Positions 1 to 64,000 of a stretch of 64,000 nt of DNA are shown one piece after another (the first letter of the stretch is position 1; every line of letters begins with the position of its first letter). Where the stretch lies: assembly GCA_902779645.1 (NCBI GenBank), contig CACZCH010000001.1, positions 1-64,000 on the forward strand, in the 5' to 3' direction. Both the position numbers and the translations under genes were made by a program. This DNA comes from an uncultured bacterium (GTDB taxonomy: Bacteria; Cyanobacteriota; Vampirovibrionia; Gastranaerophilales; Gastranaerophilaceae). Below the pieces are notes generated by a model. The model was not told where the DNA came from. It was given only the letters and a program-made list of their open reading frames with translations, and did not search any database.

Positions 1-422
1 ATCAAATGAATATGGTTTTTTAAAATTACAATAGCCACAATATTAAAAGAAATTTTTGTTTTTGTATATTTAAAAGAACGTTTTATTAAATCAATATAAA
101 CTAAAAGGAAATCTTTTCGATTATATGTAACAATTGTTATAAATACCATCGAATTTGGTATAAAAAAGCGTTTATAATTCATTCTAAAATTATACAATAA
201 GTTTTTGTCGGGTTAAAACCCGACCTATAATCTATTATGTAGAATTTCTTCATTTATGTTTGCACGACGAAGAAACGATTGAACAAGTGAAAGCATTTTT
301 TGTTTGAATTGTAACAAAATTTTCAATTTTTGTTTACAATTAGGCAATTTTTGAAGGATAAATGACTTTATATAAATATGTAGAAGAAATATAAGTGTGC
401 TTATGCACAGAAAGGCAGCAAA
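1..422. other. Intergenic stretch without a recognised gene
   Basis: About 420 bases with no open frame that looks coding on either strand. It is very AT-rich and holds one short hairpin repeat (described separately). Just before the small frame at 423 is a small hairpin with arms TGTGC and GCACA around 404-418. Confidence 0.6.
207..224. repeat. Short hairpin repeat, copy 1
   Basis: Perfect inverted repeat GTCGGGTT / AACCCGAC with a 2-base loop, flanked by CTATAA. The same hairpin recurs in the opposite orientation at 604-621, and related GTTGGG hairpins occur at 763-782, 919-936 and 61988-62004. The family resembles a dispersed palindromic repeat rather than a terminator, because no U-tract follows. 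Confidence 0.7.
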
Positions 423-527
423 ATGTCAACAAAGATTAAATCTCCTGAGTTTCTGTTTCAAGCAAAACCTCAAATTCAATATCATTCACAAAGAGTTAAT
501 GCAAACTTTATTAGACACAGAGCATAG
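423..527 (+). CDS. Possible 34-residue small protein
   Basis: Not recognised. An ATG at 423 opens a 34-codon frame ending at TAG 525-527. A purine-rich stretch (AGAAAGG) lies about 8 bases upstream, and a clean rho-independent hairpin follows 35 bases after the stop. The product would be basic and polar (begins MSTKIKSPEF) with no signal peptide or membrane segment. The support is only the arrangement of possible RBS, short frame and terminator; it could equally be a small non-coding RNA. Confidence 0.3.
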   Translation: MSTKIKSPEFLFQAKPQIQYHSQRVNANFIRHRA

Positions 528-561
528 TCTGTATGGCATAATTGCCAAATAAATAAAAAAA

Positions 562-577
562 GACCTCGGATGAGGTC
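562..577. terminator. Rho-independent terminator, possibly bidirectional
   Basis: Stem GACCTC / GAGGTC with a GGAT loop. It is preceded by a run of A and followed by ATTTTTA, so it could work in both directions. It closes the possible small gene at 423-527 on the plus strand. Confidence 0.7.
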
Positions 578-603
578 ATTTTTATGGGGCGAGTAGCTTA
601 TAG

Positions 604-621
604 GTCGGGTTTTAACCCGAC
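604..621. repeat. Short hairpin repeat, copy 2 (inverted)
   Basis: Same GTCGGGTT / AACCCGAC arms as 207-224 but in the opposite orientation: TTATAG now precedes the hairpin, where CTATAA followed the first copy. Conservation of the flanks supports a repeat unit slightly larger than the stem. Confidence 0.7.
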
Positions 622-627
622 AAATAC

Positions 628-962
628 TTTTGGGTGCAATTATGTGCAAAAAGTGTAAAAGAATAGTGCAAAAAATGAGTAAAAAAGTGCAAGAAAAGTT
701 AGTTTTCGTCCGATTTGAAATTTAAATTCTCAGCCGACTTCCTACCGCTACAATTTAGTGGTGTTGGGGTAGAAACCCCAACCTACATTTGTTTTCTTCC
801 GACCAAACTACTCAATAAAATACAGCCAAATTGCATATTATAAACGAGCCGAGTTATATCTTTTTCTTTTTTTAATGCATTAAATTTATCATAAATCTAT
901 TTTCTATAAGCAAGCAGGTTGGGCATACTTGCCCAAAAAAAATTAGCTAAAATTTTGCAATA
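628..962. other. Gene-free stretch with two further hairpin repeats
   Basis: No coding frame or RNA gene recognised. Two hairpins belong to the GGTTGGG family: GTTGGGGT / ACCCCAAC at 763-782 followed by CTACA, and TTGGGCA / TGCCCAA at 919-936. Confidence 0.5.
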
Positions 963-967
963 AAAAA

Positions 968-1038
968 CTCCCGGAGATGGATTCGAACCACCGTTGGAAG
1001 AGCCAGAATCTTCAGTCCTGCCACTAGACGATCCGGGA
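968..1038 (-). tRNA. tRNA-Gln(CUG)
   Basis: Read on the minus strand, the 71-base sequence folds as a standard cloverleaf. The acceptor is TCCCGGA / TCCGGGA. The D stem is GTCT / GGAC. The anticodon stem GAAGA / TCTTC encloses loop TTCTGGC, so the anticodon is CTG, which reads the CAG glutamine codon. The T stem is GGTGG / CCATC with loop TTCGAAT. Discriminator base G73 fits glutaminyl tRNAs. CCA is not encoded and must be added after transcription. Confidence 0.92.
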
Positions 1039-1086
1039 ACAGAGCATATATAAAACTCTATTTTTATATTAGTTTAAACAAAAAAA

Positions 1087-1117
1087 ACACGCAATATTTA
1101 TATTACGTGTTTTTTTT
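1087..1117 (-). terminator. Terminator for the secreted-protein gene
   Basis: An ACACG / CGTGT-based stem with A-rich and T-rich sides lies just beyond the stop of the minus-strand gene at 1133-1627, before the tRNA-Gln gene. The T-tract on the plus side means it could act in both directions. Confidence 0.6.
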
Positions 1118-1132
1118 ATTTTAATTTTTTAA

Positions 1133-1627
1133 TTATTTATTTTTTTTCCACCACCAGTTAATTTTTTTTACAGAATCAACCGTTTCTTTTTTTTCTACAT
1201 AAGGATTATCAAGATTAGTCGGCCCTATACCAGAATAATCTGTTTGTCCCTTTTCGGCAGACGCAGTGGTTTTTGCAGCTGCTGATGCTTTTTCTGCCTT
1301 TGCGGTTTCTTCATCTACCGGCTTCCAGAATTTTACTTCACTAAATCTTGAACCCGGGAAAGTATTTGTATAATTTTTCAGCGGATGCTGGCTGAAACTG
1401 GTATCTTCTACAACTTCAGAATCGGTTTTTTCATATAACTTTCTTGTTAAATCCTGATTTGCTGAATTAGCATAATTAGCACCGGACTGAACGTTATTTC
1501 CTGCATCTCGTCCTAAAAAGTGTATTCTTCCGATTCCGTCAGTGTAAATTGTTGATTCTGCATAAGCAGATATTGTTGCCGATAAAGCCATTACTAAGCT
1601 TAATGAGATAATACGTTTTGCGTTCAT
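1133..1627 (-). CDS. Hypothetical secreted protein
   Basis: Product not recognised. The 164-residue protein has a clear signal peptide (basic start MNAKR, hydrophobic stretch to about residue 20, cleavage near AYA-E). The mature part is polar, Ala/Lys-rich between residues 105 and 130, and ends in a Trp/Lys cluster. An AAGGAG ribosome-binding site sits 9 bases before the ATG. It is transcribed alone or with the OmpH-like gene upstream on the same strand. Export to the periplasm or cell surface is likely; the function is unknown. Confidence 0.75.
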   Translation of the reverse strand: MNAKRIISLSLVMALSATISAYAESTIYTDGIGRIHFLGRDAGNNVQSGANYANSANQDLTRKLYEKTDSEVVEDTSFSQHPLKNYTNTFPGSRFSEVKFWKPVDEETAKAEKASAAAKTTASAEKGQTDYSGIGPTNLDNPYVEKKETVDSVKKINWWWKKNK

Positions 1628-1721
1628 GTTTTTTAACTCCTTGTACTTTATTTTATAACGTTATTATAGCACAAGACAATATAAAAAAGTATATAATATT
1701 ATAAAAACTTCCTTCGTATTT

Positions 1722-2153
1722 TTACTTAACGTGTATTTCATCCGTAATATCTTTACCGCCGTATAAAAGCACGCTTTTTGCAAAAACGTAATCATAATCA
1801 TCTTTTTTCGCCTTTTTTGCAATCTCGTCTTTTATATTCTTTTCTATTGCAGACAAGCGATTATTATAGTCTTTTTCAAGCAAAGATTTTTTTGTATTAA
1901 ACTCATTAGTATACTTTTCTTCAATCTTTACTATTTTATTTTCGTCAGTTTCATTCGCAATCTCTCCTCTTGCATTAATAATAATCTTGTTAAGCTCCTC
2001 CATTTTCTTTGAATGTTCCTGCTTAAGCTGTTTGACCTGAGATGAATTTGATACGATTTTTTGTAAATCGACAACTGCAATCGAATTTTCTGCCATAGCA
2101 AAATTCCCCGTAAGAAAAAAACTTAATAAAACTACAAATATACTTTTTTTCAT
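1722..2153 (-). CDS. Skp/OmpH-family periplasmic chaperone
   Basis: 143 residues. A signal peptide (about residues 1-21, cleavage near AMA-E) is followed by the family start IAVVDLQKIV, a long charged helical coiled coil (about 35-115) and the typical end VLLYGGKDITDEI. Family members form trimers that hold unfolded outer-membrane proteins in the periplasm, so this gene argues for a diderm envelope. It lies divergently from the possible outer-membrane protein at 2291. Length is slightly short for the family (about 160). Confidence 0.85.
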   Translation of the reverse strand: MKKSIFVVLLSFFLTGNFAMAENSIAVVDLQKIVSNSSQVKQLKQEHSKKMEELNKIIINARGEIANETDENKIVKIEEKYTNEFNTKKSLLEKDYNNRLSAIEKNIKDEIAKKAKKDDYDYVFAKSVLLYGGKDITDEIHVK

Positions 2154-2252
2154 AAAATTTACCTCTCTTTATGCTTATGTATAACCTGTTTAGAAAAATT
2201 TTTAAATCATCTTTTGTAACTCTAATCAGGTATTTTAACAAAACTACATGAT

Positions 2253-2281
2253 TTGAACAGATAACTTTTTTAGTCTATAAT
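2253..2281 (+). promoter_or_regulatory. Predicted sigma-70 promoter
   Basis: TTGAAC, 17-base spacer, TATAAT. The -10 ends only 9 bases before the ATG at 2291, so transcription would start almost at the start codon, leaving the GGAG at 2283 outside the mRNA. Either the gene uses a near-leaderless transcript or a second upstream promoter exists. Confidence 0.55.
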
Positions 2282-2290
2282 TGGAGTATT

Positions 2291-3007
2291 ATGAAGAGAA
2301 TAACTTTGATTATAATACTTATGCTAACGCTTAACCTGCTTCCGACCCCGGCTCAGGAACTGGTTCAAGAAAAGCTTAAGATAAACGGACAGGTCGAATA
2401 CGATGACAATCTTATAGAAACCATATACTTGGATTCGGATATAGAAAAGCCGGAGGTGAACATCCCCCAGCTGAAGTTGACCCTGCCGGCGGGGGTCTTG
2501 AATATAACATCAAACACCAACACATCGAGAAGCGCATTGGCCCGATCAATGGTCAGCCGCTCTTCCCTTGGTGATATAATTCCGCTAAGTGCAAGTGTTG
2601 TTAATAACGTAGGAGGATTCTCTTACGGTACTAAATTTGCAGAAGAATTGTCTTATGCTCAGCCTGAATCAACTGCTGCATTTTTCTTAAGATACGACAG
2701 CCCGAAATACTTTTCTTTTGAAACTGCACTGAGACAATCTGCAAACAGAGAATTGGAAGACAGTCAATGGAGTTCTATAAGAATTACTCCTGAATGGCAT
2801 TTAAATGAAAAATTAACAATAAAGAATTCTTTCTCTAACTTTGTACAGTCACAAAAAAACAAAACAGAACTGACTATTGTTTATACTCCGGCACTTAAAA
2901 AATATGCGGAAGCACTTAAATTTGAATTAAGTGTTGCTCAGTCATACTATGCAAACGGAAATAAATCGGAAGCTGTAAGTTTTTCAACAGGATTTAAACT
3001 AAAATAA
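2291..3007 (+). CDS. Exported protein, possibly an outer-membrane beta-barrel
   Basis: Not recognised as a named family. The 238-residue protein has an N-terminal signal sequence (hydrophobic residues 4-20, cleavage near PAQ-E). From about residue 95 it alternates polar and aromatic strand-like segments, the last ending in FSTGFKLK, which resembles a barrel strand. GGAG precedes the ATG by 4 bases. The first third is noticeably more GC-rich than its surroundings (2440-2510). It overlaps closely with the DivIC-like gene, 1 base apart, so the two are probably co-transcribed. Confidence 0.65.
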   Translation: MKRITLIIILMLTLNLLPTPAQELVQEKLKINGQVEYDDNLIETIYLDSDIEKPEVNIPQLKLTLPAGVLNITSNTNTSRSALARSMVSRSSLGDIIPLSASVVNNVGGFSYGTKFAEELSYAQPESTAAFFLRYDSPKYFSFETALRQSANRELEDSQWSSIRITPEWHLNEKLTIKNSFSNFVQSQKNKTELTIVYTPALKKYAEALKFELSVAQSYYANGNKSEAVSFSTGFKLK

Positions 3008-3008
3008 C

Positions 3009-3428
3009 ATGATACGCAGACAAAAACCGCAAAAAAGAGTAATAGATAGAGAAGGCAAGGACGCTTCGAAAAAAAGCAGACCGGCTTCTGTCGGCAATGG
3101 CTTCTATTATTCATTCCTCACGATAATTTTACTTTTATGCTTGATTCAAATAACAATCAGCGCAGTTTTGAATGTTTCAAAAATAATATCATATAAGGCT
3201 AAAATTGTTCAAATAACAAAAACAAGAGATGCAGCACTGGCGCTCAACGACCAGCTTCAAGATAGTATAAAAAATTTTTCAAATGTAACAGGTTTAGAAG
3301 CTATCGCAAGAAATAATCTAAAAATGTCCGGCGAGGATGAAGTTTTGGTTATAATTAACACCCCGAAAGAAGAAAAAATAGAAAAACCGCATAAATTTGA
3401 TTTGTTTGGATTAAAAAAACAAAAATAG
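3009..3428 (+). CDS. DivIC/FtsB-like septum formation protein
   Basis: 139 residues: a basic cytoplasmic tail (1-32), one transmembrane helix (about 34-55), then a short coiled coil and the family signature ARNNLKMSGEDEVLVII. DivIC/FtsB proteins are bitopic components of the division complex at the septum, working with FtsL and FtsQ. The Lys-rich C-terminal tail is common in this group. The gene follows the exported-protein gene by a single base, suggesting translational coupling. FtsL is the alternative assignment, but the EVLVII ending favours DivIC. Confidence 0.75.
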   Translation: MIRRQKPQKRVIDREGKDASKKSRPASVGNGFYYSFLTIILLLCLIQITISAVLNVSKIISYKAKIVQITKTRDAALALNDQLQDSIKNFSNVTGLEAIARNNLKMSGEDEVLVIINTPKEEKIEKPHKFDLFGLKKQK

Positions 3429-3430
3429 TT

Positions 3431-3799
3431 TTATTTAAACTCTTCTAGTGTTTTAAACTTGTTATAAAAAAAGTTTAATCTTTCGCTATTTTGTTTATAC
3501 CAATACCCTATAAGCACTTCAAATGCGGTTGCAAGCCTGTAATCGTGCTGTATAGCTCTGCGTCCGATAGGAATAGATAAATTGCGTGCGCGTCTTACAA
3601 GTTCTTGTTCCTCTTCGGTTAAGTCATTATAAATGAAATCCAGCATTTCTTTTTGAAAAGTTGCATTTACTCTATCTGTTGTCATTTTGTGAAGGAGCTT
3701 TGAGTTAGAAGTCTTAAGTATTACATAATCTCTAACAAACACTTCCCATACGGCATCCCCAATATGCGCATAATTTTTTAATGATAATTTTTCCTGCAT
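3431..3799 (-). CDS. mrnC: Mini-ribonuclease 3
   Basis: 122 residues matching the whole RNase III catalytic domain without a dsRNA-binding domain, the usual Mini-III form. The RNase III signature is replaced by the Mini-III version HIGDAVWEVFVRDY near the start, and the C-terminal catalytic helix is present as ATAFEVLIGYWY. The enzyme trims 23S rRNA precursor ends and is typical of Firmicutes and Cyanobacteria. It converges with the DivIC-like gene, the stops being 2 bases apart. Confidence 0.88.
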   Translation of the reverse strand: MQEKLSLKNYAHIGDAVWEVFVRDYVILKTSNSKLLHKMTTDRVNATFQKEMLDFIYNDLTEEEQELVRRARNLSIPIGRRAIQHDYRLATAFEVLIGYWYKQNSERLNFFYNKFKTLEEFK

Positions 3800-3849
3800 G
3801 CTTTTATTTTAGCATAAACCATGATAGTATATTTGTTTATGGAGGGAAT

Positions 3850-4299
3850 ATGCGTATCCAGTCAATAGATAATTCAAAACAATCGCCAACAATGAAAGCC
3901 GGCTTATATTTTATAAAAAAATCAAATGTATTATTCAATCGTGATCCAAATATAAAATTCATCACAAAAGATTTTGTAAAAGTTTCTAAAGATGGTTTTA
4001 GATATATTGAGGATAATTTAATTCCTCAAAGCATAAAAGACAGATTTGCTAAAAATTCTTTCGTAAAAGATTTATCAGAAAAATTTGATACTTTTATATT
4101 TTATAGAGAATTACCCAAAGGGCATAAGAATAATTTTGGGTGTGAGAATATAGCATATGCAAAAATAAGTTGGGCAGATTTAACGCAAAGCCATGCTCAA
4201 ATTCGTGAAGTTAAGGGTTACAGTCCGATAACAGAAGAATTAGCTGTTGATAAAATGTTTAAAGATCTGGAAAAATGTAAATTTTGTGCTATTTCATAA
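3850..4299 (+). CDS. Hypothetical cytoplasmic protein
   Basis: 149 residues from the ATG at 3850, chosen because GGAGGG lies 5 bases upstream; a longer in-frame start at 3781 has no ribosome-binding site and overlaps mrnC. The opening MRIQSIDNSKQSP resembles the N-termini of other uncharacterised proteins of this lineage. No signal peptide or membrane helix is visible. Two cysteines are close to the C-terminus (CKFC). Function unknown. Confidence 0.65.
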   Translation: MRIQSIDNSKQSPTMKAGLYFIKKSNVLFNRDPNIKFITKDFVKVSKDGFRYIEDNLIPQSIKDRFAKNSFVKDLSEKFDTFIFYRELPKGHKNNFGCENIAYAKISWADLTQSHAQIREVKGYSPITEELAVDKMFKDLEKCKFCAIS

Positions 4300-4317
4300 A
4301 AATTTGACAAAACCCTC

Positions 4318-4348
4318 TTTACAAAAAAATTTTATTTGATACTATAAT
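4318..4348 (+). promoter_or_regulatory. Predicted promoter of tRNA-Asn
   Basis: TTTACA, 19-base spacer, TATAAT, about 75 bases before the mature tRNA. A better -35 (TTGACA, 4304-4309) is present but 33 bases from the -10, too far to pair with it. Confidence 0.5.
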
Positions 4349-4424
4349 AGATGTGGGAACGGTAAGTTTTCACGACAATTAAATAAGCCAAATGCGTTAA
4401 TTGATAATGCAAGATTTAAAATAA

Positions 4425-4496
4425 TCCTCAGTAGCTCAATGGCGGAGCAACCGGCTGTTAACCGGTAGGCTGTTGGTTCGAGTCCAACCTGGGGAG
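4425..4496 (+). tRNA. tRNA-Asn(GUU)
   Basis: 72-base cloverleaf. The acceptor is TCCTCAG / CTGGGGA. The anticodon stem CCGG / CCGG encloses loop CTGTTAA with anticodon GTT. The T arm is GTTGG-TTCGAGT-CCAAC. CCA is not encoded. The 3' half is partly duplicated, with 4 mismatches in 27, at 7228-7254 next to a second copy of the downstream sequence, which marks this gene as an insertion site. Confidence 0.93.
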
Positions 4497-4528
4497 TTTT
4501 TTCATGTCAAAAAGAGGGGTTTATCTCT

Positions 4529-4785
4529 GGGTTTTAATGGGACATTTGAAAAAATATTTTTCTGCCGTATTTCGGCTTTACGTTTGAATTACATCCACTT
4601 CCTAGTGGTTGACTGAAACTACTCCAAAAGTCACTTTTTCGTCCTGTATTTGGCCTCAAAATTCCGCTATAAATCCGCCCAAATTGCTATAATCCAAATA
4701 TATTGGTGCATTCCCCGCTGACACTTTCCGGACAAAAAGTCACTTTTGAAACTGCCCACTCCCAAACTCGGAAGCTAGTCGGAAG
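4529..4785. repeat. Element-end repeat, copy 1 (downstream of tRNA-Asn)
   Basis: About 257 bases, non-coding, highly similar to 7313-7570. It starts with GGGTTTTAATGGGAC and ends with CTCGGAAGCTAGTCGGAAG. The GTCGGAA motif here is the inverse of three TTCCGAC motifs found at the other end of the transposition operon (13132, 13155, 13185). It is best read as the non-transposase end of a Mu/Tn7-like element. The cargo following this copy is the serine protease gene at 4814. Confidence 0.7.
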
Positions 4786-4813
4786 ATAAAATAAAAACCT
4801 TTTAAAACCTTAA

Positions 4814-5755
4814 TTATTGATTTGCCTTAAGTAAAAATACTTTGTCATTTTGATTTTCAATAATCTTTAGTGCTGTTGTACCATAGAATGTTATCATACA
4901 TGCGTGATGAATACTTAAAACAAGATCTTGTAATTTTTGATCATTTTCCAAAGCGGTTACTTTTAAACCTAAATTTTTACAATATTCATTTGAGAGATGT
5001 CTTGAATGACTTTTTGTTAAATCATGATTACTAAGTTTATCTACAATTTTATTTATTTTGTCTTTCGTTTGTTCAGAATTATCGTCAGCAAACATGCATT
5101 TTTGTAGCCATTTTTTTGTAATTTCTTGAGACCAATTGATAGCATTTTGGCATTCGCCAATAAATGTAGGATTATATTTTGATATTATTTGAGCCCAAAC
5201 AAATTGCTTCGCTGGTTCCTCTTTAATTTCTCTTGTAGCAGTTTCTATCTCATTTAATATTGCGTATGCCGGTACCGTTCCAATATTTGGAAATGTAATT
5301 TGAGGATCTATAGGACCCAAACTTGATTGTTTTCCCATAAATATTTCTTTACAAGCACAAGCCATCATCGTTCCAGCAGACATTGCTAACTGAGGGATAA
5401 AAGCTCTAATATTACAATCAAATTTTTGATGAAGATAATCAACAATTGACTCTGTTGCAGCAATATCACCACCTGGAGTATGTAAAATTAAATCTAAACC
5501 CTTTGACACATCCATGTTGTGAATATTTGTCATAAAACCATTTTTATCAACATCATTTATTATTGTATCTTTTACATTCGATTTTTGTAACCAGGCAGAA
5601 TAATAAACTATAACATTTCTACCTGTATATTCCGAAAGTTCATTAATATATTGTTTTCTGTACTTATCATAGGGACTATATGGTAGATGTTGACCTTCTG
5701 GTACATTATTAATTTCGTGTTGTATATTTTCTATTATCTCTTTCCAGTCTGGCAT
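4814..5755 (-). CDS. ClpP-fold serine protease, SDH proteinase family
   Basis: 313 residues of the serine dehydrogenase proteinase/SppA-like ClpP fold, a membrane-associated or cytosolic protease group. Visible motifs are the oxyanion loop HTPGGDIAATES (about 92-103), the nucleophile region PQLAMSAGTMMA with Ser126, and SSLGPIDPQ (144-152), a typical follow-up motif. No signal peptide. The start overlaps the small gene at 5734 by 22 bases. Cargo position next to an element end suggests a role in a mobile defence or maintenance module, but the substrate is unknown. Confidence 0.8.
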   Translation of the reverse strand: MPDWKEIIENIQHEINNVPEGQHLPYSPYDKYRKQYINELSEYTGRNVIVYYSAWLQKSNVKDTIINDVDKNGFMTNIHNMDVSKGLDLILHTPGGDIAATESIVDYLHQKFDCNIRAFIPQLAMSAGTMMACACKEIFMGKQSSLGPIDPQITFPNIGTVPAYAILNEIETATREIKEEPAKQFVWAQIISKYNPTFIGECQNAINWSQEITKKWLQKCMFADDNSEQTKDKINKIVDKLSNHDLTKSHSRHLSNEYCKNLGLKVTALENDQKLQDLVLSIHHACMITFYGTTALKIIENQNDKVFLLKANQ

Positions 5756-5916
5756 TTATCTATCCATTCACTACCATTTGTTTGTATATCCCCCCTAACA
5801 ACTACTTCATGTTGAGGTGTATAATTATTTTGTACGACAATATACCCATTGTACAAGTAACTACAATTTGGATTATTTTTGATATCTACGATTTCATTAT
5901 ACATTTTTTTATACAT
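5734..5916 (-). CDS. Small protein coupled to the serine protease gene
   Basis: Not recognised. 60 residues from the ATG at 5916; a GTG at 5925 would add three residues, but GGAAG lies 8 bases before the ATG and favours it. The sequence is polar with three aromatic-rich segments and two cysteines. Its 3' end overlaps the protease start, an arrangement typical of translational coupling. It could be a protease partner or sensor, but only the context supports that. Confidence 0.55.
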   Translation of the reverse strand: MYKKMYNEIVDIKNNPNCSYLYNGYIVVQNNYTPQHEVVVRGDIQTNGSEWIDKCQTGKR

Positions 5917-5992
5917 AATATTCACTTCCGTAATTAATTTTATTCGTTCTTAAGCAAAAAAGCAATTAATCGAATGGCTGATTTTATAATAT

Positions 5993-6577
5993 TTAAACAT
6001 TTATTACAAAATTAATCAAAGCAATATAATCCCCTCTATCAGCTTCGCGTAAAGCTTCAATATACTGTGTTCTTAATTTCGAAATCTCTGTTAAATCACC
6101 AGAACCCCAATTCAAATCAGACAAACCAAATTTACGCATTAATAAATCTGCCATAAGACGGGAAATTCTTCCGTTACCGTTTGGGAATGGATGTATTTGA
6201 ACTAATCTGTGATGAAATCTTATAGCAATTTCTTTTTGGGGATAAGTATTATTTTCTATCCAATATTTAATATCATCAAAAAGCATTCTTAACTGTGGTT
6301 GAATCTGATAAGGAGCAACTCCAATATTTCTTTCTGTTGTTCTGAAACTTCCTGCCCATAGCCAAATTTCACCAAACATCTTTTTATGTAATGTTTTCAA
6401 AAAACTTTCGGATAAAATATCTTTTTTATTTGTCATAAGCCAAATTTCAGCTTCAGCAATTCCTGCTGTTTCCATTTCGTTTAATTCAGAACGATTAGTA
6501 ATCCATCCGGCTTTTAATCCTTGTTTTTCTTCTTCGGTAAGAGGAGTTGAATTATCATCTGTTTCAAATATGTTCAT
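5993..6577 (-). CDS. Fic-domain protein (mobile mystery protein B)
   Basis: 194 residues. The Fic active-site loop HPFPNGNGR is complete at 129-137, with His129 as the general base. A flap-like segment precedes it (about 78-92). Fic enzymes usually transfer AMP or other phosphate-containing groups onto target proteins. The overall form and the partner gene match the mobile mystery protein B family, found on plasmids and islands always next to protein A. The start lies 3 bases after the A gene stop with AGGAGG upstream. I see no clear classical inhibitory [S/T]xxxE[G/N] motif, so restraint may depend on partner A. Confidence 0.85.
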   Translation of the reverse strand: MNIFETDDNSTPLTEEEKQGLKAGWITNRSELNEMETAGIAEAEIWLMTNKKDILSESFLKTLHKKMFGEIWLWAGSFRTTERNIGVAPYQIQPQLRMLFDDIKYWIENNTYPQKEIAIRFHHRLVQIHPFPNGNGRISRLMADLLMRKFGLSDLNWGSGDLTEISKLRTQYIEALREADRGDYIALINFVINV

Positions 6578-6580
6578 ATC

Positions 6581-7036
6581 TTATTCCTCCTCTTCCCAAA
6601 GCTTTTTAGAATTCTTGTATAACAAATCTTTTACAATATCTTTTAACACATCTTCAAGTACATCTTTTTCTGCCAGTTGATTTTCAAGTCCCATATTTTT
6701 ATTTACTTTGCTTAGAATTTTCTTGGCTTTCTTTTGTGCTTGTTTATAAATAATATCATCAAACTTTTCCCTTGGAACAATAGCATAGACAAAATCGCAA
6801 TCCAAAGCATCCGCGATTCTTTCCATTGTAGATATTTTTATATTTTTTTCATTCTTCTCCATAGCAAAAACTCTCGGCTGAGATACCCCAATTCGTTTTG
6901 CAAATTGAGAAGTTGTCATGCCTAAAAAATCTCTTATAGTTTTTAACCAACCTTGAGGAGGAATTTCTATCATAACTTTTTTCAATGCGTCAAACTTCTT
7001 CTGGTAATTGCGTCTTAGTATTGTTTTGCTATCCAT
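6581..7036 (-). CDS. XRE-family regulator (mobile mystery protein A)
   Basis: 151 residues. The N-terminal half carries a helix-turn-helix (MTTSQFAKRIGVSQPRVFAM, about 40-60) preceded by the family phrase PPQGWLKTIRDFLG and followed by DALDCDFVYAIVP, all diagnostic of mobile mystery protein A. It is always paired with the Fic protein B and probably represses the pair and/or neutralises B. The C-terminal helix is longer and more charged than usual. First gene of the two-gene operon. Confidence 0.85.
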   Translation of the reverse strand: MDSKTILRRNYQKKFDALKKVMIEIPPQGWLKTIRDFLGMTTSQFAKRIGVSQPRVFAMEKNEKNIKISTMERIADALDCDFVYAIVPREKFDDIIYKQAQKKAKKILSKVNKNMGLENQLAEKDVLEDVLKDIVKDLLYKNSKKLWEEEE

Positions 7037-7044
7037 AATATTAA

Positions 7045-7085
7045 CCTATATATTATAATAAATCTATTTATATTATAACTCATAT
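7045..7085 (-). promoter_or_regulatory. Promoter/operator region of mobile mystery pair
   Basis: Directly upstream of the regulator start there are two near-identical TATATTATAA direct repeats in a very AT-rich stretch. On the minus strand a TATAAT-type -10 sits 15 bases before the ATG. Autoregulation by the XRE protein through these repeats is an inference. Confidence 0.4.
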
Positions 7086-7227
7086 ATTAAACACATTCAA
7101 CATGTAATATAATATAAATATTATAAATATTTACAAATTAACCCCGGAATTTTGGTGCACGGTTCGCAAAATATTGATATTTAGACACGCCTAAAACAGC
7201 GTGGTAATTATGGTTTTACGATTTAGC

Positions 7228-7254
7228 TAGTTCGTATCCAACCTGAGGAGTTTT
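7228..7254 (+). repeat. Degenerate copy of the tRNA-Asn 3' end (possible attachment site)
   Basis: 27 bases matching the T arm and acceptor end of tRNA-Asn (4470-4500) with four mismatches and the same trailing TTTT. As in the intact gene, it stands in front of a GGGTTTTAATGGGAC element-end repeat. It looks like a decayed target or attachment duplication left by insertion at the tRNA. Confidence 0.55.
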
Positions 7255-7312
7255 GTGAAAGTATGTATACCTGCATGGGTTTTGTGGGTGGGTTTTTGGG
7301 TGGTATATGGGT

Positions 7313-7570
7313 GGGTTTTAATGGGACATTTGAAAATATATTTTTCTGCCGGCTTTAGGCTTTACGTTTGAACTTTATCCCATTCCGAGTGGTTGACTGA
7401 AACTACTCCAAAAGTCACTTTTTCGTCCTATATTTGTCCTCAAAATTCCGCTATAAATCCTCGCAAATCGCTAAGATTTAAATATATTGCATTGTTTCCC
7501 GATGACACTTTCCGGACAAAAAGTCCGTTTTGAATTTACCCATTCCCAAACTCGGAAGCTAGTCGGAAGT
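7313..7570. repeat. Element-end repeat, copy 2
   Basis: About 258 bases similar to 4529-4785, again starting GGGTTTTAATGGGAC and ending with GTCGGAAG (7562-7569). A GT-rich run of degenerate GGGT units precedes it (7275-7315). It lies 60 bases from the stop of the DUF4435 gene and is the probable outer end of the transposon whose transposase end is at 13132-13191. Confidence 0.7.
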
Positions 7571-7628
7571 TGAAACATAAAAATCTTGTAAAATAGTAAA
7601 ATACATTTTTGTTCATTTTATATCAAAT

Positions 7629-8501
7629 TCATGTTTCAAATTTTTTTATCATTCCGTTAACAGCAGTCTCTAGTCTATTTATTACACTTGAAAAATCGGA
7701 GCATTTATTTCTGCAATTAGGACAATACTCGTACAATAACATATACAAGCTATCTTTTCCTAACTTCATTTTCCCTTTTTTTATTTGTGTATTTATAAAT
7801 GTAAATATTGAATAGGTTATAAAGTGACCATTCAAAAAATAAAAAAGATTTTTGTCATTAAATAAATTTTCAATATCATCCGTATTAATAATATTTATAT
7901 GATTATTTTCGATAAAATTATCAATTTTGTCAGTATCTGGTAAATAGTTATTCTTAGTAGTAAATTTTGCTATATTGCTATTACTTCCAAGAATGCTTAA
8001 TCCGTCAGGAAATATTTCTGGTTTATCTTCTTTTTTACAATCATAATATAACAATTTCTTAAGTCTTTCACTCAATTCTTTTTGAAAATCCAAACATAAT
8101 TGCCTATATTTATTTTCAGATGTTCGATTTATCTTTTTTATTGTTGCGGCTAAAGAATTATAACAAAACAAATAATTTTCTATGGAATGCCTTATTGTAA
8201 ATACAGCAAACGGATTTTGTTTATAGAGCTCTTTATCATGTATAATTTCATCATATTCGCTATCAATGATTGCAATAAAATCTTGTGAGTCACCATTTTC
8301 TATAAGATGCTTTATTATTTCTTTACACCCTTTTTGTGGAATACAGTTTATACTATATCCATTAGTATTAATACAGGTTGAAATAACTGCATCCCAAAAA
8401 GGGATATCCTCTTCTCCTTCAACTTCAATAGAAATTGTATTAGCTGATTTATCAAATAGTGGTACGCAATTTAAACCTTCAGGAGAATGTTCTAATGTCA
8501 T
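7629..8501 (-). CDS. DUF4435 TOPRIM-like protein, AriB-like (PARIS system)
   Basis: 290 residues. The DUF4435 fold is visible: VEGEEDIPFW (about 27-36) carries the first acidic residues of a TOPRIM centre, and AIIDSEYDEI (about 77-86) the second, followed by RHSIENYLF. In PARIS defence the DUF4435 subunit AriB is the toxic nuclease, held and released by the ATPase AriA. The start codon overlaps the ATPase stop by one base (TAATG), so the two are translated together. A CPNCRNKC metal-binding-like cluster lies near the C-terminus. Confidence 0.75.
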   Translation of the reverse strand: MTLEHSPEGLNCVPLFDKSANTISIEVEGEEDIPFWDAVISTCINTNGYSINCIPQKGCKEIIKHLIENGDSQDFIAIIDSEYDEIIHDKELYKQNPFAVFTIRHSIENYLFCYNSLAATIKKINRTSENKYRQLCLDFQKELSERLKKLLYYDCKKEDKPEIFPDGLSILGSNSNIAKFTTKNNYLPDTDKIDNFIENNHINIINTDDIENLFNDKNLFYFLNGHFITYSIFTFINTQIKKGKMKLGKDSLYMLLYEYCPNCRNKCSDFSSVINRLETAVNGMIKKFET

Positions 8502-9787
8502 TATTTTATTATATTCTCCATATTGATTATTTTATTTTTGTAATATGCCACAATTTCAGGAGAATGAGTAGCAATAATTAATTGAACATTTGGATTTAAT
8601 TGTAAAATACTTTTTACAATTGCTCTTTGCCAACTAATATGTAATGAGAGTTCTGGTTCGTCAATAATATAAATTTGTGGTTCATTTTTTTGCAATAAAG
8701 TTTCTAAAAGTAGAATTAATAATTGCTTTTCGCCTGATGACAATTTAGTAATTTCAATATCTTCATGCTTTTTATTTTCTATTTTTAATCTCCCTGCGAA
8801 TATAGAAACTTTTTTGTTAAAATGGCCTTCTCCTAAAAAATTATTTGCAACTTCAAGAAATTGATATACAGGAGTATTTATCTCTTGTTTTTTCTTATCT
8901 GATTCTTTAGATAATTCTATAGCTGTATCCAAAACATTATATACTGGCATTTGCATTATCTTATCAATTGTAATGCCTTTGTTTCTTTTAACTAAATTTT
9001 TAAATTCTTCATATGAATTTACGAAATCAGCACCTAACGTAAGGTCATTCCTCTTATTAAAACCTAGATTTTTTAATGCGCTGTTTAAATCATTTTTATT
9101 ATAATTGATTTTTAATATATCAGAATTTTTTCTTGAAGGGGCTTTTAGTAATGCTCTAAGAACGTCCATTTTAAATTCTTCAGATATTTTATTTGATTCA
9201 TAATTTAAAGTTTCTCTGTACTCGGCAAAATCAATCAATAGTTTTTTTATCCTTGTATCAATTGGATTAAATTCGGCATCTTCATCATCACTATATTGTC
9301 CGTATTTATAACTTTCTCCTGGATATCTGTTAAATAAATCTTTATCTATTTTCCTATATACAGTTATATTTTTTACAGGATTTATATTAATGGCTTCAAG
9401 TATCTTTTTTCTTGTTTCAATTAAATTTTGTCTAAATGGGCGCATATGAACTCTGTCAGATAACAATGAAAAATTTATTTCAAATTTATTGGCTCCAACC
9501 TTATATATAAAATTAAAACGCCCAATTTTTTCAATTTTAATAGTTTTATGTTTTTTAGTGTTGTAAAAATTTGCAAGGACTATTTTGGCAGATTTAAAAT
9601 TTATTTCATTCATATTATCAATATCAACAGACAAAATATAATTTATAAGATTTAATAATGTTGTTTTCCCTGAACCATTTGTCCCAATAAATAAATTAAT
9701 ATCTTTGTTAGTATTTAAATTTAAATTATATGAACCCCATAAACCAGATATTTCAATAGAATTTAAATAAAAACAATCTCTTGCCAT
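8501..9787 (-). CDS. AAA/ABC-type ATPase, AriA-like (PARIS system)
   Basis: 428 residues of the SMC/OLD-like ABC ATPase class. Walker A is GTNGSGKT (35-42), the ABC signature SSGEK (350-354), Walker B IYIIDEPE (373-379), and the H-loop THSPE (408-412). AriA assembles a scaffold that senses phage anti-restriction proteins and releases AriB. No TOPRIM nuclease domain is fused, unlike OLD proteins, which fits the two-gene PARIS form. AAAGGAG precedes the ATG. The gene starts 28 bases after the third transposition gene, on the same strand and without a terminator. Confidence 0.78.
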   Translation of the reverse strand: MARDCFYLNSIEISGLWGSYNLNLNTNKDINLFIGTNGSGKTTLLNLINYILSVDIDNMNEINFKSAKIVLANFYNTKKHKTIKIEKIGRFNFIYKVGANKFEINFSLLSDRVHMRPFRQNLIETRKKILEAININPVKNITVYRKIDKDLFNRYPGESYKYGQYSDDEDAEFNPIDTRIKKLLIDFAEYRETLNYESNKISEEFKMDVLRALLKAPSRKNSDILKINYNKNDLNSALKNLGFNKRNDLTLGADFVNSYEEFKNLVKRNKGITIDKIMQMPVYNVLDTAIELSKESDKKKQEINTPVYQFLEVANNFLGEGHFNKKVSIFAGRLKIENKKHEDIEITKLSSGEKQLLILLLETLLQKNEPQIYIIDEPELSLHISWQRAIVKSILQLNPNVQLIIATHSPEIVAYYKNKIINMENIIK

Positions 9788-9815
9788 GTTATGCCACTCC
9801 TTTTATTATAATTTA

Positions 9816-10475
9816 TCATGAAAAAATTTTAAATGTTTTAATTAAACCTAACAAACCTAAATAATCCTTCTCATCCCTCCAAATATGTTCTGCCACATGC
9901 TTCGCGAGGTTTTGTTTCATTTGGGAGTGGTTTATTGAACGGCGGAGGCGGGAGTAAAGGACTTTTATCCGTAAAGATTCTTCTTTTGTGTGCGGAAGTT
10001 TCTTGCGTTTTGTCTTTAGCGGTTTATCGACAACAAAAAGTTCGCCACCATACAGGTAAAAATAAACAGGTATGTCGTAAAACCTTCGCATCTTGGCAAT
10101 TTTCGGCTTTTGTTCAAAGTGCGTTTTAAAGGCGTTCAATTGCCGTTCATAAATTATCTGCCGAAAATGTTTATAAAAATTCTGCATTGTCGCATCCCCG
10201 ATATCCAAAAGAAAGCTCGCCTGTTTCGACTTCACTCCGGCACAAAAACACTTCGTTATCATCTCAATTTTTTCCTGCGAATGGAATTTGAAACAAAACG
10301 GCAGGGGTAAATTTCGCTCGGCTTTATATGAATAAATTTCGCCAACTAAATTCAGCTGTCCGTCCTTAACAAGTTCCTGTAAAACATCTTTTACCCCCTC
10401 TCCCATAATCGATTCAACGTCTTCAAGACTGAATGTTTCAAGCCTTTTTGCAAGTTTCAAAATCTTATTTTTCAT
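9816..10475 (-). CDS. Third protein of the Mu/Tn7-like transposition operon
   Basis: Family not recognised. 219 residues, basic, with a small N-terminal winged-helix-like part (ETFSLEDVESIMGEG, about 13-27) and a helical middle with CFCAGVKSKQASFLL, where a helix-turn-helix could lie. It overlaps the ATPase gene by 11 bases, so it belongs to the transposition operon. By position it could be a target-selection factor analogous to TniQ/TnsD, but I see no TniQ motif. GC content is higher than in the flanking cargo. Confidence 0.6.
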   Translation of the reverse strand: MKNKILKLAKRLETFSLEDVESIMGEGVKDVLQELVKDGQLNLVGEIYSYKAERNLPLPFCFKFHSQEKIEMITKCFCAGVKSKQASFLLDIGDATMQNFYKHFRQIIYERQLNAFKTHFEQKPKIAKMRRFYDIPVYFYLYGGELFVVDKPLKTKRKKLPHTKEESLRIKVLYSRLRRSINHSQMKQNLAKHVAEHIWRDEKDYLGLLGLIKTFKIFS

Positions 10476-11154
10476 TTAATATTCCCTCCAAAACCCTCAG
10501 AGTAATCGTTTTCAAATTGTTCATCTCGGCAACGTTTTCGACTTTATTTAAAAATTTTACAATCTGCCTAAACTGATTAAATTTCGCACTAACAAGCTCA
10601 AGCGCATCAGGTTCAAACTCGACTTCAGAAATCTCTGTCACGATTTTTGCCACATCTTCTTTATTAAAAGTTTCAAACTTCAATATCCCTAAAAGCCTGT
10701 CATAAATATGTTTATGACGTTTGAGTTTTGCCTCCGCAAGACTCATCCCGACAAGCACAACGGGAATCCCGATTTTGTCGTGCAAATCGCGCACAATCTC
10801 AATCGCAGACGAGTTATTCAAAAGAAAATCAACCTCATCCACGACCAAAACCTTTGGCCGCTCGCACAGTTTATCCTCAATCTGCTTGAATAAAAGCGAG
10901 GTCAGGTACATCGGCACATCATCAAGTTCTTCGACAATCTCGGTCAAAAGCCAACGTGCAGACATTTTGTGGTTACATCGCACATAAATCGCATCGTTAT
11001 TTGTAACCCACCACATAATTGTCTGCGATTTACCGAGTCCAAAATCGCCATACACAAGTGCCATCTTGGGCAGATTCGCCGGTGCGTTTTTGAGCGTATC
11101 CATCAAATCTACAAATCGTTTCACATTATGCGTTACAACAAATTTACGTTTCAT
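10465..11154 (-). CDS. MuB/TnsC-like AAA ATPase
   Basis: 229 residues from the ATG at 11154, chosen because it overlaps the transposase stop by 11 bases; an upstream in-frame start at 11214 would overlap much further. Walker A is GDFGLGKS (36-43) and Walker B VLVVDEVDF (about 102-110), with a C-terminal AAA lid. MuB/TnsC-type ATPases bind target DNA as filaments, recruit the transposase and protect against self-insertion. The gene sits between transposase and the 219-residue protein. Confidence 0.82.
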   Translation of the reverse strand: MKRKFVVTHNVKRFVDLMDTLKNAPANLPKMALVYGDFGLGKSQTIMWWVTNNDAIYVRCNHKMSARWLLTEIVEELDDVPMYLTSLLFKQIEDKLCERPKVLVVDEVDFLLNNSSAIEIVRDLHDKIGIPVVLVGMSLAEAKLKRHKHIYDRLLGILKFETFNKEDVAKIVTEISEVEFEPDALELVSAKFNQFRQIVKFLNKVENVAEMNNLKTITLRVLEGILNEK

Positions 11155-13111
11155 ATAGACCTCGATATTCCTCACTTTGCTTATATTCCGCAAGCCACGC
11201 CCTGTCATCTTCACAGGTGCAGCCGTTTTTCATCAGCCATTCAAACTTTTCATACTTATTCAAAAACACAGGTGCATTCATCTGAACTTCTCTTGGCGTC
11301 TGCTTTTTCGTTTTCACCGGTTTAACTTCGATTACATCTTGAACATCTTCTTCAATATTTTGCTCAATAAATTTTAAATCTACATTCGGCAAGAATTTCT
11401 GCAACTCTTTAATCGTCTTATTCTTAAGCCGTTTTTGTTTTTGAATTTTCTGTTTCAAATCCTCAACATCTTTGATATCGCCGAGATGATAAGCCATCGG
11501 ATGAACTTTGGTTACGCGTTTTGCGGTACACAAAAATTGATTTTTGACCGTGTAAACTTTAATCTCGGATAAATCAAAAAGCGAATAGCGAATCATCACC
11601 TGAGTTTTAAGCCCATACAATTTATCCGAATAATAAAAAGTCCCGAGGAACCTAATACCGTTTTGATAAATCGTCTTGACGTCAGCCGTCATCATCAAAT
11701 CGTCAAGCTGTGCCGTATCAATTTTGATTTTCGTTCGGTTTTCAAAAACTTCTGCTATTGTACGATTTTTATCATTAGGGCAAGGTTGAGTGTTCTTAAA
11801 CTCAAGCCATTTATCAACAAGCATTTTGACTTCATCAATCGTCGGGTAATAATTTGGCTTGAAATACTGCTTATGAAACTTCTCGTTGCGTTTAAAGTGT
11901 GCGGGTTTATTTTCAATACTTGAACCTGAATAAGTTGGCAAAAGCTTTTCAAAACTCTCCTGAAACTCTTTGAAAAATCGCTCAATGACTTTGGCTCTCG
12001 CGTTATATGGTCGAGCAAAAACCGTCTTAATCCCGAGCCGAGCATAAATCCCCTCAAATCCTGTTTCTTTAAAGTCCGTATTCACAAAATACTTTGCCTT
12101 AAACGCTCTCCCGTTATCCTGATATACGATTTTCGGGATATTTTGTAAATTGATTATCGCGTTACGAAGAGCTGACGCGATGCTTTGAGTATTTTCTTCA
12201 AGCATAATTTCGTATCCGACAAGTGCCGTCGATTTCCAATCCAAAAAGCCGATTAAAGTCGCCCGTGTGGGTTTGCCGGTAAACGGATTTTGCACTAAAA
12301 ATGATAGTTTATGTCCGTCTGCCACAAGCACATCACCGACATCAAGTTTTGAAATGTCACGCAAAATATATGGTTCAACGTTGTCCTTTAAGGCTTTTTC
12401 GCCATCCCGTGCCAACGTCCAAATGTCATAATGGTTATCACGAAACCAATTAGCATAGCGGCGAAATGTCACATCCTGAACATTTATCTGCCCCTCTTTT
12501 GACAAAATGTGCTTGGTTATTGAAATTGCTTTTCCGACACAAAACTTGTTCGGGTGCAGCAAAATTTTCAAAAACACCTGTTTTTCATAATCTGTTAAAG
12601 ACGTGCGAAATTCGGTCGCATACTCATATTTTGGCAGCAATAAATGATAATCCGTCGTATTTCCGAGCTTGCGTTTCCACCGCTCAACCGAGCCGATTGA
12701 AGTTTTACCAAGCACCTTAAAAATATGCGGATACAACATGCCTGTATTGTAGCTTTCAATAAACTCAATCCCGGCACGGGTTTTACCCTCAGGGTGATGT
12801 TTTCTGTATTTTTGCCACTCGCGAAGCAAATCCAAACGCGCCAAAGCGATTTCATTAACCTTTGTTGGAAGATTTTTGACAGGTAAAATAGGTATCAAAG
12901 CCGTTGATTCAGGCGTTATTTGTGTCTTTTGTTCAAAATATTTTTCCTGTAAATCTAGCTCAATACTTGATAACAGGATTTCAAAACTTTTTCCGCCTCT
13001 GACAATTATTTCGCGGGTGACATATTTATCACGCGACATCCGAATCGCCCGAGCGCTCACGCCTTTAAGGTCTGCTAATTCTTGAATTGATATGTATTTA
13101 TCTTTGTTCAT
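11144..13111 (-). CDS. Mu/TnsB-like DDE transposase
   Basis: 655 residues from the ATG at 13111; a longer frame from 13195 would run through the presumed end sites. An N-terminal helix-turn-helix (SIQELADLKGVSARAIR, about 8-24) is followed by the rve/RNase H catalytic core with Asp265 (VADG), Asp332 (YQDNG) and Glu377 (KVIERFF). That is a D-67-D-45-E spacing, very close to MuA. A Mu-transposase C-terminal beta-barrel follows (about 470-520) and a charged tail. It catalyses strand transfer together with the AAA protein. Distinctly higher GC than neighbours. Confidence 0.87.
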   Translation of the reverse strand: MNKDKYISIQELADLKGVSARAIRMSRDKYVTREIIVRGGKSFEILLSSIELDLQEKYFEQKTQITPESTALIPILPVKNLPTKVNEIALARLDLLREWQKYRKHHPEGKTRAGIEFIESYNTGMLYPHIFKVLGKTSIGSVERWKRKLGNTTDYHLLLPKYEYATEFRTSLTDYEKQVFLKILLHPNKFCVGKAISITKHILSKEGQINVQDVTFRRYANWFRDNHYDIWTLARDGEKALKDNVEPYILRDISKLDVGDVLVADGHKLSFLVQNPFTGKPTRATLIGFLDWKSTALVGYEIMLEENTQSIASALRNAIINLQNIPKIVYQDNGRAFKAKYFVNTDFKETGFEGIYARLGIKTVFARPYNARAKVIERFFKEFQESFEKLLPTYSGSSIENKPAHFKRNEKFHKQYFKPNYYPTIDEVKMLVDKWLEFKNTQPCPNDKNRTIAEVFENRTKIKIDTAQLDDLMMTADVKTIYQNGIRFLGTFYYSDKLYGLKTQVMIRYSLFDLSEIKVYTVKNQFLCTAKRVTKVHPMAYHLGDIKDVEDLKQKIQKQKRLKNKTIKELQKFLPNVDLKFIEQNIEEDVQDVIEVKPVKTKKQTPREVQMNAPVFLNKYEKFEWLMKNGCTCEDDRAWLAEYKQSEEYRGLYET

Positions 13112-13131
13112 CGTACCCACATCTATCACTC

Positions 13132-13191
13132 TTCCGACCTCAAATTGGAACTGTTTCCGACTAATATTTACCCCTTTTGTATCATTCCGAC
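13132..13191. repeat. Transposase-side end with three TTCCGAC sites
   Basis: TTCCGAC occurs at 13132-13138, 13155-13161 and 13185-13191, all in one orientation, just upstream of the transposase. The inverse GTCGGAA is present in the two far-end repeats (4778-4784, 7562-7568). Repeated sites in inverted orientation at the two ends are how MuA/TnsB-type transposases recognise their element. Confidence 0.6.
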
Positions 13192-13242
13192 ACAAAAATT
13201 TAAGGACTTGATGTTTCTCCGAAACAGAGTTATTGTGAGAAA

Positions 13243-13281
13243 GCCGTAAACGAGAAAAACTTGTTTTTACTCACTTACGGC
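13243..13281. promoter_or_regulatory. Long hairpin between transposase and XRE gene
   Basis: Outer arms GCCGTAA (13243-13249) and TTACGGC (13275-13281) enclose a second stem GAGAAAAAC / GTTTTTACTC with one bulge. It lies at the element boundary in the divergent promoter region. It may be a regulator-binding site or the terminal hairpin of an element; the role is not established. Confidence 0.4.
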
Positions 13282-13341
13282 GCCGAACAAAAGCCTGCGG
13301 GCACGCTTAGATGTGTTTCCCCAGAGTATTTCGGAGGTGTT

Positions 13342-13608
13342 ATGAAGAAAAAAGAGCTACAAAGCATTGATTATATTAAACAACGTGCCGATGAAAATTT
13401 GGCAAAAACAAAAAGCGTGTTTTTATATAGGCGGGAACTTGCGATACGGTTTGCTTTGCGGCAAAAAGAATTTACGCAAAAGAAGCTTGCCAAACGGCTC
13501 AAAATGACAGAAAGCTATATTTCAAAACTCATTACAGGCGAAAGATACAGCAAGGATTTTGAGTTTTTCGTAAGATACAACTTGGGGGTAGACTATTTTG
13601 GGATATAG
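13342..13608 (+). CDS. XRE-family transcriptional regulator
   Basis: 88 residues from the ATG at 13342, preceded at the correct distance by GGAGGT; the in-frame extension back to 13261 runs through a hairpin and has no ribosome site. The helix-turn-helix is KEFTQKKLAKRLKMTESYISKLITG (about 38-62), a lambda-Cro type. It is followed after 8 bases by the recombinase gene and probably controls that two-gene operon and possibly the divergent transposase. Confidence 0.8.
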   Translation: MKKKELQSIDYIKQRADENLAKTKSVFLYRRELAIRFALRQKEFTQKKLAKRLKMTESYISKLITGERYSKDFEFFVRYNLGVDYFGI

Positions 13609-13616
13609 GAGGAAGT

Positions 13617-14156
13617 ATGAATATTGTCCAACCGATAAGGAATAGAGAGGATATTGAAAAAATGAAGGCGGTGTTGAAACGCAAAAAGCGTGACCTTGTG
13701 CTTTTTATTTTCGGGATTAATTGCGGACTCAGGATTTCGGATATTTTGAAACTTGATGTAGGAGATGTTAAAGGCAGAGATTTTGTCGAAATCAAAGAGA
13801 AAAAGACGAAGAAAAATAAACGTTTCCCATTAAACCCGGAACTAAAAGTTGTGCTTGAAGATTTTGTAAAAGACCGCCCGGAAGACGAGCCGTTATTTAT
13901 TACACAACAAGGCAACAGGCTTGACCGAAACCAGGCTTACAGAATTATAAGCAGAGCTGCAAAACTTCTGAATATTCCCGACAGAATCGGAACACACTCG
14001 CTACGGAAAACGTTCGGTTATCACCACTACAAGCAATTTGATAACATTGAACTTTTGCAGAAGATTTTTAACCATTCATATTCAGCTATCACCCTCCGCT
14101 ACATCGGCATCGAACAGGATATTATTGATGAAAGTTATATGAATTTTTATTTGTAA
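13617..14156 (+). CDS. Tyrosine recombinase (short integrase)
   Basis: 179 residues: the catalytic domain alone, without the usual N-terminal SAM-like core-binding domain. Catalytic residues appear complete: Arg39 (GLRISD), a lysine in the beta-hairpin near 63, His127 and Arg130 (HSLR), His153 (FNHS) and Tyr162 (RYIGI). The enzyme would cut and rejoin DNA at an attachment site. GGAGGAAG precedes the ATG. It may mobilise the block to its right or the whole tRNA-Asn island; the att pair it would use is not identified. Confidence 0.85.
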   Translation: MNIVQPIRNREDIEKMKAVLKRKKRDLVLFIFGINCGLRISDILKLDVGDVKGRDFVEIKEKKTKKNKRFPLNPELKVVLEDFVKDRPEDEPLFITQQGNRLDRNQAYRIISRAAKLLNIPDRIGTHSLRKTFGYHHYKQFDNIELLQKIFNHSYSAITLRYIGIEQDIIDESYMNFYL

Positions 14157-14224
14157 AATCTGTTTCATATTTTACAAATTGTTATGTAAATGTTATTATG
14201 AACCTATCTTGGAGGATTTTTGGC

Positions 14225-15268
14225 ATGGCGGGATTTGGAATATGGTGCGAAGGAGATAAGTTAGTTAGTGGTACTCTATCTCCTTATGATATTCATTTTA
14301 ATCTTTGGCTTGATTATTGCAATAAAAAATCTGTACCAATGCTTGATATTGGTATAAAAATCAATTATGTTGAAACTTTACATCAAATATGTATTTATTT
14401 ACCCTATTTAATTAGTGTTAATGATATTAAAGATTTAGGAAAAATTATAGTATCTGATAAAAAAATCTTGGATTCTGTTTTTAATGAATCATATACATAT
14501 CAAGAATTACATGAATCAAAAAATTATTTAGTTAAAGATAAATCAGAAAAAGAACAATTTATTGTTTACGCACTCGATCCTAATGAAAAATCTGATATTT
14601 TGGTTGAACATTGTCTTAAGGGTACTGTTGTTGCCATAAATCTTCAAAATAGAGGTTTTGTAAATAATAGGAACTACTATTTTAGGTTAAGATTTACAGG
14701 AGAATGGTTAAATAAAATAATTGAACGGAAATCTAAAAATTTACTATTTGATAGTGTTTCAACAGAAAATACATTTATTGATTTTAGGTTAAATAATTGG
14801 AGAAGTTTTGATAATCCTTCTTTGGTTCAAAGATTACAACAAAAGTCTATCCCTCAATATTGTATTAGTAAAGTAAACTTCTTTTTAATGACTAATGGTG
14901 AAATTGATGTATATTCACTAAATCCTAAAAGTGAGCGAAAATTAGAAAATGATATATGGAAGGATTATATAGGTAAAAAGATTGATAATGTCATAATCGC
15001 AACACAATGGCAAGAAAAGAAGAAAGAGGGAGATAATAGTTGTATTGAGTCATTTAATGTCTATGCTCGTTTTAGGAAACAATGGTGCACTATTAGCCAA
15101 ATTCTTAAATATATAATGATTTTTTCTGTTATAAATGTGCTATATTCGTTACTGTATAACTTATTATTTTCAGATTCTAATATAATTATGCACTATATGA
15201 GAATTTTATTTTTTATTGTTATTGCTGGGGTTTACTTTATTTCCTTAAAAATTAAAGGAGATTGCTAA
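14225..15268 (+). CDS. Hypothetical protein with two C-terminal membrane helices
   Basis: Not recognised. 347 residues from the ATG at 14225 (GGAGG 9 bases upstream; an ATG at 14198 lies before that site). The first 285 residues are soluble and Asn/Lys-rich. The end holds two transmembrane helices (about 292-314 and 322-341). A soluble sensor-like part joined to a paired-helix membrane module is a common layout for membrane-damaging effectors of phage defence. The gene is 4 bases upstream of the PIN-GNAT gene and probably co-transcribed. Confidence 0.7.
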   Translation: MAGFGIWCEGDKLVSGTLSPYDIHFNLWLDYCNKKSVPMLDIGIKINYVETLHQICIYLPYLISVNDIKDLGKIIVSDKKILDSVFNESYTYQELHESKNYLVKDKSEKEQFIVYALDPNEKSDILVEHCLKGTVVAINLQNRGFVNNRNYYFRLRFTGEWLNKIIERKSKNLLFDSVSTENTFIDFRLNNWRSFDNPSLVQRLQQKSIPQYCISKVNFFLMTNGEIDVYSLNPKSERKLENDIWKDYIGKKIDNVIIATQWQEKKKEGDNSCIESFNVYARFRKQWCTISQILKYIMIFSVINVLYSLLYNLLFSDSNIIMHYMRILFFIVIAGVYFISLKIKGDC

Positions 15269-15272
15269 TCCA

Positions 15273-16775
15273 ATGAGAATATTGTTAGATACAAATATTT
15301 TAATCCAGAGGGAAAATAATCATATAATACCAGAAAACCTTGCTGAACTCATGAGATTGCTTAACGGTCTTGAAAATTGTTCTTTACATATTCATCCTTT
15401 AACAAAGCAAGAAATAATGAAAGATGGATATGATGAGAGAAAAAATGTTAATCTATCAAAATCAAATGCTTATTCTGTGTTAGAAAAAGTACCGAATTAT
15501 TTAGATGACGATAATTTCAAAAAATTATTACCAGAACCAAAATCAGAAAATGACATAGTAGATAATCAATTAATATATTGCATTGCTCGAAATATTTGTG
15601 ATTACCTTATAACACAAGACCAAGGTCTATTAAACAAGGCAAGTACTTTAGAAATTGAAAATGTCATAAACATAAATGAAGCAATAAATATTTTTAAGAA
15701 ATTTTATACTAATGTTGATATTCCTTTAGGGAACAATTTTGAAATAAAAAAAGTATTTGAATTGAATTATAACGATAAAATTTTTGATTCTTTAAAAAAT
15801 GCTTATATGGGGTTTGATAAATGGTGGAATAGCATACAAAACAGGGATACTTATGTATATTTTAATACCAATAATGATATAAATGCAATTTTAATTCCCA
15901 AGATTGAGCGTAATGAAATAATTTCTGAAAATCCGCTAATAAAGAAGGACAAAATACTAAAAATTTGTACTTTTAAGGTTGCGGAACATGCAAGAGGATT
16001 AAAACTTGGCGAAAAACTGATAAATCTTGCTATTAAATTTGCAGAAAGTAATGATTTAAGTGAAATCTATTTAAGTCATTACATTGAAGAAAATGACTAT
16101 TTAGTAAATTTAATAGAGCAGTTTGGATTTAAACATATAGGGAACAAAGGTGATAATGAAGCCATTTTTATCAAAAGTATTTATACTAATGAGAGCGTAA
16201 TAATAAATTCAAATGTTGACGCTTTAAATTTCGATAAAACATTTTATCCGGCATTTTATGATGGTAATCTCGTAAGAAAACATTTGGTTCCTATTCTACC
16301 CACATTTCATAAAAAACTATTCCCTGATAGTCATGCCGAAGTGCATCAATTAGAACTAAACCTATTTGAAAATAGTGAAGGTAATTGTATAAAAAAAGCA
16401 TATGTATGTAGGGCAAATACCACTAAAATAAACAAAGGTGATATTTTATTGTTTTATCAATCTAAAAAAAGAATGGCTTTAACTACTATAGGTACGGTTT
16501 TAAGTGTATATCCGAAAATGACTGATCCAGAAGAAGTTTTTAAATTAATCTCAAAAAGAACAGTATTTACTTTTGAAGAAATCACGAAATGGTGTCGAAA
16601 AGAACTTTTGGTAATATTATTCAATGAAAATTTTCATTTAAAACAAGAAATAAAGTTACCCGAATTATCAAAGTTTAATATCGAAGGTAATATATATTCT
16701 ATTAGAGAAATACAAGATGAACAGTATAGAAAAATAATAAAAGGGAACATAGATGAGCGTTTTACTATCCATTAA
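15273..16775 (+). CDS. PIN-GNAT-PUA-like three-domain fusion
   Basis: 500 residues. Domain 1 is a PIN ribonuclease (1-125) with LLDTNILI and Asp6, an acidic residue in TKQEIMKDG, and the pair in ENDIVDNQLIYC / LITQDQGLL. Domain 2 is a GNAT acyltransferase (about 165-305) with a degenerate acetyl-CoA loop ARGLKLGEKL. Domain 3 (about 320-500) contains INKGDILLFYQSKK, resembling EVE/ASCH-type PUA folds. PIN domains cut RNA, GNATs acylate, and PUA-like domains bind modified bases or RNA. The next gene, an ASCH protein, overlaps by 23 bases. Confidence 0.75.
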   Translation: MRILLDTNILIQRENNHIIPENLAELMRLLNGLENCSLHIHPLTKQEIMKDGYDERKNVNLSKSNAYSVLEKVPNYLDDDNFKKLLPEPKSENDIVDNQLIYCIARNICDYLITQDQGLLNKASTLEIENVININEAINIFKKFYTNVDIPLGNNFEIKKVFELNYNDKIFDSLKNAYMGFDKWWNSIQNRDTYVYFNTNNDINAILIPKIERNEIISENPLIKKDKILKICTFKVAEHARGLKLGEKLINLAIKFAESNDLSEIYLSHYIEENDYLVNLIEQFGFKHIGNKGDNEAIFIKSIYTNESVIINSNVDALNFDKTFYPAFYDGNLVRKHLVPILPTFHKKLFPDSHAEVHQLELNLFENSEGNCIKKAYVCRANTTKINKGDILLFYQSKKRMALTTIGTVLSVYPKMTDPEEVFKLISKRTVFTFEEITKWCRKELLVILFNENFHLKQEIKLPELSKFNIEGNIYSIREIQDEQYRKIIKGNIDERFTIH

Positions 16776-17154
16776 ACCTAAATATGTAGAAGAAATAGAA
16801 AATGGTTCAAAATTATACGAATTTAGAAAATCTATATTTAAAGAGCCAACCGAAGAAATATGGGTATACTCTTCTGCACCAATAAAAAGAATTGTAGGGA
16901 AAATATATGTAGATTCAATAATTGAAGACACCCCCGAAATGATATGGAAAACATGTAAGAAACATGCTGGAATAGAAAAAAAATCATTTTTTGAATATTT
17001 TAAAGGTAAAGATAAGGGTTATGCAATCGTGATCAAAAAATATGAGCCTTTTAAAAAACCGATTAATCCCTATCTTAAAAATAACAAATTTGTTCCTCCT
17101 CAATCATATGCATATCTTAGTAATGTTTTACCAAATGCAAAAGTTTTGGCATAA
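16753..17154 (+). CDS. ASCH-domain protein
   Basis: 133 residues. The ASCH signature GxKxxExR is exact near the start (GSKLYEFR, about 18-25), within a PUA-like beta barrel. ASCH proteins bind RNA or modified nucleotides; some hydrolyse modified cytidine. The gene overlaps the PIN-GNAT gene by 23 bases, so the two almost certainly act together. Its location immediately upstream of a type I restriction operon suggests an accessory defence or toxin-antitoxin function. Confidence 0.78.
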   Translation: MSVLLSIKPKYVEEIENGSKLYEFRKSIFKEPTEEIWVYSSAPIKRIVGKIYVDSIIEDTPEMIWKTCKKHAGIEKKSFFEYFKGKDKGYAIVIKKYEPFKKPINPYLKNNKFVPPQSYAYLSNVLPNAKVLA

Positions 17155-17224
17155 TAGTATCCAGCGAAAAGTAATAATATGTTCATGATAAGATAATTAT
17201 GTTAGGTCAAAAGATTGGTGTTTT

Positions 17225-19708
17225 ATGGTTAGTGAAAAAGAGGCAAAAGCTAGGGTTAAAATAAACAAATTATTGGAAGAAGCAAATTGGCGACTATTAG
17301 ATGATGAACATGGTCGTGCAAACGTAGATTTAGAATACACTACTAAAATAAAACGAGATGACAAGTTTAAGACTGGTTTATTGGATTATTTAATGCTTGA
17401 TTCAAAAGGTTTTCCCCTTTGTGTTCTTGAAGCAAAACGTGATGATGTAAATCCTTTATTTGCAAAAGAACAAGCTAGAGCATATGCAATGAGCCAAAAT
17501 ATCCGCTTTGTTATACTTTCAAATGGGAATATCCATTATCTTTGGGATATTGAAATCGGTAATCCCGAAATTATTACATCCATGCCTACTCAGGAATCTC
17601 TAGAACAAAGATTAGAATTTAAACCTAATACAAAATCTTTGCATTCTGAAAATATAACAAAAGAATACGTAGCATTAATGCAAAATCCTAATTTGTTACA
17701 GGAACCTGATTATATAAATGAAACAACAAGAGATAAATATTGTTTTAATAATGGTTATAGGTTATTAAGAGATTATCAAATCAATGCGATTAAAGCATTA
17801 CAAAAATCCGCAAAAGAAGGGAATAACCGTTTCTTATTTGAAATGGCGACAGGAACTGGTAAAACATTAACAGCTGCCGGAATTATAAAACTGTTCTTAA
17901 AAACTGGTAATGCGAAAAGAGTTTTATTTTTAGTTGATAGAATTGAACTTGAACGACAAGCCAAAAAGAATTTTGATGAATATTTAAAAGATTATATTTC
18001 TGTAGTCTATAAAGAATCTAAAAATGATTGGAAAAAAGCAGAAGTAGTTATTACAACAATACAAAGTCTTTTGGTTGATGATCGATATAAAAGATTATTT
18101 TCACCGACAGATTTTGACCTTTTGATTTCTGATGAATCCCATAGATGTATTGGTGGTAACTCAAGAGCCGTTTTTGAATATTTCATTGGTTATAAGCTGG
18201 GGTTAACAGCAACTCCAAAAGACTACATTAAAAATATTGATGTTAAAAAACTAAAATTTGAAGATCCAAAAGCATTAGAACGCAGAATTTTATTAGATAC
18301 CTATAAAACTTTTGGTTGTGAAAGTGGAATGCCAACCTTCAGATATAGCCTAATTGATGGCGTAAGAGACGGATATTTAATAAATCCATTAGTAGTAGAT
18401 GCGAGAACTGATATAACCACAGAATTATTATCTGAAAAAGGTTATTCTGTTGTTCAAATCACTGACGATGGTGAAGAAGTTGAAGAACAAATGTTTTCAA
18501 GGCAGTTTGAAAAACGCTTTTTCTCTGAAAATACAAATATACAATTCTGCAAAACCTTATTAGAAAACGGTTTAAAAGATCCGATATCAGGTGAATTCGG
18601 TAAAACCGTTGTATTTTGTGTAAGTCAAAACCACTGTGCAAAAATTACCCAAATCTTAAACACTATGGCTCATCAAATATGGCCAGGGAAATACAATTCT
18701 GATTTTGCTCAACAAGTAACATCTTGTGTCCCAACAGCACAGGAAATGACCGAACAATTCTCAAATAATAATTTATCGGGGACTTCAAGATTTTTGGATG
18801 ACTACAAAACAAGTAAAGCAAGAGTTTGTGTAACAGTTGGTATGATGACAACTGGCTATGATTGTCAAGACGTTTTAAATTTAGCCCTAATGAGACCAAT
18901 ATTTTCACCAACAGATTTTGTCCAAATAAAAGGTCGTGGAACACGCAAATATACTTTTAAATTCCCAACAACAAAGCCGACGGAATTTAAACAAAAAGAG
19001 CATTTTAAACTTTTTGATTTCTTTGCTAATTGTGAATATTTTGAAAATGATTTTAATTACGATGAAGAATTAAAATTGCCAAGAGTAGCATCGGGTAAAG
19101 GTGATGGCGGAGGCGAAACCCCACCGCCGATTGAAACTATTGAAATTTTTGATCCGGATAAACTTAAAGAATTAAAAGAAACAAAAATCGGTTTAGATGG
19201 AATGAAAATTGATAGAGAATTATTCCAACAATTCAAAGATACTGTAGTTGCGGATGATGATATTAAGAGTGCTGTAAACAATGAAGATTGGCAAAGAGCA
19301 GAAAATATTGCAAGAGAAAAATACGAAAATAAACCAAATTTGTTTGTTACTCTTGATAAATTGAGAAAGGCTGAAAATCTAGACCGGCGTTTATCTTGGA
19401 TAGAAGTTATACAAAGAGCATTTGGTTTGATTCCGAGATTTAAAAATCAAAATGAGTTATTGGAAGACGAGTGTGATAAATATATTTCAATTTACAAACC
19501 TGAATCAGAGTACGTTCCATATATTAAAAACTTTATTAAAGCCTATGTTACAAGTGGTGAATTTAGAAATATTATTGATATGAAAAAATATCAAGAATTG
19601 AATTTTTATGCAGGTTTTACAATGGAAGATTATAAAAGTTTGAATGGCTATAGAGATTCATTACCTGATTATATTAAGGATAATATTGCAATTAATAAAT
19701 TTATGTAA
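17225..19708 (+). CDS. hsdR: Type I restriction endonuclease, R subunit
   Basis: 827 residues, EcoEI-type layout. The N-terminal nuclease has Asp54 and the pair Glu69-x-Lys71 (LEAKRD). Superfamily 2 helicase motifs follow: Walker A ATGTGKT (208-214), DESH (303-306, in place of the more usual DECH/DEAH), LTATP (about 325) and the motif VI region QIKGRGTRKY. A C-terminal EcoEI-type domain completes it. The subunit translocates DNA and cleaves it when the complex meets unmethylated sites. It starts the operon hsdR-hsdMS-HEPN. Confidence 0.9.
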   Translation: MVSEKEAKARVKINKLLEEANWRLLDDEHGRANVDLEYTTKIKRDDKFKTGLLDYLMLDSKGFPLCVLEAKRDDVNPLFAKEQARAYAMSQNIRFVILSNGNIHYLWDIEIGNPEIITSMPTQESLEQRLEFKPNTKSLHSENITKEYVALMQNPNLLQEPDYINETTRDKYCFNNGYRLLRDYQINAIKALQKSAKEGNNRFLFEMATGTGKTLTAAGIIKLFLKTGNAKRVLFLVDRIELERQAKKNFDEYLKDYISVVYKESKNDWKKAEVVITTIQSLLVDDRYKRLFSPTDFDLLISDESHRCIGGNSRAVFEYFIGYKLGLTATPKDYIKNIDVKKLKFEDPKALERRILLDTYKTFGCESGMPTFRYSLIDGVRDGYLINPLVVDARTDITTELLSEKGYSVVQITDDGEEVEEQMFSRQFEKRFFSENTNIQFCKTLLENGLKDPISGEFGKTVVFCVSQNHCAKITQILNTMAHQIWPGKYNSDFAQQVTSCVPTAQEMTEQFSNNNLSGTSRFLDDYKTSKARVCVTVGMMTTGYDCQDVLNLALMRPIFSPTDFVQIKGRGTRKYTFKFPTTKPTEFKQKEHFKLFDFFANCEYFENDFNYDEELKLPRVASGKGDGGGETPPPIETIEIFDPDKLKELKETKIGLDGMKIDRELFQQFKDTVVADDDIKSAVNNEDWQRAENIAREKYENKPNLFVTLDKLRKAENLDRRLSWIEVIQRAFGLIPRFKNQNELLEDECDKYISIYKPESEYVPYIKNFIKAYVTSGEFRNIIDMKKYQELNFYAGFTMEDYKSLNGYRDSLPDYIKDNIAINKFM

Positions 19709-19723
19709 AAGAAGAGAGATAAA

Positions 19724-22222
19724 ATGCTTACAAAAGATATAAGAAGAACAATAGATAATGCAAGAGATGTATTGGTTGGTAAAATTCCTAATCCACAATC
19801 TCAAATTGAACAGATCACAATTGCCATGATTTATAAGTTTATGGATGACATGGATATTGAATCCGTTGAATTGGGGGGCGAAAGACAATTCTTTGTTGAA
19901 GAATTGTCTGAATATGCATGGTCAAAAATCATGTCTCAGCAGCTTGGTAATGAAGCAAGGATGAATCTTTATACGGAAGCATTAGATAAGTTGCAATTAT
20001 CAAGCAGAATTCCAAAATTATTTAGAGATATCTTTAAAGGAGCATATCTACCATTTCGTGATGGACAGATTTTGACATTATTTTTAAAAGAAATAAATGA
20101 TTTATCTTATAATAATAGTGAAAATTTAGGTAACGGATTTGAGTATTTGCTTTCTATTATGGGTGCTCAAGGAGATGCAGGACAATTCAGAACACCAAGA
20201 CATATTATTGATTTTATAGTAGATGTCGTAAAACCAACTAAAGCCGACACTATTCTTGATCCAGCATGTGGTACCGCAGGCTTTCTGATTTCTGCATATA
20301 AAAATATTCAGAAATTTGCTGAAGAAACAAAACAATCTCTAACACCACAAGAAAGAACAGCTTTAACCGAAAATATACAAGGATACGATATTTCACCTGA
20401 TATGGTTAAGCTTGCTCTTGTAAATATGTATCTGCATAAATTCAAAGATCCTAAAATTTATGAATATGATACTTTAACAAACCAAACAAGATGGGATGAT
20501 TATTTTGATTGTATTTTGGCTAATCCTCCATTTATGACTCCAAAAGGTGGAATTCAACCGCATAATAAATTTGGTGTAAAAGCAAACCGTTCAGAAGTTT
20601 TATTTGTTGATTATATTATGGAACACCTCAACTCAACAGGCAGAGCTGGAGTTATTGTTCCTGAAGGTATTGTTTTTCAAAGTGCAAATGCTTATAAAGA
20701 ATTAAGAAAAAAACTTGTTAATGAAAAATATTTGTATGCAGTTGTAAGTTTGCCAAGTGGAGTATTTAATCCATATTCAGGAGTAAAAACATCAATTCTA
20801 TTTATGGATAGACAACTTGCAAAAAAAACAGATAAAGTTCTTTTTGTAGAAATTCAAAATGACGGATTTGATTTAGGAGCTCAAAGACGAGAAACAGACA
20901 AAAATGATTTACCAAAAGCATTGGATATTATTAATCAATGGCAAACTGCCATAAATACTCAAACAGAATTTACTGCAGAATCAAAATTGCTTACCTTAGT
21001 TGAAAAATCAAAACTTGCAGAAAATGAAGAATACAATTTAACGGCTTCAAGGTATAAAGCTATACAAGATTCTTCAAACTGTAAATGGGAAATGGTTAAG
21101 TTGGGGGATATATGCGAAACAACATCTGGCGGTACACCTTTAAAATCAAATGATGCTTTTTATATGCCAGCAGAGATACCATGGATAAACAGCGGAGAAG
21201 TTAGAAATGGTGAAATATACAGTGCTAACAAGTATATTTCAAAGTTAGGCCTTGAAAAATCATCTGCCAAAATAGTACCAGCAAACTCTGTTTTGGTTGC
21301 TATGTATGGTGCGACAGCTGGGCAAGTTGGAATATTAAAATTTGAAGCAAGTACCAATCAAGCAGTTTGTTCTATTTTACCCAATGATAGATTTAATCCA
21401 AAGTTCTTGTATTACATATTATCGTCAAAAACTGAAAGTTTAATAAGAATGAGTGTTGGCGGAGCTCAGCCAAATATTTCACAAACTATTATCAAAAATC
21501 TTGAAATTCCGCTTCCGCCATTGGAAGTGCAAGAGGGAATTGTAAAAGAACTTGACGGCTATCAAGCCGTCATTGATGGTGCTCAAAAGGTCGTTGACAA
21601 TTGGAAACCAACCTTACCAATCAACTCCAACTGGCAAAAGGTTGTATTCGAAAATATTTATTCAATACCGTCAAAGAATGGTTTAACGAAACCAACTGCA
21701 ATAAGAGGAAGCGGTTACAAAATGATTAACATGGGTGAACTATTTAAATACAACAAAATAGGTAATATACCTATGGAACTTGTACCGTTATCAGAAAATG
21801 AAATGAAAGTAAATGACATAAAAGTAGGGGATTTGTTATTTGCAAGACAGTCTCTTGTTGTTTCGGGTGCTGGTAAATGTTCTATAGTGGTGGATGTTCC
21901 AGAATATACAACATTTGAATCGCATATAATAAGGGTTAGATTAAATAAAGAAATGGTAAATCCTATGTTTTACTATTACTACTTACAATCAGAAAACTCA
22001 CCTGTAAAATCAATCATAAATTATCAGAATCAAGCTGGAATAAAAGGGTCTGATTTGGCAAAGATAACAGTTGTAAAACCAACTTTGGAAGAACAAAATA
22101 AAATCGTTGAAAAGCTTGAAGCAGAAGAGAAGGTTGTTGACGAGTGCAAGAAACTCATACAACTACATCAAGAGAAAATAAACAATAAAATCAAATCAAT
22201 TTGGGGTGATATAGATGAGTAA
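19724..22222 (+). CDS. Fused type I methyltransferase and specificity subunit (HsdM-HsdS)
   Basis: 832 residues. An N-terminal helical domain (1-150) and an N6-adenine methyltransferase with SAM motif DPACG (179-183) and catalytic NPPF (267-270) run to about 440. Two HsdS target-recognition halves follow (about 455-620 and 640-830), each ending in a conserved helix (LPPLEVQEGIVKELDG; LEEQNKIVEKLEAEEK). Separate hsdM and hsdS genes are usual; here they are one chain, fixing M:S stoichiometry. The fusion recognises a bipartite site that cannot be predicted from sequence by eye. Confidence 0.88.
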   Translation: MLTKDIRRTIDNARDVLVGKIPNPQSQIEQITIAMIYKFMDDMDIESVELGGERQFFVEELSEYAWSKIMSQQLGNEARMNLYTEALDKLQLSSRIPKLFRDIFKGAYLPFRDGQILTLFLKEINDLSYNNSENLGNGFEYLLSIMGAQGDAGQFRTPRHIIDFIVDVVKPTKADTILDPACGTAGFLISAYKNIQKFAEETKQSLTPQERTALTENIQGYDISPDMVKLALVNMYLHKFKDPKIYEYDTLTNQTRWDDYFDCILANPPFMTPKGGIQPHNKFGVKANRSEVLFVDYIMEHLNSTGRAGVIVPEGIVFQSANAYKELRKKLVNEKYLYAVVSLPSGVFNPYSGVKTSILFMDRQLAKKTDKVLFVEIQNDGFDLGAQRRETDKNDLPKALDIINQWQTAINTQTEFTAESKLLTLVEKSKLAENEEYNLTASRYKAIQDSSNCKWEMVKLGDICETTSGGTPLKSNDAFYMPAEIPWINSGEVRNGEIYSANKYISKLGLEKSSAKIVPANSVLVAMYGATAGQVGILKFEASTNQAVCSILPNDRFNPKFLYYILSSKTESLIRMSVGGAQPNISQTIIKNLEIPLPPLEVQEGIVKELDGYQAVIDGAQKVVDNWKPTLPINSNWQKVVFENIYSIPSKNGLTKPTAIRGSGYKMINMGELFKYNKIGNIPMELVPLSENEMKVNDIKVGDLLFARQSLVVSGAGKCSIVVDVPEYTTFESHIIRVRLNKEMVNPMFYYYYLQSENSPVKSIINYQNQAGIKGSDLAKITVVKPTLEEQNKIVEKLEAEEKVVDECKKLIQLHQEKINNKIKSIWGDIDE

Positions 22223-22976
22223 TGTAATATCTCTTGATACTGAATTGGACGATTTAAAAAGCTATCTACCACTAAATATGAAAAACTCATATTTTAGAAT
22301 AATGTTTGAAAACCTTATAGTAGTAGAAAAATCTGATTTCTATAATAATGCAGTTATTAATCTAACACATTTTTATAATTATATTTTACATTGCTTTCTC
22401 GTACAGATTTATTATTCAGAAGAAAATAGAGAATTGCTAAAATATTTACAAAAGACAACTGGGTCATTAAATAGTCGAGATAATAATAAAAAAATAAACC
22501 TTGAAGAACGATTTGATACTTCTTCTTTTTCTAATATTGAAAAAGATGCAATTAACTATTTTTTTCATATATTCAATTTTTGTGAGAACTCTCATTTGTG
22601 TCAAAAAAATCAAGCTATTTATGATTTACGCAATTCCGCAGCGCATCTTAATATGGATATAATCAATCATAGTAGATTCAACGATTTTGTTGAAAAGATT
22701 CAATATAATTTAAATGAATTATTGAAAAAAACTTATAAATCGACTAAAGAACTTATTTTCAGAGAATTAAAAGAAAATATTAAAAATGGTTTACTTATTG
22801 ATGATACAGACAGAATATCTGTGTTTGAAGAAATTAATTCTCTTTATTGTGTATCTCTTAATTTTTATAAACTGTTTTTAAAACACAATAAATTTGAAAA
22901 TGTACAACTAAATACCCCTTTATACCATATCAAAAATTTTATAGAAGAAGACTTAGGTTTGGAAAGAGAAAATTAG
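22215..22976 (+). CDS. HEPN-like protein in the restriction operon
   Basis: 253 residues, helical, without signal peptide. The segment YDLRNSAAHL contains RNSAAH (139-144), an exact Rx4H HEPN ribonuclease motif at the end of a long helical region, where HEPN active sites normally lie. HEPN proteins such as RloC and PrrC cut tRNA and are known partners of type I restriction systems. The start overlaps the hsdMS stop by 8 bases, so it is translationally coupled. The family assignment rests on the motif and helical context only. Confidence 0.55.
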   Translation: MSNVISLDTELDDLKSYLPLNMKNSYFRIMFENLIVVEKSDFYNNAVINLTHFYNYILHCFLVQIYYSEENRELLKYLQKTTGSLNSRDNNKKINLEERFDTSSFSNIEKDAINYFFHIFNFCENSHLCQKNQAIYDLRNSAAHLNMDIINHSRFNDFVEKIQYNLNELLKKTYKSTKELIFRELKENIKNGLLIDDTDRISVFEEINSLYCVSLNFYKLFLKHNKFENVQLNTPLYHIKNFIEEDLGLEREN

Positions 22977-22985
22977 GAATATATT

Positions 22986-23324
22986 ATGTTTAAAGAACCT
23001 TGGAATGCTGAATCTGCAACAATATTAGCAGATAAGCAAGCAAAAAAAGAAAAGCAAATACAAACGCAGTTAAATGAATTGCACAAACAGACTTCTACAT
23101 TAACAGACGTAAAAGAATTGACTAGAATTAATATAGAGTGTATCCAAAATATCGTGACTCTGACATCAGAAAATACTGAAACAGTCAAACTAATTGCAAA
23201 AATGACAGAAGAAAATCAAAAATCTTCCAAAAGGCAGTTTATAGCTTCTATTATAGTTTCTGCTGCTGCACTTTTAATTGCTTTTAGTTCTTTAATCATA
23301 AGCATAATTCAATTACACGAATAA
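22986..23324 (+). CDS. Coiled-coil protein with one C-terminal membrane helix
   Basis: Not recognised. 112 residues: a charged, heptad-like coiled coil (about 18-85, many Lys/Gln/Glu/Thr) and one hydrophobic helix (about 90-109) near the C-terminus, ending IIQLHE. It would be tail-anchored in the inner membrane with the coil in the cytoplasm. It follows the HEPN-like gene by 9 bases and may tether or sense for the preceding defence proteins. Confidence 0.6.
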   Translation: MFKEPWNAESATILADKQAKKEKQIQTQLNELHKQTSTLTDVKELTRINIECIQNIVTLTSENTETVKLIAKMTEENQKSSKRQFIASIIVSAAALLIAFSSLIISIIQLHE

Positions 23325-23380
23325 ACGCTTGATTTTATTCTGACGTTGAGTGATGAATACGACACGTTAAAGGAGGTCGT

Positions 23381-23614
23381 ATGGAAAAAGTCGGATTAAA
23401 TATTACTCCCAAGGAGTTTAAGCAATTAAGCAAGTGGGCGGAGAATATTTATAATACTGCCGTAGTTATTGATTATTTTGTGGCTAATCAGCCGGAGGTA
23501 GAAGAATGCTATAATCTTGCGCCTGTAGTTAAGCATCTGCGAAATGATGCAGATGTGTTGAATGCATTCTTTATAGACCACGAAAAAGAAGTTGAAGATT
23601 TAAATGCCGTTTAA
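23381..23614 (+). CDS. Small hypothetical protein
   Basis: 77 residues, acidic, no membrane helix. AAAGGAGG precedes the ATG by 5 bases, a strong ribosome-binding site. Predicted all-helical. It has a His and Asp-rich middle (VKHLRNDADVLNAFFIDHE). Family unknown. Position after the restriction operon suggests an accessory gene of the island. Confidence 0.6.
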   Translation: MEKVGLNITPKEFKQLSKWAENIYNTAVVIDYFVANQPEVEECYNLAPVVKHLRNDADVLNAFFIDHEKEVEDLNAV

Positions 23615-23743
23615 AAGGTGTTTAAAAGCCGTTTAAATCATGTTCAAAAAATTATTATGTCCAAATGATACGATTTTAGACACATATACTTGATGTTTCC
23701 CGCTAAAAGACTGATGAATGGTGTAGCTTGAAAGGATCATACT

Positions 23744-23956
23744 ATGATTGAAATCGGTAAAAAATACAGATTAAAAAAGATAAGTGACTGGTTTGACAAT
23801 GATAGCAACGAATATCGAGTTGTAGGTTTTTGCAAAAATGGTATTGTCGTTTGTTTAGCACCTGACGGTGATAGTTACATTTTCAAAAAAGATTTTTTGA
23901 TTGACCCCGACAAGCCGGATGAGATATACGCAGATATTAAAATAACGAAAGGTTAA
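23744..23956 (+). CDS. Small hypothetical protein
   Basis: 70 residues, predicted mostly beta: a start resembling an SH3-like barrel (IGKKYRLKKISDWFDNDSNEY, shortened: IGKKYRLKK..EYRVVGF) with alternating hydrophobics. AAAGGA lies 9 bases before the ATG. Three bases separate it from the next small gene, so the two form a pair. Function unknown. Confidence 0.5.
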   Translation: MIEIGKKYRLKKISDWFDNDSNEYRVVGFCKNGIVVCLAPDGDSYIFKKDFLIDPDKPDEIYADIKITKG

Positions 23957-23959
23957 ACT

Positions 23960-24160
23960 ATGGTTGAAAAAGATTACAAACTATATGGGACAAAGATTTT
24001 GAATCTTAAAACTCAAGAAATTGGGTTACTGATTTGTTTATGGGAGAACAAATATGCTGATAAAACAGTTGATTTTGCGACCTGTGTGGATAAAATCGGC
24101 AAACGCTACAACATTGAACTTGATAATATCAGAGGGTTTGAAGATGATTTTGAAAAATAA
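23960..24160 (+). CDS. Small hypothetical protein, paired with the preceding gene
   Basis: 66 residues, acidic, no signal or membrane segment; contains TKILNLKTQEIGLLICLWENKY-like alternating strands (first half) and ends DDFEK. It starts 3 bases after the previous stop, and the end of the previous gene (GAAAGG) could serve as its ribosome site. A toxin-antitoxin-like arrangement is possible but no family is recognised. Confidence 0.45.
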   Translation: MVEKDYKLYGTKILNLKTQEIGLLICLWENKYADKTVDFATCVDKIGKRYNIELDNIRGFEDDFEK

Positions 24161-24313
24161 ATTAACTAAAAAAATTGTTTGAAATAACACAATAAATTTT
24201 ATTTAAAGCTTAATTATTCTTCAAAATATCTTATACGTTGAATAACCCAGAGAATTAAATTTTTTTATAGAAAATTATAAAATTTTGTAAATAAAAACGA
24301 AAAGAAAACTTGA

Positions 24314-24340
24314 TTTTGATATCATTTTTTGATATCAAAA
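24314..24340 (+). promoter_or_regulatory. Palindromic operator upstream of hicA
   Basis: Perfect inverted repeat TTTTGATATCA / TGATATCAAAA with a 5-base TTTTT spacer, ending 4 bases before the hicA ATG. A possible -35 (TTGATT, 24310) and -10 (TATCAA, 24333) overlap it. HicB antitoxins usually repress their own operon, so this is the likely binding site. Confidence 0.65.
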
Positions 24341-24344
24341 TTGT

Positions 24345-24575
24345 ATGAGTAAATTTGAAAAATTATTACAAAAATTATATAATGGTAGCGTAATATCCTT
24401 TGACAATGCGTGTAAGCTTCTTGAAAACATCGGATATACTCAAAGCGAGACGCAGAATGGCACTTCTCATATCACGTTTAGGAAAGAAGGTACTAACCCT
24501 ATTACGTTAACAAAAAATCGGAAAGAGTTGTTAGATTATCAAATTAAAATGATAAAGGACGCATATGATGAATAA
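24345..24575 (+). CDS. hicA: HicA-family mRNA interferase toxin
   Basis: 76 residues with the HicA double-stranded-RNA-binding-like fold: FDNACKLLENIGYTQ, then the catalytic-His region GTSHITFRKEG (about 45-55), then NPITLT and a C-terminal helix. HicA toxins cleave mRNA. No ribosome site is visible between the operator and the ATG, so translation may start near the 5' end of the transcript. The stop overlaps the hicB start by about 8-11 bases. Confidence 0.75.
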   Translation: MSKFEKLLQKLYNGSVISFDNACKLLENIGYTQSETQNGTSHITFRKEGTNPITLTKNRKELLDYQIKMIKDAYDE

Positions 24576-25179
24576 AGATATAAAGTACTATTTAGATTTG
24601 CCTTGGACATATATTTTTACATATGATGATAAAAATAAAGTTTATATTGCATCAATATCGGAATTAAAAGGTTGTATGAGCGATGGAAAAACAATTGATG
24701 AGGCTTTGTCAATGATAAAAGATGCTTTATATTCGTATTTATCTGTAATGATTGAGAATAATGATGAAATTCCTGAGCCGATAAAACCAGAGTTATATAA
24801 AGGTAAAATTGCTTATCGAACTACCCCTGAGCGTCATTATAAAATTGCTCAAAAATCTAGTATTTGGAATAAAAGTATAAGTAAAACAATTGATAAGTTA
24901 GTAGATTTTGCATTATTTTATATTGAAGAAGAAAATCCAAGCATAGAAATAGATAAGAAGGAGATTGTTAATAAATTTAATAATGAGTTTGAAAAATATC
25001 TAGAAAAAAGTAATATAAGTACCAAATCAATTAAAGATATTAACATAGAGTCTTTTTCTTGGTATAAAAAGGTTTTAGGTCTCATAGAAGATGACAATAA
25101 TTATAGGATTAAAATAAATAAAAACTATGAAAGATTAATTCCACAAAAAATAAATCAAAATAATTTTTTAAATTTTTAA
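24565..25179 (+). CDS. hicB: HicB-family antitoxin, long form
   Basis: 204 residues. The N-terminal HicB domain is clear: YYLDLPWTYIFTYDD, ISELKGCMSDGKTIDEALSMIKDAL (about 5-55). A DNA-binding part follows (RTTPERHYKIAQKSSIWNKSISKTID, about 90-115). A C-terminal helical extension of about 85 residues goes beyond usual HicB size (roughly 75-140). Translation starts at 24565 or 24568 inside hicA, giving coupling. It should neutralise HicA and bind the palindrome at 24314. Confidence 0.72.
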   Translation: MMNKDIKYYLDLPWTYIFTYDDKNKVYIASISELKGCMSDGKTIDEALSMIKDALYSYLSVMIENNDEIPEPIKPELYKGKIAYRTTPERHYKIAQKSSIWNKSISKTIDKLVDFALFYIEEENPSIEIDKKEIVNKFNNEFEKYLEKSNISTKSIKDINIESFSWYKKVLGLIEDDNNYRIKINKNYERLIPQKINQNNFLNF

Positions 25180-25252
25180 TTTTATTAAAAATTTCTATAT
25201 AAACTAGTTATTAAAAATATTATTTCTATTTTTTAATAATAATCAACAGTTA

Positions 25253-25594
25253 TTAATTAATTTGTCTGTTTATCCATTCCATAATTACTGAAACAAGGTA
25301 TTCTTGTTCGGTTTTGGTTAGTTCTCTGTGCTGGGGGAATTTGTGCCATTTTTCGATGCAGCCGCGACAGCAGGTTGCGGTTGCGTGTTGAGCGATAAAA
25401 ACAGGGTGTCCTCGCATTGGAGTTTGTTTACCATCGTTTGCAGGTTCTGCCGGAGCAACTCTATCTCGAATAAAATCGCAAGCATGAGAATGGATCGTAT
25501 CAAGTCCTTTATCCTTGATATATTCAAATTCTTTTGTCCGAAGCTTAAATCTGCTCCTGAATTTTGATTTTGATAATTTATCTAAAATATCCAT
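25253..25594 (-). CDS. DUF4186 family protein
   Basis: 113 residues from the ATG at 25594. The family core is unmistakable: SKFRSRFKL near the start, then DFIRDRVAPAEPANDGKQ, TPMRGHPVFIAQHATATCC and RGCIEKWHKFP. The conserved His and Cys residues suggest a metal site. No function has been assigned to the family as far as I know. The start overlaps the stop of the upstream membrane-protein gene (TAGTGATG), so the two are coupled. Confidence 0.8.
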   Translation of the reverse strand: MDILDKLSKSKFRSRFKLRTKEFEYIKDKGLDTIHSHACDFIRDRVAPAEPANDGKQTPMRGHPVFIAQHATATCCRGCIEKWHKFPQHRELTKTEQEYLVSVIMEWINRQIN

Positions 25595-25596
25595 CA

Positions 25597-26649
25597 CTAA
25601 GCTCTATTTTGTGGCAAATAATTTCTTACTTTTTCAGGAAGCTTTGATTCTATAAAACTTCTCAATTTATCAACATTTTTGCTATAAATTACCCCTGCAT
25701 ACAAAATGATTAAGCCTGTAATTAAAACTACACTTGTTAATACTGTCGTATGATTTTTAATATTATCAAATTCTAGATACATAATATATTCAATAACACC
25801 CATTATACCGATAATCGAGAAAGGTTTGCGCTGAATCATCAAGCCGATAAATATATAGATTAAACTTAAAATAAAGCATACTAATTGGGTTTGCCATACT
25901 CCTATATTCAAAGCATCAAGAAGAAACATAGCATACATAAAAAATCCTGCTGCACCGACCAAATACATCCACATTGAATAATCTGCTTTTGTTAATCTGT
26001 CTTTAATAAACCCAATTATGCTCAGTCCTGCTCCGAAAATCATGTTACTTGTGAAAAAGATTTTCGGCGTAATGTTTTTGTAGCCATAAATAAAATCAAC
26101 AATAGTCATAAATATTGCATAGGAACAGAAAATAGTCGGAACTGCTAACAATGATGCCGGTCTAAACTTTTGTAAAATAGTGTTGGCAATAATTGTCAAG
26201 GAAGAAAGTACAATTACAGGGCATCTGCACAAATCCCAATAGTTAGGAAGCTTATCCATATCAGAAAAATGAGGGAAAAATCCCGTCATTTTTTCAATAT
26301 CCATTACAATAAATCCGACAGCAGCAATAAAAAGAAAATACAAAATCCCTGCAGGAAGTTTTTCATTCTTTCTCCATAAAAATTCTCCGACACCTAGGAA
26401 TAATACAGCGTATATTGTTCCAAGCATTAATATCATTGCATATGTGCTATGTTGAATGGTATCAGACATCAAAGCTGTCATTGCACCTAGCATTATAAAT
26501 CCACCAATATAGTACAAAACTTTAACAACTGTTGAAACTTGTTTTGGTTCATTATTATTCTGATAATATAAATCAATCAAACCGTTTCTCTGTGTTTCAT
26601 TAATTATATTTTTTTCAACTCCTAAATTCAAAATTTTCTCAAAATCCAT
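25597..26649 (-). CDS. Multipass membrane protein (DUF2157-like)
   Basis: 350 residues from the ATG at 26649, chosen for AAAGGAG 6 bases upstream; an ATG 21 bases earlier lies before that site. After a soluble N-terminal helix (1-40) there are about 10 hydrophobic helices (about 45-335), then a short basic tail. The layout resembles DUF2157-type inner-membrane proteins of unknown function. It is coupled to the DUF4186 gene. Confidence 0.65.
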   Translation of the reverse strand: MDFEKILNLGVEKNIINETQRNGLIDLYYQNNNEPKQVSTVVKVLYYIGGFIMLGAMTALMSDTIQHSTYAMILMLGTIYAVLFLGVGEFLWRKNEKLPAGILYFLFIAAVGFIVMDIEKMTGFFPHFSDMDKLPNYWDLCRCPVIVLSSLTIIANTILQKFRPASLLAVPTIFCSYAIFMTIVDFIYGYKNITPKIFFTSNMIFGAGLSIIGFIKDRLTKADYSMWMYLVGAAGFFMYAMFLLDALNIGVWQTQLVCFILSLIYIFIGLMIQRKPFSIIGIMGVIEYIMYLEFDNIKNHTTVLTSVVLITGLIILYAGVIYSKNVDKLRSFIESKLPEKVRNYLPQNRA

Positions 26650-26817
26650 GAAATTCTCCTTTATGTGCATATCTTACCACAATAATATAGTAATTTGTTA
26701 TTGTGTCAGAACTGGACATAACTGCTAAATACTTAATTTTTTATTAATAAACATGTTTTAAATTATATTTTTGTCTATAATATTCATAACAAACAATAGA
26801 ATGAGGTCGGAACTTAC

Positions 26818-27180
26818 ATGAAGAAAGTTATGTTTATATTTTTAACAATATGGTTTTTTGCAGTATTTTTCACACTGCTTTTCTATTGTAAAGCTCATTG
26901 GCATGATGTTATTATTTTTCAGCCATTTAGCGGGAATTCCGCAATGTTGTGTATGTTGATTTTATGGACATTTATTCCGTTCATAACAAAATTTAAATTC
27001 GGTGATTTTGAATGGGAATTCAATAATCCATTGTTAGGCAACGTTAAACAAGCCGAAAAAAATCTTGATGAAGTTGCAAAGCTGGCTCCTAATAATATTA
27101 ACATTGACGTAAATGTACAGAATAAATATAACGAAGAATTGAATAATATAATGAAGAAGAAGGGGGCTAAAAATGTTTAA
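26818..27180 (+). CDS. Membrane-anchored hypothetical protein
   Basis: Not recognised. 120 residues: two hydrophobic helices (about 5-25 and 42-60) and a cytoplasmic tail with charged helices. A TATAAT at 26776-26781 lies about 40 bases before the ATG. The next gene overlaps by 8 bases, so the two are a translational pair. The layout is holin- or anchor-like, but no specific family can be given. Confidence 0.6.
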   Translation: MKKVMFIFLTIWFFAVFFTLLFYCKAHWHDVIIFQPFSGNSAMLCMLILWTFIPFITKFKFGDFEWEFNNPLLGNVKQAEKNLDEVAKLAPNNINIDVNVQNKYNEELNNIMKKKGAKNV

Positions 27181-27475
27181 TTATAGCCAACCACATTCTG
27201 CTTATAGTTATATGCAAAGAAGGAATGAAAGCTCAAATTTATTAGCAGATGCTGCTAACAAAGGAATTGCTTTGCTTGATAAACAAGTGGACTATCAACT
27301 TTTAATAGCTTTTCAAAATTATATTATCTCTGTATTAAATCTCGTTTCACAAAAAATGGGTAGAGATTATATTTCTTTTTATAATCAATTTAACTTGTCT
27401 ATTAGTCATATAACACCATATGAACAAGTTAAAAGGACTATAGAATTTTTATTAAATGTTGCAAAAAATTTGTAA
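27173..27475 (+). CDS. Hypothetical protein paired with the membrane anchor
   Basis: 100 residues, soluble, mostly helical, with the aromatic-rich start MFNYSQPHSAYSYMQRR. AAGAAGGGGG in the preceding gene's 3' end supplies the ribosome site. It overlaps that gene by 8 bases and probably works with it. Family unknown. Confidence 0.55.
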   Translation: MFNYSQPHSAYSYMQRRNESSNLLADAANKGIALLDKQVDYQLLIAFQNYIISVLNLVSQKMGRDYISFYNQFNLSISHITPYEQVKRTIEFLLNVAKNL

Positions 27476-27527
27476 TTATATATGTATCATTTCATAAATC
27501 AAATTTAGTTAATACTCGTCATAAAGG

Positions 27528-27555
27528 TTGAGATAGTTCTAAAAAGTGATATAAT
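27528..27555 (+). promoter_or_regulatory. Predicted promoter of the EF-hand gene
   Basis: TTGAGA, 16-base spacer, TATAAT, 31 bases before the ATG at 27587. The same two boxes with the same spacing recur at 63310-63337 before the EF-hand-like protein at 63541. Confidence 0.6.
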
Positions 27556-27586
27556 AAATATATACGGATATAAAAGGATAGTATGA

Positions 27587-28210
27587 ATGGATTTATCTCA
27601 AAACAGCATTTCATCAAATAGTAGTAATAGTTTTGGTTTGCAGACAAATTTTCTTAATAAAAAACCTGCCGGTTTAAATTTTGGCATGAAAACTAATAAT
27701 AACAATACCGCTTATTATGCCAAAAAAGGCGAACCAATGTATGTGAAAGAAATGGATGCTGATGAAGATGGAATTGTTTCTTTTGATGAATTTAAAGATT
27801 ATTGCCAAGCCAACGGAATATCTTCAAAAGAAATGGTTAGAATGGTAGAGATGGCAAATTCATATAGGACTATGCAAGCACAAAAGAAAGCCGAAAAAGA
27901 AATAAAAGAAATTTCATCTGATGAAAAAAATACAATAAAAGAAGTTGAATCGGAAGCAGTTTATGCAAAACGTGGCGATGGCAAATATGACGAAGCTATG
28001 GACACAAACAATGATGATAAAGTAAGTTATAAAGAATATATAGAATATTGCAAAGAACATTCACAACCGCAAGAACAAAAATCTGATACAAGAGTAAGTG
28101 AATCTGAAGATGGCGAGTTTAAAACAAGGGGTAAATATAAGGATGCTATTCGCTTATATACTCAAACAGAAGCGGATACTGCAAAAAACTTCGTTAATGA
28201 GGAAGGTTAA
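27587..28210 (+). CDS. EF-hand calcium-binding protein
   Basis: 207 residues with two EF-hand loops: DADEDGIVSFDEF (about 60-72) and DTNNDDKVSYKEY (about 137-149), each with Asp at loop positions 1, 3 and 5 and an acidic residue at 12. The N-terminus is Asn/Ser-rich with an LNFG motif and no classical signal peptide. Calcium binding is predicted. The gene is 13 bases upstream of the 329-residue gene and probably forms an operon with it. Confidence 0.7.
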   Translation: MDLSQNSISSNSSNSFGLQTNFLNKKPAGLNFGMKTNNNNTAYYAKKGEPMYVKEMDADEDGIVSFDEFKDYCQANGISSKEMVRMVEMANSYRTMQAQKKAEKEIKEISSDEKNTIKEVESEAVYAKRGDGKYDEAMDTNNDDKVSYKEYIEYCKEHSQPQEQKSDTRVSESEDGEFKTRGKYKDAIRLYTQTEADTAKNFVNEEG

Positions 28211-28223
28211 GGTGTAATTTAAT

Positions 28224-29213
28224 ATGACTGAAATAGGATATTATAATTATTACAATCTCCAAGGTCGCAGAAATGTTGATAAACCGGATGATTGGTATCA
28301 GAAAATGGTTAATCAATATGAGTCAGATGACCTTAGAACAAAAGACGAAATGCTTAACCCTTATTCTGATTTAAACAAAAGTACACACGCACTTGATGAG
28401 AAACTTGCTTCTTGGGCTGAGGGTATGAGAACAAAATTTTCAAATGCTGATGATGTTGATAAATACTTATGCAAAAAATATTTCGGGCAAGAAAGAATAG
28501 GTTATACAAAACAATGGGAAGAACCTGAAAAATATGCTATGTATAAAAACGATTTGAATATGGTTCTATATGGAACAGTTAAAGCATATCAATTTGACTT
28601 AAAAGATCCTCGCATTAATAATCCTCAATATGCTTCCGCAGATGAATACGATAAAGCAGAAGAAAAAGCAAAACACGATTCAATAAGCAACAATATGGCA
28701 CATTTACTTGAAAATAACGGAATTGATATTGGTAATAATTCTTTGTTATTTTCTATTAACCCTTATTCTGGGGTAAATGGAATTCAAATTGATGGTATTG
28801 ATGATTTAAACATGAAGTCTATTCTCTTGCAAGCATTAGAAAAAAACAACAATTCAACAAATCTTCTACATTATGGTATGCAAAGTCAAGGTGTAGATAG
28901 TGATGCAAGAACTAAATATCGTGCTTATTCAGCTTTAAAAGAATATACAGGACTAGATTTATCAGAATTGATACTCAAAGACGGAGAGTATTATACTGCT
29001 GACGGACAAGGGGTAAATGAATTACTAAGAGATGGTATCGAGAATGCAACATCGGTAGGACTTGATTTCAAAAGCGCAGCTTTTAATTATGTGAAAGATT
29101 TGCAGGATAAAGTAGCCGAAAAAGGTTGGAACGGGATGCCGGATTTGGATATAAAAATAGGTTATTCAAAAGAAAACGGCTTTTTCAATTTTGGCACAAC
29201 TTATGAAGTGTAA
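28224..29213 (+). CDS. Hypothetical protein, EF-hand gene companion
   Basis: Not recognised. 329 residues, soluble, rich in Asn, Asp and Tyr; no signal peptide, membrane helix or cysteine cluster. The central part carries a Ca-binding-like acidic stretch (QIDGIDDLNM). It lies just downstream of the EF-hand gene. It may be a lineage-specific surface or cytoplasmic protein of Gastranaerophilales type; this is an inference from style, not from a match. Confidence 0.55.
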   Translation: MTEIGYYNYYNLQGRRNVDKPDDWYQKMVNQYESDDLRTKDEMLNPYSDLNKSTHALDEKLASWAEGMRTKFSNADDVDKYLCKKYFGQERIGYTKQWEEPEKYAMYKNDLNMVLYGTVKAYQFDLKDPRINNPQYASADEYDKAEEKAKHDSISNNMAHLLENNGIDIGNNSLLFSINPYSGVNGIQIDGIDDLNMKSILLQALEKNNNSTNLLHYGMQSQGVDSDARTKYRAYSALKEYTGLDLSELILKDGEYYTADGQGVNELLRDGIENATSVGLDFKSAAFNYVKDLQDKVAEKGWNGMPDLDIKIGYSKENGFFNFGTTYEV

Positions 29214-29306
29214 TAAAATTTTAAATGCAGTTTAAATTTGTCAAAAGTTGAAAAAATTTACCTCTAAAAATACATCATAATAAAACTTTGATGTTGTCTT
29301 GTGATT

Positions 29307-29363
29307 AGATAATATATTATCTATATATTGACATTTTGGGTAAATTCGGTTAATATATTATCT
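29307..29363 (+). promoter_or_regulatory. hipBA promoter with two operators
   Basis: Promoter TTGACA (29328-29333), 17-base spacer, TAATAT (29351-29356). A perfect 16-base palindrome AGATAATATATTATCT sits at 29307-29322, and its core AATATATTATCT recurs over the -10 at 29352-29363. The predicted transcription start coincides with the hipB ATG at 29364, so the mRNA would be leaderless. Repression by HipB at both sites is inferred. Confidence 0.7.
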
Positions 29364-29642
29364 ATGAATAGTCGGTTTTTAAATCAAAAAACTCCCATTG
29401 AAATTGCGAAAAGTTTAGCAGATAAAATTAAAGAACATCGAAAAAAATTAAAAATTTCGCAGGAAGTTTTAGCGCAAAAATCCGGAGTTAGTCTTGGCAG
29501 CATTAAAAGATTTGAAACTAAGTATGAAATTTCTTTGCAATCTTTTATAAAAATCGCTATTGCTCTTGATTTAGACAATGACATTGAAAATCTATTCACA
29601 ACAAAAATTTACACATCTATCGATGAGGTAATTAATGGATAA
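29364..29642 (+). CDS. hipB: HipB-like XRE antitoxin/repressor
   Basis: 92 residues from the ATG at 29364; an in-frame start 36 bases earlier lies inside the promoter. The helix-turn-helix is KISQEVLAQKSGVSLGSIKRFE (shortened core ISQEVLAQKSGVS). The stop overlaps the hipA start by 8 bases. HipB binds HipA and represses the operon through the palindromes upstream. No ribosome-binding site precedes the ATG. Confidence 0.8.
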   Translation: MNSRFLNQKTPIEIAKSLADKIKEHRKKLKISQEVLAQKSGVSLGSIKRFETKYEISLQSFIKIAIALDLDNDIENLFTTKIYTSIDEVING

Positions 29643-30741
29643 TTATAAATATCTGAAAGTTTTTTATAATGACAAATTAGTTGGGACTTTGGCAAAGACG
29701 CCAGATAGGCTGGTTGCTTTTGAATATAATAGCGAATGGCTTGCCACAGGTTTTAGTATTTCGCCATTCTCACTTCCACTACAGAAAAAAGTATTTTTGC
29801 CTAAATATGAGCCATTTGATGGGTTATTTGGAGTGTTTAACGACAGTTTGCCTGGCGGTTGGGGACGGTTGCTTGTTGACAGATTGCTATTAAAAAATAA
29901 AATTAACCCGAATGAAATTGATAATTTAAATCGTCTTGCAGTTGTGCAAGAAAGCGGTATGGGGGCGTTAACTTATAAACCTGAACACAAGTTTGAAACC
30001 CGAGAACAAGAATTGGATTATGATAAACTTGCTCAAGAGTGTTCAAAAATACTAGAGTCACAAAATTCGGATAACTTGGATGAACTTTTTAAGTTAGGTG
30101 GATCATCAGGCGGCGCAAGACCAAAGATTCTAACTAAAATAGAGGGTGTTGATTTGATAATAAAATTTCCGTCTTCACAAGATCCTAAGAATATAGGAGA
30201 GCAAGAGTATAAATATTCACTTGTTGCAAAAGATTGCGGAATAAAGATGAGTGAAACAAAGCTTTTCGATTCACAAATTTGTTCGGGATATTTCGGAATT
30301 AAGCGTTTTGATAGGAAAAACGGCAGAAAAATTCATATGGTTTCTGTTAGCGGATTGTTAGAAACAAGCCACCGTTTGCCAAATCTTGATTATAGTATTT
30401 TAATGAAATTGACGTTGGAATTAACAAAAAATTATCAGGATATTGAGCAGTTATACAGACTGATGTGCTTTAATGTTTTTGCACAAAACAGAGATGACCA
30501 TTCAAAGAATTTCTCGTTTTTATATGATGAGAATAAAAAAGAATGGCACTTATCACCTGCGTATGATTTAACTTACAGCTCATCATTCAACGGAGAACAC
30601 GCAACAACAATTAATGGTGAGGGTAAAAATCCTACGTTAGATGATATTTTAGCAGTAGCTAAAAATATCGGAATAAACGAAAAACAAGCTAAAGATATCG
30701 CACTTGATATTAAGGATAAATGTTTGCCCTTGTTTGATTAA
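29635..30741 (+). CDS. hipA: HipA-family serine/threonine kinase toxin
   Basis: 368 residues. An N-terminal subdomain (1-100) is followed by the kinase with LGGSSGGARPK (about 155-165, the Gly-rich Ser loop), the catalytic segment NRDDHSKNFSF (about 285-295) and the metal-binding SPAYDLTYS (about 308-316). HipA kinases phosphorylate aminoacyl-tRNA synthetases or other translation factors and can halt growth. Shorter than E. coli HipA (440). Paired with hipB. Confidence 0.87.
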   Translation: MDNYKYLKVFYNDKLVGTLAKTPDRLVAFEYNSEWLATGFSISPFSLPLQKKVFLPKYEPFDGLFGVFNDSLPGGWGRLLVDRLLLKNKINPNEIDNLNRLAVVQESGMGALTYKPEHKFETREQELDYDKLAQECSKILESQNSDNLDELFKLGGSSGGARPKILTKIEGVDLIIKFPSSQDPKNIGEQEYKYSLVAKDCGIKMSETKLFDSQICSGYFGIKRFDRKNGRKIHMVSVSGLLETSHRLPNLDYSILMKLTLELTKNYQDIEQLYRLMCFNVFAQNRDDHSKNFSFLYDENKKEWHLSPAYDLTYSSSFNGEHATTINGEGKNPTLDDILAVAKNIGINEKQAKDIALDIKDKCLPLFD

Positions 30742-30783
30742 AATTTGGCATTTTGCAAGCACATACAAAGCTGATAACTTTAT

Positions 30784-32190
30784 CTAATGAGACAATAACA
30801 ACATTATCAAAAACAGTATAACAATAACCCATGTCGCAGGTTTTATTTCTTTAATTTTTCCGATAAAGAGATTTATTATTACATACGATAACAAGCCAAA
30901 AGCTATACCATTTGAGATGTTACATGTATAAGGCATCATGCAAATTGTTAAGAATGCAGGCAGTGCGTGTTCAATATTTTGCCAATCAACATTTTTTACT
31001 GATGACATCATTAAAACACCTATATATATTAATGCAGCAGATGTTGCGCAGCCCGGAACAAGTTGTGCTATAGGACTAAAAAATATCGCAATAAAGAAAA
31101 ATATTCCAACAAAAATTGCAGTTAAGCCGGTTTTTCCTCCTTCGGCCATCCCGGTTGCGGATTCAACATACGATGTAACGGTTGAAATACCCATTGTTGC
31201 ACCCGCCATAGTTGCGATAGAACTTGCTGTCATTGCTTTATTAATTTCCGGAATACCCTTGTTCTTTAATAAATTTCCATATTCGCAAGTTGCCTGTAAT
31301 GTTCCGATATTATCAAAAATATTAATCAAACAAAATGAAATCGTAGTTGTTACGACAGTTAAAAGAAAATTTGTAAAACCATGTTTTGCGATATAATTAC
31401 TAAAATCCAAGCCTGAAGTAAACACTTTGGCAAAAGAATATTCAAAAAAATCCTTTAATGAAACCATTGGATTCAATGTTTCAATATTTATTTCGTGGTG
31501 TGAACCGGGGAAAAACCATAAAACTGAGTAATATAAAAATACTCCTGTCAAGATTCCCCACAAAATTGCCCCTTTAATATTTTTTTTAATCAAAACTGCT
31601 ATAACGAACAAACTAAATATTGTAATATATGCAGGTAAACTTTGCTGCAGCGGTACGTTTAAAATATTAAAAGAATTTAAAGCCAAACCGGTTGCTTTAT
31701 TTGAAGTTATTATTCCGGAATTCATTAGTCCCAAAAGCGCAATGAAAAGACCTATTCCGACAGAAATTGAAAGCCGAATACTGTCAGGAATTGCTTCATA
31801 TATTTTCTTAAGACCGCCTGTTAATGTCAAAATTAAGAAAATCAAGCCTTCTACCAGAATTATTAAAAGAGCATTTTCATAAGAAAAGCCTAATGCAATA
31901 CAGGCTGTATATATAAAAAACGCATTAAGCCCCATTCCGCTTGCCATAGCTATCGGTAATTTTGCAATAAAGCCCAATAACATACAACCGACAACGGCTG
32001 ATAAAGCTGTTCCTATGTATATTGCTCCAAATGGCAAGCCAAGAACATTTTCGCCATTTCCAAACGGATTTGTGTACATATTTGCGTTTACAATCAGTAT
32101 GTATACCATTGAACAAAATGTAACAAATGCTGCCACGAATTCTTGTTTTATACTTGTTCCGTTTTTCTTCAGCTCAAAATATTTTTCCAT
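30784..32190 (-). CDS. Purine permease, NCS2/AzgA family
   Basis: 468 residues with about 12-14 transmembrane helices. Family motifs include FVTFCSMVYILIVN at the start and ASGMGLNAFF (about 81-90), then the NIFDNIGTLQATCEYG segment (about 291-306) and TSYVESATGMAEGGKTGLT. AzgA-like members carry adenine, guanine or hypoxanthine with protons. It stands alone; I found no purine riboswitch upstream. Substrate cannot be narrowed from sequence. Confidence 0.85.
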   Translation of the reverse strand: MEKYFELKKNGTSIKQEFVAAFVTFCSMVYILIVNANMYTNPFGNGENVLGLPFGAIYIGTALSAVVGCMLLGFIAKLPIAMASGMGLNAFFIYTACIALGFSYENALLIILVEGLIFLILTLTGGLKKIYEAIPDSIRLSISVGIGLFIALLGLMNSGIITSNKATGLALNSFNILNVPLQQSLPAYITIFSLFVIAVLIKKNIKGAILWGILTGVFLYYSVLWFFPGSHHEINIETLNPMVSLKDFFEYSFAKVFTSGLDFSNYIAKHGFTNFLLTVVTTTISFCLINIFDNIGTLQATCEYGNLLKNKGIPEINKAMTASSIATMAGATMGISTVTSYVESATGMAEGGKTGLTAIFVGIFFFIAIFFSPIAQLVPGCATSAALIYIGVLMMSSVKNVDWQNIEHALPAFLTICMMPYTCNISNGIAFGLLSYVIINLFIGKIKEIKPATWVIVILFLIMLLLSH

Positions 32191-32590
32191 ATAAACCCTT
32201 TTTTTGCCATCTTACCATAAAAAATAATTGTAATTTAATATTTTCAACCTTTTTATGCAGAACAAGGTGATTCTTGTCATTAATTGATTAAATTTTGTCA
32301 GAATTAAAGATTGCTAAAAATCTCCTCTTTTTGACATGAGGAAGTTTATCTGGTTAGGGCGAGAACCAACATTGGTGAGAGTCCAGCGGATTTTGGCAAG
32401 GCTGGATGTAGATTATCAGTGTAAATTATCAGAGAGATTGAGAAAAGTACCCCCAGAAGTTTGAGAGAATTCTCAAACTTTTTATATTCTGGGGGAAATA
32501 CTTCAAAACTAACTGATAAAAATTCTTAAACTCCCTGATAATTCACTCTCAAAGTTACTGATACTTTTTGAGATGTTTTGTGTTTAACAT
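32191..32590. other. Intergenic region with module-2 repeat
   Basis: 400 bases between two minus-strand operons. Besides the repeat (32417-32565), the stretch 32340-32410 contains GGTTAGGGCGAGAACC and CCAGCGGATTTTGGCAAGGCTGG, which could form two small hairpins. No coding frame or known RNA family recognised. Confidence 0.5.
32417..32565. repeat. Module-2 dispersed repeat, copy C
   Basis: A ~150-base palindromic element shared with 40209-40465 and 51448-51593. It begins with TATCAG boxes, then a hairpin with arms AAGTTTGAGA / TCTCAAACTT and a GAAT loop. In this copy the hairpin is enclosed by a second stem CCCCCAGAA / TTCTGGGGG. Three CTGATA boxes follow, 22-23 bases apart (32513, 32535, 32558). 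The outer parts are inverted: GTAAATTATCAGAGAG versus CTCCCTGATAATTCAC. It could be a MITE-like element or a strong terminator cassette. Confidence 0.7.
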
Positions 32591-33703
32591 TTATCCTAAT
32601 TTTCTTTTAAATGTCCTGCTTGCAAGTGTTAATGTTATTGTGGCAATTATTATTAGCGGGATTATATTTGCCATTACATCGCCTAAACCCATTCCTTTTA
32701 AGAATATTCCACGTGATAGCACCATGAAGAATCTTACAGGGTCTAAGTATGTTAAATACTGCAAACACATCGGCATATCTTCTACAGGTGACAGAAATCC
32801 CGACAACAGTACTGCCGGCATCATAAAAGTCATAGCAGATAGAATTGCTTGCTGCTGCGTATTGCTGATTGCTGAAATAAATAAGCCTACACCGACAATT
32901 GCAAGCAATGATATTGTCATAGAAAGGAGGAATAAAGCTACTGAACCTACAAAAGGAATTTTAAAAAAGACTATAATTATCCCTGTCATAATCATTGTTA
33001 AAGTCATTGCTATGCATAATGGTGGAATTGACTTACCGAGTAAAATTTCAAAAGAAGAAAGAGGACTGACTATAAGTTGGTCAAAAGTCCCCAATTCTCT
33101 TTCTCTTGCAATTGAAAGTGATGTTAAAATCAAAGTCGTTACAAGGGATAACATAGAAACTATAATCGTCAAAATATACCATTTATATTTGAGATTAGGA
33201 TTAAACCAATTTCTTACTGTTATATTAATACCCGTATCGGGCTCTCCCATTAAATCATTGCTATAACCTGAAATTATTTGTCCTGCATAACCGGCTCCAA
33301 TTGCGGCAGAATTTGTCTGTCTCCCATCTGAAACAACCTGAACAATTGCACCTTTTCCTGATTTTACTTTTCTTGAAAAATCGTTCGGTATATTCAAACC
33401 GATTTGAACTTTTTGAACATCAAAGTACTTTTTAAAATCATCTTCATTATCAACATAATAAAAACCTCTAAATCTCGGTGAATACTCAAATCTGGAAATT
33501 AATTCCCGACTTTCAACACTTTTTGAACGGTCTAAAATTACTGTATCAATGTTTTGTACTTCCATTGTTGAGGTATTTGAAAAAATTAAAAGCTGCATAA
33601 GCGGCATACCGATTATTATACCTTTGGTTTTAGGATCATTCCATATAGTTATAAATTCTTTTTTTATTAGTGCTGCAACTCGGCGTAAAAATTCTCTAAT
33701 CAT
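32591..33703 (-). CDS. ABC-2 type permease, YbhR-like
   Basis: 370 residues: one N-terminal helix (about 25-42), a large extracytoplasmic domain (45-175), then five helices (about 178-365) of the ABC-2 fold. Last gene of the operon outer-membrane factor - fusion protein - ATPase - ATPase - permease - permease. YbhS/YbhR-type heterodimers export drugs or lipophilic substrates. It overlaps the preceding permease by 4 bases. Confidence 0.82.
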   Translation of the reverse strand: MIREFLRRVAALIKKEFITIWNDPKTKGIIIGMPLMQLLIFSNTSTMEVQNIDTVILDRSKSVESRELISRFEYSPRFRGFYYVDNEDDFKKYFDVQKVQIGLNIPNDFSRKVKSGKGAIVQVVSDGRQTNSAAIGAGYAGQIISGYSNDLMGEPDTGINITVRNWFNPNLKYKWYILTIIVSMLSLVTTLILTSLSIARERELGTFDQLIVSPLSSFEILLGKSIPPLCIAMTLTMIMTGIIIVFFKIPFVGSVALFLLSMTISLLAIVGVGLFISAISNTQQQAILSAMTFMMPAVLLSGFLSPVEDMPMCLQYLTYLDPVRFFMVLSRGIFLKGMGLGDVMANIIPLIIIATITLTLASRTFKRKLG

Positions 33704-34815
33704 TTATTACCATCCAATCTTGTAGAAGTATTCATATAGACAGCAATGAATAATAAACAGCCTAAAATTGTCAAAAATATTGCATTTGCAATTACTATTT
33801 CCGGAATTGTTCCTGCCATAAATTCACTTTCAATAAAAGAAACATAATATCTTGGAGGAATAATTCTTGTTAAATGCTGGAAAAACTCAGGCATTGAATT
33901 TATTGGATACATTAGCCCCGAAAGCATTAAAGCAGGCATAAATCCCAAACTCATTGCAACCATACTTGAAAGAAACTGATTTTTTAATTTAGAAGATACT
34001 GTTAAACCTATCCCAAGGGAAGTAAAAAGGAAAAGTCCGCTTACGACAAACAATATAAAATAGTTTCCTCTAAAAGGTATTTTAAAAATACCGACACACA
34101 GAAAAACATTAAAAGCCATAGACATCATTCCCAAAACAAAATAAGGAATATATTTTCCTAATACAATATGGATTGGTTTAACTGATGTTGAAAGAAGTGC
34201 TTCCATTGTCCCGCGTTCCCATTCCCTTGCAACGACAAGAGAGGTAAGTAGAATCCCGATTAAAGTCATTGTTATAGCAATAGAACCCGGAACAATAAAA
34301 TAATGCGAATTTAAATCCGGATTATACCAAGTTCTTGATTCAGCAGTAATTAAAGGCCTTTTTATATTTTTTGAAAATTTACTTGAAGAAAGCCATTGAT
34401 TAGCAATTGAAACAGCATAACTCTGTACATAATTTGCGGTATTTGTTTCCGAGCCGTCAGTTATAACTAATAAATCAGCCTTTTCACCTCTTGAAAGTTT
34501 TGTAGAAAAATCATTTGGTATTACAACCGCACCTTTAATTTTAGACCTTAAAACGGCGGTTTTAATATCTTCCATATTGTCATAATTTATTGAATTAATA
34601 TATTTACTATGCCCGAAAGACTTAACTAATGTAGCAACTTCAGGTGAATTATCATCATTTTTTATACCCATTGTTATTTTTACGGAATCAAGGTTTATTC
34701 CGTACATATAAATCATTATTGATATAAACGGTAAAACAAAAGCTATTATTATACTTGAAGGGTCTCTCAATATTTGCTTTATCTCTTTTTTTATTAAGGC
34801 TAGTAAAATTTTCAT
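33700..34815 (-). CDS. ABC-2 type permease, YbhS-like
   Basis: 371 residues with the same layout as the next gene: N-terminal helix (about 20-40), periplasmic domain, five C-terminal helices including the family segment REWERGTMEALLSTSVKP (about 198-215). Start and stop overlap the neighbours by 4 bases each, so it is tightly coupled. It pairs with the YbhR-like protein to form the transmembrane channel. Confidence 0.83.
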   Translation of the reverse strand: MKILLALIKKEIKQILRDPSSIIIAFVLPFISIMIYMYGINLDSVKITMGIKNDDNSPEVATLVKSFGHSKYINSINYDNMEDIKTAVLRSKIKGAVVIPNDFSTKLSRGEKADLLVITDGSETNTANYVQSYAVSIANQWLSSSKFSKNIKRPLITAESRTWYNPDLNSHYFIVPGSIAITMTLIGILLTSLVVAREWERGTMEALLSTSVKPIHIVLGKYIPYFVLGMMSMAFNVFLCVGIFKIPFRGNYFILFVVSGLFLFTSLGIGLTVSSKLKNQFLSSMVAMSLGFMPALMLSGLMYPINSMPEFFQHLTRIIPPRYYVSFIESEFMAGTIPEIVIANAIFLTILGCLLFIAVYMNTSTRLDGNK

Positions 34816-35567
34816 TTATCAACCTCGCTTTCTTTTATAAGGTTTATAAATGCCGTTTCCATATCGTTTGCACCTGCTTTTTGTTTAAGTTCTTTAGGGG
34901 TACCTACCGCAATAGTCTGACCTTTATAAAAAAGACTTATTCTGTCGCAGAATTCCGCCTCGTCCATGAAATGTGTCGTAACAAGGATTGTTACTCCTTT
35001 TTTTGCAAGTGATGTAATATGATTCCAAAAATCACGTCTTGTCAAAACGTCAACACCCGAGGTAGGTTCATCCAGAAACAAAACAGGAGGATTATGAATC
35101 AAAGCCGCAGCCATTGAAAGTCGTTGTTTTAAACCCAACGGCAATTCTTCAGCAGGACATTTTTCATATTCTTTTAAACCAAATACTTCTATTATTTCAT
35201 CAACTTTTGCTTTACGTTTTAATATTGAAATACCATAGACAAGTGCAAAAAAATTGAGATTTTGTCTGACAGTTAAACTTCCGTAAAGTGAAAATTTTTG
35301 AGCCATATAACCAAGATTTGAACGTGCTTTTGCAGGGTGTTTGATAATATCAATGCCCATAATTCTTGCTGTTCCTGATGTTGGTTTTGCAAGTCCGCAC
35401 ATCATTTTAAATGAAGTTGATTTCCCTGCTCCATTTGGTCCTAAAAGCCCAAATATTTCGCCTTTTTTAATTTTAAAAGTATTATTTTTAACTGCATAAA
35501 AGCTTCCGTATCTTTTTTCTAAATTATCCGCTTCAACGGGGTAAATGTATTGGGTTTGCCCCCTCAC
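34812..35567 (-). CDS. ABC transporter ATPase, second half of a YbhF-like protein
   Basis: 251 residues. Walker A is GPNGAGKST, the signature is the YbhF-type LPLGLKQRL in place of LSGGQ, Walker B is VLFLDEPTSGVD. That unusual signature belongs to the C-terminal half of double ATPases of the YbhF kind. The start is a GTG at 35565-35567 that lies inside an inserted palindromic repeat, whose GGGAGAGGGG (35574-35583) provides the ribosome site. The first four residues come from the repeat. It overlaps the YbhS-like gene by 4 bases. Confidence 0.85.
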   Translation of the reverse strand: MRGQTQYIYPVEADNLEKRYGSFYAVKNNTFKIKKGEIFGLLGPNGAGKSTSFKMMCGLAKPTSGTARIMGIDIIKHPAKARSNLGYMAQKFSLYGSLTVRQNLNFFALVYGISILKRKAKVDEIIEVFGLKEYEKCPAEELPLGLKQRLSMAAALIHNPPVLFLDEPTSGVDVLTRRDFWNHITSLAKKGVTILVTTHFMDEAEFCDRISLFYKGQTIAVGTPKELKQKAGANDMETAFINLIKESEVDK

Positions 35568-35596
35568 CCCTAACCCCTCTCCCGCAGGGCGAGGGG
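35561..35596 (-). repeat. GC-rich palindromic repeat between the two ATPase genes
   Basis: CCCTCACCCCTAACCCCTCT followed by CCCGCAGGGCGAGGGG; a further copy is at 35969-36005 and an inverse one at 61918-61952. It is far more GC-rich than the surrounding sequence. It supplies the last eight codons and stop of the first ATPase gene and the start of the next. Confidence 0.8.
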
Positions 35597-36331
35597 AAGT
35601 ATTAAGTCAATAACTTTATTTTCAAACTCTTGTGGTGTTGGTGCAAGGTCGTGAGGTTTCCCCTCGTATATAACTTTCCCTTTATCTAATACAACCGCAG
35701 TGTCAAAACTATGAGCTTCATCAAGATAAGCAGTTGACCATAAAACAGTTGTTTCTGGAGATATCATATTTCTTACCATCTTCATCAAATCCCTTCTGGA
35801 AATCGGGTCAACCCCGACAGAAGGTTCATCTAAAAGTAAGAATTCAGGATTCCCAAGTAATGTACAAGCAAGACCTAATTTTTGTTTCATACCGCCGGAT
35901 AAAGCACCTGCAAGTCTGTCTTGAAATGGAGCAAGGGTTGTAAATTCCAGCATTTTTGTGAGAATCGACCCCTCACCCCTGCCCTCTCCCTCAAGGGGCG
36001 AGGGAGCAATATTTACCCCTTTTAAATCAGCATATAGTTTTAAATTTTCAATAACAGTTAAGTCTTCATATAAACCAAATTTTTGTGGCATATAACCGAT
36101 ATGCTGATTTAATTCATTTTTTTGAGTTTCAGGGTTAAATCCAAGCACATCTATTTCGCCCTCACTTGGTAATAATAAACCTATAATAGTTCTTAAAAGT
36201 GTGGTCTTTCCTGCTCCGTCAGCACCAATTAAACCTGTAATTTTTCCTTTTTCAATATTTAATGACAGATTATCAATAGCAACGGTAGAACCGAATTTTT
36301 TTGTTAAATTCTTAATTATTACCGTCTGCAT
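35570..36331 (-). CDS. ABC transporter ATPase, first half of a YbhF-like protein
   Basis: 253 residues. Walker A is GADGAGKTT, signature LSGGMKQKL, Walker B LLLDEPSVGVD: an intact ATPase. In the helical domain an insertion reads APSPLEGEGRGEGS (about 119-132), translated in frame from a palindromic repeat. The C-terminus LPLALRERG also derives from a second copy. The start overlaps the fusion-protein gene by 20 bases. E. coli YbhF fuses both ATPase halves in one chain; here they are separate. Confidence 0.85.
   Translation of the reverse strand: MQTVIIKNLTKKFGSTVAIDNLSLNIEKGKITGLIGADGAGKTTLLRTIIGLLLPSEGEIDVLGFNPETQKNELNQHIGYMPQKFGLYEDLTVIENLKLYADLKGVNIAPSPLEGEGRGEGSILTKMLEFTTLAPFQDRLAGALSGGMKQKLGLACTLLGNPEFLLLDEPSVGVDPISRRDLMKMVRNMISPETTVLWSTAYLDEAHSFDTAVVLDKGKVIYEGKPHDLAPTPQEFENKVIDLILPLALRERG
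35969..36005 (-). repeat. GC-rich palindromic repeat inserted in frame in the ATPase gene
   Basis: Copy of the repeat at 35561-35596 in the same orientation. Read on the minus strand it encodes about 12 Gly/Glu/Pro-rich residues (PSPLEGEGRGEG) without disturbing the frame. Confidence 0.8.
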
Positions 36332-37193
36332 TATTGTCTTGATTATCCTCTGAAGTTAAGTCTACTTTTATTGTTACAGGCATACCCTGTCTTAAAAATT
36401 CATCTGTATCATCAATATAAACTCTTATACGATAGACTAAATCTGTTCTTATGTCTGTTGATTGAACTGTTTTAGGTGTAAACTCGGCAACAGGTGAGAT
36501 ATATCCGATTTGACCTTTGTATTCTCGTTTTTCTCCTGTTTGAGGGTTCACTGTATCTGTATATACATTTACCTTTTGGCCGTATTTGATATTGCCTAAT
36601 TCTTTTTCGTTAATATATGCTCTAACCCAAACAGGATTAGTTTTTGCCATCGTATAAACAGGCTGACCTTTTTGAACATTACTTCCGGGTTCAACGACAC
36701 GAACCATTATAGTACCGTCTTCAGGGGCATAAAGCTTTGTGTATTTTAATTGATTACTTAAATAATCTTTGTTTGCAACTGCGGCTTTATAATCTGCATT
36801 TGCCTTATTTTGTGCATTATATAATGATTCGACTTCTTGTTTAGAAACTGTATCATCAACTCCTAACGGTGCATATCTGTTATATTTATCAGTTGCATCT
36901 TTTTGAACAGCAAGAGTTCTGTCCACTTCTGCAGTTGCCCTTTTGAAGTTTGCATCATAGTCGGATTCATCCATAACTGCAATTAATTCACCTTTTTTAA
37001 CTGCATCCCCTTCTTCTTTCAGAAGCTTAGAAACCAAGCCGGGAACTTGAAAAGACAAGTCAATTTGTCTTATTTCAATATTGCCATATAGTGTCAATTC
37101 AGTCTCATTTTCCTTATTTTCTTTTTTAAATGCAAAAAAGCAAATTATGACTGCTAAAATAACGATTATCAATAGTAAAATTTTCTTTTTCAT
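36312..37193 (-). CDS. HlyD-type membrane fusion protein, YbhG-like
   Basis: 293 residues: a signal-anchor helix (4-22), a lipoyl-like half (VPGLVSKLLKEEGDAVKKGE, shortened GLVSKLLKEEGDAVKKG, about 52-68), a coiled-coil hairpin (about 80-145), the second lipoyl half (APEDGTIMVRVVEPGSNVQKG) and a beta-barrel domain. It would bridge the inner-membrane ABC pump and the TolC-like channel across the periplasm. Adjacent to the outer-membrane factor gene with no gap. Confidence 0.87.
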   Translation of the reverse strand: MKKKILLLIIVILAVIICFFAFKKENKENETELTLYGNIEIRQIDLSFQVPGLVSKLLKEEGDAVKKGELIAVMDESDYDANFKRATAEVDRTLAVQKDATDKYNRYAPLGVDDTVSKQEVESLYNAQNKANADYKAAVANKDYLSNQLKYTKLYAPEDGTIMVRVVEPGSNVQKGQPVYTMAKTNPVWVRAYINEKELGNIKYGQKVNVYTDTVNPQTGEKREYKGQIGYISPVAEFTPKTVQSTDIRTDLVYRIRVYIDDTDEFLRQGMPVTIKVDLTSEDNQDNNADGNN

Positions 37194-38531
37194 TTATAAC
37201 TTACCCCCTACGGTTTTATATAACGTATAATAATTAACCAATCTTTGAGTTTTTGCTTTTGTTGAAGCCATATCTTTTGAAATATATAAGTTTTCTGAAT
37301 TTAAATACTGAGATTTTGAAATAACCCCTTGGCTCAACATTTTATCTGCATTATTCAGATTTATTGCCTCCAATTTAAGTTTTTCATTAACTCCGTTTTC
37401 AACTTCAGTATCATGCTTAATTATGCAAAGGGATGTATTAACTTCCTTTACTGCATCTAAGTCGGTCTGTCTGTATTGTTCAAAAAGTTCTTCGTATTTT
37501 GCTTTTTTATATTTTAAGTTTGCAATTTTTCTTCCACCTGTGAATATATCTTGTGTTGCACCTGCAACCAGTGCTGCTAATGAAGTTTCCCATGAGAAAA
37601 ACGAACCGGGTGCAATAGTATTAAATGCCCAAATTCCTGTTATATTGAACCTTGGCAAGAATTCTTTTCTTGCAACACGAATATCGATTTTTGCTTTCTC
37701 TAACCCTGCTTCTGCTCTTTTAACGTCAGGTCTTGAAAAGATAACATCTGATTCTATTTCGTTAGGTATAACCGCTGAATATTCAAAATCATCAATAGAA
37801 CCTCTTGCAATATTATTAGAACCATCAGCACTTCTTCCAATGAAAACAGCAAATTGCATTAAAAGAATTTCTCTTTGTTTCAACAAATTTTCTAATGTTA
37901 TATTCGCATCCTCTAATTTAGTATTTGAATTGTTTAATTCCGTTGTATTAATAATCCCGCGAGAAAGTTTTTTGTTATTATCATTCAAAATTTGATTATA
38001 ATTTTCAACAATTTTTTCTTGCTCTTCAATTAATTTATCGTATTCAAGAATATTTGTGTAAACTGTTGCGACATCTGTTAATAGTGCTAAATATACAGAC
38101 TGCTCATCAAACTTACTCATTTCATAACTTTTCTTTGCACTTTTGGTTTTATCCCTGTTTTTTAGGAGAAAATCTGCCTCATAATTTACAATAAAGGGTA
38201 AAACAAAGTTGTTTTTTCTTATATTACTAAAGGCAGGACTTATTTCAGGAACATGTACCCCCAAATAGTTTGCAGCAACACTTAAACTCGGCAATTCTTG
38301 AGCTAACTGTGTTTTCATACCCTGTCTGTATTCTTCTACCCTTATTGTTGCCTGCTTTGCATTGTGGTTATTGTCTATTGCTTCATTAACATATTGGAAC
38401 AAGTAATCATCATTGAAACGATTGAAAAACTCTACATTCAAATTATTTCTATCAACTGCAAAACAAGGAGCAAATACGAAAAAGGACAGTGTCCCAATTA
38501 TCATTAATAATAATGAAATCTTCTTATTCAT
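37194..38531 (-). CDS. TolC-family outer-membrane efflux protein
   Basis: 445 residues with a signal peptide (1-25, cleavage near CFA-V) and two OEP repeats of long helices and short strands (about 45-240 and 250-440), including RPDVKRAEAGLEKAKIDI (about 268-285), a classic segment of the RND/ABC outer-membrane factor family. First gene of the efflux operon. Confirms a diderm cell with a tripartite export system. Confidence 0.86.
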   Translation of the reverse strand: MNKKISLLLMIIGTLSFFVFAPCFAVDRNNLNVEFFNRFNDDYLFQYVNEAIDNNHNAKQATIRVEEYRQGMKTQLAQELPSLSVAANYLGVHVPEISPAFSNIRKNNFVLPFIVNYEADFLLKNRDKTKSAKKSYEMSKFDEQSVYLALLTDVATVYTNILEYDKLIEEQEKIVENYNQILNDNNKKLSRGIINTTELNNSNTKLEDANITLENLLKQREILLMQFAVFIGRSADGSNNIARGSIDDFEYSAVIPNEIESDVIFSRPDVKRAEAGLEKAKIDIRVARKEFLPRFNITGIWAFNTIAPGSFFSWETSLAALVAGATQDIFTGGRKIANLKYKKAKYEELFEQYRQTDLDAVKEVNTSLCIIKHDTEVENGVNEKLKLEAINLNNADKMLSQGVISKSQYLNSENLYISKDMASTKAKTQRLVNYYTLYKTVGGKL

Positions 38532-38808
38532 TTATTTCTCCCGCTATCTTCAAAAATGCTTGTATATAAATACGTACATTGTTTATAATCATACCTTAAA
38601 AAATCATTGCTTTTCTACCTCCAAAAATATGATATTTTTTTGTGCAAATATCTCTAATTCAAACACTATCAAATTAAATTTTCATTTCAGTCAAAATGTG
38701 AATTTTTTTTACAATGCACGCTGTTAGAATTACTGAATATTTTATTCTATTTACAGTCAAATAATAATATTTTATTATGATAAAAAGGTTATTAGAGGAG
38801 AAGATGTT
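38532..38808. other. Divergent promoter region
   Basis: 277 bases between the efflux operon and the amidohydrolase gene. No gene. On the plus strand it carries TTTACA-17-TATTAT at 38750-38778. For the minus-strand operon only TTGACT and TATGAT-like boxes with poor spacing are visible. Confidence 0.5.
38750..38778 (+). promoter_or_regulatory. Predicted promoter of the amidohydrolase gene
   Basis: TTTACA, 17-base spacer, TATTAT, 30 bases before the ATG at 38809, with GGAGAAG as the ribosome site. Confidence 0.55.
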
Positions 38809-39822
38809 ATGAAAATAATTGACTGCGAATTTCACTATTACTTACCTGAATTAATGGAATATCTTTCCACACGAGATAATGCAATGAGATATTATCCCGA
38901 AAATAAAATTCTGGAAGTGAGAGATAAAGTTTTTGCTCATTTTGACGGGGTTACAAATGAATATCCTGTTATTGACGAATTAATGAATTTCGGAGCAGAA
39001 AGAGTTGCCGTTATGGATAAAAACGGCATTGATGTTGCTGTTATGTCAACATCTCCCGCTGTAGAAGAATTACCTAAAGAAGAGGCTGTATATTTTGCAA
39101 AAAAATCTAATGATGCGGTTGCTGAAATTATAAAAAAATATCCGGGCCGTTTTCTTGGTGCTGCCGTTTTACCAACGCCTTATGTTGATGAAGCTATTAA
39201 AGAACTTGAACGCTGTGTTAAGGAATTAGGTTTTAAATATTGGCACACTCATTCTAATTATAAAAATGAACATTTATATGAAGAAAAATATCTTCCGCTG
39301 CTTGCAAAAGCTGAAGAACTGGGATGTGCATTCTATGTTCATCCGCAAGCCTCTGATGATAAAGATATGAAAGATATGGGTTACGTATATTCTTCACCCG
39401 GACTTGGGTTTGGCTTGGATGCTATGAAAACATCATTAAGGCTAATATTAAACGGAACATTTGATAAATTTCCTAATTTAAGAATGATTCTTGGTCATTT
39501 GGGTGAATACTTCCCATTCATAATGGACAGGGTTGATAATCGTTTTGAGTGGATTAAGGATGATGAAGTAAAAATGAAACATCCTGTTTCATATTATTTT
39601 AAAAATAAAAATGTTGTTGTAACAACAAGCGGTAATATGTCTAAACTTGCTTTTGAATGTACAAAGAAAGCTCTTGGCATAGATAGTATCATTTTTGCTT
39701 CTGATTATCCTTATGAATGCTTGTCTGAAATGATGAAATATATGGAGACATTAGAATTAACCGAGGAAGAAAAAGAAAAGGTATTTCACTTGAATGCTGA
39801 AAAATATATTTTAAATAAATAA
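38809..39822 (+). CDS. Amidohydrolase family 2 (ACMSD-like) enzyme
   Basis: 337 residues of the TIM-barrel metal-dependent hydrolase fold. Motifs include IDCEFHYY at the start (ExH in place of the usual HxH), YVHPQ (about 185), ILGHLGEYFP (about 226) and FASDYPYE (about 298) holding the catalytic Asp. Family members decarboxylate or hydrolyse aromatic acids such as aminocarboxymuconate or resorcylate. The changed first metal motif leaves the reaction uncertain. Precedes the repeat-bracketed redox block. Confidence 0.75.
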   Translation: MKIIDCEFHYYLPELMEYLSTRDNAMRYYPENKILEVRDKVFAHFDGVTNEYPVIDELMNFGAERVAVMDKNGIDVAVMSTSPAVEELPKEEAVYFAKKSNDAVAEIIKKYPGRFLGAAVLPTPYVDEAIKELERCVKELGFKYWHTHSNYKNEHLYEEKYLPLLAKAEELGCAFYVHPQASDDKDMKDMGYVYSSPGLGFGLDAMKTSLRLILNGTFDKFPNLRMILGHLGEYFPFIMDRVDNRFEWIKDDEVKMKHPVSYYFKNKNVVVTTSGNMSKLAFECTKKALGIDSIIFASDYPYECLSEMMKYMETLELTEEEKEKVFHLNAEKYILNK

Positions 39823-39867
39823 ACTAGTTTAATCCAGAGTACAACTCCATAATAAACTACGACTGAT

Positions 39868-40175
39868 ATCGGTTCATTTTTAGCAATTGATACGAAATGT
39901 GTCTAAAAAACGCATTATTATTACTTGACAGACTTGATTTGTCTGAAAACAGAGTTAAGATAAATAGTAACATAGCAAACGTTTCAAGACTTCACAGGTT
40001 CGTGTCCAGCGCAAGCGAGCAGAGTGCACTCTGCCGAACAAAACGATTAAGTATCGTTTTGTGAGAGGTAGCTTTTGCAAAAAGAACAAAGTTCTTTGAA
40101 GCAAAACATGTAGGCACGTTTAATGCGAGCGCAGCAAGACAACCCAGGCAGTTTTAAGAGTTTGTGTATATAGTA
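39868..40175. repeat. Module-1 direct repeat, copy A
   Basis: About 300 bases, roughly 85% like 51103-51410 by eye, in the same orientation. Successive hairpins: the perfect palindrome GCAGAGTGCACTCTGC at 40019-40034; ACAAAACGAT / ATCGTTTTGT with a TAAGT loop at 40038-40062; AAAGAAC / GTTCTTT at 40081-40097. No long coding frame is conserved between the copies. It may be a structured RNA gene or a non-autonomous mobile element. Confidence 0.75.
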
Positions 40176-40208
40176 ACCAAGAATATTGTAGATGGGTTTT
40201 AATGGGAC

Positions 40209-40465
40209 TGTAGATTATCAGAGAGATTGAGAAAAGTACACCCGGAAGTTTGAGAGAATTTTCAAACTTTTTAAGTTTTCGGGGAAGAATTCCAAAACTC
40301 CCGTCTTGGATTTGCTCCACGCTCGGAAAGTTTCGCAATTGAACCTTTGGTTCAAGTTTGCTCAATTTCCTCGCTATCCGGACTAACTTCGTGTCGTCCG
40401 TCCGCAAATCCGCTGATAAAAACTCTTAAACTTCCAGATAATTCACTCTTAAACTAACCGATAAG
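40209..40465. repeat. Module-2 dispersed repeat, copy A
   Basis: Same element as 32417-32565 (ATTATCAG start, hairpin AAGTTTGAGA / TTTCAAACTT, CTGATAA and related boxes), but with about 110 extra bases (40302-40412) between the hairpin and the right part. The extra DNA is GC-richer and absent from the other two copies. GGGTTTTAATGGGAC just before it (40194-40208) is shared with the element ends near tRNA-Asn. Confidence 0.65.
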
Positions 40466-40469
40466 TTTC

Positions 40470-40886
40470 TTACATAGCCCCAATACCACGAAGAATACCA
40501 ATCATTCCTTCTGCTGCTATATCATTTGTAACTTTACCGTCTTTATTAAAATAATAAAAATTCATTACACAGACAGAAATTCTTTTATTTGTTGGTGCAA
40601 TTCCCATAAATTCCCCATCGTGAGTTGCTGTTAAATCCCATCTGACAGCGACTTTATCAACATCTGCTACCATATCTGTAATATGCCATTGAACATCTGA
40701 AAACCCTTTTCTCATCCAATGAACAACAGATAAATAACCTTTACCGCCATACAAAGGTTCAGGACTTGCAGGTGTATAGAACTGAGCATCACTTGCAACA
40801 AGTTCTTCTGCTAATTTTTCATCAGCCGTATTTATCATAGTTTCGAACTTCTTCATAAGTTCTTTATTGCGTTCAATTAAATTCAT
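40470..40886 (-). CDS. SnoaL-like/ester cyclase family protein
   Basis: 138 residues with the NTF2-like cone fold of SnoaL polyketide cyclases: an N-terminal helix, EELVASDAQFYTP, GGKGYLSVVHWMRKGF, DVQWHITDMVADVDKVAVRW and GEFMGIAPTNKRISV. Such proteins cyclise, hydrolyse or only bind small molecules. Divergent from the flavodoxin-like gene at 40980 and probably part of the same stress or detoxification set. Confidence 0.78.
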   Translation of the reverse strand: MNLIERNKELMKKFETMINTADEKLAEELVASDAQFYTPASPEPLYGGKGYLSVVHWMRKGFSDVQWHITDMVADVDKVAVRWDLTATHDGEFMGIAPTNKRISVCVMNFYYFNKDGKVTNDIAAEGMIGILRGIGAM

Positions 40887-40979
40887 ATAAGCACTCCTTT
40901 ATAAAATCTATATTATTACAAACAAGCCATTTAGCATATTTTCGTGCTATTATAACCATAGGTCAAAGGAGAGGTGTTT

Positions 40980-41621
40980 ATGTCTAAAAAAGTTATTATT
41001 TTAAATGGAAGTCCGAGAAAAAATTGGAACACATACAAAATGTGTGAAAGCTTTGCAAACGGTGTTAAGGAATCAGGTAATGAAGCTGAAATTATAAACC
41101 TTTATGACATAGATTTTAAGGGCTGCAGAAGTTGCTTTGCCTGCAAACTTAAAGACGGAAAGAACATTGGAAGATGCGCTTATCCTGATGGGTTGACTCC
41201 TATTTTAGATAAAATTGCACAATCTGATGGTGTAGTTTTTGGGACACCTATTTATTATGGAGATATAACTGGAGTTATGAAAAGCTGCGTTGAAAGACTT
41301 TTATTTCCGTTTTTTGAATATAAAGAAGGGTTTCCCTCTATTGCACCTAAAAAATTAAAAACGGCTATTATTTACACAATGAATGTTGATGAAAAAACTT
41401 GTCAGGACTTGTATTCTGCTACACTTAATCGTTTTGAATGGTTTGTTGAACTTGTATTTTCAAAACCTGAAAAAATATTTGCTTATGATACCTGTCAATT
41501 CACTAATTATGACAAGTATGTTTGCGAATGTTTTGATAAAGTTCACAAACAAAAAAGGAAAGAAGAACAATTCCCGATAGAACTTGAAAAGGCATTTAAT
41601 TTGGGAAAAAGTTTTGTATAA
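40980..41621 (+). CDS. Flavodoxin-like NAD(P)H-dependent FMN reductase
   Basis: 213 residues from the ATG at 40980 with AGGAGAGG upstream (a GTG at 40974 is less likely). The FMN phosphate loop is NGSPRKNWNTYKM (about 8-20). The iron-sulfur-flavoprotein-type Cys segment CRSCFACKLKDGKNIGRC lacks full cluster spacing; GTPIYYGDITGVMKSCVERL is the second FMN loop. Likely reduces quinones, nitro compounds or metals. Three similar proteins occur in this block. Confidence 0.8.
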   Translation: MSKKVIILNGSPRKNWNTYKMCESFANGVKESGNEAEIINLYDIDFKGCRSCFACKLKDGKNIGRCAYPDGLTPILDKIAQSDGVVFGTPIYYGDITGVMKSCVERLLFPFFEYKEGFPSIAPKKLKTAIIYTMNVDEKTCQDLYSATLNRFEWFVELVFSKPEKIFAYDTCQFTNYDKYVCECFDKVHKQKRKEEQFPIELEKAFNLGKSFV

Positions 41622-41640
41622 GCAATATAAAGCATACAAA

Positions 41641-41667
41641 AAGCCGAGAGTATAAAACTCTCGGCTT
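41641..41667. terminator. Bidirectional terminator
   Basis: Stem AAGCCGAGAGT / ACTCTCGGCTT with a 5-base loop lies between two convergent genes (flavodoxin-like reductase and cupin), with T-rich sequence on both sides in the respective directions. Confidence 0.8.
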
Positions 41668-41688
41668 TCTGTGTTTGTCAAAATATTT

Positions 41689-42063
41689 TTAGCATAATTC
41701 CGCATCGCCAAAACCAAATTGTTCCAAACTTCCTGTTTTTGCCTGAACACAAATATATTGCAAATCGGTTTTTGATTCCATTGTTCTGACTGCTTTAGGA
41801 AGAACCTTTACGCAAGAACCTTCTTTGACTTCTATAACTTCATTATCAAGTGTCATTATGCCTTCGCCTTTTAGAAAAATATAAATTTCTTCATTTTGTA
41901 TATGTTTATGATTAAAAGGTAATTTAATTCCTGCAGGCATTGAACTAACAGAAATTTCACAACTTGTTAAGCCTAGTAAATCATGTAAAAAAGCTTTTCC
42001 GTTTTCATAATTTTTACCTAATTCAGCCATTGTTCCTATTTCTTCTTTTTTAAAATTTGTCAT
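41689..42063 (-). CDS. Cupin-domain protein
   Basis: 124 residues, a single cupin barrel. Metal motif 1 appears as PFNHKHIQNEEIYIFLKGEG (about 50-69) with two His and a Glu; motif 2 is reduced (LPKAVRTME, without the usual His). It probably binds a metal and a small oxidised metabolite. It is followed on the same strand by nothing before the terminator, and lies upstream in reading order of the broken MarR gene's stop. Confidence 0.75.
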   Translation of the reverse strand: MTNFKKEEIGTMAELGKNYENGKAFLHDLLGLTSCEISVSSMPAGIKLPFNHKHIQNEEIYIFLKGEGIMTLDNEVIEVKEGSCVKVLPKAVRTMESKTDLQYICVQAKTGSLEQFGFGDAELC

Positions 42064-42108
42064 AACTTTCTCCTTTTGTTTGATGTCTAACTATTTATTT
42101 AAAAATTT

Positions 42109-42430
42109 TTATATTTTTTGCAAAAGATTTTCTAAAATATCTGATTCATCTTTTGATAAATTTTTATATAACATATCATTTAATTTATTTGAAATTTTTT
42201 CAAATACAGGTTTGAAATCTTTTCCTTTTTTAGTCAAAACTATATATGTATACCTGCTATCTTCTTGAGAAATTTTTCTTTGTAAATAACCTAATTTTTC
42301 CAGTTTATCAACTAAAACTATCACCATGACTTGGAACAAGTCCATCTGCTCCGTTTTTTTTTAGTTCTTCAATAATTAAACGATTACCTTTATCGTGAAT
42401 TTTAGATATTAGTGCTAACAAGTTTCTCAT
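42109..42430 (-). pseudogene. MarR-family regulator, broken by internal deletion
   Basis: From the ATG at 42430 the frame reads a typical MarR start (MRNLLALISKIHDKG, ADGLVPSHGD) and then stops within six codons. Immediately afterwards a second frame continues with VLVDKLEKLGYLQR, the end of the winged helix, and the normal C-terminus to 42109. About 28 residues, including the recognition helix, are missing at about 42318, and the frame is shifted. The remaining parts cannot form a DNA-binding MarR protein. It probably once controlled the cupin or the divergent genes. Confidence 0.8.
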
Positions 42431-42513
42431 ATGATTATTATAATTAGACATCTAATTATTGTCAAGCAATTTTGTTTTATAATTAATTTGTACGAAATAA
42501 GGATAAATAACTT

Positions 42514-42828
42514 ATGAAAAAATGCAAAATAACAGTTTTGAAACGAAATTTTGATGAAGAACTTGCTAAAGAATACGGAGTTGAGGGTTTGACTGCTTGT
42601 CCGATGCTAAAAGAAGGACAAGTTTTCTATGCCGATTGGGAATGTCCCGAAGGTTTTTGCAATGAAGCTTGGATAGCAATTTATCAATATGTTTTTACGC
42701 TTGCCCACGGAGGTGCGACAAAAGAATTATTCTATTACGGTGATTGGATAAGAAAACCCGGGGTTGCAATTTGTTCTTGTAATGACGGACTTCGCCCCGT
42801 GATATTTAAAATTGAAGCAGAGGAGTAG
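42514..42828 (+). CDS. TIGR04076-family small protein
   Basis: 104 residues. Recognisable family features: a start KKCKITVLKRNFDEEL, LTACPMLKEGQVF, WECPEGFCNEAWIAI and DGLRPVIFKIE. Conserved cysteines (Cys in TACP, ECPEGFC, ICSC) suggest metal or redox chemistry. No function is known. It is 2 bases upstream of the next Cys-rich gene, so they form an operon with the Gdx-like transporter. Confidence 0.75.
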   Translation: MKKCKITVLKRNFDEELAKEYGVEGLTACPMLKEGQVFYADWECPEGFCNEAWIAIYQYVFTLAHGGATKELFYYGDWIRKPGVAICSCNDGLRPVIFKIEAEE

Positions 42829-42830
42829 AT

Positions 42831-43040
42831 ATGGACGCAAAAGAATTATGTACCTGCAAAAATACAAAGTGCAAATTGCATCCGCTAAATCACGATATGG
42901 GCTGCACACCTTGTATTGAAAAGAATTTAAAAATGGATGAGATGCCGAATTGTTTCTTTGATAAAATTGATCCCGAGCATAAACGTAAAGGAACAAAAAC
43001 AAAAGATTATGCAGAATTTTTATTGAATGGTGAAGCGTAA
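42831..43040 (+). CDS. Cysteine-rich small protein (DUF6485-like)
   Basis: 69 residues with seven cysteines: CTCKNTKCKLH, GCTPCIEKN, NCFF. The pattern of a CxC-x4-C start and CxxC middle suggests a zinc or iron-binding fold. It resembles the DUF6485 group found in gut anaerobes. Coupled on both sides (2-base gaps). Confidence 0.65.
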   Translation: MDAKELCTCKNTKCKLHPLNHDMGCTPCIEKNLKMDEMPNCFFDKIDPEHKRKGTKTKDYAEFLLNGEA

Positions 43041-43042
43041 AA

Positions 43043-43363
43043 ATGAAATGGTTAATGTTACTGCTTGCAGGTATTTTTGAAATCATTTGGGCAATTGCGA
43101 TGAAATATTCAAACGGTTTTACTGTTCTTATTCCTTCAATAGTAACAGCAATTACATACATTTTAAGTGCCGTATTCTTGGCACTGGCTTTAAGACATTT
43201 ACCCCTTGGAATGGCTTATGTAATGTGGGTTGCTTTTGGAATAATCGGAACAACAATTCTCGGAGTTTTGTTATTTAGCGAAAAATTAACCGTTCTGCAA
43301 ATTATATCCATAATCCTGATTATTATTGGTGTTATTGGGCTGAAACTTTTTGCAAAACAATAG
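43043..43363 (+). CDS. Small multidrug resistance transporter, Gdx/SugE type
   Basis: 106 residues, four transmembrane helices. The central Glu14-equivalent lies in AGIFEIIWAIAMKYSNGF. The Trp before Ala and the KYSNGF loop are of the guanidinium exporter (Gdx/SugE) subtype rather than EmrE. The last helix (IISIILIIIGVIGLKLF) is complete. Works as an antiparallel dimer exchanging protons for guanidinium or quaternary ammonium ions. No guanidine riboswitch is visible upstream. Confidence 0.82.
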   Translation: MKWLMLLLAGIFEIIWAIAMKYSNGFTVLIPSIVTAITYILSAVFLALALRHLPLGMAYVMWVAFGIIGTTILGVLLFSEKLTVLQIISIILIIIGVIGLKLFAKQ

Positions 43364-43422
43364 AAATCATCATGCTCTCTAATAAATTTATATTATAATT
43401 AATGTATAAATGAGTATTTTAT

Positions 43423-44694
43423 ATGATTAAAAAGTTATGTATTACAGTATTGATATCTGCTTTTATGATTAATTTGAGTGCATTAGCAAAGGAGAGCAAA
43501 AATATGACAAAACAAGAGATTGCTGATAAAAATTTAGAGATATTATTTAATATAACAACTAAAAACAATAACGGTCCTGATAAAGATTTTATGGATATTT
43601 TACAGAAATATATTTTTGGTGAAGTATTTACAGTGGGCGATTTGGATATAAAAACAAGAGAACTTTTGACCGTTACAAGTTTGACAGTTATGCAGACGCT
43701 TCCGCAGTTAAAAGCCCATATAAATGGTGCTTTGAATGCAGGAAATACTCCAATTGAAATAAGAGAAACAATTTATCAGTGCGCGCCGTTTATCGGTTTC
43801 CCAAAAACTTTAAATGCAATCTCAGTTTTTAATGAAGTTATAAAAGAAAGAGGATTGGAAAAAGAATTAAAAAGCACAAAAACAACAAACGAAAATAACA
43901 GATACAAAAAAGGCTACGAAATACAAAACCCGATGTATGGGGATGAAATTCTCCAAAATATGAAAGGGTTACCTGATGATATGGGGTCTGATGTTGCAAG
44001 ATATTTAACTGAAGTTTGCTTTGGTGATTTTTATACAAGAGAAGGTTTGGATCTTAAAACAAGGGAACTCATGACAATAGCAATTCTTACAACAACCGGC
44101 AATACAGGAGTTTTAAAAAGCCACATTAAAGGAAATCTTAAAGCCGGCAATTCAATAGAGACAATTACTGCTGCAATTATTCAGGTTATGCCTTATGTTG
44201 GTTTTCCAAATTCCTTTGCAGCCTTAAAAACAGTTAAAGATGTAATGAATGAGGGTGAAAAGGAAAATAAATTGCAGTCATTGAACGATTATCAAAAAAC
44301 AATAATGTTTCCGATAGGGAATAAAAACGATGCCTATGCAAAATACTTTATCGGACAAAGTTATATTGCACCTATATCAACCGAGCAGGTAAAAATTTAT
44401 AATGTAACATTTGAACCTAAATGTAGAAATAATTGGCATATACATAAGGCAAAATCAGGCGGTGGTCAAATGCTTATTGCAGTTGGAGGCAGAGGTTATT
44501 ATCAGGAATGGGGCAAAGAACCAATTGAAATGAAACCCGGAGATGTTATAAATATTCCTGCTAATGTTAAACACTGGCATGGTGCTGCACCTGATTCGTG
44601 GTTTTCACATTTGGCAGTAGAAATTGACGGAATTGAAACTTCTAATGAATGGCTCGAGCCAGTTACAGATAAAGAATATAACAAACTAAAATAG
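43423..44694 (+). CDS. Exported double carboxymuconolactone-decarboxylase-like protein with cupin
   Basis: 423 residues: signal peptide (1-22, cleavage near ALA-K), two CMD domains (about 35-140 and 175-280; each with [19 protein letters not shown] or [19 protein letters not shown]), then a cupin (about 325-410) with [15 protein letters not shown] and [11 protein letters not shown], both His motifs intact. CMD domains remove peroxides or decarboxylate lactones; the fusion is known from gut bacteria next to flavoproteins and aldo/keto reductases, as here. Acts outside the cytoplasm. Confidence 0.82.
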
Positions 44695-44701
44695 GGTAAA
44701 A

Positions 44702-45286
44702 ATGGAAATAACAACACAAAAATTCAGAGATCTGATGCAAAAAGGTACTTATGTTGAAGCAGGAAGTGAAATTTTTGAAGCTTTTCATAAATATAGTCAG
44801 GAAGCATTAAAAATTACTTCTGAAATCAATTGTAAATATAACCCGCCTGAAAAAATCAGGGAACTTTTTTCAAAACTTACAGAGAGTGAAATTGACGAAA
44901 CATTTGGCTTGTTTCCGCCTTTTTATACAGATTGCGGAAAAAATATCAAAATAGGCAAAAATGTTTTTATAAATGCGTGCTGCCGTTTTCAAGACCAAGG
45001 CGGAATCGAAATTGGTGACGGTTCTTTAATCGGGCATAATACAACAATTGCAACTTTAAATCACGATTTTAATCCATTAAAAAGACAAAATCTTACTCCA
45101 AGTCCCGTTAAAATCGGTAAAAATGTTTGGATAGGTTCGGATTGTACGATTTTACCGGGGGTAACTATCGGTGATGGTGCAATTATTGGTGCCGGAAGTG
45201 TTGTAACAAAATCTATTCCCACTAATGCAATAGCAGTCGGAAATCCTGCAAGAGTGATAAAAGAAATAGAGGTGAATAATGATTAA
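44702..45286 (+). CDS. Hexapeptide sugar O-acetyltransferase
   Basis: 194 residues of the maltose/galactoside acetyltransferase type. An N-terminal helical Mac domain is followed by the left-handed beta-helix: [19 protein letters not shown], the catalytic-His region TLNHDFNP, and [19 protein letters not shown] (shortened [16 protein letters not shown]). The end [12 protein letters not shown] is typical. Acetylates sugar hydroxyls with acetyl-CoA. Overlaps the next gene by 8 bases. Confidence 0.85.
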
Positions 45287-46334
45287 AAAATTTCTATTAG
45301 GTTTATTTACAATTTTGCTAATTATCGGAGGCTCAAACATGGCTAATGCAAAAACTTGGGATAAAACTTTCCCAAAATCAGACAAAGTTAATATTCAAAA
45401 AGTTGAATTTAAAAACAGGTTTGGAATAACACTTGTTGGGGATTTATATATCCCCAAAGGGGTAAATTCAGGGGTAAATGCAGGGGTAAATTCAAATAAA
45501 AAATTGGCGGCTATTGCAATTTCAGGACCGTTTGGTGCCGTTAAAGAACAATCATCAGGCTTGTATGCTCAAACTTTAGCAGAACGCGGTTTTATCACTC
45601 TCGCATTTGATCCGAGTTACACAGGCGAAAGCTCGGGGACTCCTAGACATGTCGCAAGCCCTGATATAAATACGGAAGATTTTTCTGCTGCAGTTGACTT
45701 TTTAAGCAACAATAAAAACGTAAATCCTGACAGAATTGGTATTTTAGGTATTTGCGGGTTTGGCGGATTTGCAATAAATGCCGCTGCCATTGATACAAGA
45801 ATTAAGGCAACTACAGCTGTTACAATGTACGATATGACAAGAGTTTCAGCCAAAGGTTATAATGATTCGGTTGATGAAAATGCTCGTTACAAAATGAAAC
45901 AAAAACTCAATAAACAAAGAACTGAAGATTATAAAAAAGGAACTTACGCAAAAGCAGATGGTTTGCCTGAAAAATTAACAGGAAATGAACCTCAATTTGT
46001 AAAAGATTATTGGGAATACTATAAAACTAAAAGAGGTTTTCACTCTCGCTCAATAAATTCTAACGGTAATTGGAATATGACATCATCTCTATCTTTAATA
46101 AATCAGCCGATTTTGCAATATGCCGATGAAATCAGAACTCCTGTTTTAATTGTTCATGGAGAAAATGCACACTCAAGATATTTTGGAGAAGATGCTTTCA
46201 AAAAACTAAAAGGTGATAATAAAGAACTTTTAATTGTAAAAGGTGCAAACCATGTGGACTTGTATGATGGTGGTGACAAAAACGCTATCCCGTTTGATAA
46301 AATAGAAAGTTTTTATAAAGAAAATCTAAAGTAA
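45279..46334 (+). CDS. Exported alpha/beta hydrolase
   Basis: 351 residues with signal peptide (1-24, NAK cleavage). The alpha/beta hydrolase fold has a Cys at the nucleophile elbow (GICGFGG, about 158) instead of Ser, then an Asp/Glu near [12 protein letters not shown] and His in [10 protein letters not shown]. The N-terminal part contains three GV(N) units (about 61-72) coded by a 12-base tandem repeat. Related to dienelactone hydrolase or YcjY-like proteins. Substrate unknown. Confidence 0.75.
45458..45493 (+). repeat. 12-base tandem repeat in the hydrolase gene
   Basis: Three units of AGGGGTAAATTC/GC, each in frame, encoding a Gly-Val-Asn-Ser/Ala repeat after the signal peptide. Variable copy number would lengthen the linker without breaking the frame. 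Confidence 0.8.
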
Positions 46335-46344
46335 AGAGGCAGTA

Positions 46345-47133
46345 ATGAATCAGTATACCAAAACATACAATGTAATTCTTGATAACATGGATTTATTTGA
46401 ATACAGGTTAAGACCAATTTCGGCAATAATGTATCTGCAAGATGCATTTGCCAGATATACAGCAACAAAGAAAATGGCAGCGTATGACTTATTTGCGACA
46501 AATCAAATATGGATTGTAACTGAATTTAATATTGATTTTGTTGATGATTTACCGTTTTGGTCGGAGGAAATAGAAGTAAGTATATGGATTTCTGAAATAA
46601 CAAAGTTAAAAGTTTATACCGATTATGAACTGAAATGTAAAGGAATAACTTTTGCAAAAGGTAATGCTCTTTGGTTTGTGATTGACAAAGAAACAAAGCG
46701 ACCTGCTAAAACGGATGTTGTAGCAGATAGGTTTGATATCTGTAATGAATTAGTTTTAGGTGAACACAAAAAATTTATATTGCCTCAAACAAGAGAAGTT
46801 TATACAAAAATTGAACACAAAAATAATTTATCGGATATTGATTTTAACAAACACGTTAATAATAAAAGTTATATAAATCTTGCAGAAATGACTGCACCTA
46901 ATGAATTCAGAAAAACAAAAGTGTTAAAGAGTTTACATATCAGATTTAATAAAGAAACTTTCTTAGATGATGTTTTAACTTGTACAACAAACAGAACGGA
47001 ATTACCGAATACGTACACTCATATTATAGAAAAAGACGGGATTTCCGTTTGTGATATAGTAACCGTGTGGGATGAAAGAAACAGCAAAAACAATATTGTT
47101 GAATATAATCTGGATGTAAAAAATGAAGGATAA
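46345..47133 (+). CDS. Acyl-ACP thioesterase
   Basis: 262 residues made of two hot-dog folds, as in FatA/bacterial acyl-ACP thioesterases. The N-terminal half has LRPISAIMYLQDAFARYT and FWSEEIEVSIWISE; the C-terminal half carries SDIDFNKHVNNKSYINLAE with the conserved Asp-x-Asn-x-His-Asn region. Releases free fatty acids from acyl carrier protein. AGAGG precedes the ATG. Unusual inside a redox block; perhaps brought along by horizontal transfer. Confidence 0.85.
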   Translation: MNQYTKTYNVILDNMDLFEYRLRPISAIMYLQDAFARYTATKKMAAYDLFATNQIWIVTEFNIDFVDDLPFWSEEIEVSIWISEITKLKVYTDYELKCKGITFAKGNALWFVIDKETKRPAKTDVVADRFDICNELVLGEHKKFILPQTREVYTKIEHKNNLSDIDFNKHVNNKSYINLAEMTAPNEFRKTKVLKSLHIRFNKETFLDDVLTCTTNRTELPNTYTHIIEKDGISVCDIVTVWDERNSKNNIVEYNLDVKNEG

Positions 47134-47148
47134 AGAGGATAAATAATT

Positions 47149-47685
47149 ATGAAAAAAGTTTTAATATTATCAGGCAGCCCGAGAATCGGCGGAAATTCTG
47201 ACATGCTATGTGATGAATTTATGAAGGGTGCAATAGAATCAGGTAATCAGGTTGAGAAAATAAATGTTTCAAAAAAGAAAATAGATTATTGCAAAGGCTG
47301 CTATTATTGTCAAACTCACAATGGCGAATGTGCAATAAAAGATGATATGACAGAGATTTTGCAGAAAATAATAGATGCCGATGTCTTGGTACTTGCAAGT
47401 CCTGTATATTTCTATTCAATAGATGCACAATTAAAAGCTCTGATTGACAGAACAGTTGCTCGTTGGACTGAGGTTAAAAACAAAGACTTTTATTATATTG
47501 CAACCTGTGCCGATGGAAAAGCCGGTTTAGACAGAGCAATAGAATGCTTCAGAGGTTACGCTGATTGTGTGAACGGGGCAAAAGAATGCGGTATAATCTA
47601 TGGTCACAGCGTTTACCAAAAAGGTGAAATCAAAGATAAACCACAAATGAAAGAAGCATACGAAATGGGAAAAGGGGTAAATTAA
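47149..47685 (+). CDS. Flavodoxin-like reductase (iron-sulfur flavoprotein type)
   Basis: 178 residues. The FMN loop is SGSPRIGGNSD (about 8-18), a Cys segment is YCKGCYYCQTHNGEC (about 48-62, near the 4Fe-4S spacing of iron-sulfur flavoproteins), and ASPVYFYSIDAQLKALIDR is the second loop. Reduces quinones or other electron acceptors in the cytoplasm. Converges with the LysR gene. Confidence 0.82.
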   Translation: MKKVLILSGSPRIGGNSDMLCDEFMKGAIESGNQVEKINVSKKKIDYCKGCYYCQTHNGECAIKDDMTEILQKIIDADVLVLASPVYFYSIDAQLKALIDRTVARWTEVKNKDFYYIATCADGKAGLDRAIECFRGYADCVNGAKECGIIYGHSVYQKGEIKDKPQMKEAYEMGKGVN

Positions 47686-47704
47686 AAAAAAGATATATTT
47701 GAAT

Positions 47705-48583
47705 TTAAACATTTTCTGTTTTATAAATTTCTTTAAGGATTTGTATAAATTCTTTCAAACTTTCCCTTTTATCGTTAGTATGAACACATAAATAACATTC
47801 AAATTTTTCTTCACAATCAAACGGAATCCAAGCAAATTCCTCTGTGTAATCCTGGAAAAATCCGGGAGTTAAACAAATTCCTTTATCTGCCAAAATATTT
47901 GTCATTGTTGTTTCATGGGTTTCTGAATTTAAATAATCAATATCAATAGAATTTATTATTCTTTGCTGCAAAGCTCTCAATTGCGGCGGAGAACCACCTC
48001 CAACCATCAAAGTCCTTCCTTTTAAATCTGATATCTTTGCTGTTTTCAGTTTAGCAAGTTCATCATCTTTTTTTGTTATTAAATAAATTCTGCTTGTATA
48101 AAGATGAATAAGTTTTGTATCAGGGACGTGTTTCATCTCATTATCAAAAGTGAAAAATATATCCTGATTTCCTTTCAAAAATTCTTCCGGTTTATAAAAT
48201 CCGTTAAATATCGGTGTTATTAAAATATCAGGGTATTTCTTCCCAAATTCTTTCATTGCCTGCGGCAGATAATAAACACAAGAACGTGTAGGCAAGCCGA
48301 TTGTAATATTATCAGAATATTTTTTACTGAAATTTTGTGCCTGTTCAATCCCAATTCGCAATTCGTCTTTTACAGTTTTTAGTGTGGTAACAAATTGTTT
48401 ACCGGCAGGAGTTAAAGTTGCACCTTTTCCTGACCTTTCAAAAAGCAGAAAATTAAGTTCTTTTTCTATCTCTTTAATCTGATAAGTTAAAGTGGATTGC
48501 GAGATATACAAATTCTCGGCAGCTCTGTTAAAATTCTGTGTTTGAGCAAGTTCCAATATGTAATCAATTTGTTTTGTGTTCAT
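47705..48583 (-). CDS. LysR-family transcriptional regulator
   Basis: 292 residues. The N-terminal winged helix is RAAENLYISQSTLTYQIKEIE (shortened AAENLYISQSTLTYQ, about 21-35), followed by the PBP2-like effector domain (about 90-285). Divergent from the aldo/keto reductase gene, which it probably controls through a palindrome in the 106-base gap. Effector unknown, perhaps an aldehyde or quinone. Confidence 0.87.
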   Translation of the reverse strand: MNTKQIDYILELAQTQNFNRAAENLYISQSTLTYQIKEIEKELNFLLFERSGKGATLTPAGKQFVTTLKTVKDELRIGIEQAQNFSKKYSDNITIGLPTRSCVYYLPQAMKEFGKKYPDILITPIFNGFYKPEEFLKGNQDIFFTFDNEMKHVPDTKLIHLYTSRIYLITKKDDELAKLKTAKISDLKGRTLMVGGGSPPQLRALQQRIINSIDIDYLNSETHETTMTNILADKGICLTPGFFQDYTEEFAWIPFDCEEKFECYLCVHTNDKRESLKEFIQILKEIYKTENV

Positions 48584-48601
48584 AATCTTATTTTATCTTA
48601 A

Positions 48602-48634
48602 TTGAAAAATTAAATCAATAATTTAATATTTCAA
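48602..48634. promoter_or_regulatory. Probable LysR operator
   Basis: 33-base interrupted palindrome: TTGAAAAATTAAAT and ATTTAATATTTCAA around CAATA, with 13 of 14 positions paired. It lies between the divergent LysR and aldo/keto reductase genes and ends 1 base before the reductase -35. Confidence 0.65.
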
Positions 48635-48635
48635 T

Positions 48636-48664
48636 TTGAAAAATCATTAAACATAATTTATCAT
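48636..48664 (+). promoter_or_regulatory. Predicted promoter of the aldo/keto reductase gene
   Basis: TTGAAA, 17-base spacer, TATCAT, immediately right of the palindrome; the ATG follows at 48690 after AAAGGAG. Confidence 0.6.
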
Positions 48665-48689
48665 AAAAATATAAAAAAGGAGATATATT

Positions 48690-49682
48690 ATGCAATATGT
48701 AAAATTAGGCAATACGGGTGTTGATGTTTCAAGAATTTGTTTAGGATGTATGAGTTTTGGAAAACCGGGGAAAGAAAACGGTGTTTTCCCTTGGGCAAAA
48801 GATTATGAAGATGCAAAACCTATTTTTAAAAAAGCAGTTGATTTAGGTATTAATTATTTTGATACGGCAAATGTTTATCAACTGGGAACATCAGAAGAAA
48901 TCACAGGTCGTTTGATTAAAGAATACGGTTTAGACAGAGATGAAATTGTTGTTGCAACAAAAGTACATTTTGGTATGCGTGAAGGCAGACCAAACGGTGC
49001 AGGTTCTTCAAGAAAAAATATTATGGCAGAAATTGACCATTCACTTAAAAGATTAGGACTTGATTATGTTGATTTGTACCAAATCCATAGACTTGACCAC
49101 GAAACTCCGATGGAAGAAATTATGGAAGCCCTTCATGATGTTGTAAAATCGGGTAAAGCTCGTTATATTGGTGCATCTGTTATGTGGTCTTGGGAGTTTG
49201 AAAGATTAAACCAAATCGCAGAACGCAACGGCTGGACAAAATTTGTATCTATGCAAAACCAATATAACTTGATTTACCGTGAAGAAGAGCGAGAAATGAT
49301 GCCTTTGTGTCAGGACAGAAAAATTGCTGTTGTTCCTTGGTCGCCGCTAGCAGGCGGAAGATGTGCTCATCCATGGGGAACAAAAACCGCAAGAAATTCT
49401 ATTGATGAAGTATCACCAATGGTATGGGGTGCAACAGACGAGCAGGATAAAGTTGTTGTCGATAATCTTGAAAAAATATCAAAAGAATTGGGTTATTCTA
49501 TGGCACAAGTTTCCTTAGCTTGGATGTTATCAAAACCTTATATAACATCACCTATCGTAGGTTGCACAGACGTTAAACACGTTGAAGAAGCAGTTTCTGC
49601 GTTAGACATTAAGTTGAGTGATGATATAATAAAGAGGTTAGAAGGAGCTTATGTACCACACATTCAAACAGGATTATATTAG
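48690..49682 (+). CDS. Aldo/keto reductase
   Basis: 330 residues, the TIM-barrel NADPH-dependent reductase fold. Motifs: GLGCMSFG-like start (ICLGCMSFGKPG), the catalytic NYFDTANVYQ (Asp53-Tyr58), the Lys in VATKVHFG and the His in YQIHRLDHETP, and cofactor-binding SPLAGGR and SPIVGCTDVKHVEEAVS near the end. Reduces aldehydes or ketones. Divergently controlled by the LysR protein. Confidence 0.88.
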   Translation: MQYVKLGNTGVDVSRICLGCMSFGKPGKENGVFPWAKDYEDAKPIFKKAVDLGINYFDTANVYQLGTSEEITGRLIKEYGLDRDEIVVATKVHFGMREGRPNGAGSSRKNIMAEIDHSLKRLGLDYVDLYQIHRLDHETPMEEIMEALHDVVKSGKARYIGASVMWSWEFERLNQIAERNGWTKFVSMQNQYNLIYREEEREMMPLCQDRKIAVVPWSPLAGGRCAHPWGTKTARNSIDEVSPMVWGATDEQDKVVVDNLEKISKELGYSMAQVSLAWMLSKPYITSPIVGCTDVKHVEEAVSALDIKLSDDIIKRLEGAYVPHIQTGLY

Positions 49683-49770
49683 AATGCGTAAGCCGGTGCA
49701 AAGCACTACGATGGCGACACTCTGCCGAAGAAAAGGTGGCTAAATGTCACGTTTTCTGAGAGGGAGATAA
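49683..49770. repeat. Diverged partial copy of module 1
   Basis: The segment CACTCTGCCGAAGAAAA, then a hairpin and CGTTTTCTGAGAGG, parallels CACTCTGCCGAACAAAACG and CGTTTTGTGAGAGG of the large direct repeats (39868, 51103). The hairpin arms have changed together (AGAAAA / TTTTCT instead of ACAAAA / TTTTGT), as expected for a conserved structure. It lies between two genes of the redox block. Confidence 0.5.
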
Positions 49771-49853
49771 TTGAGGCTGTTCGGCATACCTAAAAAGCCG
49801 AACAAAGCCGAAATACCCACAGGAGCCTTATAAAAATTTTAAAAGGAGAAAAT

Positions 49854-50492
49854 ATGAAAGTATTGTTATTCAATGGTTCACCACACAAAAACGGCTGCAC
49901 TTATACAGCGTTAGAAGAAATCGCAAAAACATTAAAAGAAGAAGGAATTGATTCTGAAATATACCAAATCGGTATTGGTTCAATAACACCTTGCAGGGGT
50001 TGTAGTGCTTGTGCAAAACTTGGCAGATGTGTGATAAATGATGATGATGTTAATAATTTTGTCGAAAAATGCAAAAATTTTGACGGCTTTATTTTTGGTT
50101 CACCTGTTCACTACGGTTCGGCTTGCGGCGGCATTACAGCATTTTTAGATAGAACATTCTTCTCTGCTTTATTATCAGGAAAAATGAACTACTTCAGACA
50201 TAAACCGGCATCTGCGATAGTAAGTGCCAGACGTTCCGGAACTACAGCAGCTTTAGACCAATTAAATAAATATATGACAATATCTGAAATGCCGATTATT
50301 TCAGGCAGATATTGGAATATGGTACACGGTGCAACCGCTGATGAAGTCAAAAAAGATTTGGAAGGTATGCAAAATATGAGAATCCTTGCAAGAAATATGG
50401 CTTGGTTCTTAAAACTTAAAGAAGCTGGTCAAAAAGCAGGCGTACCTATACCAAAACAAGAAGAAATTGTATACACTAATTTTATAAGGTGA
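49854..50492 (+). CDS. Flavodoxin-like NAD(P)H reductase
   Basis: 212 residues. The FMN loop is [14 protein letters not shown] (about 6-19), with Cys segment [20 protein letters not shown] (about 47-66) matching the CxxC-x-C-x-C region of iron-sulfur flavoproteins, and [19 protein letters not shown]. The start has AAAGGAG 8 bases upstream. Third member of this family in the block. Next gene overlaps or abuts. Confidence 0.82.
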
Positions 50493-50497
50493 TTAAT

Positions 50498-51043
50498 ATG
50501 GAAGAAGTTAGAATTGATGTTAGAAATCAAGAACCTGAAAGAATAGAAGAAGCAAGAAGAAGCTCGGATCTGTGTTTTAGAATAAACCACACGAACCCGA
50601 CGACACCTGAATGTCAGGAACTTGTTCATGAACTTTTCAATCACACATTGGGTGAAAATACGGTTATTCATCCGCCGATTTTTACGATTTTGGCTGATAA
50701 AGTTAAAATAGGAAAGAACGTTACTATTTTAAATGGGTTTCAATGTATGTCGGCAGGCGGACTGACGATAGAAGATAATACAATGATATCTTTGAACTGT
50801 ACTATTGCAACAAACAACCATGATTTTTATGACAGATATGTTATCACCTGCAAACCTGTTCACATAAAGCGTAATGTTTGGATAGGTGTGAATGTAACAA
50901 TACTACCGGGAGTTACAATAGGTGAAAATGCCGTAGTCGGAGCAGGTGCTGTTGTAACCAAAGATGTTCCTGATAACGCTGTTGTTGTTGGAAATCCTGC
51001 AAGAGTTATCAGATACCTTGATGCGGAGAAGTTTAATAAGTAA
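50498..51043 (+). CDS. Hexapeptide sugar O-acetyltransferase
   Basis: 181 residues from the ATG at 50498 (AAGGTGAT upstream; a GTG at 50489 is possible). An N-terminal helix leads into the left-handed beta-helix: [16 protein letters not shown], the active-site His in [11 protein letters not shown], then [18 protein letters not shown] and [14 protein letters not shown]. Second acetyltransferase of this kind in the block; 3 to 9 bases after the reductase stop. Confidence 0.83.
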
Positions 51044-51102
51044 TGATCATACTATCAGGAGTAACATTCCATATTAAACGAATTTTGAATTAAAAATTTT
51101 TC

Positions 51103-51410
51103 ATCGGTTCGTTTTCAGCTCATGTTAAAAAATGTGTCTAAAAAGTGCGATATTATTGCTTGATATGCTTGACTTGTTGCAAAAACGAGTTACTATGAAT
51201 AGTGACATAGCAAGCGTTTTAAGACTCAACAGGTTCGGGTCCAGCGCAAGCGAGCAGAGTGCACTCTGCCGAACAAAACGATTAAGTATCGTTTTGTGAG
51301 AGGTAGTTTTTGCAAAAAGAACGAAGTTCTTTGAAGCAAAACACGTAGGCACGTTTAATGCGAGCGCAGTAAGACACCCCAGGCAGTTTTAAGAGTTTGT
51401 GTATATAGAT
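51103..51410. repeat. Module-1 direct repeat, copy B
   Basis: Same order of hairpins as copy A at 39868-40175: the palindrome GCAGAGTGCACTCTGC at 51254-51269, then ACAAAACGAT / ATCGTTTTGT, then AAAGAAC / GTTCTTT. Same orientation. With copy A it brackets the block 40.47-51.04 kb. Confidence 0.75.
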
Positions 51411-51447
51411 ACTCATGATACTCGCTGGACACATGTAGTGTAGATTG

Positions 51448-51593
51448 TAAATTATCAGAGAGATTGAGAAAAGTACCCCCGGAAGTTTGAGAGAATTCTC
51501 AAACTTTGCACATTTCGAGGGAAAAATTTCAAAACTCCCTGATACAAATTCCAAAACTTAATGATAATTAATTCTCAAAGTTACTGATACTTT
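51448..51593. repeat. Module-2 dispersed repeat, copy B
   Basis: Adjacent to module 1 as in copy A: AAATTATCAGAGAGATTGAG, the hairpin AAGTTTGAGA / TCTCAAACTT, and a right part ending GTTACTGATAC. It lacks the 110-base insertion of copy A and, unlike copy C, its outer stem is imperfect. Confidence 0.7.
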
Positions 51594-51620
51594 TTTGATA
51601 ATTTTTGTGTTGAAATATGT

Positions 51621-52413
51621 TTAATTATTAAATTCCAAAATCTCATTATCATCAGGGACAACAATATTATTCAGTTTTAGAGCTTTTATATCTTCTCTTG
51701 TAACGGTTAAGTGACTCACTGTGCCCATGTGGCTTGCAATTATGGTTGAGTTTTTTGCATAACTTGATATTGCTTTAACATCATTTATATCCATAATCAA
51801 CCTTTCACCCTCGCCAACTAATACAGTAGCTCCGCAAGCATTTATAACAATTATTTCAGGATTGAATTTATTAATAGCTTGTTTTACTTCTTCACACCAA
51901 ATTGTATCGCCTGCAACATATAATGTTTTTTCTTTGTCAGATTTAAATGCTATTCCCATAGCATCATAAGGTTACAACTTCACGTCTGCCGTGCTGGCAT
52001 TGTGTTTTATATAATGTAGTTTCTCCAAAATCTGTTCCGCTTTCAGAAACAATACGCACATCATTGAAACCAAAATTTTTAATAATATTCAAATCTGTTT
52101 CATTCTGAACAAAGAACGGAATATTTTTATCCAATGCATTTACTGCAAATTCATCAAAATGGTCAGGATGAAAATGGGTTAGAATAACCGCATCCAGGGG
52201 TAAATGATTTATATCGAAATCCTTTGGTAAATCGGGTAAATGATTTATATCGAAATCCTTTGGTAAATCAACTCTTGGCTGCCTAACCTCACTGTTCATT
52301 GCACCCTCAAACCCCGGCATAAAGTCCTTCGGCATTAACCATGGGTCAATTAAAAATCTTTTGTCGTTATAAGTAATTATAATTGTTGCATTTCTGATTT
52401 GATGAATTTTCAT
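51621..52413 (-). pseudogene. Metallo-beta-lactamase-fold hydrolase, frameshifted
   Basis: Start ATG at 52413 with AAGGAG upstream. The first part carries the N-terminal strand IIITYNDKRFLIDPWLMP and the metal motif THFHPDHFDE (HxHxDH). After CQHGRREVVTL it stops at 51964. The remainder continues in another frame with DAMGIAFKSDKEKTLYVAGDTIW (shortened GIAFKSDKEKTLYVAGDTIW) and the second metal region, to 51621. One base inserted or deleted at about 51965-51975 explains it. It also holds a 36-base tandem duplication. UlaG-like enzyme; inactive as written unless the shift is a sequencing error. Confidence 0.8.
52199..52270 (-). repeat. 36-base tandem duplication in the metallo-hydrolase
   Basis: Two copies of a 36-base unit, giving DLPKDFDINHLP twice in the protein, in frame. 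It sits before the HFHPDH metal motif and would insert an extra loop. Confidence 0.85.
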
Positions 52414-52423
52414 AGATAACTCC

Positions 52424-53035
52424 TTAATGGCTGCAATGATGTCCTTCACCGTGGTGGTGGCAGTGTGTGTGGTCATGACCTTCGCCGCCGCAAGCATTTT
52501 CACCTGTTTCAAGAGAATTTGCCATATATTTTTCTAATACTTCTTTAATCGGCAACTCAGGACAGCCGGCAACAACTTCAACTCCGTTCATAGCAAACAT
52601 CATCATTGGTCTGCCGCCCATTCCGCCTGCCAAAACTTTGCTTACACCCTGTTCAGAAATCCAAGAGGCACTCTGACAAGAAATACCTTCTTCCGGAACT
52701 CTTTCTTCAATGCTTAAAATTTCCTGTGTTTCAGGGTTAATCTCAGCAAATGTAAAAGAATCGCAATGTCCAAAGTGTCCGCATAATTTACCTTCTGAAG
52801 TCGGAATACAAATTTTCATAATCTTATCTCCTTTTAATTTTTCTATGTTACTCTGCAATAAAATCGCGCTTTCTAAAGCTTCCGTATCCGTCAGATTATG
52901 TCTTTTTGCATAATCTTTAAGGATATTTAAAATGTTTTCATTAATTCTTCTATTGAACGGCACTTTTTTAAGGCAAGTTTTCTTTCTGCCTGCCATCTCT
53001 CGTTTTCCGCCCCATTTAGAACCACAACATCTCAT
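52424..53035 (-). CDS. NifX/NifB-like dinitrogenase cofactor domain with N-terminal RHH-like domain and His-rich tail
   Basis: 203 residues. Residues 1-72 are basic and contain RRINENILNILKDYAKRHNL, a ribbon-helix-helix-like segment, with Cys near the start. Residues 73-180 are the NifB/NifX-like (MTH1175) domain, MKICIPTSEGKLCGHFGHCDSF, GGMGGRPMMMF (shortened), which binds iron-sulfur clusters. The tail has nine His and several Cys (HDHTHCHHHGEGHHCSH). A second start at 52819 has its own AAGGAG, so a short form may also be made. The upstream palindrome suggests autoregulation. Confidence 0.75.
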   Translation of the reverse strand: MRCCGSKWGGKREMAGRKKTCLKKVPFNRRINENILNILKDYAKRHNLTDTEALESAILLQSNIEKLKGDKIMKICIPTSEGKLCGHFGHCDSFTFAEINPETQEILSIEERVPEEGISCQSASWISEQGVSKVLAGGMGGRPMMMFAMNGVEVVAGCPELPIKEVLEKYMANSLETGENACGGEGHDHTHCHHHGEGHHCSH

Positions 53036-53042
53036 AACAAAA

Positions 53043-53080
53043 GAATATTCTAAAAATTTGATTATGTCAATACATAATCA
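53043..53080 (-). promoter_or_regulatory. Promoter and palindrome upstream of the NifX-like gene
   Basis: On the minus strand TTGACA (53066-53071), 17-base spacer, TATTCT (53043-53048), only 7 bases before the ATG at 53035, predicting a leaderless mRNA. The palindrome GATTATG / CATAATC (53061-53080) covers the -35 and is a likely operator. Confidence 0.6.
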
Positions 53081-53118
53081 AGATAGATTCTCTTTGTTTT
53101 TGGTGCTAATATTTAGTT

Positions 53119-53613
53119 ATGAATAATTGCAACAGTTTTAAACCTTCCATAAATAATAATTCAAGAGTTCTTATTTTAGGTTCAATGCCGGGGGTCAAAT
53201 CATTAGAGGAACAACAGTATTATGCTCACCCGCAAAACAGGTTTTGGAAAGTTATGGCTTCTATTTGTAATGAGCCAAAGCTGCATGAATTTGATTATGA
53301 TTCAAAATTAAAAACACTTTTAAAGAATAATATTGCACTCTGGGATACAATAAAATCCTGCAAACGTGATGGCAGTCTTGATTCAGATATTCAAAACGAA
53401 TCTCCAAACGATATAAGAAAACTATTGAAAAAATACCCTAATATTAAAGCAATTTGTTTGAACGGAAACAAATCATATTCCGCATTTAAAAAATATTTTC
53501 CGGATTTACTGGATAAATATAATTGCCATAAAATGCCATCAACCAGCCCTGCTAATGCAAAATATGGTTTAGACAAACTAATTGAAGAATATCGTTTGTT
53601 AATATTTGATTAA
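53119..53613 (+). CDS. DNA-deoxyinosine glycosylase (UDG family 6)
   Basis: 164 residues of the uracil-DNA-glycosylase fold in its hypoxanthine-specific form: LILGSMPGVKSLEEQQYYAH (about 18-37), HPQNRFWKV, IALWDTIKSCKRDGS, and the C-terminal motif MPSTSPANAKYG. It removes deoxyinosine from deaminated adenine in DNA. No Shine-Dalgarno sequence precedes the ATG; a TAATAT box lies 6 bases upstream, so it may be read from a leaderless transcript. Divergent from the NifX-like gene. Confidence 0.85.
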   Translation: MNNCNSFKPSINNNSRVLILGSMPGVKSLEEQQYYAHPQNRFWKVMASICNEPKLHEFDYDSKLKTLLKNNIALWDTIKSCKRDGSLDSDIQNESPNDIRKLLKKYPNIKAICLNGNKSYSAFKKYFPDLLDKYNCHKMPSTSPANAKYGLDKLIEEYRLLIFD

Positions 53614-53675
53614 AATTTGTTATATCTAAAAGAGCATTTTTATTAATACATTACATCGTATAAATCTTTTGGTAA

Positions 53676-53704
53676 TTGACAAAAAATATTTTTTCGTGTT
53701 TTAT
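53676..53704 (+). promoter_or_regulatory. Predicted promoter of the attenuated gene
   Basis: TTGACA (53676-53681) with a weaker -10 (TTTATA/TATAAA, 53700-53707). The transcript would begin near 53712, giving a 150-base leader before the ATG at 53863. Confidence 0.5.
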
Positions 53705-53751
53705 AAAAAGTATGAAACAATCATTTGTAAACAATTTAATCTGTTGCTGCT

Positions 53752-53854
53752 GTAAGTCTTGTTGTTAAGAACTTACTTATAATTTTATGTGCAGATTTTA
53801 GTTATAGATATTATAAACAGGTTCTTATGTAGTTAAGAATCTGTTTTTTAGGAG
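53752..53854 (+). promoter_or_regulatory. Attenuator-like 5' leader
   Basis: Hairpin 1 pairs GTAAGT (53752-53757) with ACTTAC (53771-53776). A terminator-like hairpin pairs AACAGGTTCTTA (53816-53827) with TAAGAATCTGTT (53834-53845), followed by T-run and then AGGAG, the gene's ribosome site. TAAGAAC (53766-53772), inside hairpin 1, is exactly complementary to GTTCTTA (53821-53827), giving an alternative anti-terminator pairing. The three competing stems are the layout of a riboswitch or attenuator; the signal is unknown. Confidence 0.6.
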
Positions 53855-53862
53855 AATTACAA

Positions 53863-55281
53863 ATGAAAATAAACAATATTAATGCCCTTAATTTTACTTC
53901 GTCTATGGGAGGTTTATCAAAAGCACTTTATACTCTAAGCAACAATGATATGCTTAATGCATCTTTTGTGGATGTGTTTGCAATGGATACTCCAAGAACA
54001 ATAGTAGAAACCAAAAACAGAGGTAAGCAAGCAGGAATAGAGATGGGTTTTAGAGAATACACAGGAACTTTTATTGCAGAATTTTCGGCGGCAGTTTTTG
54101 CAATTCTTGCTTCAAAATTTATTGCAAAAAAATTAAACCCTGATATAAAAGTAAATTCGGGTTCTTGGATTACTAATAACGGCTTAGAAGTATTTTCTGA
54201 TATTTATAATAAATCTGATAAAACACCAAAAAGCTACGTTGAAAACCTGCTTAACTCAATGTCAGGAATAGTCGGCAAAGAAACAAAAAACTTTGCTGAT
54301 ATTAATAAAGAAAAAACAAAACCTGTTATAGAAAAATTAACTAATTTAATAACAGATAAATCATTAGATAAAAAAGCAGGTAAAAAAGCATTAGAAGGAA
54401 TTCAGGATGAAATAATTAAATTGCTTGGTGCAGATAACTCTATCACTATTAATTCAGGAGAAAAAAGGGTATCTGCAAATCTTTCCCACACATTGAGAGA
54501 TATTGTTGATTCAGGTAAAAATATTTTTTTCGGAGCAAATAAAAATGAACAAAATGCAATTGTATCCAAACTTAAGCGAATGAATAATTTAAGAATAGGT
54601 ATTGCAATACCTTTATCAATGGGACTCGCTATTACTAATCAATATCTAAACCGGTATTTAACAAAACGTAGAACAGGTATTGATAATTTTGTAGGAGAAA
54701 ACGGTTACGCACAGAATGTTGCATTCAAAAACGAAAAGAAATCAGAGAAAGGCTTATGGTGGAAAAAGCTGCTTTCTGCAGGAGTATTTGTTTTAATGCT
54801 GACAAAAGTTATGGGTGTTAAAAAACCGGCTGATTTTATCAAAAAACTTGAATTTGACGGCCCTGCGACAAGCGGAAATGCAATCAAAACAATATACGGA
54901 ACTCTTATTTTAGGCAGAATTTTTGCGTCGAAAGATTCAACTGAACTAAGAGAAACAAATGTAAGAGATTATCTTGGATTTCTAAACTGGCTTGTATTAG
55001 GCAGTTTTGTTGCCAAAGGTATAGGACAAGCCTTAGACCCGAAGCAAGAAAAGCTGTTTAATATATCAAAAAAAGGTAAAGGGATAAGTCATTGGCTTAA
55101 GGATGTTTCATTAAAATCACAAAAAGAAGTTATTGCACAGGGAGGCAATGTCAAAAAGAATTTAAGAAAATTAAACATTGCACAAATGTCAGGAATCGCA
55201 TATAGTGCTATAATGCTAGGTGTACTTCTGCCAAAACTGAACATATGGATGACGCAGAGAAAAGCAAAGATTGACAAATAA
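53863..55281 (+). CDS. Hypothetical membrane protein of lineage-specific type
   Basis: 472 residues; no family recognised. The start MKINNINALNFTSSMGG, several hydrophobic segments (about 65-85, 245-265, 300-318, 343-358, 375-392, 443-460) and a Lys-rich body are shared in style with the 713-residue protein at 56882. Such large proteins are typical of Gastranaerophilales genomes and of unknown function. Ribosome site AGGAG 8 bases upstream, immediately after the terminator-like hairpin. Confidence 0.6.
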   Translation: MKINNINALNFTSSMGGLSKALYTLSNNDMLNASFVDVFAMDTPRTIVETKNRGKQAGIEMGFREYTGTFIAEFSAAVFAILASKFIAKKLNPDIKVNSGSWITNNGLEVFSDIYNKSDKTPKSYVENLLNSMSGIVGKETKNFADINKEKTKPVIEKLTNLITDKSLDKKAGKKALEGIQDEIIKLLGADNSITINSGEKRVSANLSHTLRDIVDSGKNIFFGANKNEQNAIVSKLKRMNNLRIGIAIPLSMGLAITNQYLNRYLTKRRTGIDNFVGENGYAQNVAFKNEKKSEKGLWWKKLLSAGVFVLMLTKVMGVKKPADFIKKLEFDGPATSGNAIKTIYGTLILGRIFASKDSTELRETNVRDYLGFLNWLVLGSFVAKGIGQALDPKQEKLFNISKKGKGISHWLKDVSLKSQKEVIAQGGNVKKNLRKLNIAQMSGIAYSAIMLGVLLPKLNIWMTQRKAKIDK

Positions 55282-55292
55282 AAAAGGTGAAT

Positions 55293-55907
55293 ATGAAAAA
55301 GATAATATGCTATGGAGATTCAAATACATTTGGATACAATCCTAAAGATAATTCACAATTTGACGAAAAAACACGTTGGACATCAATACTGCAAAAGAAT
55401 TTAGGTTTGGAATATGAAGTTATAAATGAAGGTATGTGTGACAGAACAGGTTTTGTAACTAATCCCAAAGGGTTTTTATTCTCTGCTCAAAAACATTTCC
55501 CGAAACTGATTTCAAAATCGGAAAATATATATTTGCTTATAATTTGGCTTGGTACAAACGATTTGCAGTTCCAATATGATATAACTCTCGGTACTGTTGA
55601 AAAAGGATTGGAAAAGCTTATAAATATTGCACAAGAAAAAACAAAGAATATAATTATTATTCCGCCGGTTATATTGAATGACAAAGTGCTGGAAGGATTT
55701 TTCAATAATCAATTTGACAGCGTAAGTGTTGTTAAATCGAGCAAAGTGGGAAGAATATTCAGAACTCTTGCAAATATTTATCATTGCGCATATTTTGATA
55801 TTAATAAAATTACAAAGCCTTCCGATATTGACGGATTACACTATGATGCGAGTTCACATAAGATAATTGCTGAAAAGCTGGAAGCTTTTATAAGGCAAAA
55901 TTTTTAA
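55293..55907 (+). CDS. SGNH/GDSL hydrolase
   Basis: 204 residues from the ATG at 55293 (AAAGGTG upstream). Block I is ICYGDSNTFGYNP with the nucleophile Ser, block III WLGTNDLQF with the oxyanion Asn, block V DGLHYDASSH with the catalytic Asp and His. No signal peptide, so it acts in the cytoplasm. Esterase or lipase-like; arylesterase substrates are commonly cited for the family. Ends 2 bases before the convergent gene at 55909. Confidence 0.87.
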   Translation: MKKIICYGDSNTFGYNPKDNSQFDEKTRWTSILQKNLGLEYEVINEGMCDRTGFVTNPKGFLFSAQKHFPKLISKSENIYLLIIWLGTNDLQFQYDITLGTVEKGLEKLINIAQEKTKNIIIIPPVILNDKVLEGFFNNQFDSVSVVKSSKVGRIFRTLANIYHCAYFDINKITKPSDIDGLHYDASSHKIIAEKLEAFIRQNF

Positions 55908-55908
55908 T

Positions 55909-56757
55909 TTATTCAATATAGCTGTCTTCCCGCAGTTTAATTCTAAATGGGCTTCCGCTTTCGATAGAAACATGCTTCCCTTTTTGGAAGAAAGCTGTAA
56001 CAGGTGATATTAAAGTATTTGCTCCAAAACAAAGAGTTCCGTACAAAAGCGGGAATGGCGAAAGGATGAATGTTGAACCGTCTCCGCCTAAATTTACTGT
56101 AAGTGTCATCATTCTTCCGAAAAGTGAGCGGCCCCAATTACCTTTTTTCCACATTGTTTTAAGATATGTGCGCTCGCCTTTGATATTATTTAGAAAAATA
56201 ATTTTGTCGTCAGCTCTTGTTACATAAGCGTTTATAGGGATTGTATGTCCTTTGTATACCATGCTTCTGATTCTTATAACCACCAAACCTCCGTTGCAAG
56301 AAACTTGCGGTTGGTGTGATTCAATTATCTCTCCCATGAAAACAGTTCCTGATGGCAGAGTATATCCTCTTTTGTTGATTAACGACGTTGTTTTGAATTT
56401 AACAAAAGTTCCTTTTTTTTGCCAATCAGATATTTTACAAGTGCTGACTACGTTAAATGATGTTCCTTTATGCATTTTAACGTTTTTATAAACAGCAATA
56501 GGTTTATGCTGTGATGTTATAGGAGTATTTTTTGTTTGAGACGTGGCATTTGAATTTTTTAAATGCTGAGGTAAATCAGGAAGTGGTTCAAGCTCTTCAA
56601 TATTGGTATCTTTAACCAGTTTAGAAGAGTTGTAATTCTTTCTTATATCATCTTCTACTGTCATGTCGAGGTCAAAAGCTTGAACATGCATTGCATAGCA
56701 TATTAGTATAAAAAGTGTAATTGTTACAATTCTTAATGTATTTCTATTTGTTTTCAT
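55909..56757 (-). CDS. Exported hypothetical protein
   Basis: 282 residues with an N-terminal signal/anchor (8-27). A low-complexity linker (60-100) leads to a beta-rich domain with THTSLINKRGYTLPSGTVFMGEI-like strands (shortened: LPSGTVFMGEIIE), resembling VirB10/TrbI-type barrels only faintly. A hydrophobic Gly-rich stretch (about 225-260) may be a membrane insertion segment. Function unknown; surface location likely. Confidence 0.55.
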   Translation of the reverse strand: MKTNRNTLRIVTITLFILICYAMHVQAFDLDMTVEDDIRKNYNSSKLVKDTNIEELEPLPDLPQHLKNSNATSQTKNTPITSQHKPIAVYKNVKMHKGTSFNVVSTCKISDWQKKGTFVKFKTTSLINKRGYTLPSGTVFMGEIIESHQPQVSCNGGLVVIRIRSMVYKGHTIPINAYVTRADDKIIFLNNIKGERTYLKTMWKKGNWGRSLFGRMMTLTVNLGGDGSTFILSPFPLLYGTLCFGANTLISPVTAFFQKGKHVSIESGSPFRIKLREDSYIE

Positions 56758-56881
56758 GAACCCTCTTTGCTTAGTATATCATATATTTACCCCTAATTGT
56801 AACAAATTTTTAACGAACTAGCAAAAAAATTTTTGCTTTGTTTTATTATAGATGTGTGGGACATAACTTAGATTGGAAACT

Positions 56882-59014
56882 ATGATGAAGATTCATACAA
56901 CGCAAAATCTAAACTCTTTAGTACAACATAATCAACAAACAACCAACAATGTATCGTCTAAGGATTTTAGAATTAAAAATTACTCAGAGCAGATGCTTAT
57001 GCCGAAAGTGGCAGCAGAAAAATCGGATTATTTCAATTCGTCTATTTCATTTGGTAAAAAAATGCCAAAAAATTTAAAAGACGGAAAGAAAATTATTAAA
57101 GCAGTAGAGAAAAAAGTAGGGGATATAAAGAAAGAGGCTGTCCCCGAGGTTAAAAGAGGGGACAAAATCAGAAAGAGTCCCTTTTTTAATGCCGCATTAG
57201 ATGTTACGGATTATGAGACATTGGCGACAGCTTTAGTAGCAGCAGTTGCTTGTGCTGCAAGAGCCGGTACGATTATAACTCTTCCTACAAAGAAGAATAA
57301 AGAAGATAACAGATATGCTGCAAGCCACGCAGCTGCATCTGGTATTGTAGGGTTCTTAACTGCATTTGTTTTAACCGCTCCGTTTAAAGCCGGTTCAAAT
57401 TACGTAATGAAACATATGAAGAAGTATTTGAAAGCTGAAACTTTAAAACGTTTATGGCCTCAAATAGATACTAAATCTATTGTTGATGCAAACGGCAAAA
57501 GATTAGATCCAAAAGAATGGAAAGATATAGCAGGAAATCGTTTCGTAGAGGCTATGAAAAAATGCGAACAGCTTCCTATGCTTACAAATTTAGCAGATGC
57601 TTCAGAAAAAACTTTTAATAAGTTACTTCTTAATGGCAGAAAAATTAATTGGGCTGCTCATAAAGGAGAATCTTTTAACGATGTTATATTAGATGACGGA
57701 AGCAAGCTATATGATGTTATAGATTGGTCAAGATTAGGTATTGTAGTAAAAGAAGATGGCATGAAACAAGCTCAAATTTTACTAAGAGACCTTGACAAGG
57801 GCTTTACAGAAAATTTAATTAAAGATGCAAAAGAAGCTAAATCTAAATGGGGTGATCTTGATATCAATTCAATGTACAACAAAGATGGTGAAGTTGTTGA
57901 CTTTAGACTTTGGAAAGATATCAACGGAAATCAATGGAAATTAAATTTGGACGAAATCGGTATATCTTCTCCTTATGAAACGTGTGATTATTTACCTCGT
58001 ATCGGTGGTGATAAGCGATTAGATAAAAAAGAAAATGTTTATAAATATGTTACGAACCAAGAAAATGGTGTAAACGGAAAACGCGGAACAAGAATTAATA
58101 ATAAAATGGTAGAAGCTGATGCTGCAAACGATGGTTTGTTCAAAACATTAACTTGGGGACCGGATTTGTTATTTAGAGTTCCGGTTGCCGCATTAACGAT
58201 AGCATTAATTCCTTGGGCATTAAAGAATATTTTCAGTATTCAGAAGTCATCAGCAAAGAAGGCTTCTCAAGCGGTAGATAATGTTCAAGAAAACAAAAAA
58301 AATACGATAGATGCTAAAAATGAACAAAAGGTAAGTTTTAAAGGGAAAGAACCTAAGCCTGGTATGATAAAAAGAGCTTGGGAAACGTTTATGGATGGCG
58401 TAGGGAGATTTCTTGGAAAATTATATGGTAAGCCATTAATCGAAAGTCCGATTGTGCATAAGATTTCCGCTGGGTTATCCAAACTGCCCGGAAGTGTAAC
58501 TCAGCATATGACAGCTTTTGGTTCTTTGATTACAAGTAGTGTTTATATGCAGCAAACACTTTCAAATAAAGAATTAGATCCAGACAGAAGACGAACTTTA
58601 TCTATAAATCAAGGTTTATGCTTCGTTGTTCCGACAGTTGCTGCATATACTGTGGATAATGTAATAAATAACTGGGTTAAAGGTAATGAATACAGATATT
58701 CTGGTCAATACCAACAAGAAATAGATATTGCAAAACTTGAAGGTAAAGATGCAAAAGTAATTGAACAGAAGGCTGCAACATTAAGCAAAAAGTTAAAAGG
58801 CTTTAGAACTCTTGCTTCAATAACAGTATTTGCACTAATTTACAGATACTTTACACCTGTTGTTATGACTCCGGTTGCAAATTGGTTCGGTGATAAAATC
58901 AATGCAAAAAAAGCAGCTAAGGCTCAAGAAATTGCATTAAATTCAGAAAATGAACAAGCTGCAAAAGAAGTTTCAATCATGCCGGAAGATAAAGAATCAA
59001 AACAAGTAGCATAA
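56882..59014 (+). CDS. Large hypothetical membrane protein of lineage-specific type
   Basis: About 710 residues from the ATG at 56882 (a TTG at 56873 and a second ATG at 56885 are alternatives; GGAAAC is a weak ribosome site). Contains the short SSISFGKK motif near residue 57, common to the N-termini of this protein style, membrane helices (about 115-135, 160-178, 440-460, 560-575, 590-610, 655-680), and a Lys-rich middle. No family recognised. Followed by a strong terminator. Confidence 0.6.
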   Translation: MMKIHTTQNLNSLVQHNQQTTNNVSSKDFRIKNYSEQMLMPKVAAEKSDYFNSSISFGKKMPKNLKDGKKIIKAVEKKVGDIKKEAVPEVKRGDKIRKSPFFNAALDVTDYETLATALVAAVACAARAGTIITLPTKKNKEDNRYAASHAAASGIVGFLTAFVLTAPFKAGSNYVMKHMKKYLKAETLKRLWPQIDTKSIVDANGKRLDPKEWKDIAGNRFVEAMKKCEQLPMLTNLADASEKTFNKLLLNGRKINWAAHKGESFNDVILDDGSKLYDVIDWSRLGIVVKEDGMKQAQILLRDLDKGFTENLIKDAKEAKSKWGDLDINSMYNKDGEVVDFRLWKDINGNQWKLNLDEIGISSPYETCDYLPRIGGDKRLDKKENVYKYVTNQENGVNGKRGTRINNKMVEADAANDGLFKTLTWGPDLLFRVPVAALTIALIPWALKNIFSIQKSSAKKASQAVDNVQENKKNTIDAKNEQKVSFKGKEPKPGMIKRAWETFMDGVGRFLGKLYGKPLIESPIVHKISAGLSKLPGSVTQHMTAFGSLITSSVYMQQTLSNKELDPDRRRTLSINQGLCFVVPTVAAYTVDNVINNWVKGNEYRYSGQYQQEIDIAKLEGKDAKVIEQKAATLSKKLKGFRTLASITVFALIYRYFTPVVMTPVANWFGDKINAKKAAKAQEIALNSENEQAAKEVSIMPEDKESKQVA

Positions 59015-59039
59015 TGTGATGTTCTCACACAAACGAAAA

Positions 59040-59067
59040 GTCGTTCTTAAAATAAGAACGGCTTTTT
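59040..59067 (+). terminator. Rho-independent terminator
   Basis: Stem GTCGTTCTTA / TAAGAACGGC with a 3-base loop and TTTTTG tail, 25 bases after the preceding stop. Confidence 0.85.
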
Positions 59068-59095
59068 GTTTATTTGTTTATTATATAATTTAGTC

Positions 59096-59818
59096 ATGGA
59101 TTATTTATATTTAGAAGAGACGGATTCAACAAACAGGTATGCAAAAGACGGGATAAATGATATTAAAGATATGACTGTTGTTTACACATACAAACAGACA
59201 GCAGGCAGAGGCAGACTTCAAAGAAAATGGAGTTACGCGGGTGAGGATAATATTTATGCGAGTATTGTTTTAAAACCATCAAACGAGATGAGAGAAGTTT
59301 ATTCTAATCTGACTCAGCTACTTTGTATAGTTCTTGCAGAAGTTTTTGAAGAATACGGTGTTGAACCCAAAATAAAATGGCCGAATGATATAAAAGTCAA
59401 GGGGAAAAAAATATCAGGTATATTAGCGGAAGCCTCTACAACTCAAGACGGAGTTTTGCAGGGGATTATTTTGGGATTCGGAGTAAATTTGAATACAAAA
59501 CTCGACTTTTTATCAAAAATTGATCAGCCTGCAACTTCTTTAAATATTGAGACAGGAGAATTTGTTAACAAGGAAGAATTTCTAAAAAAGGTTATAAATA
59601 AGTTTTGTTTATATTATAATAGTTTTATTGAGGAAGGTTTTGTATTAATAAGAGAAGATTACAAACGAAGAGCAGACTTCCTTAATAAAGAGATAGCCGT
59701 AAAAGTTTTTGATAAAACATATTGTGGTATTGCAGCAGATGTAACCCAGAATGGAGCTTTGAGGCTTATGGATAAAGATAACAAAGAACATATACTTTTA
59801 ATAGGAGATATTTTATGA
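59096..59818 (+). CDS. birA: Biotin-protein ligase
   Basis: 240 residues from the ATG at 59096; an in-frame ATG at 59066 lies in the terminator. The ligase core shows STNRYAK, the biotinyl-AMP loop GRGRLQRKW, KWPNDIKVKGKKISGILAE and the C-terminal domain. There is no N-terminal helix-turn-helix, so it is ligase only. It attaches biotin to the OadA carrier lysine. TATAAT lies 6 bases before the ATG and no ribosome site is visible. Overlaps oadG by 4 bases. Confidence 0.87.
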   Translation: MDYLYLEETDSTNRYAKDGINDIKDMTVVYTYKQTAGRGRLQRKWSYAGEDNIYASIVLKPSNEMREVYSNLTQLLCIVLAEVFEEYGVEPKIKWPNDIKVKGKKISGILAEASTTQDGVLQGIILGFGVNLNTKLDFLSKIDQPATSLNIETGEFVNKEEFLKKVINKFCLYYNSFIEEGFVLIREDYKRRADFLNKEIAVKVFDKTYCGIAADVTQNGALRLMDKDNKEHILLIGDIL

Positions 59819-60072
59819 ATGAAATGCTAGTTAATCTCGTTCCGGTGCTAAAAGAAGGTTTTTCTATGATGCTTGTCGGAATGGGAACTGTTTTGATATT
59901 CTTGTGCATTATGATTTGTGCAATGTTTATTATGTCGGCATGCGTTAAAAAATTAAATGAAATTTTCCCTGAACCTGTCGCAGCAACAGCGGGTGCGAAA
60001 AAACAAACAAAAAGTTCGGATGATTCAGAAATTGCAGCGGCAATTGTGGCCGCAATGTTTAGTAAAAAATAG
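59815..60072 (+). CDS. oadG: Oxaloacetate decarboxylase gamma subunit
   Basis: 85 residues: one transmembrane helix (about 18-42, with the MVGMGTVLIFL-like start of OadG_1) and a polar Ala/Lys-rich tail for binding the other subunits and zinc. Start overlaps the birA stop (ATGA). The gamma subunit holds the alpha and beta subunits together. Confidence 0.82.
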   Translation: MNEMLVNLVPVLKEGFSMMLVGMGTVLIFLCIMICAMFIMSACVKKLNEIFPEPVAATAGAKKQTKSSDDSEIAAAIVAAMFSKK

Positions 60073-60100
60073 CTTATATAATTAAATGGAGAAATAAAAA

Positions 60101-61909
60101 ATGACAAAACAAATTAAGGTAATGGATACGTCTTTTCGTGACGGTTTCCAATCAATCTTCGGGGCTAAAGTTCTCGTTGATGATTTTATTCCTGCACTTC
60201 AATCAGCTGTAAGCGCAGGGCTTAAACATTTTGAAACAGCAGGCGGTGCAAGATTCCAAGCTCCGATTTTCTTCTGTAACGAAAATGCATTTGAAACAAT
60301 GGACAAAATCAGAGCTGCTGTCGGCCCTGATGTTGTATTACAATCACTTGCACGTGGTGTAAACGTTGTAGGTCTTAACTCTCAGCCAAGAGATGTAATT
60401 GATTTGCACGCAAAAATGTTTGCTAAACACGGTGTAAATGTAATCAGAAACTTTGATGCATTAAATGATGTTAATAACTTGATTGATTCAGCTAACTCAA
60501 TCAAAAAATACGGCTTAAAACACGAAGTAACAATTACAATGATGGAACTTCCGTATGGCTGTGAAGGCGCACACGATGTTGCTTTTTATGAAAGAGTTTT
60601 AAGAAATATTCTTGATAGCGGTTTACCTTTTGATTCTTTGGCATTCAAAGATGCATCAGGTACTTCTAACCCAAGAAAAGTTTATGCAACTGTTAAAATG
60701 GCTCGTGAACTTTTAGGTCAAGATGCACACATTCGATTCCATTCACATGAAACAGCAGGAACAGGCTTAGCTGCATACTTGGCAGCTCTTGAAGGCGGTG
60801 CTGACGGAATTGACCTTGCAATGAAGCCTGTTTCAGGCGGTACAGGTCAGCCTGATATTATTTCTATGTGGCACGCTCTTAAAGGTACCGAATACGATTT
60901 AGGTTTGGATATCAAGAAGATTATGGAAACAGAAGAAATCTTCAAAGAATGTATGAAGGATTATCCTATATCTCCGATATCTCTTGCAGTTAATCCGATT
61001 CTTATTCAAGCACCTCTTCCGGGCGGAGCTACAGCTACAACTGTTAACCAATTAAAAGATATGGGTATGTTGGATAAATTCCCGAAACTTATTGCAAATA
61101 TGAAAGAAGTTGTTGAAAGAGGCGGTTTTGCAACATCAGTAACTCCTGTTTCTCAATTTTACGCTCAACAATCTTTCTTGAACGCAATTACAGAACACCC
61201 TTGGGAACAGGCAAACCCGGGTTACGCAAAAATGCTTTTGGGTTACTTCGGTAAAACACCTTGCGAACCTGATCCTGAACTTGTAAAATGGGCAGAAGAA
61301 AAAACAGGACTTCAACCTACAACTGAAAAAGTTGTTGACTTAAATGAAAAAGACCCTGAAAAAGGTATTGAAGCTGCTAAAAAACGTCTTGAAGAAGCAG
61401 GTTTACCTTTAACTGATGAAAATATATTTATTTCTTGCGCATGCAAGGATGGTAACGTTGATAAAGGTATCGAGTTCTTACTAGGTAAAGGACAAGTATC
61501 AGTTAACAAGGTTAAAGCAGATGCTCCAAAAACTCAAACATCTGCTAATGCTTCCGGCGAATACACTGTTAAGGTTAACGGTAAAAATTATGCAGTTAAA
61601 CTTGAAGGTGATAACAAAGCAACAGTTAACGGCAAAGCTTATGATATCGATGTTAAATCAGGTATTGAAGCTAAATCATCTTCTTCATCAAGCGATGGCG
61701 AAGAGATTAAAGCAGGGCTCCCCGGAAACGTATTAAGAATAGAAGTTTCTGAAGGCGATACTGTTGAAGAGGGCGATGTACTTCTCGTTGTTGAAGCTAT
61801 GAAAATGGAAACGGAAGTTAAATCACCAAAAGCAGGAACTGTTAATTCAATCTTGGTTTCACAAGGCGATAAGGTTGTAACAGGTCAAGCTATGGTAGTT
61901 ATCGGATAA
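60101..61909 (+). CDS. oadA: Oxaloacetate decarboxylase alpha subunit (biotin carboxyl carrier)
   Basis: 602 residues. The carboxyltransferase TIM barrel (1-280) begins DTSFRDGFQS, a variant of the usual DTTLRDGHQS, with metal ligands Asp and the HSHETAG pair. A conserved middle domain (290-460) follows. A Pro/Ala linker leads to the biotinyl domain (about 530-602) with VEAMKMETEV and biotinylated Lys568. Transfers the carboxyl of oxaloacetate (or a related acid) to biotin. The changed opening motif leaves open a related decarboxylase substrate. Confidence 0.85.
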   Translation: MTKQIKVMDTSFRDGFQSIFGAKVLVDDFIPALQSAVSAGLKHFETAGGARFQAPIFFCNENAFETMDKIRAAVGPDVVLQSLARGVNVVGLNSQPRDVIDLHAKMFAKHGVNVIRNFDALNDVNNLIDSANSIKKYGLKHEVTITMMELPYGCEGAHDVAFYERVLRNILDSGLPFDSLAFKDASGTSNPRKVYATVKMARELLGQDAHIRFHSHETAGTGLAAYLAALEGGADGIDLAMKPVSGGTGQPDIISMWHALKGTEYDLGLDIKKIMETEEIFKECMKDYPISPISLAVNPILIQAPLPGGATATTVNQLKDMGMLDKFPKLIANMKEVVERGGFATSVTPVSQFYAQQSFLNAITEHPWEQANPGYAKMLLGYFGKTPCEPDPELVKWAEEKTGLQPTTEKVVDLNEKDPEKGIEAAKKRLEEAGLPLTDENIFISCACKDGNVDKGIEFLLGKGQVSVNKVKADAPKTQTSANASGEYTVKVNGKNYAVKLEGDNKATVNGKAYDIDVKSGIEAKSSSSSSDGEEIKAGLPGNVLRIEVSEGDTVEEGDVLLVVEAMKMETEVKSPKAGTVNSILVSQGDKVVTGQAMVVIG

Positions 61910-61917
61910 TAAAAATT

Positions 61918-61952
61918 TCCCTCGCCCAACGGGAGAGGGGTAGGGTGAGGGG
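61918..61952 (+). repeat. GC-rich palindromic repeat, inverse copy, between oadA and oadB
   Basis: Reverse orientation of the repeat at 35561-35596 and 35969-36005 (CCCTCGCCC, GGGAGAGGGG, TAGGGTGAGGGGG). Here it is intergenic. Confidence 0.8.
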
Positions 61953-61987
61953 GTAACTCCTTGCAAGAATATAGATAAAGAATGTAG

Positions 61988-62004
61988 GTTGGGTGAAACC
62001 CAAC
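61988..62004. repeat. Hairpin repeat of the GGTTGGG family
   Basis: GTTGGGT / ACCCAAC with a GAA loop, preceded by TGTAG, as in the copies at 763-782. It stands 30 bases before the oadB start. Confidence 0.65.
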
Positions 62005-62029
62005 AACTTATAATAAAAGGTGGAAATTT

Positions 62030-63199
62030 ATGAGTATAGATATGGCAAACGGATTTAAAACTCTCTGGGAGTCAACAGGTATAATGAATTTTATTCTTCC
62101 TGCGGATTCTCTGATTACAAATCCTGTTGAACAATTTTTACATATGTACGGGATGCCTATAATGGTATTGATATGTTTGTTCTTATTGTGGCTTGGAATT
62201 AAGAAACAATTTGAACCTTTACTTCTCGTACCGATTGCTTTTGGCGGATTGATTGCAAATTTCCCTTGCGACCACAGCTTTCAAGCTTTTGTTTACAAAG
62301 TAGGTATTGACCCTGCAATAGGGATTTTCCCATTAATTATATTTATGGGTGTAGGTGCAATGACGGACTTCGGCCCGTTAATTGCGAACCCTAAAACGGC
62401 ACTTTTAGGCGGTGCTGCACAATTCGGTATATTTGGCGCACTCCTTTTAGCTTTATGCTTAGGATTCACTCCTGCAGAAGCAGGCGCTATCGGTATAATA
62501 GGCGGTGCTGACGGCCCTACATCAATATTCGTTACTTCAAGACTTGCAGAACACTTGCTTCCTGCAATTGCAGTTGCTGCATATTCTTATATGGCACTTG
62601 TTCCTGTAATTCAACCGCCTATAATGAAATTGCTTACAACGGAAGAAGAACGCAAAATTCAAATGACACAATTAAGAGAAGTTTCAAAAAGAGAAAAAAT
62701 TGTATTTCCGCTTTTAGTACTTCTATTATGCGCAATTCTGTTGCCTGATGCTTGTCCTTTAGTCGGCATGCTAACATTCGGTAACTTGTGTAAAGAATGC
62801 GGTGTTGTTGATAGACTTTCAGATACAATGCAAAATGCTTTAATTAATATTATTACTATTTTCTTGGGACTTGCAGTCGGTTCAAAACTTTCTGCTGACC
62901 ACTTCTTAACTTTAGAAACATTGAAAATATTAGTATTAGGTATTTTGGCATTCTCGTTGGCAACAGCAGGCGGTGTATTGATGGCAAAATTGATGAACTT
63001 GTGTTCTAAAACAAAAATCAACCCGCTTATTGGTGCGGCAGGTGTTTCGGCAGTTCCTATGGCAGCTCGTGTAGCTAACAAAGTAGGTTTGGAAGCTAAT
63101 CCTCAGAATTTCTTATTGATGCACGCTATGGGGCCGAATGTCGCAGGTGTAATCGGTTCAGCAGTAGCAGCCGGTGTTCTTTTGGCTCTTTGCCATTAA
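62030..63199 (+). CDS. oadB: Oxaloacetate decarboxylase beta subunit (sodium pump)
   Basis: 389 residues, about nine transmembrane helices. Family sequences: [14 protein letters not shown] (about 104-117) and the sodium-site region [18 protein letters not shown] (about 162-179), then [17 protein letters not shown] near the end. It decarboxylates carboxybiotin and pumps Na+ outward, so oxaloacetate breakdown drives a sodium gradient. Completes birA-oadG-oadA-oadB. Confidence 0.88.
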
Positions 63200-63219
63200 T
63201 TATATTTAAAAATAATAAA

Positions 63220-63257
63220 ACAATCCTTGTGTTTAATATGCAAGGATTGTTTTTTTG
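63220..63257 (+). terminator. Rho-independent terminator of the oad operon
   Basis: Stem ACAATCCTTG / CAAGGATTGT with an 11-base loop, followed by a T-run; 20 bases after oadB. Confidence 0.88.
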
Positions 63258-63309
63258 TACTTAAGCAGTCAGACTATTTTCTTTTTACACATCTATTTAC
63301 CCCTACCAC

Positions 63310-63337
63310 TTGAGAAGTTTAAAACATGATTTATAAT
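63310..63337 (+). promoter_or_regulatory. Predicted promoter
   Basis: TTGAGA, 16-base spacer, TATAAT. The mRNA would start near 63344 and carry a leader of about 195 bases. Confidence 0.6.
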
Positions 63338-63361
63338 AATAATATAAAGTATAAGTATACA

Positions 63362-63528
63362 TTTCCTCGTAGAAGCTGGTAGTGACAGTAAAAACAGTGT
63401 TTAGATAACCTGTGTCTTTACTGGAAAATTGCCTATTGTTAAGAATTATTAAGTTACATGTTTTAAAAAAGGCAATTTCTGAAAAGAAAAATACTTTATA
63501 AAAGTAAGAACAGTTTTATACGAGGAAA
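63362..63528 (+). promoter_or_regulatory. Long structured 5' leader
   Basis: TTTCCTCGTA (63362-63371) is exactly complementary to TACGAGGAAA (63519-63528), closing 150 bases; inside, CAGTAAA (63386) pairs with TTTACTG (63417) and AAATTGCC (63426) with GGCAATTT (63471). This three-way layout borders the AAGGAG ribosome site, which the closing stem touches. A riboswitch or protein-bound leader is possible; no known family is recognised. Confidence 0.5.
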
Positions 63529-63540
63529 AGGAGATTAATT

Positions 63541-64000
63541 ATGGAACCGAAAAAAATTTTATTTAACATCAATGATGATTTAAAATCAAGCGTAATAAAA
63601 TACGCCGCTTACTATGTTGATGGAAGTAAAGATGGTGTTAAAGACGGTAATATTGATGAAAGTGAAAAAGAAGAACTTACAAAATTATTAAGTCAAAATA
63701 CTATTTATCAAGATGAACTTAAAAATGAAGCGCCGAACATTGCGAAGATTTTCGGATATACTCAGTCAGCAGAAGCGACTGTTGCAGAAGAAGTAACCAA
63801 AGGTGCAGAAAGTGCAACCCAGAAGGTACAGCCAAAAACAGAAGTAAGTAAATATTCTACAGTATTAACAGAATACACAAAGCTAAGACAAACAGGCAAA
63901 GGCCCTTATGAAGCTTATAAAAAAGTAGAAGAAAAATATGAAGATAAAGATGAATTTAAATCAGCTTTAAATGAACTAAAAGTTAAGGCAAAAGAAATTG
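63541..64000 (+). CDS. EF-hand-like protein, partial
   Basis: At least 153 residues, continuing past the window. AAGGAG precedes the ATG by 8 bases. Residues 28-42 contain an Asp/Gly-rich loop (DGSKDGVKDGNIDESE) like an EF-hand. The rest is Lys/Glu/Thr-rich helix. No signal peptide is visible. It shares its promoter form with the EF-hand gene at 27587. Confidence 0.6.
   Translation, partial: MEPKKILFNINDDLKSSVIKYAAYYVDGSKDGVKDGNIDESEKEELTKLLSQNTIYQDELKNEAPNIAKIFGYTQSAEATVAEEVTKGAESATQKVQPKTEVSKYSTVLTEYTKLRQTGKGPYEAYKKVEEKYEDKDEFKSALNELKVKAKEI

Follow-up and report, generated by a model that had tools for sequence, protein, structure and literature searches.

The window, the whole 64,000-nucleotide stretch analysed here, comes from a gut-dwelling relative of the Cyanobacteria (Gastranaerophilales) and carries a tRNA-Asn gene with transposition genes, a predicted PARIS defence pair and further cargo on its 3' side (Table 1). 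Five genes on the minus strand form a single run, tnsB, tnsC, a third transposition gene, an ABC-type ATPase gene and a DUF4435 gene, and all five open reading frames are present as the first-pass annotation described them. Divergent from tnsB are a regulator-like gene and a short tyrosine recombinase gene, beyond which lies a long second half with cargo and conserved landmarks.

Table 1. Positions of the features discussed in the text, in the coordinates of the window.
Feature	Position	Strand	Evidence or remark
tRNA-Asn(gtt) gene, element at its 3' side	4425-4496	+	ARAGORN
Target-site duplication ATCTC, right-end side	4523-4527		within the tRNA-Asn terminator hairpin
Outer right end (RE A)	4528-4790	+	tip TGGGTTTTAATGGGACATTTG; 86% identical to RE B
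Older cargo unit adjoining RE A	4814-7036	-	ClpP-fold SDH protease, Fic (mobile mystery protein B), HTH protein
Degenerate tRNA-Asn 3'-end copy just outside RE B	7230-7254	+	3 mismatches in 21; 0 expected by chance
Inner right end (RE B)	7312-7569	+	tip TGGGTTTTAATGGGACATTTG
AriB, predicted DUF4435 Toprim-like nuclease of PARIS	7629-8501	-	PADLOC AriB 9.1e-20; PF14491 7.3e-18
AriA, predicted ABC-type ATPase of PARIS	8501-9787	-	PADLOC AriA 6.4e-45; PDB AriA 8ux9 6.2e-20
Third transposition gene, candidate target selector	9816-10475	-	N-terminal winged helix, unmatched C-terminal domain
tnsC, TnsC/TniB-like AAA+ ATPase	10465-11154	-	TniB PF05621 1.7e-8; TnsC V-K model 3.7e-10; ShTnsC 2e-5
tnsB, TnsB-like DDE transposase	11144-13111	-	rve and Mu-transpos_C; TnsB 7svw 2.6e-4; motifs DGH, QDNG, IERFF
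Three TTCCGAC sites upstream of tnsB	13132-13191	+	internal; kept upstream of tnsB in the family
HTH_3 regulator-like gene, core, divergent from tnsB	13342-13608	+
Short tyrosine recombinase, 179 aa, core	13617-14156	+	catalytic domain only; PF00589 8.2e-25; R, HxxR, H, Y motifs
Left cargo 1	14198-22976	+	356-aa protein, PDC-M11A/B pair, HsdR-like, fused HsdM-HsdS, 253-aa protein
Conserved small-gene module	23328-24176	+	order kept in L211, L216, L217, L219, L228, L232, L233, L235
DUF4186 gene	25253-25597	-	conserved landmark
hipBA-like pair	29234-30741	+	in relatives, the conserved landmark closest to the left end
Degenerate inner left-end copy	30725-30765 (about)	+	after hipA
Outer left end	32260-32312	+	two TTGTCA sites spaced by 21 nt; 19 nt between the tip and the inner edge of the last site
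Target-site duplication ATCTC, left-end side	32313-32317

Transposition genes and a predicted PARIS pair

The defence pair had been placed inside a Mu/Tn7-like element, and profile searches bear out a TnsB/TnsC transposon: the core encodes both a TnsB-type DDE transposase and the TnsC/TniB-type AAA+ partner by which Tn7-like transposons are recognised. The overlap between the reading frames of tnsB and tnsC is 11 bases with the ATG of tnsC as start and 71 with an upstream GTG, and tnsC overlaps the third gene by 11 bases. TnsA, which is present in classic Tn7 and absent from Tn5053 and CAST V-K, was not detected among the Pfam matches of the core and adjacent ORFs. For this reason transposition would be expected to yield a cointegrate, which the short tyrosine recombinase may resolve. 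A palindrome at 13243-13281 was considered as the site of this recombinase; the 77-bp stretch to which it belongs is absent in about eight relatives, which weakens the proposal.

The third protein belongs to no family in Pfam, PADLOC or NCBIfam. In its AlphaFold model (pLDDT 85.5), residues 1-57 match winged-helix folds; this part alone was matched, and there was no fold match over the full length. Pfam found no TniQ in the protein and no Phage_int domain either in it or in its 93% identical relative, and a whole-genome search with PF06527 gave no match, though control genomes also gave none. The N-terminus is common across the family and the C-terminal part differs between groups. In the distant group the latter is the core-binding domain of a tyrosine recombinase, with no catalytic domain; in the group 2 relatives it matches Phage_int_SAM_3 (3.1e-9) and integrase core-binding folds, and at two loci (L083 and L084) the third gene encodes a full tyrosine recombinase.

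The ATPase and DUF4435 genes, whose reading frames overlap by 1 base, had been proposed to encode PARIS. Both products score best with the AriA and AriB profile models, their gene order is the same, and neither clusters with OLD or an unrelated family, the contrary outcome that had been named beforehand. Among solved structures, AriA (8ux9) ranks first for the ATPase and retron/Septu PtuA-type ATPases follow (2e-11). The AriA motifs are intact (Walker A GTNGSGKT, signature LSSGE, Walker B IDEPE, and also THSPE). By profile match and gene order, we conclude that the two proteins are AriA and AriB.

In E. coli PARIS, a phage anti-restriction protein is sensed by AriA, which then sets AriB free to cut host tRNA, and growth stops (PMC12409363, PMC9122126). 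By analogy, the pair encoded here may likewise respond to an anti-restriction protein with AriB release, host tRNA cleavage and growth arrest. It has only about 30% identity to known members, and its AriB possesses the VEGEED motif together with DSE (DxE) rather than DxD as second Toprim motif; two other AriB-like proteins from the Gastranaerophilales order have DxD. A phmmer search of AriB against the PDB gave no match. These features would suit an AAA ATPase and DUF4435 system that is related to PARIS and has a different trigger or target, but the model scores of both subunits and the unchanged gene order make this an unlikely reading. AriB matches occur in 5 of 286 genomes of the order, and those checked do not adjoin tns genes. 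No AriB relatives were found in phages, plasmids or viral contigs, and PARIS is present in none of the other copies of the element.

Borders and composite structure of the element

The first-pass annotation confined the element to 7313-13191 (5.9 kb), with TTCCGAC sites at the transposase end and the inverse at the other. The sites are present where claimed (TTCCGAC at 13132, 13155 and 13185, the inverse at 7562), and the window holds 15 copies of TTCCGAC against 3.3 expected in shuffles, but they do not mark two ends. Right-end homology starts with TGGG at 4528 and 7312, and the cluster at about 13.13-13.19 kb was rejected as an end since it recurs upstream of tnsB across relatives, in the interior of the element. 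The element spans 27.8 kb, and position 7312 is an inner right end, inward of which the PARIS pair does lie. The right-end block of 260 nt that starts with TGGGTTTTAATGGGACATTTG occurs at 4528 and 7312, and a match was found in 12 of 65 genomes of the genus.

The outer borders lie in the tRNA-Asn terminator. Its halves are found at 4501-4527 and 32313-32329, the left arm ending with GGTTTATCTC at 4527 and the right arm beginning with ATCTCCTCTTTTTGACATG at 32313. In another genome (G005:C1), the terminator hairpin is unbroken and is followed by the same sequence as beyond 32313. The split terminator, the ATCTC on both sides and the whole hairpin in that genome therefore identify 4528-32312 as one insertion. 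Judged from these junctions, the outer element is 27,785 bp long and is flanked by a 5-bp duplication.

The outer left end was located from the duplication and the 19-nt spacing: inward from 32312, 19 nt are followed by two TGACA sites 21 nt apart. The same layout (two TTGTCA sites, 19 nt) is seen in two close relatives, L212/L232 and L213/L233, where it is followed by CTGAT; this pentamer also precedes the right ends of both, with a chance expectation of 0.01-0.04 per locus. The left ends of distant relatives share the 19/21 spacing, and exact duplications are present in two of them (TTAGT in G043, TTCAG in G008). The target-site duplications that had been proposed as a check across genomes were thus found, at 5 bp, in the window and in four relatives. 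L220/L235 has both ends and no matching duplication. The 19-nt left-end tip differs between copies and does not start with TG. The left-end sequence of the distant group, searched in the window with up to 7 edits, gave nothing convincing, nor did scanning the genome with the core of this sequence yield useful information. A left end directly after the tyrosine recombinase gene was rejected: relatives share landmarks further left, and homology stops at that point only where cargo begins.

The inner right end at 7312 and the decayed left end after hipA indicate a composite insertion, in which an older unit adjoins the outer right end. Homologues of its Fic/HTH pair in G043:C5 sit between the third gene and the right end. 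We consider it highly probable that the locus is a 27.8-kb composite TnsB-TnsC (broadly Tn7-like) transposon beside tRNA-Asn, with PARIS in its right cargo slot. Counting against this explanation are the two right ends and the second, decayed left end, which leave it ambiguous which unit moved last; the flanks of RE B and of the inner left end do not match each other. In such an element, TnsB would cut and join the ends at TTCCGAC- and TGACA-type sites.

The right cargo slot and its expression

We fetched 22 loci from named MAGs, mainly of Gastranaerophilales; in most of these loci the transposase is 94-98% identical, and a few are partial. In every locus that covers the region, homology to the window spans from the stop codon of the tyrosine recombinase (about 14157) to 9860-9883, within the last dozen codons of the third gene, and it resumes at the right end (7312-7583). 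By alignment, the right slot has a constant position, bounded by the third gene and the right end, with the cargo position known to about 20 bases. Elements that end between the third gene and the ATPase, the other contrary outcome named beforehand, were not seen; in relatives this place is taken by different cargo, after which the same right end follows.

In close relatives, the slot holds a retron-type RT with SLFN_AlbA_2, PD-T4-7, PDC-S19, SIR2, AbiO/Nhi, a restriction-like gene with PDC-S20, PDC-S45, PD-Lambda-2 with cll, or PDC-S21. In L210 and L212 it encodes proteins of 203-229 aa, and the L210 gene lacks a PADLOC match. The distant group carries IetAS, AbiE with SIR2 or Mrr, and Fic or kinase genes. 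As a control for defence enrichment, 10 genes that flank the element on the outside were compared with the PADLOC models; 2 of them gave matches below 1e-10, both to ATPase-type models, so a PADLOC match alone is weak evidence; most right-slot matches are far stronger.

The RT cassette is paired with Hachiman in L211 and with another left cargo in L217; this left cargo, of 1010- and 603-aa genes, accompanies the RT in L217 and PD-Lambda-2 in L219 and L228. Comparison of these loci shows that right and left cargo are exchanged independently of each other. Recombination that involves the conserved core on one side and the right end on the other could exchange the cassettes.

The first-pass annotation held that the defence genes are co-expressed with transposition. 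Indeed, AriA follows the third gene after a gap of 28 bases (9788-9815) in which a minus-strand terminator-like site is absent, both genes point the same way, and the SIR2 gene in L213 starts at the end of the third gene. These observations would fit PARIS as a functional part of the transposition operon, transcribed with tnsB, tnsC and the third gene, with defence coupled to transposition. Across close relatives, however, the 11 distinct types of right-slot cargo are divided in orientation: 6 run in the same direction as the transposition genes and 5 are convergent with them, so it is no rule that the cargo belongs to the operon. In addition, homology breaks off about 75-95 nt upstream of AriA, within the 3'-terminal part of the third gene, which indicates that the cassette brings its own upstream sequence. 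A TTTAAA-17-TATAAT match (10/12) is present there and is not beyond chance for the region. We thus judge functional coupling of this kind to be improbable; read-through from the transposition genes into PARIS is possible, and selection of the element through its putative cargo functions is plausible.

Insertion beside tRNA-Asn and relation to known systems

In the close family, most right ends face the 3' side of tRNA-Asn or a decayed remnant of a tRNA 3' end (11-12 of 16 in the first set). Seven of the newly fetched loci have tRNA-Asn within about 120 nt, and one more adjoins tRNA-Gln, directly behind which lies tRNA-Asn. Among copies, tRNA-Asn and the right end are about 20 to 140 nt apart; for the outer right end here the distance is 31 nt. 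In the distant group, tRNA-Asn adjacency was seen in 0 of 10 right ends. TnsC and the third protein may choose the region downstream of tRNA-Asn, the third protein guiding TnsC and TnsB.

More broadly, we tentatively propose, with slightly less than even confidence, that a TniQ-less TnsB-TnsC family of Gastranaerophilales homes to tRNA-Asn via a new selector, keeps an exchangeable defence slot at its right end and shuttles defence systems between gut genomes. This selector would combine a winged-helix N-terminus with a swappable C-terminal domain, derived in sister groups from tyrosine recombinases.

The tRNA gene also brings to mind an integrase-type genomic island at the tRNA-Asn 3' end, moved by the tyrosine recombinase and carrying the TnsB/TnsC genes as cargo. 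Copies of the tRNA-Asn 3' end do adjoin inner right ends, the core encodes a tyrosine recombinase, and integrase genes occupy the same tRNA in other genomes. Yet such copies occur only at 4476 and 7230 and none is present at 32313, so that the two borders do not share a direct repeat of the tRNA 3' end, and the outer borders are a 5-bp duplication in the terminator. The recombinase lacks a core-binding domain, and distant members of the same layout reside away from tRNA genes and have 5-bp duplications. An island of this type is therefore quite improbable, a little more so than the operon reading. A Mu-like prophage remnant, to which the Mu-transpos_C domain, AAA ATPase and divergent HTH gene could point, is very improbable given the 5-bp-duplication borders, the defence cargo on both sides and a transposase found in no viral contig, and no phage structural genes were seen among the named ORFs.

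The TnsB-TnsC transposon described here resembles the Tn7-like transposons of Benler et al. 2021 (PMC8649781), with mostly defence cargo and safe insertion sites downstream of tRNA genes. Compared with those elements, we found no TniQ/TnsD or TnsA here, and the cargo slot has a fixed position, with the third gene on one side and the right end on the other; PARIS does not appear in the passages of that paper that were consulted. TnsF of Tn6022 (Faure et al. 2023, PMC10293859) resembles the third gene of the sister groups, which likewise has a tyrosine-recombinase core-binding domain, whereas the third protein of the window has another C-terminal domain and is not accompanied by a detected TniQ. 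CAST I-D homes 30-33 nt downstream of tRNA-Leu (PMC10293859), a spacing comparable to that of the outer right end, although distances here vary among copies.

PARIS of P4-like satellites (PMC9122126, PMC12409363) shares both subunits, the gene order and a place in a mobile-element defence hotspot with the pair described here, but its carrier is a phage satellite rather than a transposon, the sequences are divergent and AriB has DxE here. The P2/P4 satellite hotspots (PMC9122126) are similarly one conserved locus with interchangeable defence cassettes; the locus in the window differs in being a transposon, not a prophage or satellite, and in having a second variable half on the left. We found no paper on such elements in Gastranaerophilales or on PARIS in a Tn7-like element, although this absence is not proof.

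The element thus appears to combine known kinds anew: a Gastranaerophilales TnsB-TnsC family without detected TniQ, a slot for defence genes, a position beside tRNA-Asn and what may be a new target selector. The analysis places PARIS on a TnsB-TnsC transposon and maps a family whose defence-cargo position is known. The right slot invites searches for unknown defence genes, such as those of 203-229 aa, and the third protein can be tested as a candidate for a target selector of a new kind. The known trigger of PARIS is an inhibitor of type I restriction. With a type I restriction system encoded by the element as well, restriction may serve as the first line of defence and PARIS as the second.

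Cargo on the two sides of the element

On the left side of the element, the tyrosine recombinase gene is closely followed by the candidate defence pair PDC-M11A/PDC-M11B and then by a type I restriction system. The latter includes a single 832-aa ORF (window 19724-22222) in which HsdM and HsdS are fused. In two close relatives, loci L210 and L212, the right slot between the third transposition gene and the right end carries a gene that, judged by its position, is a candidate for an unknown defence gene. A PADLOC search with the L210 copy returned no match.

Coordinates of features in the window and in related loci
Feature	Coordinates	Detail
PDC-M11A/PDC-M11B	window 15273-17154	4e-125 and 1.1e-47
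Dispersed intergenic repeat family, TGTAGATTATCAGAGAGATTGAGAAAAGTACCCCCGGAAG...	window 32400-32584, 40140-40300, 51054-51613	
Right-slot gene	L210 13251-13862; L212 13174-13863	203-229 aa
Left-end tip	window 32294-32312	19 nt; compared with L232, L233, L235
Stretch between tnsB and the regulator	window 13232-13309	77 bp; holds a 39-nt palindrome, GCCGTAAACGAG...TTACGGC

Element ends and noncoding stretches

Across the window and the three compared loci, the left-end tip is constant in length and variable in sequence. The tips begin with TT or TA rather than TG, a pattern that is unusual among TnsB-type ends. Roughly half of the close relatives have the stretch between tnsB and the regulator; in the others it is missing as a clean gap.

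Members of the repeat family also adjoin and lie within right ends. At window 40193 the repeat truncates a right-end relic, leaving 16 nt of the relic before the cut. Another right-end relic, in G008:C35, adjoins a 4712-aa ORF (L163 2-14140).

Distant relatives and the tRNA-Asn locus

Two elements of the more diverged group stand back to back in G008:C3, separated by 26 bp (L184 9109-9136). Loci L078, L080, L081 and L171 carry another variant of the third gene, the candidate target selector; it is 414-426 aa long and its match to the window protein is limited to residues ~53-202 of the latter.

The tRNA-Asn gene beside the element is a hotspot across genomes. In other species (L122, L132, L135), a phage-type integrase lies after it, as do repeats of the tRNA 3' end with terminators.
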